In this document: positions 1-29,109 of the stretch, piece by piece
Numbering within the stretch: the first letter of the stretch is position 1
Layout: each line of letters begins with the position of its first letter
DNA from: Maritimibacter sp.
GTDB lineage: Bacteria > Pseudomonadota > Alphaproteobacteria > Rhodobacterales > Rhodobacteraceae
Assembly: GCA_020441225.1 (NCBI GenBank)
Contig: JAGRMP010000012.1
Span: 17,547 to 46,655 of the forward strand
DNA length: 29,109 bases
Direction of reading: 5' to 3'
Position numbers and translations under genes: made by a program
The notes under the pieces: model-generated
The model's input: the letters and a program-made list of their open reading frames with translations, nothing else
The model's database searches: none
Told to the model about the DNA's origin: nothing

Positions 1-2
1 CC

Positions 3-1178
3 AAGATCCGGCCGCTGGTCGTGGACTTCGACCCGGGAACGGGCAATCTCGATGCGGCGCTGGACGGTCTTCCGGCCCAGGTCGCGGCCTACCGCGAGGA
101 CTACGCCGCCTATTACGAGCGCTGCAAACATGACAGTTCGCCGGCCGTGCGCGACCCCAACGCCGTGGTCTACCTGGTGCCCGGCGTCGGCATGATCACC
201 TTCGCCAAGGACAAGGCGACCGCCCGGATCTCGGGCGAATTCTACGTCAACGCGATCAACGTGATGCGCGGCGCGAGCGCGGTCAGCACCTATGTGGGCC
301 TGCCCGAGCAGGAGGCGTTCGACATCGAATACTGGCTTTTGGAAGAAGCGAAGCTCCAGCGGATGCCGAAGCCCAAATCGCTCGCCGGCCGGGTGGCCCT
401 TGTCACCGGCGGCGCCGGCGGGATCGGCTCGGCGACAGCGGAGAAGTATCTCTCCGAGGGCGCCTGCGTGATGCTCGCCGACATCGACGACGAGAGCCTT
501 GCGGCGACGCAGGACAGCCTCACCCAGCGCTACGGCGCCGACGTTGTGCGGACCGTCAACATGGACGTGACCGACGAGGCCGCGGTGGCGCGGGCCTATG
601 CGGACATCGCCGTGGAATTTGGCGGCGTCGACATCCTCGTCTCCAATGCCGGCATCGCCTCGTCGGCGCCGGTCGAGGAGACCACCCTGGGGCTGTGGTC
701 GAAGAACATGGACATCCTGTCCACCGGATATTTCCTGGTCTCGCGCGAAGCCTTCAAACTGTTGCGCGCCCAGGGCCTCGGCGGCTCGATCGTCTTCGTC
801 GCCTCGAAGAACGGCCTCGCCGCCAGCCCCAATGCGGCGGCCTATTGCACCGCCAAGGCGAGCGAGATCCATCTCGCCCGCTGCCTTGCGCTCGAGGGCG
901 CCGAAGCCGGTATCCGGGTCAACGTCGTGAACCCCGATGCGGTGCTGCGCGGCTCGAAGATCTGGGAAGGCGAATGGCTCGAACAGCGCGCCTCGACCTA
1001 CGGAACCGACAAGGGCGGTCTCGAAGAGATGTACCGCAGCCGGTCGATGCTGAAGCGCTCGGTTTTTCCCGAAGACATCGCCGAGGCCGCCTATTTCTTC
1101 GCCTCCGACCTGTCGGCCAAATCGACCGGCAATATCCTCAACGTCGATGCGGGCAACAAGGAGGCGTTCACCCGCTAG
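3..1178 (+). CDS. Bifunctional rhamnulose-1-phosphate aldolase / short-chain dehydrogenase, 3' part
   Basis: The gene is cut by the left edge; the frame is open from base 3 and 391 residues are visible. The first ~120 residues look like the end of a class II aldolase domain, with segments such as VVYLVPGVGM and YWLLEEAKL. A complete classical SDR domain follows, with the nucleotide-binding motif TGGAGGIG at bases 405-428, an NAG motif (VSNAGIA) and the catalytic YxxxK as YCTAK near bases 843-857. Family knowledge: such fused proteins are about 690-700 residues. They cleave L-rhamnulose-1-phosphate to dihydroxyacetone phosphate and L-lactaldehyde, and the SDR half oxidises or reduces lactaldehyde. 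The neighbouring rhaA and rhaD genes support a 6-deoxyhexose role, although L-fuculose-phosphate is also possible. It ends convergently on the SemiSWEET gene with a 4-base overlap. Confidence 0.85.
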   Translation, partial: KIRPLVVDFDPGTGNLDAALDGLPAQVAAYREDYAAYYERCKHDSSPAVRDPNAVVYLVPGVGMITFAKDKATARISGEFYVNAINVMRGASAVSTYVGLPEQEAFDIEYWLLEEAKLQRMPKPKSLAGRVALVTGGAGGIGSATAEKYLSEGACVMLADIDDESLAATQDSLTQRYGADVVRTVNMDVTDEAAVARAYADIAVEFGGVDILVSNAGIASSAPVEETTLGLWSKNMDILSTGYFLVSREAFKLLRAQGLGGSIVFVASKNGLAASPNAAAYCTAKASEIHLARCLALEGAEAGIRVNVVNPDAVLRGSKIWEGEWLEQRASTYGTDKGGLEEMYRSRSMLKRSVFPEDIAEAAYFFASDLSAKSTGNILNVDAGNKEAFTR

Positions 1179-1435
1179 CCGAACCGCAGCTTGAACCCGA
1201 TGATGATGGCCACGATCGCCCCCCCGACCAGGTTCGACACGATCATCGGCACCGAGCCGATGGCGAAGGCATACACGCCCCACATCGAAATGGTGACGAA
1301 CAGGAGCAGGTTCGAGCCGAGCGACAAATCGCGGGTTTCGTGCGTGCGCCAGATCTTGGCGAGCTGCGGCAGCCAGACCAGCGTGCCGAGCACACCGGCG
1401 GTCGCACCGATTACGTTGACGAGCCATTCGGGCAT
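1175..1435 (-). CDS. SemiSWEET (PQ-loop) sugar transporter
   Basis: An 86-residue protein with three predicted membrane helices, near residues 5-26, 40-60 and 62-84. The PQ-loop signature WLPQLAKIW lies at the end of helix 1. Size and layout match bacterial SemiSWEETs, which dimerise to form a facilitative sugar pore in the inner membrane. The ATG at 1435 was chosen because a purine-rich GGGAAA lies just upstream and because the 86-residue length is normal for the family; the same frame stays open much further upstream, but that extension overlaps the lldD-like gene and does not resemble protein. It is divergent from the lldD-rhaA-rhaD operon and overlaps the fused aldolase gene by four bases at its 3' end. 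The substrate is unknown; rhamnose or another deoxyhexose is a context-based guess. Confidence 0.85.
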   Translation of the reverse strand: MPEWLVNVIGATAGVLGTLVWLPQLAKIWRTHETRDLSLGSNLLLFVTISMWGVYAFAIGSVPMIVSNLVGGAIVAIIIGFKLRFG

Positions 1436-1585
1436 GGCATTTCCCTTTCTCGGGAGGCAGGTTGCGTGTCGGAAGCGTCCGGCGCAGAGGACGGGTCGGC
1501 GTGTCGTCAGTCGCGTCGGCGATGCGACCCTAGCGCGCCGGCCGCACGGGGTCAACTTAGGCGGCGGTGCCGCACGGGAGGGACG

Positions 1586-2731
1586 ATGCGGTTGAGCCAG
1601 TGCCATAATTTCCATGATTTCCGGGAGCTTGCGCGGCGGCGCCTGCCGGGGCCGATCTTCAACTACATCGACGGCGCGGCGGAGGACGAGACCGCCTACC
1701 GGCGCAACACCGCGGCTTTCGAAAGCGTCGATCTGCTGCCCTACGTGCTGCGCGGTACCGAGGAAATCGACCTCTCCACCGAAGTGATGGGGCTGAAGCT
1801 CGATCTGCCGTTCTACCTCTCGCCGACCGCGTTGCAGCGGCTGTTTCACCACCAGGGCGAGCGCGCCTCGGCGGCGGCGGCGGCGAAATACGGCACGCTG
1901 TTCGGGGTCTCCTCGCTCGGCACCGTGAGCCTCGAGGAGGTGCGCCAAGCGCACAGCACCCCGCAGGTCTACCAGTTCTATTTCCACCGCGACCGGGGGC
2001 TCAACCGCGAGATGCTGGCACGGGCCAAGGACAGCGGCGTCGACGCGATGATGCTCACGGTCGACAGTATCACCGGCGGCAACCGCGAGCGCGACAAGCG
2101 CACCGGGTTTTCGATCCCGTTCCGGCTGACGCTGGGCGGGCTCGCGCAGTTCATGCTGAAACCCGCCTGGGGGATCAACTACGTCACCCACGAGAAATTC
2201 GCCCTGCCGCAGCTCGACGCGCATGTGGACATGGGCGGCGGGACCACCTCGATCGGGCGCTATTTCACCGAGATGCTCGACCCGACGATGAACTGGGACG
2301 ACCTCGCCGAGATGGTCGAGCTCTGGGGCGGCAGGTTCTGCCTCAAGGGCGTGATCCATCCCGACGACGCCCGGCGCGCGGCCGAGGCGGGCTGCGACGC
2401 GGTGATCCTGTCGAACCACGGCGGACGCCAGCTCGACGGCTCGCGCGCGCCCTTCGACGGGCTCGCCGAAGTGCTCGACACCGCCGGCGACCGGATCGAG
2501 GTCATCATGGACAGCGGCATCCAGCGTGGCACCCATATCGTCAAGGCGCTGGCGATGGGGGCGAAAGCGGTCGGGATCGGCCGGGCCTATCTGTTCCCGC
2601 TCGCTGCCGCCGGGCAGGCCGGGGTCGAGCGCATGCTGGAGCTCCTCAAGGAGGAGGTCACCCGCGACATGCGCCTGATGGGAACGGCCTCGGTCGCCGA
2701 GCTCAGCCGCGACAACCTGCGGCCCCGGTGA
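1586..2731 (+). CDS. lldD: FMN-dependent alpha-hydroxy-acid dehydrogenase (L-lactate dehydrogenase-like)
   Basis: A 381-residue FMN-dependent 2-hydroxyacid oxidising enzyme with a TIM-barrel fold. The N-terminal FNYIDGAAEDE segment corresponds to the flavin-binding YxxGG/A region. The active-site signature SNHGGRQLDG contains the catalytic histidine, His278, and the arginine that binds the substrate carboxylate. The ATG at 1586 is preceded by GGGAGGGACG, a good ribosome binding site; a longer upstream frame is open but is not protein-like. Members of the family oxidise L-lactate, glycolate, mandelate and similar acids. As first gene of an operon with rhaA and rhaD, the likely substrate is L-lactate made from rhamnose-derived L-lactaldehyde, which would feed pyruvate into central metabolism. 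The family is certain and the substrate is inferred; the symbol is by similarity. Confidence 0.87.
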   Translation: MRLSQCHNFHDFRELARRRLPGPIFNYIDGAAEDETAYRRNTAAFESVDLLPYVLRGTEEIDLSTEVMGLKLDLPFYLSPTALQRLFHHQGERASAAAAAKYGTLFGVSSLGTVSLEEVRQAHSTPQVYQFYFHRDRGLNREMLARAKDSGVDAMMLTVDSITGGNRERDKRTGFSIPFRLTLGGLAQFMLKPAWGINYVTHEKFALPQLDAHVDMGGGTTSIGRYFTEMLDPTMNWDDLAEMVELWGGRFCLKGVIHPDDARRAAEAGCDAVILSNHGGRQLDGSRAPFDGLAEVLDTAGDRIEVIMDSGIQRGTHIVKALAMGAKAVGIGRAYLFPLAAAGQAGVERMLELLKEEVTRDMRLMGTASVAELSRDNLRPR

Positions 2732-2778
2732 CCGGGCACACATGTGATCGGGCAGAGCGCTCGAAGATGGAGGCTAGA

Positions 2779-4026
2779 ATGACCAACACTTCCTACGACA
2801 TTGCGCGGAATGTATTCGCCGATTGGGGCGTCGACACAGAGGCCGCCATCGCCCGGCTCGCGACTATCCCGATCTCGGTCCACTGCTGGCAAGGCGACGA
2901 TGTGGTGGGGTTCGAGACCAAAACCGGCACATCCGGCGGCGGCATCCAGGCCACCGGCAACCACCCCGGTCGCGCCCGCACCCCCGACGAGCTGCGCGCC
3001 GACCTCGAGTTCGCATATGCCAACATCCCCGGGACCCACAGGCTCAACCTGCATGCCTTCTACCTCGACAGCGACGAGACGCCCGACCGCGACGAGATCG
3101 AGTATCGCCATTTCGCGCCCTGGGTCGACTGGGCGAAGGCGCAGGGGATCGGGCTCGATTTCAACCCGACCTTCTTTGCCCACGAGAAAGCGGACGACAA
3201 CCTGACCCTCAGCCACCCCGACAGGGGTATCCGCGATTTCTGGATCGAACATGGGCTACGCAGCCGCGAGATCGCCGCGCGGATCGGCCAGGAACTGGGA
3301 TCGGCGGCGATCAACAACATCTGGGTGCCGGACGGGTCGAAAGACGTGCCCGTCGACCGGTTCGCGGCCCGCAAGCGGCTCGAAGCCTCGCTCGACGAGA
3401 TGATCGCCGCGCCGCATGACCCGGCGCATATGCGCGATGCGGTGGAATCGAAGCTTTTCGGCATCGGTGTGGAATCGATGACCGTGGGCAGCCACGAGTT
3501 CTATCTCGGCTACGCGATCCGCAACAAGACGGTGCTCTGCCTCGACATGGGCCATTTCCACCCGACCGAGAACATCGCCGACAAGCTCAGCGCCGTGGCG
3601 CTTTCGGTCGACGAGTTGCTCCTGCATGTGTCGCGCCCGGTGCGTTGGGACAGCGACCACGTGATCCTGCTCAACGACGATATCTTACAGATGGCGCAGG
3701 AGCTGGTGTTCGGCGATCTGCTCGCCCGCACCCAAATCGGGCTCGATTTCTTCGATGCCACGATCAGCCGCACGGCAGCCTGGGTGATCGGCACCCGCAA
3801 CATGCAAAAGGCGCTGATGCGCGCATTGCTCCTGCCGCAGGCGCGGTTGAAGGCGGCGGAAGACGCGCTCGACTTCACCACCCGGCTGGTGTTGAGCGAG
3901 GAGCTGAAGGATCTGCCCTTCGCCGCCGTCTGGGACGAGTTCTGCGCGCGGCTGGACGTCCCGGTGGGCCGCGCGCTCCTTGCCGATCTCGACGCCTACC
4001 AGGCGTCTGTCGCGTCCCGCGGATAG
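2779..4026 (+). CDS. rhaA: L-rhamnose isomerase (RhaA type)
   Basis: A 415-residue cytoplasmic metalloenzyme that interconverts L-rhamnose and L-rhamnulose. It aligns throughout with enterobacterial RhaA (about 419 residues): SVHCWQGDDV, GGIQATGNHPG, RLNLHAFYLDSD, DAVESKLFGIG, CLDMGHFHPTE and PVRWDSDHV are all conserved. By alignment the metal ligands are His259, Asp291 and Asp293 (His262, Asp294 and Asp296 in E. coli). The ATG at 2779 was chosen because GGAGG at 2769-2773 sits five bases before it; in-frame ATG 2767 overlaps that site. It lies 47 bp after the lldD-like gene and 9 bp before rhaD, in one operon. This is not the RhaI-type isomerase usual in rhizobia. Confidence 0.95.
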   Translation: MTNTSYDIARNVFADWGVDTEAAIARLATIPISVHCWQGDDVVGFETKTGTSGGGIQATGNHPGRARTPDELRADLEFAYANIPGTHRLNLHAFYLDSDETPDRDEIEYRHFAPWVDWAKAQGIGLDFNPTFFAHEKADDNLTLSHPDRGIRDFWIEHGLRSREIAARIGQELGSAAINNIWVPDGSKDVPVDRFAARKRLEASLDEMIAAPHDPAHMRDAVESKLFGIGVESMTVGSHEFYLGYAIRNKTVLCLDMGHFHPTENIADKLSAVALSVDELLLHVSRPVRWDSDHVILLNDDILQMAQELVFGDLLARTQIGLDFFDATISRTAAWVIGTRNMQKALMRALLLPQARLKAAEDALDFTTRLVLSEELKDLPFAAVWDEFCARLDVPVGRALLADLDAYQASVASRG

Positions 4027-4035
4027 GAGGCCGAC

Positions 4036-4881
4036 GTGGCGGTATTCACCCACCCGATATCCTTCGTGAAAGAAGCGGCACCGTTCCTGCACCTGTGCTG
4101 GAAAATGGGCTGGAATGAAGCCAACGGCGGCAATTTCTCCTGGCGCCTGCCGGCGCAGGAGATCGAAGGCATCCTCGCGCGGCACTACCCCGAACTTGCC
4201 CAGCAGCCCGCCGTGCCGATGCCGATCGACGAGCCGGGGCTCGACGGCGAATACTTCCTCGTGACCGGGGCGGGACAGTTCTTCCGGCACGCGCTGGAGC
4301 ATCCCAACCAGGTCTTCGGCATCGTCCAGATCGTCGAGCGGGGCACCGCCTACCGCGTGGTGTGGGGGTATTCGTCCGGTGCCAAACCGACCTCGGAGTT
4401 CGCCACCCATCTCGTGGCGCACGCGATCCGCAAGCGCGTGTCGAACGGGCGCGAGCGGATCATCCTGCACAGTCATCTGCCCGAGTTCATCGCGCTGAGC
4501 TTCCTTGAGCCGCTCGACAGCCGGGCGCTCACCCGCGCGCTGTGGGAAAAGATGCCCGAATGCATCGTGCTGTTCCCCGATGGCGTGCGGGTTGTGCCGC
4601 TCCTGTTGCCGGGCACCGTCGAGATCGCCGAGGCCTCAGGACGGGAACTGGAGAACAGCCGGGTCATTTCCTGGAGCCACCATGGCATCTTCGTCTCGGA
4701 AGAAAGCCCCAACAAGGTCTTCGGACTTGTGGAAACCATTGAAAAGGCCGCGCTGATCCACCGCAAAGTCTTGTCAGCGGGCGGGCCGAAACGCCGGATC
4801 TCGACCGAGGTCCTGCGGCAACTCGCCGAGACGTTCGGGCATGTCATGGTGGCAGAACCCGATTGGCTGGATGACGCCTGA
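4036..4881 (+). CDS. rhaD: Rhamnulose-1-phosphate aldolase (stand-alone RhaD)
   Basis: A 281-residue class II zinc aldolase of the enterobacterial RhaD type, which splits L-rhamnulose-1-phosphate into dihydroxyacetone phosphate and L-lactaldehyde. Matching landmarks are WNEANGGNFSWRL near the N terminus, FLVTGAGQFFR, the catalytic glutamate Glu121 in PTSEFATH, zinc ligands His145 and His147 in ILHSHLPE, and His216 in WSHHGIF; these correspond to E. coli Glu117, His141, His143 and His212. The start is GTG, five bases after a strong AGGAGG that overlaps the rhaA stop region, so translation is probably coupled. The oddity is that the window already contains a fused aldolase/dehydrogenase for the same reaction. 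Confidence 0.93.
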   Translation: MAVFTHPISFVKEAAPFLHLCWKMGWNEANGGNFSWRLPAQEIEGILARHYPELAQQPAVPMPIDEPGLDGEYFLVTGAGQFFRHALEHPNQVFGIVQIVERGTAYRVVWGYSSGAKPTSEFATHLVAHAIRKRVSNGRERIILHSHLPEFIALSFLEPLDSRALTRALWEKMPECIVLFPDGVRVVPLLLPGTVEIAEASGRELENSRVISWSHHGIFVSEESPNKVFGLVETIEKAALIHRKVLSAGGPKRRISTEVLRQLAETFGHVMVAEPDWLDDA

Positions 4882-4883
4882 GC

Positions 4884-4909
4884 GCGCCGGCGGGTCTGCC
4901 CGCCGGTGC
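4884..4909. terminator. Hairpin between convergent rhaD and lactonase genes
   Basis: Just after the rhaD stop there is a perfect 8-bp stem, CCGGCGGG (4887-4894) and CCCGCCGG (4899-4906), with a TCTG loop. It can be extended by three pairs, one of them G-U. There is no good T-tract on either strand, so this is a terminator or 3'-end stabiliser by position and stem strength only. It could serve both converging transcripts. Confidence 0.5.
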
Positions 4910-4968
4910 CGTCTTGCGGCGTGTGGAATGGCTCGCTCCGGTTGGGCGCCGGGACAGACCGGGGGCGG

Positions 4969-5808
4969 TCAGCTCAGACGGTAGATGGCCCGTGCATTGC
5001 CCGCGGCGATCAACGACTGCTCATCGGCGGAAAGCCCGGAAATCAACCGACGCGTCAGCCTGATCCATTCCGGCAGTCCCGAGCCCAGGTTCACGACCGG
5101 CCAGTCGCCGCCCCATACGATCCGATCCGGCCCGAAGCATTCGATGATATGATTGACCCAGGGTTCCAGCGTTTCCAGGTTTGCCGTCCCCGGCGCGCAA
5201 TAGGCGGTGATGCCCGACAGCTTGACCTTCACGTTCGGGAGCGCGGACAGCGCCTTGACCCCGGTCGACCATTCCTCGAAGCCGCCGCCGGCAATGTCCG
5301 GCACGCCGCAATGGTCGAGAACCATCACGGTCCGATCGCAGGCGGCTGCCAGTTCCGCGCCGATCGGCAGTTGACGCGCCAACAGGCACAGGTCGAACGG
5401 CAGTCCGGCCCTGCCGATCTTGCGCAGGTTGGCGCGGAACATGTCCGACCGGGAAAGATCGTCGGGCATCACATGGAGGATGCGGCGGAAACCGACCACG
5501 TTCAGCTCCGTGCATTCCTCTAGCCAGGGATCGAAGTCCCGGTCGTCTTCCGGCCGGCAGGACGCGATCTGACCGAGCAGGCCGTGGCGACCGACGCGCC
5601 CGGCGATGAACCGGGCCTCGGCCTTGTAATCGGCGTCGTCAACGCCGGACTCCATGAAGATCGTGCCACCGATCCCTGCGTCCCGGGTCAGGCTCGAATA
5701 GTCTCGTCGGGTGAAATCGCCGCAAGCGAGCGCCGGAATATCGTTTGTCCAGCCGTATCCGAACCGCGCCCGATAGATCAGGTGCTGATGGGTGTCGATG
5801 AAGTTCAC
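4969..5808 (-). CDS. Amidohydrolase-family lactonase (L-fucono/L-rhamnono-lactonase-like)
   Basis: A 279-residue TIM-barrel metal hydrolase of the Amidohydro_2 type. The N-terminal metal-binding HxH is DTHQH (His7, His9), a later histidine lies in VLDHCGVPD, and the C-terminal metal-site aspartate is in VWGGDWPV. Many characterised relatives open sugar-acid 1,4- or 1,5-lactones, for example L-fuconolactone or L-rhamnono-lactone. It is the last gene of a leftward operon that also encodes an Rbs-type importer and a zinc alcohol dehydrogenase, so it would hydrolyse the lactone formed when the dehydrogenase oxidises an imported aldose. The substrate is inferred; 2-pyrone-4,6-dicarboxylate hydrolase-like enzymes share the fold. 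Confidence 0.75.
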   Translation of the reverse strand: MNFIDTHQHLIYRARFGYGWTNDIPALACGDFTRRDYSSLTRDAGIGGTIFMESGVDDADYKAEARFIAGRVGRHGLLGQIASCRPEDDRDFDPWLEECTELNVVGFRRILHVMPDDLSRSDMFRANLRKIGRAGLPFDLCLLARQLPIGAELAAACDRTVMVLDHCGVPDIAGGGFEEWSTGVKALSALPNVKVKLSGITAYCAPGTANLETLEPWVNHIIECFGPDRIVWGGDWPVVNLGSGLPEWIRLTRRLISGLSADEQSLIAAGNARAIYRLS

Positions 5809-6022
5809 GCGATCCTCCCCGGTCTGCGACGGTCTCCCGGCGGTGCCGATCGCGGCCCGATACGGCGCGCATCCCGTTCACCGGCTCCGAGACGATGGTG
5901 CGGTTTCATCCCGGGCCCCGCTCGGGGGGCGGGGCAGGCGGCGCGGATGGCGAGATGCGCCGCCGCCCTGGTGATCCTGCTGCGGTTGCGGCAGGGACAG
6001 GCGCGGGATCGGTTCGGCCGCA
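5809..6022. other. 214-bp spacer with hairpin between dehydrogenase and lactonase genes
   Basis: No gene is supported here. The spacer is very GC-rich and contains a 7-bp perfect stem, GCCCCGC (5915-5921) and GCGGGGC (5929-5935), with a 7-base loop. No T-run follows it on the minus strand. It could attenuate or process the operon transcript, or the lactonase may have its own promoter here, but no clear promoter was seen. Confidence 0.35.
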
Positions 6023-7006
6023 TCAGCCGATCTCGATCACGGCTTTGACCAAGCCGCCCTTTTCGGTCGTCCAGCGGGCCAGATCGGCGGCGCTGGACCT
6101 CAGGCTGGTGCGGTGGGTGATGACGCGGTCCAGGTCGATCTCGCCCGCGCGGATCGCGGCCATGACATGCTCGAAATCGTCCTGGGTCGCGTTGCGGCTG
6201 GCCAGGAGGGTCAGTTCCTTGCTGTGGAAATCCGGGTCGAAAAAGGAGATGTGGTCCTTGATTACGCCGACCATTACGAATTTGCCGCCGGGTGCAGTGC
6301 GCTCGAACCCCTGTTCCATCGCGGTGCGATTGCCGGTGGCGTCGAAGACCACGTCGTGGGTATCCTTGTCGGCCGTTGTGACCGCAACGCCCGCCAGGCC
6401 CGCAACCTGGTGCGCCCTGTCGGCGTCGATGTCGTAGAGATCGACCGCGGCGCCCGTCAGCCGGGCGAAGATCGCGGCGCCCAACCCGATCGGACCGGCG
6501 CCGACAACCAGAACCTTGTCCCCCGCGCCGGGAGCGCCGCGCCGCACGGCGTGGGCGCCGATGGCGAGAAATTCGATGACTGCGCAGGCATCGGGCGAAA
6601 GCCCCCCGGTCTTCAGCAGGTTGCGGGCGGGGAGGATGAATGCCTCGGCCATGCCGCCGTCCCGATGCACGCCCAGCACCGAGATGTTTTCGCAGCAGTT
6701 CGGCTTGCCGGCGCGGCAGGTCCGGCAATGGCCGCAGGCGATATACGGATTGACCGAGCATATCTCGCCGCGCGCGAAGTCGGAGCCTTCGGGTGCGGAC
6801 AGCACCTGCACCGCCAGTTCATGACCCATCACGCGCGGGTAGTCCAGGAACGGGTGCTTACCCTCGTAAATATGGTAATCGGTGCCGCAAATGCCGACCC
6901 GCAGGGTGCGCACCAGCGCTTCGTCGGCGGCCGGGACCGGTGCGGGTCGATCCTCGAGCGCCAGAGCGCCGGGGGCGGCGCAGACAAGTGTTTTGATCTT
7001 ATCCAC
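6023..7006 (-). CDS. Zinc-containing alcohol dehydrogenase (sugar/sugar-acid dehydrogenase-like)
   Basis: A 327-residue medium-chain dehydrogenase. Catalytic zinc ligands are Cys40 in ICGTDYH, His61-Glu62 in GHE and probably Glu145. The structural zinc site has Cys91, Cys94, Cys97 and Cys105 in the CGHCRTCRAGKPNCC stretch. The Rossmann motif GAGPIG starts at residue 169. It resembles L-threonine/sorbitol/L-galactonate-5-dehydrogenase relatives, and a short loop at GICGTDYHIYEGKHPF is typical. The start is GTG at 7006. It sits between the binding-protein gene and the lactonase gene, so it probably oxidises the imported sugar or its acid with NAD(P)+. L-fucose, L-rhamnose or L-arabinose are candidates, but sequence alone does not decide. 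Confidence 0.82.
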   Translation of the reverse strand: MDKIKTLVCAAPGALALEDRPAPVPAADEALVRTLRVGICGTDYHIYEGKHPFLDYPRVMGHELAVQVLSAPEGSDFARGEICSVNPYIACGHCRTCRAGKPNCCENISVLGVHRDGGMAEAFILPARNLLKTGGLSPDACAVIEFLAIGAHAVRRGAPGAGDKVLVVGAGPIGLGAAIFARLTGAAVDLYDIDADRAHQVAGLAGVAVTTADKDTHDVVFDATGNRTAMEQGFERTAPGGKFVMVGVIKDHISFFDPDFHSKELTLLASRNATQDDFEHVMAAIRAGEIDLDRVITHRTSLRSSAADLARWTTEKGGLVKAVIEIG

Positions 7007-7037
7007 CGCTTTGTCACTCCAGACGGCCGGGCAGGGT

Positions 7038-7066
7038 TCCGGGGCCGGCAGCGCGCCGGCCCCGGA
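7038..7066. terminator. Strong 12-bp hairpin downstream of the binding-protein gene
   Basis: A perfect inverted repeat has TCCGGGGCCGGC at 7038-7049 and its complement at 7055-7066, with a 5-base loop. It lies within 10 bases of the binding-protein stop and before the dehydrogenase gene. There is no T-tract. This is the usual place for a partial terminator or mRNA-stabilising hairpin that keeps binding-protein expression above that of its neighbours. Confidence 0.55.
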
Positions 7067-7074
7067 GGTGACGT

Positions 7075-7992
7075 TCAGAAGTCACCCATGTTGTCCTTGG
7101 TCACCAGCGCGGCACCGGAGTCGATCAGCGACGGAACCTCTTCGCCTTGCAGCGCCTTGACCAGCGCATCGACGCCAAGCTCGGCCATCTTTGCAGGGAA
7201 CTGCGCGACGGTCGCATCCTCGATGCCGGCCTCCAGGGCTTCAGCCTCGCCGCAGCAGAAGTCGAAGCCGACCAGAACGATGTCGTCGGGGCCGATGCCG
7301 GCGTTCTGGATCGCGCGCGCCGCACCGGCTGCCGGCGGACCGCAGGCGGCATAGATCGCCTTGAGGTCCGGATTGGCGGTCAGCAGGTCCTCGGCGGCGC
7401 TGATCCCCAGCTCTTCGGTGCAGTTGGTGCCGGTTCGGCCGACGATGGTGACGTCGAGGCCGCCAAGACCCTCGAGCATTCCGTTCACCCTGTCATCCAG
7501 GGCCGGAACACCGGGGACACCTTCGAGGATGCCCAGCGTGTCGCCCGCGCTCAACTGGCCGGCGAGGAATTCGCCCGCGATCTTGCCGGCGGCGTAGTTG
7601 TCGGTCGTCGCCAGCGCGGTCAGCCCGTCCCAGTCGGGGATGGAGTTGTCCATCAGGACGACCTTGACCCCGGCGTCGACGGCGCGGTCAAGCGTCGAGG
7701 CAACCGTCGGATCCACCGGCGTCAGGGCAATGCCCTGCACGCCCTGCGCCACCATAGACTCGATCAAGGCGATCTGCCCTTCGATGTCCGTGGCCGACTG
7801 GCCCTGACCATAGGTGATCTCGACCCCGGGATGCGCGGCGGCATAGGCTTTGGCCGCATCTTCCATCGTGCCGAAGAACGGCACCGGAAACTTCGTGATG
7901 AAGCCGAGCTTCACCGTATCCTGCGCCAGACCGGGGCCAGCGGCGGCGGCGGCCGCCAGCACCAGGCCGGTCATGAGTTTTCTGAGTTGCAA
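7075..7992 (-). CDS. Rbs-type periplasmic sugar-binding protein
   Basis: A 305-residue substrate-binding protein of the RbsB/periplasmic-binding-like 1 group. The first ~24 residues form a signal peptide (MQLRKLMTG, a hydrophobic Ala-rich core, GLAQ). Mature-domain landmarks include KLGFITKFPVPFFGTMEDAA, a sugar-binding segment VVLMDNSIP, and the VLVGFDF strand late in the protein. The start codon is TTG, six bases after a strong GGGAGG; the next in-frame Met would cut the signal peptide. It carries four cysteines in the mature protein (Cys191, 217, 246, 247), unusual for RbsB relatives and perhaps disulfide-bonded. It delivers sugar to the permease/ATPase encoded just upstream. Confidence 0.88.
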   Translation of the reverse strand: MQLRKLMTGLVLAAAAAAGPGLAQDTVKLGFITKFPVPFFGTMEDAAKAYAAAHPGVEITYGQGQSATDIEGQIALIESMVAQGVQGIALTPVDPTVASTLDRAVDAGVKVVLMDNSIPDWDGLTALATTDNYAAGKIAGEFLAGQLSAGDTLGILEGVPGVPALDDRVNGMLEGLGGLDVTIVGRTGTNCTEELGISAAEDLLTANPDLKAIYAACGPPAAGAARAIQNAGIGPDDIVLVGFDFCCGEAEALEAGIEDATVAQFPAKMAELGVDALVKALQGEEVPSLIDSGAALVTKDNMGDF

Positions 7993-8028
7993 TGTCTTCC
8001 TCCCTTTGGTGACGTTGTTCCCGTTGGA

Positions 8029-8790
8029 TTATTCCTCGGCGCCGACGATCATGGCGACGAGGTCTTGCTTGTTGCCTGCCTGTGGTTTGATCTCGCCGAC
8101 CTTGCGGCCCTGCCGAAGCACGACGGCCCGGTCCGCCAGCTCGATGACGTGTTCCATGTTGTGGGTGATCAGGATCACCGCGTTGCCCTCGGCCTTGAGT
8201 TGCAGGATCAGATCGAGCACCTTGCGGCTTTCGCGCAGGCCGAGCGCGGCCGTCGGTTCGTCAAGGATGACGATGTCGCGGGCAAAGACCGTTGCCCGTG
8301 CCACCGCGATCGCCTGCCGCTGGCCGCCGGACATGCGCGCGACTGGCGCGTCGAATTTCGGCAGGCGCACCTTCAGCCGGTCGATGACCTCGGCCGCGTC
8401 GCGGTTCATTTCCCGGCTTTTGAGAAAGCGCAGCGGGCGGGGCAGCCAGGCAGGGCCGGCGACCTCACGTCCGCAGAAGAAGTTCTGTGCCGGGCTGAGA
8501 TTGTCGAAAAGCGCCAGGTCCTGATAAACCGTCTCGATCCCGGCCCGGCGCGCCGCGGCGGGCGAGGCGAGGGCAATCGCCTCACCGTCGATCAGAAGCG
8601 TGCCTTCGTCGAGCGAGTGCACCCCGCTGATGCATTTGACCAGCGTCGACTTGCCCGCGCCATTGTCGCCCAACAGCGCCAGGATCTCGCCGCGCCAGGC
8701 GTCCAGGCTGACCCCCCGCAGCGCTTCGATCGCGCCGAAGCGCTTGGTGGCGTTGCGTACGGACAGGACGGGGGTGGTTGCGTCTTTCAT
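8029..8790 (-). CDS. Sugar ABC transporter ATP-binding protein (single-domain, FrcA-like)
   Basis: A 253-residue single ABC domain. Visible are Walker A GDNGAGKST, the Q-loop region ETVYQDLALFDN, signature SGGQRQAIAVARA, Walker B IVILDEPTAALG and switch histidine in ITHNMEHV. RbsA-type ATPases of this import class usually carry two fused ABC domains (~500 residues); the single-domain form is like the Sinorhizobium fructose system FrcA and would act as a homodimer. ATG 8790 overlaps the permease stop as ATGA, indicating coupled translation. The same frame is open far upstream, but that part is a shadow of the permease gene. Confidence 0.92.
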   Translation of the reverse strand: MKDATTPVLSVRNATKRFGAIEALRGVSLDAWRGEILALLGDNGAGKSTLVKCISGVHSLDEGTLLIDGEAIALASPAAARRAGIETVYQDLALFDNLSPAQNFFCGREVAGPAWLPRPLRFLKSREMNRDAAEVIDRLKVRLPKFDAPVARMSGGQRQAIAVARATVFARDIVILDEPTAALGLRESRKVLDLILQLKAEGNAVILITHNMEHVIELADRAVVLRQGRKVGEIKPQAGNKQDLVAMIVGAEE

Positions 8791-9827
8791 GACCCGCCCC
8801 CTGCCTGCAGCGTCCGCGCACGCGCTTCCAGATGGTTGCGCAGGACGTCCGCTTCCACGGCGAGCACGATGATCGCGCCGATTGCGATCATCTGGAAATA
8901 GACGTCGACGCCCTGGAGGTTCAGCGCGTTGCGGATCACGCCGACCATCGCCGCGCCGATGAGCGCATGGCCCAGATGGCCGCGCCCGCCCAGGAAACTG
9001 GCCCCGCCGATGATGACCGCGGCGATTGTGTCGAGCTCCAGCAGATTGCCGTAGAGCGGTGAACTGGCCGCTGTCCGGCCCGAAAGGACCACTGCGCCGA
9101 TGCCTGCGCAGGTGCCGCAGAGCACATAGGCCGAGACCAGAACGCCGCGCACCGGCACGCCCATTTCCCGGGCCGCGACCGGGTTGCCGCCGACCGAGTA
9201 GAGCCAGTGTCCCCAGACCTGGAATTTGGTCAGCATCAGCACCACCAAGGCCACCAGCGCCACGATCACGAACGAGGCGGGGGCGCCCAGAACCTTGGCG
9301 TTGCCAAGCGCGGCGATCGCTTCGGGCATGCCGCGCATCGTGGTGTGACCGGGCGCGATTTCGAGCGCGAGCCCGCGGCAGATGCTGAGGGTCGCCAAGG
9401 TGATGATGAAAGGGTGCGGCAGGCGGCCGAAGACGTAGACGATGCCGTTCACCGCCCCGATCAGGGCGCCCGACGCGATCATCGCGAGCGCGACCAGCAG
9501 GGCGGAGTCGACCTGTTTGAAAACCAGACCGCCGAGGACCGTGGCGAGCGCCAGGTTCGATCCGACCGACAAGTCGATACCGCGCGTCAGGATGACGATC
9601 TGCTGTCCCATGGCGACAATCGCGATCACCGCCGTCTGGGCCAGGATATTGCCGATGTTGATCGGCTTGAGGAAATACGGGGTTGTCAGGCTGATCCCCA
9701 CGACAAGGCAGATCAGGATCAGCGCCGGCCCGATGCTCAGCAGCCTGAGTGCAAGGACCACGCCGGCGGAACCGCCCTTGCCGGACGTCGTTTCTGGCTC
9801 TTCCGACTTTGACTGCACCCGGTTCAC
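8787..9827 (-). CDS. Sugar ABC transporter permease (RbsC family)
   Basis: A 346-residue inner-membrane permease of the BPD_transp_2 family. After a ~25-residue polar N terminus it has about eight to ten hydrophobic segments. The hallmark segment QQIVILTRGIDLSVGS and the IIGGASFLGGRGH loop are typical of ribose/xylose/fructose permeases. The start is GTG at 9827 with only a weak upstream purine stretch (ACGGAAG). It is the first gene of the leftward five-gene operon, so the promoter in the 9828-9927 region drives all five. The substrate is presumably an aldose handled by the downstream dehydrogenase and lactonase. Confidence 0.9.
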   Translation of the reverse strand: MNRVQSKSEEPETTSGKGGSAGVVLALRLLSIGPALILICLVVGISLTTPYFLKPINIGNILAQTAVIAIVAMGQQIVILTRGIDLSVGSNLALATVLGGLVFKQVDSALLVALAMIASGALIGAVNGIVYVFGRLPHPFIITLATLSICRGLALEIAPGHTTMRGMPEAIAALGNAKVLGAPASFVIVALVALVVLMLTKFQVWGHWLYSVGGNPVAAREMGVPVRGVLVSAYVLCGTCAGIGAVVLSGRTAASSPLYGNLLELDTIAAVIIGGASFLGGRGHLGHALIGAAMVGVIRNALNLQGVDVYFQMIAIGAIIVLAVEADVLRNHLEARARTLQAGGGS

Positions 9828-9853
9828 CTTCCGTCCATGGCCGACCTTTACAC

Positions 9854-9882
9854 ATAAAAAACAATGTTTACGGAGCGGTCAA
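9854..9882 (-). promoter_or_regulatory. Predicted promoter of the importer-dehydrogenase operon
   Basis: On the minus strand a -35-like TTGACC (9882-9877) is followed after 17 bases by a -10-like TTTTAT (9859-9854). The stretch is strikingly AT-rich for this window and lies directly upstream of the permease start. A short inverted repeat, AAACA-A-TGTTT at 9859-9869, falls between the two hexamers and may be a GntR operator. Confidence 0.45.
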
Positions 9883-9901
9883 ATTGTATTTAATGGTTAA
9901 A
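9867..9901 (+). promoter_or_regulatory. Predicted gntR promoter with overlapping inverted repeat
   Basis: On the plus strand TTTACG (9867-9872) and TTTAAT (9889-9894) are separated by 16 bases, a plausible sigma-70 promoter just upstream of the GTG start at 9928. The -10 element lies inside a 13-base inverted repeat, TTTAA-TGG-TTAAA at 9889-9901, which suggests autorepression by the GntR protein. Confidence 0.4.
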
Positions 9902-9927
9902 AGACGGACCAAAAATGGACTCTTACG

Positions 9928-10821
9928 GTGAAAGCAGACACGATCTACAAGCGGGTCAACAACGCGTTCCTCGATCTGCTGGACACGATGGACGAGGGCG
10001 ACAAGCTGCCGTCCGAAAACATGCTGTCGAAACGGATGGGGGTCAGTCGGACCACCATTCGCAAGGTGATCGGCGCGTTGGCGCAGCAGGGCGTTATCGA
10101 GGGCGAGGGGCGCAACCGGGTCGTGGCCAAACCCGACCGCCCGCTCAAGCGGTTTCCCGCCGCCGAGACGGTCGCCATGTCGGACCAGATCGAAGCGATG
10201 TTCATGAAATGGATGCTGACCGACGATGCCCGGCCCGGGCGGGTCATCAACGAGCTGGAACTGGCGCGTAAATTCAAGGTGGCCACGACAAGCATCCGCG
10301 AGTTCCTGAACCGGTTCCAGCGCTTTGGTCTCATTGAACGACGCGCCTATGGCGGCTGGGTTTTCAAAGGGTTCACCGCTCGGTTTGCTGAGGAATTGTT
10401 CGAGATCCGCGAGATGTTCGAACTGCGCTCCGCACGGGCTTTCGGCAACCTGCCGGAGACGTCACCCGCCTGGGACGGCTTGCAGGACTTGCGGGCAAGA
10501 CATCTTGAAATCATGGATGACATCGACGAGAGATTTCACGATTTCTCGGAACTCGACACCAGTTTTCACCGCTTCATCCATGCCTCGGTGCCGAACCGGT
10601 TCATCGAGGGGTTCAACGACATCAACGCGCTGATCTTCCACTACCATTACCAGTGGAGCAAACGCGACGAGCGCCAGCGCAACGAGGTCGCGATCCGCGA
10701 GCACCTGACCTATATCGACGCCCTTGTCACCCGGAACCCGCGGATCATCGAACTGGCCTGCAAGGCGCACCTGGCCTCGGCGCGCGGAACGCTGCTGGCC
10801 TCGATCGCGCAGGATCGCTGA
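9928..10821 (+). CDS. GntR-family regulator with two winged-helix domains and an FCD domain
   Basis: A 297-residue regulator. Residues ~5-68 form a GntR winged helix (DKLPSENMLSKRMGVSRTTI, then ALAQQGVIEGEGRN). Residues ~85-148 form a second, diverged one (ARPGRVINELELARKFKV, then TSIREFLNRFQRFGLIERR). From ~150 an all-helical FCD effector domain follows, with the likely metal-ligand pattern DTSFH plus later histidines in REHLTYIDAL and CKAHLAS. Ordinary FadR-type proteins have one winged helix and ~230 residues, so the extra domain explains the length. The start is GTG 9928; an in-frame stop at 9898 prevents a longer protein. It is divergent from the sugar-import operon and most likely represses it in response to a sugar acid or phosphate. 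Confidence 0.87.
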   Translation: MKADTIYKRVNNAFLDLLDTMDEGDKLPSENMLSKRMGVSRTTIRKVIGALAQQGVIEGEGRNRVVAKPDRPLKRFPAAETVAMSDQIEAMFMKWMLTDDARPGRVINELELARKFKVATTSIREFLNRFQRFGLIERRAYGGWVFKGFTARFAEELFEIREMFELRSARAFGNLPETSPAWDGLQDLRARHLEIMDDIDERFHDFSELDTSFHRFIHASVPNRFIEGFNDINALIFHYHYQWSKRDERQRNEVAIREHLTYIDALVTRNPRIIELACKAHLASARGTLLASIAQDR

Positions 10822-10887
10822 AATGGGTCGCCCCGGCCCGGTCCGGCGCAGGGTGTCGACGCCGCCACGGGGACGCCGTCAGTGGAC

Positions 10888-10918
10888 CCCGGCCTGAGAC
10901 GGTCCGGGCTCGGCCGGG
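10888..10918. terminator. Hairpin between convergent gntR and ugpC-like genes
   Basis: CCCGGCC-T-GAG (10888-10898) pairs with CTC-GGCCGGG (10909-10918), giving a 10-bp stem with one bulged base and a 10-base loop. It lies between two converging genes, the expected place for a bidirectional terminator. No T-tract follows on either strand, so the call rests on position and stem. Confidence 0.4.
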
Positions 10919-10940
10919 CGGCGGCGGCGGAACCGGGGCG

Positions 10941-12014
10941 TCAGTGGGCTTGGTAGGCCTTGCCGTGTTCATCGAACAGGTGCAGTTGGCTGGTGTCGAA
11001 GTCGAGCGCCACCCGGTCGCCCGGCGCGACGGTCGAGCGCCCGCTGTCCTGGGCGGTGATCGGGGTCCCGTCCTTCAGGATCGCGTAGACCAGCGTGCGG
11101 TCGCCCAGGTGCTCCACCACCTTGGCGTCGCCGGTCGTGTCGCCCGTCCCGGTCGTGACGCGCACGGCTTCCGGGCGGATGCCCAGCTCGTAGCGCGGCG
11201 AGGCGGGAACGGCGATGGGTACCGCGATGCGCGATCCGTCGCCCAGCGTGGCGACCGCGGTCTCGCCGGCGCCCGACATCGTGACGTCGAGGAAATTCAT
11301 CGCCGGGCTGCCGATGAAACCGGCGACGAAGCGCGACGCGGGATAGGTATAGACTTCCATCGGGGTCCCGATCTGCTCGATCCTGCAATCGTTCAGGATC
11401 ACGATGCGGTCGCCCAGCGTCATCGCCTCGGTCTGATCGTGGGTGACGTAGATCATCGTCGCATTCATGCGCTGGTGCAGTTCGGCAAGTTCCACCCGGG
11501 TCCGGACCCGGAGCCCCGCGTCGAGGTTCGAGAGCGGCTCGTCGAACAGGAAGGCGGCCGGTTCCTTGACGATGGCCCGGCCGATGGCGACGCGCTGGCG
11601 TTGCCCGCCCGAGAGCTGGCTGGGGCGCCGGTCGAGGAGCGGCTCCATTTCAAGGATCTTGGCCGCCTCGGCCACCCGCTCGGCGATATCGGGCGCGGCC
11701 ATGCCGATGTTTTTCAACCCGAAGGCCATGTTCTCGCGCACCGTCATGTGCGGATAGAGCGCATAGTTCTGGAACACCATCGCGACCTTGCGCTGCCCCG
11801 GCGCGAGATGCTGGCTCTCCTTTCCGCCGATGGTCAGGGTGCCGCGGTCGATGGTCTCCAGCCCGGCGATCATCCGCAGGAGCGTCGACTTGCCCGAGCC
11901 CGAGGGGCCGAGAAACACCACGAGTTCCCCGGCCTTGACCGTGAAGGAAATGTCCTTGATGACCTCGACCGACCCGAAGGATTTCGAGACGTTGTCAAGC
12001 GCGATTTCCGACAT
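10941..12014 (-). CDS. Carbohydrate ABC transporter ATP-binding protein (UgpC/MsmK/MalK type)
   Basis: A 357-residue ATPase with Walker A GPSGSGKST, Q-loop MVFQNYALYPHMTV, signature LSGGQRQRVAIGRA, Walker B AFLFDEPLSNLD and switch histidine YVTHDQTEAMTL. The C-terminal ~120 residues are the TOBE/OB regulatory region typical of MalK-like subunits, including LGIRPEAVR. Such ATPases energise CUT1 importers of oligosaccharides and glycosides and can be shared between systems. It is the last gene of the leftward arabinoside operon, three bases after the MalG-type permease gene. The ATG at 12014 gives the conventional MSEIALDNVSKSFG start. Confidence 0.93.
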   Translation of the reverse strand: MSEIALDNVSKSFGSVEVIKDISFTVKAGELVVFLGPSGSGKSTLLRMIAGLETIDRGTLTIGGKESQHLAPGQRKVAMVFQNYALYPHMTVRENMAFGLKNIGMAAPDIAERVAEAAKILEMEPLLDRRPSQLSGGQRQRVAIGRAIVKEPAAFLFDEPLSNLDAGLRVRTRVELAELHQRMNATMIYVTHDQTEAMTLGDRIVILNDCRIEQIGTPMEVYTYPASRFVAGFIGSPAMNFLDVTMSGAGETAVATLGDGSRIAVPIAVPASPRYELGIRPEAVRVTTGTGDTTGDAKVVEHLGDRTLVYAILKDGTPITAQDSGRSTVAPGDRVALDFDTSQLHLFDEHGKAYQAH

Positions 12015-12017
12015 GAG

Positions 12018-12860
12018 CTATCCTTTGATTCCTGCGCTCAGGGTGATGGCGTGGGTGATGCGGCGCTGGAACAGGAGGTAGGCCAGCGCCACCGGGAACC
12101 CTGCCAGAACCGCCGCGGCGAGCTCGCTCGCGTAGTACACACCGAAGCTGTCGTTTGTCTGGGTGATGCCCACGGTGATCGTCATCATCTCGGTCTTGGT
12201 CACCGCGAGAAAGGGCCACAGAAAGGCGTTCCACGCCCAGATGAAGGTGACGATCGAAAGCGCTGCGGTAATGCCCCAGTTCATCGGGATGTAGACCTTG
12301 AACAGGATGCCGAACTCGGTCGCATTGTCCATCACCGCCGCCTCTCGGAAATCCTTGGGCACCTGGTCGAAGAATTGCTTGTAGACGATGATCACCACCG
12401 GGTGGATCAGTTGCGGCAGGATTATCCCGGCCCAGGTGTTCAATAGCCCCATATCCGCCATCAGGACGAAGTGATTGATGATCAGCACCTGGGTCGGCAC
12501 CATGAAGCTGGCGAGGATCAGCCACCACAGCGCCTGGCGCAGCGGAAACCTGAGCTGCGAGATCGCGTAGCCGCAGAAGATCGACGAGCCGACGGTCAGC
12601 ACCATGACCCCGAGCGCGGTGGCGATGGAGTTGATGTACCAGGCCCCGATCTGGGTCTGGGTAAGCGCGAAAATGTAATGCTCGAACGTCAGTGTGTCCG
12701 GCCAGAGCTCGATATAGGACCGCACGACCTCGTCGTCGGGCTTCAGCGAACTGATGACGCTCCAGTAGATGGGAAAGGCCCAGAGGATGGCGCAAAACAC
12801 GGTGAACACCGTGATCGCCGCCCCGGCGAGGTTGAAGCGTTTCGCGGTCTCGGGCGTCAT
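12018..12860 (-). CDS. Carbohydrate ABC transporter permease (MalG type)
   Basis: A 280-residue CUT1 inner-membrane permease with about six membrane segments. The cytoplasmic EAA loop that contacts the ATPase is visible as EAAVMDNATEFGILFKVYIP. The C terminus RRITHAITLSAGIKG is typical of MalG-like proteins. ATG 12860 overlaps the stop of the preceding MalF-type gene as ATGA, so the two subunits are translationally coupled. A longer open frame upstream is a shadow of that gene. The partner subunits are encoded on both sides. Confidence 0.92.
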   Translation of the reverse strand: MTPETAKRFNLAGAAITVFTVFCAILWAFPIYWSVISSLKPDDEVVRSYIELWPDTLTFEHYIFALTQTQIGAWYINSIATALGVMVLTVGSSIFCGYAISQLRFPLRQALWWLILASFMVPTQVLIINHFVLMADMGLLNTWAGIILPQLIHPVVIIVYKQFFDQVPKDFREAAVMDNATEFGILFKVYIPMNWGITAALSIVTFIWAWNAFLWPFLAVTKTEMMTITVGITQTNDSFGVYYASELAAAVLAGFPVALAYLLFQRRITHAITLSAGIKG

Positions 12861-13738
12861 TGCCGTTTCTCCGCGAGGCGCATGAGCTGGAAGTTCAGCA
12901 CCGAGACAACGATCACGATCACGAACAGCACGACCGCGATGGCTGCCGCGCGTCCGCCGTGGTTGTTCACGAAGGCGCGCTGGAAGATGTAATAGACCAT
13001 GACGAGGTTGTCGTTCGCGCGTCCGCCGATCGAGAACAGATAGACCTGATCGAAGATCTTGAGCTGCAGGATCAGCTGGATGGTCAGGACCAGCGCCGTC
13101 ACCGGCCAGAGCAGCGGCCAGGTGATCCTGCGGAACGTCGTCCAGCGCGAGGCATTGTCCAGCGCCGAGGCCTCGTAGATCTCCTGCGGGATGGCGCGCA
13201 TCCCGGCGAGGAACAGAAGGATGGAAAACCCGGCCGTCCACCAGATGGTGACGAAGGCCACGGCCGGCATGAACCAGCCGGTCACCTTGAAGATCGGGAC
13301 CCGTTCGGCGCCCAGCCAGTCGAAAACATACATGCCGATCCCGAACTGGAAATTCAGGGTCCAGTCCCAGATCCGGTAGACCACCGAAACGGGCAGGATG
13401 TAGGGCAGGAAGAACAGCGCCAGCACCAGCGTCTGGACCCGGCCCGAAAGCCGGCTGATGCCAAGCGCGATGGCCAGAGCGATCAGGGTGCCCGGCACCA
13501 CCGATAAAGCCACGAAATAGGCCGTGTTCCAGAACGCCGTATCGAAGCGTCGGTCGCTCCCAAGACGGGTGTAATTCTCCAGTCCGACCCAGTCGCCATC
13601 GCCGATCAGCGGTGCGTCCTGGAACGACAGGAGGAACATGTTGGCCGTCGGATAGATGAAGATCAGCCCGTAGATCGCGACGAAGGGCGCAATCAGCACC
13701 AAAGCGGCCAGCGTCTCTCTTTTGGTATTGCGGATCAA
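12857..13738 (-). CDS. Carbohydrate ABC transporter permease (MalF type)
   Basis: A 293-residue CUT1 permease with about six membrane helices, beginning ALVLIAPFVAIYGLIFIYP. The EAA loop is YEASALDNASRWTTFRRITWP. It pairs with the MalG-type subunit encoded directly downstream. The start is TTG at 13738, eight bases after a strong GGGGAGG; no nearby ATG gives a full first helix. Its position, just after the binding-protein gene and a hairpin, matches the common order binding protein, MalF, MalG, ATPase. Confidence 0.9.
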   Translation of the reverse strand: MIRNTKRETLAALVLIAPFVAIYGLIFIYPTANMFLLSFQDAPLIGDGDWVGLENYTRLGSDRRFDTAFWNTAYFVALSVVPGTLIALAIALGISRLSGRVQTLVLALFFLPYILPVSVVYRIWDWTLNFQFGIGMYVFDWLGAERVPIFKVTGWFMPAVAFVTIWWTAGFSILLFLAGMRAIPQEIYEASALDNASRWTTFRRITWPLLWPVTALVLTIQLILQLKIFDQVYLFSIGGRANDNLVMVYYIFQRAFVNNHGGRAAAIAVVLFVIVIVVSVLNFQLMRLAEKRQ

Positions 13739-13767
13739 CGGATACGCCTCCCCGAACCGGATGGTCT

Positions 13768-13796
13768 GGCGGGACGGCAGTCAGGGCCGCCCCGCC
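13768..13796. terminator. Hairpin between binding-protein and MalF-type permease genes
   Basis: An 11-bp stem, GGCGGGACGGC (13768-13778) with GCCGCCCCGCC (13786-13796) and one A-C/G-U type position, encloses a 7-base loop. It sits in the 67-bp gap just after the binding-protein stop. As in the other importer operon, it probably lowers read-through into the permease genes or protects the upstream mRNA; there is no T-tract. Confidence 0.5.
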
Positions 13797-13805
13797 GTGG
13801 CGACA

Positions 13806-15065
13806 TCACATGTCGTTGAGTTCGTAGGTGATTTCCTCGACCGCCTTCGCCGGTTCCATTTCCCCGTTCAGGGTGGGGACGAAGTAGGTCGACATCACGT
13901 CGAAGATCGGCCCGGCCACGCCGGCCAGCGGCGTTTTCGGATCGTAGATCATGTTGGCCGTCAGCGTCGAATAGGTCGCGTTCGGCTCCATCGCCTGGTA
14001 CTCGGCGGTGTCGGTCACGTTCTTGTTGGCGGGGATATGGCCCGCGGTCGCCCAGAACAGCGACTTGTCCAGGATGCCGGCGATGACCTTGAGCACGGCG
14101 TCGCGCTTGGCGGGATCCTGCGCACTTCCGGCCGGGATCGCGAAGACGTGGCTGTCGGAATAGGTGGCCGGGTGATCGAAGATCACGGGCAGTTCGACCG
14201 CGCCCCATTCGAAGAGTTTGCCCTCGGCATGCAGATCGGTCATCGTCGGGACTTCCCAGACACCGTTGATCATCATCGCCGCTTCGCCGCTGGTGAACAA
14301 CGCGACCGTCGCCGGATAGTCGGTGTAGGTCGATTGAAGCCCGGCGTTGGTCCATTCCTGAAGCACGCTCAGGGCGTTTTCCAGCTTTGCGCCGTTGTCG
14401 CCGACAAGGAACTCGCCGTCGGTCAGAAGCTCGCCGTCCTGCTGGCCCATCAGCGAATAGATGGTTCGGAACATGAAGTTGCCGTCGGCCGTCACCGAGG
14501 CCAGCGGGAACTTGACCTGACCGCTGTCGGCGATGGCCTGCAGCATGGCGGTGAACTCTTCCCGGCTGCCCATGCCTGCGGGGGTGCCGGCATCGGTCAG
14601 CTGACCGGCCGCCGCCAACACGTCCTTGTTGTAATAGAGAACGATCGGGTGCGTATCGAGCGGCACGCCGTAGATCTTGCCGTCGGGGCCGGTGACGGCG
14701 TCCCAGATCTGGGCCGCGAAGTCATCCTGGCCCAGGCCCATCTTCTCCCAGTCGGCGGGGGTGATCTCGTCCAGCACGCCCTGATCGATGGCGAGCGGGA
14801 TGCGCGAGGCGTGATAGGTCATCACGTCGGGCGCTTCGCCCACGGCGACCGAGGTCTGCACCTTGGCGTAGAAGGGCACACCCCATTCCAGCGTGGTGGC
14901 GTCGATCTTCACTTCGCCGGCGTTGGCTTCGTTGAATTCCGAGATCAGCTGCTTCATGCGCACACCGTCTCCGCCGCCGAGGAAATCCCACCAGATGACG
15001 GTTTCCTCGGCCTGTGCCGCCGTCGCCATCATGGTCGCGGCTGCCAATCCTATGTACTTGTTCAT
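13806..15065 (-). CDS. Extracellular solute-binding protein of a CUT1 sugar importer
   Basis: A 419-residue family 1 solute-binding protein. The N terminus MNKYIGLAAATMMATAAQAEE is a signal peptide with likely cleavage after AQA. Typical elements follow: VIWWDFLGGGDGVRMKQLI, YGVPLDTHPIVLYYNKDVL, a FTSGEAAMMINGVWEVP core segment, and a C-terminal helix region. The ATG at 15065 has GGGAGGA upstream. The GH51 gene 109 bp upstream on the same strand suggests its ligand is an arabinoside or arabino-oligosaccharide. A copy of the motif found before the GH51 gene lies at 15142-15160, so both genes are probably controlled together. Confidence 0.92.
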   Translation of the reverse strand: MNKYIGLAAATMMATAAQAEETVIWWDFLGGGDGVRMKQLISEFNEANAGEVKIDATTLEWGVPFYAKVQTSVAVGEAPDVMTYHASRIPLAIDQGVLDEITPADWEKMGLGQDDFAAQIWDAVTGPDGKIYGVPLDTHPIVLYYNKDVLAAAGQLTDAGTPAGMGSREEFTAMLQAIADSGQVKFPLASVTADGNFMFRTIYSLMGQQDGELLTDGEFLVGDNGAKLENALSVLQEWTNAGLQSTYTDYPATVALFTSGEAAMMINGVWEVPTMTDLHAEGKLFEWGAVELPVIFDHPATYSDSHVFAIPAGSAQDPAKRDAVLKVIAGILDKSLFWATAGHIPANKNVTDTAEYQAMEPNATYSTLTANMIYDPKTPLAGVAGPIFDVMSTYFVPTLNGEMEPAKAVEEITYELNDM

Positions 15066-15141
15066 TTACGTCCTCCCTGTTTTCCGATCGTGATGCCGGT
15101 TCTTGAAAAATGTTACAGCAAACCCGGATTCGTTCAACGGA

Positions 15142-15160
15142 ATTATCGGTATGTACCCGA
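15142..15160. promoter_or_regulatory. Candidate operator before the binding-protein gene
   Basis: ATTATCGGTATGTACCCGA here differs only by small changes from ATTATCCGGTGTGTACCGA before the GH51 gene (16709-16727). Each has the dyad core GGT-RTGT-ACC. A second TATCCGGTATGG copy follows at 15162-15173. The likely ligand is the ArsR-like regulator encoded at 16778-17695. Confidence 0.5.
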
Positions 15161-15174
15161 CTATCCGGTATGGT

Positions 15175-16683
15175 TCAGAGCTGGACCCGGATGACGGAAT
15201 AGCTGTGGGCGGGCAGGGTGAGCGCCAGTCCGCCGCCGCCGATCTTCGCCCCGTTGCCGGTCCGGGGAACCACGTTGTCCGGGTTGGCCTCGGTGTTGCG
15301 CGCCTCCAGATCGTTGTGGCGGATCAGGATATGCTCGACCGCTTTCGGGGTCCCGAAATGCTCCAGCGCCAGATCCACCTCCAGGGGCTCGTCGCCGTTC
15401 TTGTTGACGGCAAAGAAGGTCAGGGTGCCGGCATCGCCGTCGTGCACGCCGGCAAGGTCCAGGTATTTCACCCCCGACGCGATGTCGGCATCATAGGTCG
15501 GGCAATCGACATCCAGCTGAAGCGCGGTACCCCGGCCCATCGTCGAGGCGAACTTGAACGGATAGTAGATCGTCTGCCGCCAGGCCGCGCCGCCGGGCGC
15601 GGTCATGATCGGCGCAATCACGTTCACAAGTTGTGCGATGCAGGCAATGCGCACCACGTCCGATCTGCGGATGAACGTGTTGAGGATACAGCCGACCAGC
15701 AGCACGTCCTCGAAATTGTAGACGTCCTCGAGCAGCGCGGGCGCATGGGGCCAGTCCCATTCGTCCATCCGCTTGGCGTCGTTCCGGCGCTCGTGGTACC
15801 AGACGTTCCATTCATCGAAGCTGATCTTCACATCCCGTTTCGAGCGGGATTTCGACTTCACATAATCGATGACCCCGGACACCGTGCTGATGTAGCGATC
15901 CAGTTTCTCGGGGAGCGCCAGGTATTCGGCCGTGTTTTTCTCGTAATTCTCGAAATACATGTGCAGTGAGATGAAATCGACCTGGTCGTAGGTCTCCTCC
16001 AGCACCGTCGCTTCCCATTGCGGATATGTCGGCATGTCGGAATGCGACGAGCCGCACACGATCAGTTCCAGGGACTTGTCGAACGCGCGCAACGCCTTGG
16101 CGGTTTCGTTCGCCAGATGCCCGTATTCCGCCGCCGACTTGTGGCCGATCTGCCAGGGGCCGTCCATCTCGTTGCCGAGACACCAGACCTTGACGCCCCA
16201 GGGGTCGGCCCGGCCGTTTTTCCTGCGCAGGTCCGACCAGTAGCTGCCGCCGGGGTGATTGACGTATTCGACGAAGGCCCGGGCGGCGTCCAGATCGCGC
16301 GAGCCGAGGTTCAGTGCGAGCATCATCTCGGTGTTCGCCTTGTCGGCCCAATCGGCATATTCGTGAATGCCGACCTGGTTCGATTCCGATGTCCGCCAGG
16401 CCAGGTCCAGCCGGGTCGGCCGATCCTCCTTGGGGCCGATCCCGTCTTCCCAGTTATAGGCCGAGACGAAGTTGCCGCCGGGATAGCGACAGATCGGCGT
16501 GTCCAGCTCGCGGACCAGATCGATCACATCGCGGCGCATCCCGCTTTCGTCCGCTGTCGGGTGTCCCGGTTCGTAGATGCCGGTATAGACCGCGCGCCCG
16601 AGATGCTCGAGGAACGACCCGTATAGACGATTGTCGATGTCCGAAATCACATAGCGACTGTGCGCCGTGGCCCTGACCTTCAT
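15175..16683 (-). CDS. Alpha-L-arabinofuranosidase, GH51
   Basis: A 502-residue glycoside hydrolase family 51 enzyme that releases terminal L-arabinofuranose. The N-terminal GSFLEHLGRAVYTGIYEPG and PICRYPGGNFVSAYNWEDG segments are family hallmarks. The acid/base glutamate is Glu172 in CLGNEMDGPWQIG and the nucleophile is Glu291 in SFDEWNVWYHERR. The C terminus is the usual beta-domain. There is no signal peptide, so it acts in the cytoplasm on imported oligosaccharides. The ATG at 16683 follows GGGAGGG. It sits between its likely regulator and the importer genes on the same strand. Length is normal for the family. Confidence 0.95.
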   Translation of the reverse strand: MKVRATAHSRYVISDIDNRLYGSFLEHLGRAVYTGIYEPGHPTADESGMRRDVIDLVRELDTPICRYPGGNFVSAYNWEDGIGPKEDRPTRLDLAWRTSESNQVGIHEYADWADKANTEMMLALNLGSRDLDAARAFVEYVNHPGGSYWSDLRRKNGRADPWGVKVWCLGNEMDGPWQIGHKSAAEYGHLANETAKALRAFDKSLELIVCGSSHSDMPTYPQWEATVLEETYDQVDFISLHMYFENYEKNTAEYLALPEKLDRYISTVSGVIDYVKSKSRSKRDVKISFDEWNVWYHERRNDAKRMDEWDWPHAPALLEDVYNFEDVLLVGCILNTFIRRSDVVRIACIAQLVNVIAPIMTAPGGAAWRQTIYYPFKFASTMGRGTALQLDVDCPTYDADIASGVKYLDLAGVHDGDAGTLTFFAVNKNGDEPLEVDLALEHFGTPKAVEHILIRHNDLEARNTEANPDNVVPRTGNGAKIGGGGLALTLPAHSYSVIRVQL

Positions 16684-16702
16684 GCGGCCATCCCTCCCTG
16701 TG

Positions 16703-16738
16703 TATCTGATTATCCGGTGTGTACCGATTTTTCAGATA
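16703..16738. promoter_or_regulatory. Candidate operator (nested palindrome) before the GH51 gene
   Basis: Outer arms TATCTGA (16703-16709) and TCAGATA (16732-16738) are perfect complements. Inside them lies an almost symmetrical ATC(C)GGT-GTGT-ACCGAT core at 16713-16728. The core motif recurs before the binding-protein gene at 15142-15160. It lies 20-55 bases before the GH51 start codon, where a repressor would block transcription. Confidence 0.55.
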
Positions 16739-16777
16739 TGGTAGCGGGCTCGGGGTTTCGGTCAATGATTCCTTCGG

Positions 16778-17695
16778 TCAGCGCAGACGCATCACGATGT
16801 CCTGGTCGTAATTGCCGAAGCCGCGGCCGAAGATGTTGATCCCGCCGGGATGATTGGCCTCGTCGCGGACACCGATCCGCATCCGGATCGACCGATGACT
16901 GTCGATGGCCAGGTCCGCGAGGGTGACATCCGACACTTTCACGCCATCCACGAAACTGCCGCTTCCGTTGACCCGCCAGGTCTTCAGCATTCCGTATTGC
17001 GATCCTTTCAGCTTCCACCATTCCGGCGTGTAGACGCCTCTTCTGTCGCCATAGTCGCCGGGCGAGGTCCAGGTCGCGACCTCGATCCCGTTGATGTCGA
17101 GCGAGATGTCGGACGGCCAGTCCGCGCTTGTGCCGGGAACCTCCGAACTCAACTCCATCGAGAACTCGATCTCGGTCAGCTGCGCGTTCTTCAGCTTTGC
17201 GTTGTTGGGGAATTGGTACTCGACATAGCCTCTGCTGAACCAGAGCAGGCCCGCCTTCATCCGATCCGGGTCGAGAAAGGTATCGGGTACATCGAGCAAC
17301 CCGATCACGCTGTCCAGGGCGCAGAGCCCGCAGGGCGCCGAGACTTCGCATTGGGTGTAGAGGCCGATCGGCATCGACACTTCGATTTCCTTGTCGTGAT
17401 CCGACCGGGTGTCCCGGAAGGCGACGAGAATCTCCGAGAACGCGGATTCGCAGACTTTCTGACTGCCTTTGCGGGCCTTCTGGGTCCGCGTCACCACAAG
17501 CCCGACGTCCTCCAGAACCTGCAAATTCGACGACACGGTCGATTGCGGAAGGTCCAGGGTCTCGGTGATCTGGTTCACGTTCATCGGGCCCGACAGGCCC
17601 AGCAATTTCAGAATCGAGACCCTGAGGGGACTGGCAAGACCCCGGATCACATCCTGGTTTCTTTCCGGATCGATGACGAGGTACTTTTCGGGCAA
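16778..17695 (-). CDS. ArsR-like regulator with C-terminal beta-rich domain
   Basis: About 305 residues. An N-terminal ArsR-type winged helix is visible (VIRGLASPLRVSILKLLGL, MNVNQITETLDLPQSTVSSN, LQVLEDVGLVVTRTQKARKG). A long C-terminal part follows, with APCGLCALDSVIG, a DPDRMKAGLLWFSRGYVEYQ stretch, WPSDISLDINGIEVATWTS and INIFGRGFGNYDQDIVMRL; it looks beta-rich and probably senses sugar. From memory, similar two-part proteins occur beside arabinofuranosidase genes in Firmicutes. No ATG fits the domain start; TTG 17695, preceded by AGGTCGACAA, is the best start. The frame stays open to ATG 17872, but that part is not protein-like. It lies 94 bp upstream of the GH51 gene and probably represses it. 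Confidence 0.78.
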   Translation of the reverse strand: MPEKYLVIDPERNQDVIRGLASPLRVSILKLLGLSGPMNVNQITETLDLPQSTVSSNLQVLEDVGLVVTRTQKARKGSQKVCESAFSEILVAFRDTRSDHDKEIEVSMPIGLYTQCEVSAPCGLCALDSVIGLLDVPDTFLDPDRMKAGLLWFSRGYVEYQFPNNAKLKNAQLTEIEFSMELSSEVPGTSADWPSDISLDINGIEVATWTSPGDYGDRRGVYTPEWWKLKGSQYGMLKTWRVNGSGSFVDGVKVSDVTLADLAIDSHRSIRMRIGVRDEANHPGGINIFGRGFGNYDQDIVMRLR

Positions 17696-18082
17696 TTGTC
17701 GACCTGCTGGCAAGGGTTTCGAGCACCGTATCAGGAAGTCGGGTATAAAAGGAAGCCTATTGTTGCGGTCGCCTCTGTGCGCGTCCCGGCCCGCAACCGC
17801 ATCGCCGAGGACCCGGCGCTCGCGGATGGATGCCGTCGTTGTCCGGCACCGGGGACAGCGGTCCCGGTCCACTGGAGACGTCTTGGAAACGGTCTGCCGG
17901 CTCCCCAGGTTGATCCACGCTGCCGAAACAGTCTGTCCGAGTTCTCGAGCTTATCAACAGAGGCAAGTTGACTATGCTTGGCGACACTGGTTCGTGTTCG
18001 CACACTTCGGGATGCCCGATGGCTGGGATGTCACTCGGGGCAAACGTGTTTTCGTTGCGGCGATCGCGTATCCGGTGCGAAG
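17696..18082. other. Spacer between divergent regulator and asnB-like genes
   Basis: About 390 bases without a supported gene. Open frames here on both strands (for example the extension of the regulator to 17872) have compositions unlike the neighbouring proteins. Divergent promoters must lie here. Weak candidates are TTGACT at 17968-17973 for asnB and an AT-rich GGGTATAAAAGG stretch near 17740-17752 for the regulator. A TATCCGGT match to the arabinoside operator sequence occurs near 18069. Confidence 0.4.
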
Positions 18083-18111
18083 ATGGCAAATCCGGGGGGA
18101 AACTTTGCCAT
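18083..18111 (+). promoter_or_regulatory. Inverted repeat enclosing the asnB ribosome binding site and start codon
   Basis: ATGGCAAA (18083-18090) and TTTGCCAT (18104-18111) are perfect 8-base complements. The 13-base loop holds the purine-rich GGGGGGA ribosome binding site, and the right arm contains the first two bases of the start codon. In RNA this would hold the start codon in a stem; as DNA it could be an operator. Confidence 0.5.
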
Positions 18112-20089
18112 GTGTGGAATTGCTGGTTGCCTGACGTCACTTGGCGAAAGCGAAAAGCGGTCCAGGGTGACCGCGATGACCGCGGCGCTCGACCACCGCG
18201 GTCCTGATGGCCACGGTATTCACGTCGATGCCGGCGTCGCATTGGGCCACACGCGCCTCAGCATCATCGATCTCGCCGGTGGGCACCAGCCGATGAGCAA
18301 CGATGACGAGAGCGTCACGATCACCTTCAACGGCGAGATCTTCAACTTCGTCGAATTGCGCGACGACCTCGAAGCACGCGGGCAGCGCTTTCGCACGAGG
18401 TCCGACACCGAAGTCATCCTGCGTCTCTATGAGGTCTACGGCGAGGATTGCGTCGATCACCTCAACGGCGATTTCGCCTTCGGCATCTGGGACCGGCGCA
18501 AGCAGAAACTCGTGCTCGCGCGCGACCGCATGGGGGTGCGGCCGGTGTTTTACACCGAGCAGCGCGACGGGTTCTATTTCGCGTCCGAAGTGAAGGCGCT
18601 GCTGGAGGTCCCCGGGATCACGGCAGAGCTCGATCCGGTGGCCCTCGACCAGATTTTCACCCTCTGGTTCCCGCTCGCGCCGAGAACGCCGTTCAAGGGC
18701 ATTTCCGAACTGCCTCCGGGCCACATTCTGGTGGCCGACCGGCAAGGGATCCGGTCGCGGGCCTACTGGCGGCTCAACTATCCCGATCTCGACGACAGGA
18801 CGGCGCTCGATCCGCGGTCTTCGGCCGAGATCGCCGAAGCGCTGGCCGAGTTGCTCACCGACGCCACGCGTATCCGGCTGCGGTCTGACGTGCCGGTGGG
18901 CGCCTATCTGAGCGGCGGGCTCGACAGTTCGATCATCACCGCGGCGGTCAACCGGATCGCGCCGACGCGGCTGCGCACCTTCTCCGTCGCCTTCGAGGAC
19001 GACGAGTTCGACGAAAGCGCCTTCCAGCAGCAGATGGTCCGCGCGCTGCAGACCGACCACGAGGGGACATCCGTGACCAGGGCCAGGATCGGGGAGATCT
19101 TCCCCGATGTCGTGCGCCACACCGAACGGCCGATCCTGCGCACCGGACCGGCGCCGCTCTATGCGCTCTCGAAGCTGGTGCGCGACCGGGAGTACAAGGT
19201 GGTGCTGACCGGCGAAGGCGCAGACGAGGTTTTTGCCGGCTACGACATCTTCAAGGAGGCCAAGCTGCGCCGCTTCTGCGCCCGCCAGCCCGGGTCGCAG
19301 ATGCGCCCACTGTTGTTCAAGCGCCTCTACCCGTATCTGCCGGGCCTGCAGAACCAGTCGCAGGCCTACCTGGAAGCGTTCTTCAAGGTCGGTCTCGGCA
19401 CCGACGACCCGCTCTATTCGCATCTGCCGCGGTTCCGCACCGCCGGTGGCGCCAAGGTGTTTTTCTCGAACGAGCTCAAGGCGGAGCTGAAGGATTACGA
19501 CGCGCTGGAGGAACTGCGCGACAGCCTGCCGGACGCGTTCCGCCGCTGGCATCCGCTGTCGCAAGCGCAGTATCTCGAAGCTGCCCATCTTCTGCCGGGC
19601 TACATTCTGTCGTCGCAAGGGGACCGGATGTCGATGGCCAACTCGGTGGAGGGGCGTTTCCCGTTCCTCGATCACCGGCTGGTGGAGTTCGCCGCCACGA
19701 TCCCGCCCGAGCAGAAGATCCTCGGCCTGCGCGAAAAGCACATCCTGCGTCGGGCGATGGGCGATCTGCTGCCGCCGGAGATCGGCAACCGGCCGAAGCA
19801 GCCCTATCGCGCGCCCGACAGCCCGTCCTTCACCGGTCCGGTGGCGCCCGCCTATGTCGACGAAGTTCTGTCGCCGCAGGCGCTGGAGGAAACCGGCTGG
19901 TTCAATCCGCGGGCCGTCGCCCGGTTGCACGCCAAATGCAGCGCCGGAAACCCGGTCGGATTCCGCGATAACATGGCCTTTGTCGGGATCCTCTCGACGC
20001 AGCTGTGGCACCGCGCGTTCACCGGCGCCGGGCACCAAGCCCGACCCCATTCCCGGCCCCAGGCCGAAACCCTCGACCACACGTCCTAA
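18110..20089 (+). CDS. Glutamine-dependent asparagine-synthetase-type amidotransferase (AsnB family)
   Basis: A 659-residue two-domain enzyme. After Met1 removal Cys2 (MCGIAG) is the class II glutaminase nucleophile; DHRGPDG, LGHTRLSIIDL, FNGEIFNF and SDTEVIL complete that domain. The synthetase domain has the ATP-binding SGGLDSS at residues 268-274, followed by VVLTGEGADEVFAGYDIF and the late SMANSVEGRFPFLDHRLVEF segment. AsnB makes asparagine from aspartate, but paralogues in glycan and natural-product loci amidate other carboxylates. Here it heads a compact operon with an ACP, a ligase, a methyltransferase and a NadE-like protein, so a tailoring or secondary role is more likely than housekeeping. 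The start is fixed by the catalytic Cys2; a longer in-frame upstream reading is therefore rejected. Confidence 0.93.
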   Translation: MCGIAGCLTSLGESEKRSRVTAMTAALDHRGPDGHGIHVDAGVALGHTRLSIIDLAGGHQPMSNDDESVTITFNGEIFNFVELRDDLEARGQRFRTRSDTEVILRLYEVYGEDCVDHLNGDFAFGIWDRRKQKLVLARDRMGVRPVFYTEQRDGFYFASEVKALLEVPGITAELDPVALDQIFTLWFPLAPRTPFKGISELPPGHILVADRQGIRSRAYWRLNYPDLDDRTALDPRSSAEIAEALAELLTDATRIRLRSDVPVGAYLSGGLDSSIITAAVNRIAPTRLRTFSVAFEDDEFDESAFQQQMVRALQTDHEGTSVTRARIGEIFPDVVRHTERPILRTGPAPLYALSKLVRDREYKVVLTGEGADEVFAGYDIFKEAKLRRFCARQPGSQMRPLLFKRLYPYLPGLQNQSQAYLEAFFKVGLGTDDPLYSHLPRFRTAGGAKVFFSNELKAELKDYDALEELRDSLPDAFRRWHPLSQAQYLEAAHLLPGYILSSQGDRMSMANSVEGRFPFLDHRLVEFAATIPPEQKILGLREKHILRRAMGDLLPPEIGNRPKQPYRAPDSPSFTGPVAPAYVDEVLSPQALEETGWFNPRAVARLHAKCSAGNPVGFRDNMAFVGILSTQLWHRAFTGAGHQARPHSRPQAETLDHTS

Positions 20090-20104
20090 CGGAAGGAATT
20101 CGCT

Positions 20105-20425
20105 ATGCAGGACATTGATGCCCAGGATCTCAAGGCCTTCATCGAAAAGGATGTGCGTGCCTTCATCGCCGAGAACCTGACCTTTTCCGACGACCCCGAT
20201 GAGCTCGATGCCGAGGTGTCGATGCTCGAGGCCGACATCATCGATTCCACGTCGATCCTCGAACTGGTCTCGTATCTCGAAGAACGGTTCGGCATCGACA
20301 TCGACGACGACGACATGGTGCCGGCCAATCTCGACAGCCTCAACCGGATCGCCGCCTTCGTCGCCGCGCGCCTCGAGGCCCAGCCCGGGTCGATCGACCT
20401 CGCGAAACTGCGCCAGGCCTCCTGA
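20105..20425 (+). CDS. Acyl carrier protein
   Basis: A 106-residue acidic carrier protein. Ser48, in ADIIDSTSILELV, is the expected 4'-phosphopantetheine attachment site. The following ELVSYLEERFGIDIDDDDMV matches helix II and the loop of ACPs. It is longer than the fatty-acid ACP (~78 residues), with a ~25-residue N-terminal extension and a short tail, as is common for pathway-specific carriers. A GGAAGGA ribosome binding site lies seven bases before the ATG, and the asnB-like gene ends 15 bp upstream. The ligase gene starts 24 bp downstream and probably loads it. Confidence 0.9.
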   Translation: MQDIDAQDLKAFIEKDVRAFIAENLTFSDDPDELDAEVSMLEADIIDSTSILELVSYLEERFGIDIDDDDMVPANLDSLNRIAAFVAARLEAQPGSIDLAKLRQAS

Positions 20426-20449
20426 CATCTTTGAAAGAGCGTGATCGAC

Positions 20450-22054
20450 ATGCGGGTTGAAGACTTCCTGAAGGACACGGCGCGGCGGCTGCCGGACAAA
20501 TGCGCGCTGGTCGCGGACGGTGTCCGGACGTCCTATGCCGAGCTCGACGCGATGTCGGACCGTCTGGCGGCCTATTTCGTGCAGGAGGGGATCAAGCCGG
20601 GCGACCGGATCGTGATCTTCATGGGCAACCGACTCGAGGCGGTCGTCGCCATCTTCGCGGCGCAGAAGGCGGGCGCGGTGTTCTCGCCGGTCAACCCATC
20701 GACCAAGGCCGGCAAGCTTGGCTTCATCCTCAACAATTGCGATGCCGTCGCGGTGGTGACCGAAGGCCGTCTCGGCCCGGTCGCGGCCGAGGCCATCGCC
20801 CTCCTGGCGCCGTCGGTGCGCCTGGCGATCCGCGTCGGCGGCAAGGAGGCCCGCATTGCGCCCAAGACCGTGCGTTTCGAGCAGGCGCTCGACGAAGGCA
20901 GCGGCGCGGTGGGCGACCCAGGCATCGAAATCGACCTCTCGATGCTCATATACACATCGGGATCCACCGGCATGCCCAAGGGCGTGATGATGACCCATCT
21001 CAACGTCGTCACCGCCGCCCGGTCGATCATCACCTACCTCGGGATGACCGAGGAGGACATCGTGCTCAGCGTGTTGCCGATCTCCTTCGACTACGGCCTT
21101 TATCAGATCCTCATGGCTGTGCGGACCGGCGCGACGCTGGTGCTCGAAAAGAGTTTTGCCTTTCCGGTCGCGATTCTCGAAAGGCTCGCGGAGGAGCGTG
21201 CCACCGGCTTTCCGTTGGTTCCGACCATGGCGGCGATGCTTCTGAAGCTGGAGGGGCTCAAACCCGGGGCCTTCCCGCATCTGCGGTTCATCACCAACAC
21301 CGCGGCCGCGCTGCCCGTCGCGCATATTCTGGCGCTGCAACGGCTGTTTCCCGAGACCGAAATCTTCTCGATGTACGGCATGACCGAATGCAAGCGCTGC
21401 ACCTATCTGCCGCCGGAACACCTGCGCACCCGTCCCGGATCCGTAGGCATTGCCATCCCCGGCACCCAGGCCTTCGTCGTCGATGAGAACGGCGCCCCTC
21501 TGCCGCCGGGTCAGGAAGGCGAGCTGGTGATCCGCGGCGCCCATGTCATGAAAGGGTACTGGAAGAACCCCGAAGCGACACAGAAGGTGCTCAAGCCGGG
21601 ACCGCTGCCGGGCGAGAACCTGTTGCACACCGGGGACCTGTTTCGCAGCGACGACGAGGGGTTCCTGTATTTCGTCGGCCGCAAGGACGACATCATCAAG
21701 TCGCGCGGCGAAAAGGTCGCTCCAAAGGAGGTCGAGACCGTCCTGCACGAGTTGCCCGGGGTCAGCGAGGCGGTGGTCATCGGTCTTCCCGACCCGGTCC
21801 TGGGCCATGCCGTCAATGCCGTCATCGTCCTTGCGGGCGGCGCGACGGTCGACAAGCGCGACCTGCTGCGCCACTGCCGGCAGCGGCTTGAAGATTTCGC
21901 AGTGCCGGTCGGTTTCGAATTTCGCGACGAGCTGCCGAAAACCGCCAATGGCAAGGTCGATCGGCGTCTGCTCGGCGAGATGCTGATGCAGGAGGCCCAA
22001 CGGCATGACCCAGACCCGGACAGCCCTGCATCCCGACCGGAGAGGACCCAATGA
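20450..22054 (+). CDS. Adenylate-forming ligase (acyl/aminoacyl-AMP ligase)
   Basis: A 534-residue ANL-superfamily enzyme. Core motifs are YTSGSTGMPKG at residues 168-178, MYGMTECKRCTYLPPE, GELVIRGAHVMKGYWKNPE, HTGDLFRSDDEGFLYFVGRKDDIIKSRGEKV and the C-terminal catalytic lysine Lys502 in PKTANGKVDRR. It would activate a carboxylic acid as acyl-AMP and transfer it to the ACP encoded directly upstream or to CoA. It recalls the exosortase-A-associated AMP ligases, from memory. The ATG at 20450 is favoured because AAAGAG lies 10 bases upstream; GTG 20441 is an in-frame alternative. The substrate pocket does not reveal a familiar amino-acid code. Confidence 0.87.
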   Translation: MRVEDFLKDTARRLPDKCALVADGVRTSYAELDAMSDRLAAYFVQEGIKPGDRIVIFMGNRLEAVVAIFAAQKAGAVFSPVNPSTKAGKLGFILNNCDAVAVVTEGRLGPVAAEAIALLAPSVRLAIRVGGKEARIAPKTVRFEQALDEGSGAVGDPGIEIDLSMLIYTSGSTGMPKGVMMTHLNVVTAARSIITYLGMTEEDIVLSVLPISFDYGLYQILMAVRTGATLVLEKSFAFPVAILERLAEERATGFPLVPTMAAMLLKLEGLKPGAFPHLRFITNTAAALPVAHILALQRLFPETEIFSMYGMTECKRCTYLPPEHLRTRPGSVGIAIPGTQAFVVDENGAPLPPGQEGELVIRGAHVMKGYWKNPEATQKVLKPGPLPGENLLHTGDLFRSDDEGFLYFVGRKDDIIKSRGEKVAPKEVETVLHELPGVSEAVVIGLPDPVLGHAVNAVIVLAGGATVDKRDLLRHCRQRLEDFAVPVGFEFRDELPKTANGKVDRRLLGEMLMQEAQRHDPDPDSPASRPERTQ

Positions 22055-22977
22055 CGATCACCGAGACATCGACCGCCCTGTGGGATGAACAGCTCGACCG
22101 GTTGCGGGCCGGGCTGAAGGTCCTGGAGGACAAGCCCGAAGAGACCGAGGAAACCTGCCTGCAGGCCCTGTGGCTCAAGGCGGCGGGTATCGCGGTCTCG
22201 CCGCAGCGGGCGGGCGCGCTGGACCGGCCGCCGCTCACCGACGACCAGGCACGGGAACTGGCCCGATTGGTGGCGCAACGTCTTCAAGGCACGCCGTTGT
22301 CCTATCTGACCGGCCGCCAGAGTTTCATGGAGCTCGAGTTCCTGACCACGCCCGGGGCGATGATCCCGCGCAAGGAAACCGAGATCCTGGCGAGAACCGC
22401 GTTGGGTCTCATCGACGGGATGGACGGGCGGGGCGAGGGGTTCTGTCTCCTCGACATCTGCACCGGCTCGGGGAACCTGCCCGTGGTCTATGCGACGCAT
22501 GATCCGACCGCGCGGGTGTTTGCGGCCGATCTGTCCGACGAGGCCGTGGCGCTCGCCCGCGAAAACGCCGTGTTGCATGGCGTCGAGGCGCGGATCGAAC
22601 TGCGCCAGGGCGATCTCCTCGCGCCGTTCGACAGCGATGATTTTCACGGCAAGGTCGACCTCCTGAGCTGCAACCCGCCCTATATCTCCAACGCAAAAGT
22701 CGACGAATTGCCCGAGGAGATTGCCACCCACGAGCCGCGGATGGCCTTTGCCGGCGGCTCGTTCGGGATCGACATTCCAAAGCGGCTGATCGCGGATGCG
22801 GTGCGGTTTCTGAAACCGAATACCGGCTGGCTCGCATTCGAGATCGGCCTCGGCCAGGGACCGTTTTTCCAAAAGCGGCTGCAGAAGAATCCGCATTTCG
22901 CGGATGTCGTCGGGGTGACCGACGACAACGGAGACATTCGTGTCGTTGCGGCCCGCCGGGTCGAGCCGCAAATTTGA
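22051..22977 (+). CDS. PrmC/HemK-like N-methyltransferase
   Basis: A 308-residue SAM-dependent methyltransferase. The C-terminal Rossmann domain has LLDICTGSGNLPV near residues 133-145 and the NPPY motif at residues 208-211 (SCNPPYIS), the signature of enzymes that methylate planar nitrogen groups such as glutamine amides or adenine. A helical N-terminal domain of ~100 residues precedes it, with LSYLTGRQSFMELEF as in PrmC. PrmC normally methylates release factors and lies next to prfA; here the gene overlaps the ligase gene as ATGA and no prfA is present. It may therefore methylate an amide nitrogen in the pathway product, which is inference. Substitution of DLGTGTG by DICTGSG is a small departure. 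Confidence 0.85.
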   Translation: MTITETSTALWDEQLDRLRAGLKVLEDKPEETEETCLQALWLKAAGIAVSPQRAGALDRPPLTDDQARELARLVAQRLQGTPLSYLTGRQSFMELEFLTTPGAMIPRKETEILARTALGLIDGMDGRGEGFCLLDICTGSGNLPVVYATHDPTARVFAADLSDEAVALARENAVLHGVEARIELRQGDLLAPFDSDDFHGKVDLLSCNPPYISNAKVDELPEEIATHEPRMAFAGGSFGIDIPKRLIADAVRFLKPNTGWLAFEIGLGQGPFFQKRLQKNPHFADVVGVTDDNGDIRVVAARRVEPQI

Positions 22978-22991
22978 AACGGGAGATCATG

Positions 22992-24002
22992 ATGGACGAA
23001 GCCATTTCCGCGGGAAACGAAACCTTCAGCAGCGAGGTCCTGCAGCTCGACTATGAGCAGGCCGCAGACGCCATCGTCGCCGCCATTCGCCAGCAGGTGA
23101 CCAAACGGCTGCGCAAACGCGGGGTCGTTCTCGGGCTTTCGGGTGGGATCGACAGTTCGGTAACGGCGGCATTGTGCGTCCGGGCGCTCGGGCCCAAACG
23201 GGTGTTTGCCGTGTTCATGCCGGAAAAGGAAAGCGAGAGCGAAAGCCTCTCGCTGGGCCGCGCGGTGGCAGATCATCTCGGCATCGAAAGCGTGGTTGAG
23301 GATATCGGACCGGCGCTCGACGCCGCAGGCTGCTACCGGCGCCGCGACGCGTTCATCCGCGAGGTGGTCCCGGACTTCGGCGCCGACTGGGGCTGCAAGG
23401 TGGTGCTGCCCAACGTTCTGGAAAACGAGGGCTACAACCTGTCGCGGCTGGTGGTCGAGGCGCCCGACGGGACCCGGGCCGAGCATTCGATGCCGCTCAA
23501 CGTGTATCTCGGCATCGTCGCCGCGACCAACATGAAACAGCGGACCCGCAAGCAGATCGAGTATTACCACGCGGACCGGCTGAACTACGCGGTCGCGGGC
23601 ACGCCGAACCGGCTCGAATACGACCAGGGGTTCTTCGTCAAGAACGGCGACGGCGCCGCAGACTTCAAACCGATCGCGCATCTCTACAAGACGCAGGTCT
23701 ACGACATGGCGGCGGTCCTCGACATTCCGGAAGACATCCGGTCGCGGCCGCCGACGACCGACACCTGGTCGCTGGCCCAGTCGCAGGAGGAGTTCTATTT
23801 CTCGCTGCCCTACCACCAGATGGATCTGTGCCTCTACGGGCTCAACGAGGGCATCGCCGCCGCCGAGGTCGCCCGGGCGGTGAACCTCACGCCGGATCAG
23901 GTCGAGCGGGTGTGGCGCGACATTGCCGCCAAGCGCAAGGCCACGCGTTACCTGCACGAGCCCCCGCTGCTGGTCGAGAACGTGGCGATCTTGTCGGATT
24001 GA
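22992..24002 (+). CDS. NadE-like ATP-dependent amide synthetase
   Basis: A 336-residue protein of the NAD synthetase fold. The PP-loop SGGIDSS is at residues 50-56, followed by VFAVFMPEKESESESL, then GTPNRLEYDQGFFVKNGDG and LYKTQVYDMAAVLDIPE. There is no N-terminal nitrilase-type glutaminase domain, so it would use free ammonia or ammonia from another protein. The loop after IRSRPPTTDTW (SLAQSQEEFYF) departs from the PSADLWEGQTDE-like stretch of true NadE. It may make NAD+, but its place after AsnB, ACP, ligase and methyltransferase genes suggests amidation of another carboxylate. ATG 22992 has GGGAG six bases upstream; ATG 22989 and TTG 22974 are alternatives. Confidence 0.85.
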   Translation: MDEAISAGNETFSSEVLQLDYEQAADAIVAAIRQQVTKRLRKRGVVLGLSGGIDSSVTAALCVRALGPKRVFAVFMPEKESESESLSLGRAVADHLGIESVVEDIGPALDAAGCYRRRDAFIREVVPDFGADWGCKVVLPNVLENEGYNLSRLVVEAPDGTRAEHSMPLNVYLGIVAATNMKQRTRKQIEYYHADRLNYAVAGTPNRLEYDQGFFVKNGDGAADFKPIAHLYKTQVYDMAAVLDIPEDIRSRPPTTDTWSLAQSQEEFYFSLPYHQMDLCLYGLNEGIAAAEVARAVNLTPDQVERVWRDIAAKRKATRYLHEPPLLVENVAILSD

Positions 24003-24033
24003 AGCCTGCGCATCGGGGGGAGGCAACTTGCCG

Positions 24034-25023
24034 ATGGAAAACACGCCAGGGCCGAAAACGGTCGCCATCGTCATCCTGAATTACAAGACGCCGGATCTGG
24101 TGGTCGATTGCCTTCAGTCCCTGGAAGAGCAGATCGAGCCGGGCGTCGATGTCATCGTCGTCGACAATGCGTCGAATGACGGCTCGGCGGAGAAGATCGA
24201 GGCCCGGATCGACGCGGCGCACTGGGGATCCTGGGCGCGCGTGCTGCGCTCGCCGGTGAACGGAGGCTTTGCCGCGGGCAACAACCTGGGCATCCGCGCC
24301 ATCGATGCCGATGCCTACCTTCTGCTGAACAGCGACACGATCGTTCGGCCCGGCGCGATTGCGGAACTGCGACGCGCCATGGGCCTGCGGCCGGACGCCG
24401 GCCTCATCGGACCCGGGTTCGTTGCCAGGGACGGCAGCCGGGATCTGAGCACGTTCCGTACGATCCGGCCCCTGTCCGAATTCGTGCGCTCTGCCTCGAC
24501 CGGACCGATTTCGCGCCTGCTCGCGAAGCATGACATCCATTTCCGGACTGCGGACACCGTGGCCGAACCGGATTGGATCGGCTTCGCCGGTGTCCTGATC
24601 CGCCGCGAAGTCATCGCGCGGGTCGGCCTGCTGGACGAGGGCTTTTTCATGTATTTCGAGGACACGGACTATTGCCTGCGGGTGCGGGAGGCAGGGTGGA
24701 CGATCCTGTACTGGCCCAAGGCGACCGTCGTTCATCTGTTGGGCGGGAGCTCGGAATTTTCGTCCGAAAGCGGTTTGCGGGACCGCGCACCGCGGTATTT
24801 CTACGAGTCCCGGTCCCGTTTTTTCGCGAAGCATTACGGTCGCTCGGGACTGCTCTTGGCCAATCTGGCGTGGCTCCTGGGGCGAAGCATCTCGCTGCCG
24901 CGAGAGCTTTTCGGTAACAAATCCACACAGCAACGAAAGCGGGAAGGCCGGGACAACTGGATCAATTTCTTCGATCCCCTGCGGAACACGGCGCTTCCCG
25001 CAAAAGGAAAGGCGGGACAATGA
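24034..25023 (+). CDS. Family 2 glycosyltransferase (rhamnosyltransferase-like)
   Basis: A 329-residue inverting GT-A glycosyltransferase. Visible are the nucleotide-sugar-binding start VAIVILNYKTPDLVVDCLQS, VVDNASNDGS, the metal-binding LLNSDTIV, and the acceptor-site EGFFMYFEDTDYCLRVREAG with its ED pair. The layout resembles rhamnosyltransferases of the WbbL/RfbF type. ATG 24034 gives a normal N terminus; a strong GGGGGGAGG lies 10 bases before it and 4 bases before an alternative TTG at 24028. It has no membrane helices apart from a possible weak amphipathic segment near residue 280. It probably adds a sugar to a lipid carrier or to the product of the upstream genes. The stop overlaps the next gene as ATGA. 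Confidence 0.9.
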   Translation: MENTPGPKTVAIVILNYKTPDLVVDCLQSLEEQIEPGVDVIVVDNASNDGSAEKIEARIDAAHWGSWARVLRSPVNGGFAAGNNLGIRAIDADAYLLLNSDTIVRPGAIAELRRAMGLRPDAGLIGPGFVARDGSRDLSTFRTIRPLSEFVRSASTGPISRLLAKHDIHFRTADTVAEPDWIGFAGVLIRREVIARVGLLDEGFFMYFEDTDYCLRVREAGWTILYWPKATVVHLLGGSSEFSSESGLRDRAPRYFYESRSRFFAKHYGRSGLLLANLAWLLGRSISLPRELFGNKSTQQRKREGRDNWINFFDPLRNTALPAKGKAGQ

Positions 25024-25673
25024 ACGAATTGTCGGATCGGTCCACAGAGCTTCCCGAGGCACACGACGCGCCGGATGTGTCGGCGCCGGGCGGTGCCCAG
25101 CCGGCGGCGGACGTAAATCCCAACCCCGGAGACCGCAATCAGAACCCTGCCGGGATCAGCTTCTTTCAACTCATCGCCGAGGATTTTCGGACCCACGAAA
25201 GCAACCTGTTCGTGCCGGGCTTCTGGGCGGTGGCCATCCATCGCTTCGGCAACCTGCGCATGGACATCCGCCCGCGCCTGCTGCGCCTGCCGTTCAGCCT
25301 GCTCTACAACATCCTGCACGCCTTCATGAGCGGCTTCTTCGGGATCAACTTGAACTACTCGGTCAAGTTGGGAAGACGGGTGTGCCTGTGGCACCATGGC
25401 GGCATGTTCCTTGGGGCGATCTCGATCGGCGACGACGTCACGATCCGCCAGAACACGACCATGGGCGTCCTTCACAAGGACGACAAATGGAAGAAGCCGA
25501 TTATCGAAGACCGGGTCGATATCGGATCCGGCGCCTGCATCCTCGGCGACGTCACCGTGGGGCACGACAGTGTCATCGGCGCAAACTCGGTTGTCGCGCG
25601 CAGCTTCCCGCCGCACTCGACGGTCTTCGGAGTTCCCGCGCGGCGTGTGAACGTCAAGCTCGGCGACGCGTGA
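25020..25673 (+). CDS. Serine-acetyltransferase-like hexapeptide acyltransferase
   Basis: A 217-residue left-handed beta-helix transferase. The first ~45 residues are Pro/Ala/Asp-rich and probably disordered. A helical stretch follows (FFQLIAEDFRTHES, PFSLLYNILHAFMSGFFG). Then come hexapeptide repeats from KLGRRVCLWHHGGMFLGAIS to GANSVVARSFPPHSTVFGVP, including the catalytic histidine pair in LWHHGG. The pattern is that of CysE-like enzymes, but relatives in polysaccharide loci O-acetylate sugars. The hydrophobic PFSLLYNILHAFMSGFFG region could associate with the membrane. It overlaps the glycosyltransferase gene as ATGA, so a role in acetylating the same glycan is more likely than cysteine synthesis. 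Confidence 0.85.
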   Translation: MNELSDRSTELPEAHDAPDVSAPGGAQPAADVNPNPGDRNQNPAGISFFQLIAEDFRTHESNLFVPGFWAVAIHRFGNLRMDIRPRLLRLPFSLLYNILHAFMSGFFGINLNYSVKLGRRVCLWHHGGMFLGAISIGDDVTIRQNTTMGVLHKDDKWKKPIIEDRVDIGSGACILGDVTVGHDSVIGANSVVARSFPPHSTVFGVPARRVNVKLGDA

Positions 25674-26110
25674 TCTGCACCGGCCTGCGACCGGGGCGCG
25701 GGGAGCGCAAGACCCCGGCGTGAGGCGGGCAGGGCAGGCGGGCAGGCCGGGGGGCGTCTCGCGCAGCCGTGCTGCCGGGCCCCCAGACGCAGCGCCTCGC
25801 GATGGCGCGGGCGCCGATGAACCGGCCCGAACCTGTCTTTGCGGATGCACCCACCGGCAAATCCGACCGAGAGCCCGGCGATCAAGTCATGGAAGTGGGA
25901 TTGCGTGCCGAAACCAGCGCAGAGCATCCCCCCGTCGGGTTTCCGATCTGTGCCGAAGAGGTCGCCGTGCGCGGCTCCGGGCGGCGCCACCGCGACGACG
26001 GACGGAACGGTTCGGACGCAGGCGGGGGCGGCCGATCCCGGCGTCTCCGGCCTCCCCTGCGGTTGCGAACGCGCCTGGTCCCCCCCGGGGCGCCCTGCGG
26101 CTCCCGGGCC
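25674..26110. other. Gene-free GC-rich spacer with short hairpin and direct repeats
   Basis: About 440 bases with no supported gene. Open frames exist on both strands but their translations are rich in Arg/Pro/Gly with no recognisable family. A nested stem near the start, CCGGGG (25691-25696) with CCCCGG (25713-25718) plus an inner GCGC pair, could be the 3' hairpin of the preceding operon; it lacks a T-tract. Two GGCGGGCAGG copies occur at 25724-25733 and 25737-25746. Confidence 0.45.
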
Positions 26111-26995
26111 TCAGGGGTGCGCGTCCAGGAACTGGGTGACCGCTGCCCGGTCGGGGCACCCGAGGCGCCCGCCCGGGTGCATGCACTTCAGCGCCGCCGT
26201 CGCATTGGCAAAGCGGATGGCCTCGGCTTCGCTTTGGCCTTCGGCGAGCGCGAGTGCAAAGGCGCCGTGCCAGATGTCGCCGGCCCCGAGGGTGTCGACC
26301 GCCGGGACCGGGAACGCGGGGACATGCGCGACGCCATCGCCGGCCGAATACCAGACGCCGTTCTCGCCATCGGTCACCGCGGCCCAGATGTCGTGTTCGC
26401 GGGTCAGGACCGTGAGCGCCCGTTCAGGGCCGTAGCCGGGCAGAAGGGACTGCACCCCCTGCTTTGAGAACGCGACATGACTGGCCTGCAGGAGGATCTC
26501 GGGATCAATCGGTTCTTCGCCGTCGACAATACCGGGCACGCCCCGCGCCCGCGCGAGCGTCAACCCGGCGACGGCGGCCTCGACCCTGCGGGTGTCGGTG
26601 AGCACGGCGTCGATGGTCCCGATCCCGGCGAACCAGTGCGTGTCCAGGACCAGCCCGGCGCCGCGAAAGTTGACGATCTGGCGTTCGCCGGCGGCATCGA
26701 CATAGACCGAGGAATAGGACGAGCGCCCGCCGGCGCTGCGGGTCACGTTCGAGACGTCGACACCTTCGCCGGCAAGATCGGCAAGGATCATTTCCCCGAT
26801 CCGGTCGTCCCCGACGCGCGCGCCCAACACTGCCTCGCCGCCGAGCCGCACCACGGCGACGGCGGCATTGGCCGCGCAGCCGCCGCCAACCATCACCGCG
26901 CCTTCGGTGCCGTACTTCCGCGGCCGGTCGGGCAGGGTTTCGAGGTGAAACACGAAGTCGATGACCGCAGAGCCAATGCAAAGAACCTTTGCCAT
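26111..26995 (-). CDS. PfkB-family sugar kinase
   Basis: A 294-residue ribokinase-fold kinase. N-terminal landmarks are VLCIGSAVIDFVFHLETLP, the substrate-binding VMVGGGCAANAAVAVVRLGG, and GARVGDDRIGEMI. The catalytic signature VDTLGAGDIWHGAFALALA contains the catalytic aspartate, with Trp replacing the usual Phe after GAGD. The C-terminal KCMHPGGRLGCPDRAAV resembles ketose kinases such as the YihV group. ATG 26995 has GGAGGTG five bases upstream; a longer in-frame start at 27049 lacks this. The substrate is unknown: a keto-sugar or keto-sugar acid from the adjacent pathways is possible. It stands alone between a spacer and the aldo/keto reductase gene. Confidence 0.88.
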   Translation of the reverse strand: MAKVLCIGSAVIDFVFHLETLPDRPRKYGTEGAVMVGGGCAANAAVAVVRLGGEAVLGARVGDDRIGEMILADLAGEGVDVSNVTRSAGGRSSYSSVYVDAAGERQIVNFRGAGLVLDTHWFAGIGTIDAVLTDTRRVEAAVAGLTLARARGVPGIVDGEEPIDPEILLQASHVAFSKQGVQSLLPGYGPERALTVLTREHDIWAAVTDGENGVWYSAGDGVAHVPAFPVPAVDTLGAGDIWHGAFALALAEGQSEAEAIRFANATAALKCMHPGGRLGCPDRAAVTQFLDAHP

Positions 26996-27142
26996 TCCCG
27001 CACCTCCGACAGGGTTGAGCGGAGCTTGTTCCGCGCCCGGTTTCTTCACCGCAGGTTAGTCGCTCGTGCTGTCCGGTGCCACCCCCGGGCGCCGCCGGCG
27101 GAGGCGTCCGGTCGCTCCTGCCGGCCGGGTGCGTTCTGCGGG

Positions 27143-28066
27143 TCAACCCATGAAACGCGGATCGCCCGTGGCCCAGGCGACGCCGTCGCCGCGGTCCAAG
27201 GTCGCGATCAGGGCCATGTCCGCGGCGTCGATCTCGAACCCGAAAAGATCGAGATTCTGCCGCATCCGCTCCGGGTTGAGGCTCTTGGGCAGCACCGCGA
27301 AGCCCATCTGGACGCCCCACCGCAAGAGGACCTGCGCCTCGGTGACCCCATATTTCGCGGCCATTGTCTTGAACGGCGAGGCTTCGTCGGCGCTGGCCGC
27401 CTGCATCTCGGCGCTTTTGGCGCTGTCCTGGCCGGGCGCGGCACGCCAGTCCGACAGCGGCACCAGCGAGCTGTAGGCAATCGGCGCGATGCCGTTGTCG
27501 GCCATGTAGGCCCGCAGGTCCGGCTTTTGCGACCAGGGATGCAGCTCGATCTGGTTGACTTCGGGCAGCGGCAGTCCGGCGGCACGGATTTCCTCGATAT
27601 GGGCCTCGGTGTAGTTGCTGACCCCGATGGCCCGCACGTGGCCTTTCGCTTTCAGATCCACCAGCGCCCGCCACTCGTCGATCCGCTTCGCACCGCCCGA
27701 GGGGGCGTGGATCAGGTAGAGATCGATGGTGTCCAGACCCAGCGCTGTGCGCGAGGCTTCGAAGGCGGCGCGGGTCTCGTCGTAGCCTTTCGGCGTGTCG
27801 CCCCAGGCCGCATTGCCGGGCCAGAGCTTGGTGGTCACGAAGATGTCGGCGCGGTCAAGGCCGTTGTCCGCAAGGCCTCTGCGGAGGCCTTCGCCCACGC
27901 CCGCCTCGTTGTGGTAGCCGGCCGCTGTGTCGATGTGGCGATAGCCTGCGGAAATGGCCGCAGCGACCGCGGTGGCGGCCGCGTCCTGCGCGATGAGATA
28001 GGTGCCGAAGCCGATCATCGGCAGGTTCAGCGTCTGGTCGGTGGTCGAGAGGGTGGGGATGGTCAT
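27143..28066 (-). CDS. Aldo/keto reductase
   Basis: A 307-residue NADPH-dependent reductase with the (beta/alpha)8 fold. The catalytic tetrad is visible: Asp and Tyr in HIDTAAGYHNEAGVG, Lys in FVTTKLWP and His in LYLIHAPSGG. Cofactor-binding elements include GVSNYTEAH, PLPEVNQIELHPW and VLPKSLNPERMRQNLDLFGF near the C terminus. The start ATG 28066 has GGAG eight bases upstream; the longer frame to 28135 runs into the operator region and is unlikely. It is divergent from an AraC_N-type regulator, an arrangement like yqhC with yqhD/dkgA in E. coli, which suggests induction by aldehydes. A sugar-linked substrate is also possible. Confidence 0.92.
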   Translation of the reverse strand: MTIPTLSTTDQTLNLPMIGFGTYLIAQDAAATAVAAAISAGYRHIDTAAGYHNEAGVGEGLRRGLADNGLDRADIFVTTKLWPGNAAWGDTPKGYDETRAAFEASRTALGLDTIDLYLIHAPSGGAKRIDEWRALVDLKAKGHVRAIGVSNYTEAHIEEIRAAGLPLPEVNQIELHPWSQKPDLRAYMADNGIAPIAYSSLVPLSDWRAAPGQDSAKSAEMQAASADEASPFKTMAAKYGVTEAQVLLRWGVQMGFAVLPKSLNPERMRQNLDLFGFEIDAADMALIATLDRGDGVAWATGDPRFMG

Positions 28067-28104
28067 GGGCGGAACTCCGATTGGGACCCGGAACGTGGCG
28101 GGCC

Positions 28105-28128
28105 GGTCTTGATGTGCAGGACAAGACC
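28105..28128. promoter_or_regulatory. Inverted repeat upstream of the aldo/keto reductase gene
   Basis: Perfect 7-base arms GGTCTTG (28105-28111) and CAAGACC (28122-28128) flank a 10-base centre, a spacing of one helical turn or more between half-sites. It lies 39-62 bases upstream of the reductase start codon and may be an operator. Confidence 0.45.
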
Positions 28129-28150
28129 TAGCCAAACCGGCCGCCCCGTG

Positions 28151-28220
28151 CTTGCCGGATCTTCCGCGGTACTTGCCAAATCCTCCGGCGGAATGGATTT
28201 CTTGTGAAATCCTTGTCCGG
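28151..28220. promoter_or_regulatory. Three AraC-like direct repeats, one overlapping an 18-bp palindrome
   Basis: CTTGCCGGATCTTCCG (28151), CTTGCCAAATCCTCCG (28172) and CTTGTGAAATCCTTGTCCG (28201) share CTTGnnnnATCyT. The first two are 21 bases apart, two helical turns, as for tandem AraC-family half-sites. The third overlaps a perfect palindrome, GGATTTC-TTGT-GAAATCC, at 28195-28212. They are likely binding sites for the divergent regulator. Confidence 0.5.
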
Positions 28221-28268
28221 GCATGCTATCGCGGTCACAACGGATCGGTCGGCAACATCGGAGGCAAC

Positions 28269-29109
28269 ATGGGCAAAACCCTGGTTCAGCTGGCGCAGGA
28301 GATCCTCGGGCCGGGCGCGGCGGAGGCTGTGTCCGACCTCGGGCTCGGCGCGGCGGTCCTCCTGCGCCGCAGCGCGCCCTCTGCGCTCGAAGGCACGCTG
28401 TACCGGCCGCTTCTCTGCCTGATCCTGCAAGGCGCCAAGGATGTCACCTCCGGCGCGGTCTCGGTGCATTGCCCGGTGGGCCGCGCCATCGTGGTCAGCC
28501 ACGATCTGCCGGTGCTCTCGCGCATCACCGAGGCGTCTCCCGACGCACCCTACATTGCCTTCGTTCTGCCCCTCGATCTCGGGATGCTGCGCGAGGTCTA
28601 CAGCCAGATCTCCGATCTCCCCGAGGCGCCGGGGATCGCCGACAGCGGCACGCCGGGCGCGGCGCTCGCCGCCCATCCGGCGGACCCGGAGCTGTCCAAT
28701 GCCGTGGCGCGGTTCCTCGCCCTGGTGCGGGTCGGCAGGGGCATCGAGGTGCTCGGCCCGATCCTGCTGCGGGAGATCCACGCCCGGCTCTTGCTGTCGC
28801 CCCAGGGCGCGATGCTGCGGCGATTCCTGCGCCGCGACGACCCTTCGAACCAGCTCGCGCGGGCCATCGCCTCGATCCGCACATCGATTGCCGATCCGCT
28901 CTCCGTCGCGGCGCTGGCCGCGCATGCGGGGATGAGCAAATCCTCTTTCCACGCGCATTTCAAAGCGGTGACCGGCCTGACCCCGGGCCAGTACCAGAAA
29001 GACATCCGCCTGCTCGAAGCGCGCCGTCTGATCACCGAAAGTGACGCGGCGATTTCAAGCGTCGCCTACGATGTCGGATACGAGAGCCCGGCCCAGTTCA
29101 GCCGCGATT
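28269..29109 (+). CDS. AraC-family regulator with AraC_N domain (3' end cut)
   Basis: About 280 residues are visible before the window ends. Residues ~25-175 match the AraC_N-type sensor domain (RRSAPSALEGTLYRPLLCLI, LQGAKDVTSG, SRITEASPDAPYIAFVLPLD, GPILLREIHARLLLSPQG). The C-terminal DNA-binding region starts near LARAIASIRTSIADPLSV, with the first helix-turn-helix AALAAHAGMSKSSFHAHFKA and the second beginning SVAYDVGYESPAQFSRD at the edge. Only the last ~20-25 residues are missing by comparison with the family. The ATG at 28269 follows GGAGG-like GAGG by four bases. YqhC-type relatives activate aldehyde reductase genes, matching the divergent aldo/keto reductase. Confidence 0.88.
   Translation, partial: MGKTLVQLAQEILGPGAAEAVSDLGLGAAVLLRRSAPSALEGTLYRPLLCLILQGAKDVTSGAVSVHCPVGRAIVVSHDLPVLSRITEASPDAPYIAFVLPLDLGMLREVYSQISDLPEAPGIADSGTPGAALAAHPADPELSNAVARFLALVRVGRGIEVLGPILLREIHARLLLSPQGAMLRRFLRRDDPSNQLARAIASIRTSIADPLSVAALAAHAGMSKSSFHAHFKAVTGLTPGQYQKDIRLLEARRLITESDAAISSVAYDVGYESPAQFSRD

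Follow-up and report, generated by a model that had tools for sequence, protein, structure and literature searches.

A seven-gene operon in Maritimibacter sp. carries a conserved carrier-protein module that may supply an unusual acyl group for exopolysaccharide

Exosortase-A (XrtA) exopolysaccharide gene sets carry an amidotransferase (TIGR03108) and a ligase (TIGR03098), and also include an acyl carrier protein (ACP). In vicenistatin biosynthesis, VinL and VinO belong, with VinN, to the activation of a beta-amino acid. VinN activates 3-methylaspartate; its residue D230 binds the amino group, and K330 and R331 lie in a shortened loop (excerpt of PMC11253843). On Sinorhizobium meliloti pSymB, an operon with the order asnB, SMb20651 (ACP), SMb20650 (ligase), and nadE1 is described by Ramos-Vega et al. 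(2009). This core operon is thus already known, and the portions of the literature covered by our search describe it without a product.

The window, the whole 29,109-nucleotide stretch of Maritimibacter sp. DNA analyzed here, contains these four families, arranged as in S. meliloti. Its AsnB, ACP, ligase, and NadE proteins share 62.8, 52.7, 59.0, and 69.7% identity, respectively, with those of S. meliloti RCAM1115 (local alignments). Unlike S. meliloti, the window has a methyltransferase gene between ligase and NadE (AsnB-ACP-ligase-methyltransferase-NadE), plus genes for a family 2 glycosyltransferase (GT2) and a hexapeptide transferase. ORF reading confirmed the coordinates of the seven genes, all open on the + strand. 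Intergenic spacings, 5' to 3' through the operon, are 15, 15, -4, -4, 31, and -4 bases. These agree with the first-pass annotation, which had reported seven same-strand genes separated by at most 38 bp, with ATGA overlaps at 22051 and 25020; in addition, the methyltransferase and NadE genes overlap by TTGA at 22974. Family assignments likewise support its reading that an acid is activated together with an ACP and that the operon encodes two enzymes of amide type and an NPPY methyltransferase. The seven-gene arrangement is not a product of chance, because the core order is kept in other genomes. The operon's flanks in the window are sugar catabolism genes. Within the window, we found no Rfam match, notable repeat, or consensus promoter, and terminator-like sites were no commoner than in shuffled sequences.

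AsnB, ACP, the AMP-forming ligase, and the NadE-like protein form a conserved module. In tblastn searches, 79 of 80 loci have ACP, ligase, and NadE side by side, and in 46 AsnB lies directly upstream of them, in the order AsnB-ACP-ligase-NadE with no methyltransferase in between. All 15 tested genomes without AsnB in the locus carry it elsewhere. C1, an unnamed family linked to the module, occurs in 76 of the 80 loci (missing from four) and the methyltransferase in 19 (missing from many); heuristic ORF picking, which missed genes, had given 74 and 18. Some of the matches in relatives contain stops or switch frame: AsnB of genome G001 lies in two frames, and stops that may lie beyond the true end fall inside 1 of 15 AsnB and 3 of 7 methyltransferase matches. 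Among 200 genomes from the phylum of one relative (G004), NadE matched in six, one of which was the center of the sample and itself found with NadE; ligase, ACP, and AsnB stood beside NadE in all six. Another genome (G318), where NadE is cut at a contig end and the surrounding 10 kb gave no ligase or AsnB match, was not counted for the module. Two amide-forming enzymes in one operon had been called unusual by the first-pass annotation; the combination of the four genes is no peculiarity of this genome but a conserved operon described in S. meliloti.

The module is linked to Wzx/Wzy exopolysaccharide genes rather than to an exosortase; no exosortase was recognized among the window ORFs scanned. 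At least one Wzx, Wzy, Wzz, GT4, deacetylase, GT2b, or glycoside-hydrolase gene lies near 20 of the 46 AsnB-bearing loci. Together with GT2 relatives in Wzx-type clusters, this upholds the glycan setting proposed earlier. The proposed likeness to exosortase-A loci stands for the protein families, but window AsnB and ligase score under the curated XrtA cut-offs, NadE and the methyltransferase are extra, and the link is to Wzx/Wzy. With moderate confidence, we regard the operon as the form that a conserved carrier-protein module takes in one lineage, the module providing an unusual, probably aminoacyl, acyl group for exopolysaccharide. It is quite unlikely that the product is instead a free small molecule (a compatible solute or siderophore-like compound) and not a polymer substituent. 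Such a product would fit the score of AsnB against the N-acetylglutaminylglutamine (NAGGN) amidotransferase family TIGR03104 (393.6 bits), the lack of any recognized Wzx/Wzy gene among the window ORFs scanned, the roughly 10 kb separating the S. meliloti operon from polysaccharide genes, and the 34 loci without AsnB, none of which shows any of the counted polysaccharide genes. However, the TIGR03104 cut-off (570.1) is missed, and polysaccharide genes adjoin not only those 20 AsnB-bearing loci but also the module in locus L118.

The ligase (20441..22054, + strand, GTG start; PF00501, AMP-binding, 2.2e-93) scores 456.4 bits against TIGR03098, under the cut-off of 592.35. Its best solved relative is 3wvn (310.7 bits), and the pocket loop aligned without gaps. 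Pocket residues D217, Y218, T287, K318, and R319 align with VinN D230, F231, S299, K330, and R331, on an inferred VinN numbering offset of 16. Asp, Lys, and Arg are identical, whereas Tyr replaces Phe at 231 and Thr replaces Ser at 299. The VinN-type combination of an amino-binding Asp with Lys/Arg in a shortened loop is therefore found in the window (D217, K318, and R319), and the key pocket residues are kept. By homology, the ligase would activate an aspartate-like amino acid as the adenylate, at the carboxyl beta to the amino group, and load it onto the ACP. In contrast to the VinN system, no decarboxylase was recognized in the window, which has AsnB, NadE, and a methyltransferase instead, and the setting is polysaccharide rather than macrolactam. 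At locus L138, a sister ligase with the pocket DYTHR shares its strand with a TIGR03099-like decarboxylase, as would be the case for a VinN-VinO-type route.

The DYTKR pocket occurs in 44 of 79 module ligases, while 33 have a GYA[LIM]R pocket. Because these 33 lack the amino-binding Asp, aspartate is not a general need of the module. Among the 80 loci, the AsnB nearest to that of the window (68%) belongs to L060, which has the pocket SYAKR. A strict association of AsnB with the aspartate pocket (44/44 versus 0/33) was considered and rejected: the 15 tested GYA[LIM]R genomes carry AsnB elsewhere, and loci L136 and L137 combine a GYAIR pocket with a contiguous AsnB.

The acylated ACP to which the S. 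meliloti ligase led in E. coli reportedly carried fatty acyl groups, which counts against the preferred reading. The ligase might load the ACP with a fatty acid destined for a glycolipid, lipopeptide, or modified membrane lipid, which we consider unlikely. The best NCBIfam match of the ACP (20105..20425, + strand; PF00550, PP-binding, 2.5e-6, 28.1 bits against a cut-off of 20.8; putative phosphopantetheine Ser within DST) is the ornithine-lipid ACP family NF052616, although its 56.6 bits fall under the cut-off of 130, and N-myristoyltransferases are among the PDB relatives of C1. The window ligase and 44 of 79 loci nevertheless have a pocket of the amino-acid type, and a lipid route leaves the amide-forming and methyltransferase genes without an obvious role. 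The S. meliloti ligase led to acylated ACP in E. coli, as a lipid route would have it, but reverted none of the fadD phenotypes (PMC7232532), an assay of CoA rather than ACP.

AsnB (18110..20089, + strand) has PF00733 (Asn_synthase, 1.1e-94) and PF13537 (6.3e-49) domains, exceeds the TIGR01536 cut-off (527 bits versus 267.1), and carries an N-terminal Cys (MCGIAG, a start inside a longer ORF) and an SGGLDS PP-loop. It reaches 472 bits against TIGR03108 (cut-off, 816.9); judged by sequence, it appears related to the NAGGN amidotransferase without reaching that family's cut-off. The NadE-like protein (22974..24002, + strand; NAD_synthase, 1e-51) starts at TTG, or alternatively at an ATG at about 22989, has no glutaminase domain, and relative to 2e18 has an insertion of ~53 residues between residues 117 and 184. 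In the six relatives' genomes tested, the module NadE is an extra paralogue, each having a second NadE with an open frame of 560-604 aa. The curated subfamily model NF002048 (527.4 bits versus a cut-off of 313) labels the module protein as NAD(+) synthase, though those genomes carry another NadE.

Amide bonds would be made by AsnB with glutamine and by the NadE-like protein with ammonia; the simplest AsnB target would be the free carboxylate of an ACP-bound aspartyl group. WbtH-type O-antigen enzymes convert a uronic acid to a uronamide. A somewhat unlikely alternative is that AsnB and/or NadE act on a sugar in this way, the methyltransferase N-methylating the uronamide, while ligase and ACP independently provide that repeat unit with an N-acyl group. 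AsnB and NadE accompany ligases of either pocket type, as they would if their substrate did not depend on that of the ligase. In the split genomes, moreover, AsnB adjoins polysaccharide genes (9 of 15 have Wzx, Wzz, or GT2b at most 1.5 kb away) and not the ligase, as in G001. The near-universal contiguity of ACP, ligase, and NadE would, however, be odd if NadE acted on a sugar, and the methyltransferase goes with the aspartate-type pocket: it accompanies 25 of the 32 DYTKR ligases examined (19 have it in the locus and, of the remaining 13, 6 have it at another place in the genome) but 0 of 15 GYA[LIM]R and 0 of 2 S/N-pocket genomes, a pattern confounded by shared ancestry.

On the ACP-bound route that we prefer, the PrmC/HemK-like methyltransferase (22051..22977, + strand; MTS, 6.3e-10; PrmC_N, 4.5e-6) would, in some lineages, N-methylate the amide. 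It shares the NPPY motif and PrmC_N domain with N5-glutamine methyltransferases, exceeds the HemK-family cut-off (TIGR00536, 163.5 bits versus 115.5), and falls under that of release-factor PrmC (TIGR03534, 189.9 versus 199.1). Its identity to three housekeeping PrmC proteins is only 22-24%, versus 34-40% to module methyltransferases. A weak PADLOC mad2 match (60 bits) was taken as methyltransferase superfamily similarity. The PrmC-like methyltransferase is also linked to the core module. As sole query on 200 genomes, it matched in three, each time within 9 kb of all four core genes. A class-wide search at 1e-44 (0 of 385 genomes) was uninformative: the sample includes G002, which has a methyltransferase relative, so this threshold is too strict, and the 200-genome count (matches of 1e-41 to 1e-45 at a limit of 1e-40) is therefore a lower bound. 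Locus L113 (genome G101) has the core and C1, with no methyltransferase match in its 20 kb. Among the matches listed, NadE and methyltransferase share longest contigs of 12212 and 7034, which suggests common contigs in relatives; the longest contigs of the listed hexapeptide protein matches coincide with those of no listed NadE or methyltransferase match.

GT2 (24034..25023, + strand; PF00535, Glycos_transf_2, 1.3e-15), of exopolysaccharide type, would add a sugar. Its relatives occur inside Wzx-type polysaccharide clusters, including one with 52% identity from Synechocystis, in a pSYSM cluster that also encodes a flippase and glycosyltransferases. The CysE/EpsC-like hexapeptide-repeat acyltransferase (25020..25673, + strand; PF00132, Hexapep, 7.2e-10) scores 101.2 bits against serine acetyltransferase EpsC (NF041874; cut-off, 150). 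Both are lineage additions that do not travel with the core: within ~10 kb of the module, the 80 loci gave one hexapeptide protein relative (L060) and one weak GT2 match (L002, 28%). The neighborhood search proposed earlier for all seven families thus found the core four and the methyltransferase linked, but not these two.

In the last step, an acyltransferase would transfer the group from the ACP to an exopolysaccharide sugar. In most relatives this may be C1, for which a confident model (pLDDT, 90.5) predicts a tandem-GNAT fold, and in others a thioesterase-domain protein; here it is probably the hexapeptide protein, the candidate terminal acyltransferase. The best tblastn match of C1 in the window (E, 1.4e-5) was rejected, as it falls in the methyltransferase gene and stems from an over-extended L005 ORF overlapping the methyltransferase; the next, in another region, reaches only E 0.003. 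As a tentative proposal, possible rather than probable, this would be a dedicated carrier-protein pathway in which an aspartate-derived carboxamide, N-methylated in some lineages by the PrmC-type enzyme, is grafted onto an amino sugar of the exopolysaccharide. A NadE-fold enzyme would then serve as an amide ligase with no part in NAD metabolism, and acyltransferases of three unrelated types (tandem-GNAT, thioesterase, and hexapeptide) would be interchangeable at the last step.

The position of the module by Wzx/Wzy genes in many loci, the aspartate-type pocket, and the linked methyltransferase and tandem-GNAT families offer a testable substrate and indicate where to seek the product. The same core operon is carried by S. 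meliloti, a model plant symbiont, where the methyltransferase and C1 genes lie >10 kb from the operon, adjoining Wzx.

The window operon is a partly known module (AsnB, ACP, AMP-forming ligase, and a NadE-like protein), extended here by a PrmC-like methyltransferase (MT), a GT2 glycosyltransferase, and a hexapeptide acyltransferase. The first-pass annotation had described seven closely spaced same-strand genes at 18110-25673; this arrangement is borne out (plus strand, spacings of 15, 15, −4, −4, 31, and −4 bases), and Pfam and NCBIfam back the family of every gene. The steps by which the module pathway would lead from substrate to product are putative.

The four-gene core operon is already known from S. 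meliloti, where Ramos-Vega et al. (2009) reportedly described it as asnB-ACP-ligase-nadE1. The operon of the annotated strain RCAM1115 agrees with this order. Approximately 10 kb away, with minCDE in between, lies a polysaccharide region carrying C1 (a tandem-GNAT protein), MT, Wzx, C22 (a relative of C1), GumC-like, O-antigen-ligase-like, deacetylase, and glycosyltransferase genes. Gene counting and locus tags suggest that this may be the SMb21506 region, for which a paper title claims an effect on succinoglycan. According to another paper (PMC7232532), the ligase gene SMb20650 is cotranscribed with the ACP gene SMb20651; expressing the two together in E. coli yielded acylated ACP, whereas none of the fadD phenotypes was reverted by SMb20650.

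The module is real and conserved. Scanning the window NadE against genome contigs gave 114 relatives, and the best 80 were retained. Among these best 80 of 114 loci, ACP, ligase, and NadE are contiguous in 79 (the exception is a 3-kb contig), with AsnB immediately upstream in 46. Identities to the window proteins are 58-68% for AsnB (46 loci), 35-57% for ACP (79 loci), 45-64% for the ligase (79 loci), and 64-73% for NadE (80 loci). All 33 loci among these 80 whose ligase has the pocket code GYA[LIM]R (window positions 217, 218, 287, 318, and 319) lack AsnB in the locus. In 15 of 15 such genomes tested, AsnB is encoded elsewhere (58-62% identity), and in nine it lies within 1.5 kb of Wzx, Wzz, or GT2b. 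In G001, the genome of locus L001, the genes next to AsnB are those for Wzx, C22, Wzz, Wzy, GT4, and a deacetylase. Thus, the core proteins co-occur per genome despite operon splitting.

Core conservation is further backed by 200 genomes from the phylum of genome G004, drawn independently of the core genes, which give the same co-occurrence. The NadE query matched six of these genomes (including the sample's centre), all with AsnB, ACP, and ligase beside NadE; the ligase query matched eight, including all six. With the window MT as sole query, three of the 200 matched, and in all three the four core genes lie at most 9 kb away, although the gene order takes two forms. Of 385 genomes sampled at class level, three matched NadE, including the centre; genome G101 has the complete core plus C1, and in G318 the NadE locus is interrupted by a contig end.

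The exopolysaccharide setting is recurrent, yet not universal. In 20 of 46 AsnB-bearing loci, one or more of seven neighbour families (Wzx, Wzy, Wzz, deacetylase, GT4, GT2b, and glycoside hydrolase, named partly via homology to RCAM1115) are represented within ~10 kb, and none of the seven is in loci without AsnB (0/34). Neighbours of the module at relative locus L118 include a DegT-type aminotransferase, a sugar transferase of the initiating type, a polysaccharide export protein, and a LegB-like dehydratase (score below cut-off), which is consistent with an amino sugar as acceptor. Adenylation-thioesterase proteins (911-930 aa) are an NRPS-like addition beside the module there (L118:15462-18251) and at L119 (2181-4916). 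The conserved C1 family, found in 76 of the best 80 of 114 loci (e.g., L063:11056-12168), has no Pfam or NCBIfam name; C22 (e.g., L041:14493-15734) is related to it.

The best solved relative of the window ligase is 3wvn (310.7 bits), with the pocket loop aligned gaplessly. A review (PMC11253843) identifies 3WVN as VinN, in which D230 binds the beta-amino group, K330 and R331 lie in a shortened loop, and F231 and S299 lie opposite that loop. The window ligase has D217, Y218, T287, K318, and R319 at the positions of D230, F231, S299, K330, and R331. From such residues the ligase substrate can be guessed, and they make amino-acid loading by the window ligase likely. However, the code is DYTKR in 44 of 79 ligases, GYA[LIM]R in 33, and SYAKR or NYAMR in a single ligase each, so such loading would not be general to the module. 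Further DYTKR ligases occur at L113, L118, L119, and L120, and further GYAIR ligases at L136 and L137.

Sister ligases (42-43% identity) have the pocket DYTHR, and neither AsnB nor NadE has a match in the 20-kb stretches around them. The one at L138 is accompanied by a TIGR03099-like decarboxylase (373.2 bits, below the cut-off of 478.45). L138 would fit a logic of the VinN-VinO type, the free carboxylate being removed instead of amidated. Near the sister ligases of both L138 and L139 are a DltA-like ligase and proteins weakly resembling KAS III; L139 has a nearby P450 instead of the decarboxylase.

The window MT is 34-40% identical to module methyltransferases, compared with 22-24% to three housekeeping PrmC proteins; among named relatives, it is closest to a protein of a Maritimibacter MAG (76%). 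MT accompanies 25 of 32 DYTKR ligases tested (of 44), 19 in the locus and six of the 13 others elsewhere in the genome. It was found in none of 15 GYA[LIM]R genomes tested, in neither genome with an SYAKR or NYAMR pocket, and not in the 20-kb stretches of L136 and L137. Since related clades are not independent, this association with the DYTKR pocket is suggestive only.

The NadE-like protein (22974-24002) looks like a dedicated paralogue, because another NadE (open frame of 560-604 aa) is present in all six relatives' genomes tested; for the same reason, the NF002048 name "NAD(+) synthase" may be misleading for this subfamily. The protein retains the SGGIDS loop and GDGA-D stretch of NAD synthetases, the segment separating the two being ~53 residues longer than in 2e18, and a Pfam search found no glutaminase domain.

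The operon flanks look unrelated to it. To the left are rhamnose catabolism genes (1-4881; SDR, FMN-dependent dehydrogenase, L-rhamnose isomerase at E 1.4e-187, and class II aldolase), and, on the minus strand, an ABC-transporter permease and alpha-L-arabinofuranosidase (12860-16683) and an ArsR-like regulator divergent from the operon (16778-17872; NF033788, 50.9 bits, below the cut-off of 55), the N-terminal stretch of whose ORF is probably not translated. To the right is a ribokinase-like gene on the strand opposite to the operon. In plasmid records, the nearest relatives of the window rhamnose isomerase are from Paracoccaceae, Jannaschia, and Ruegeria (74-78%).
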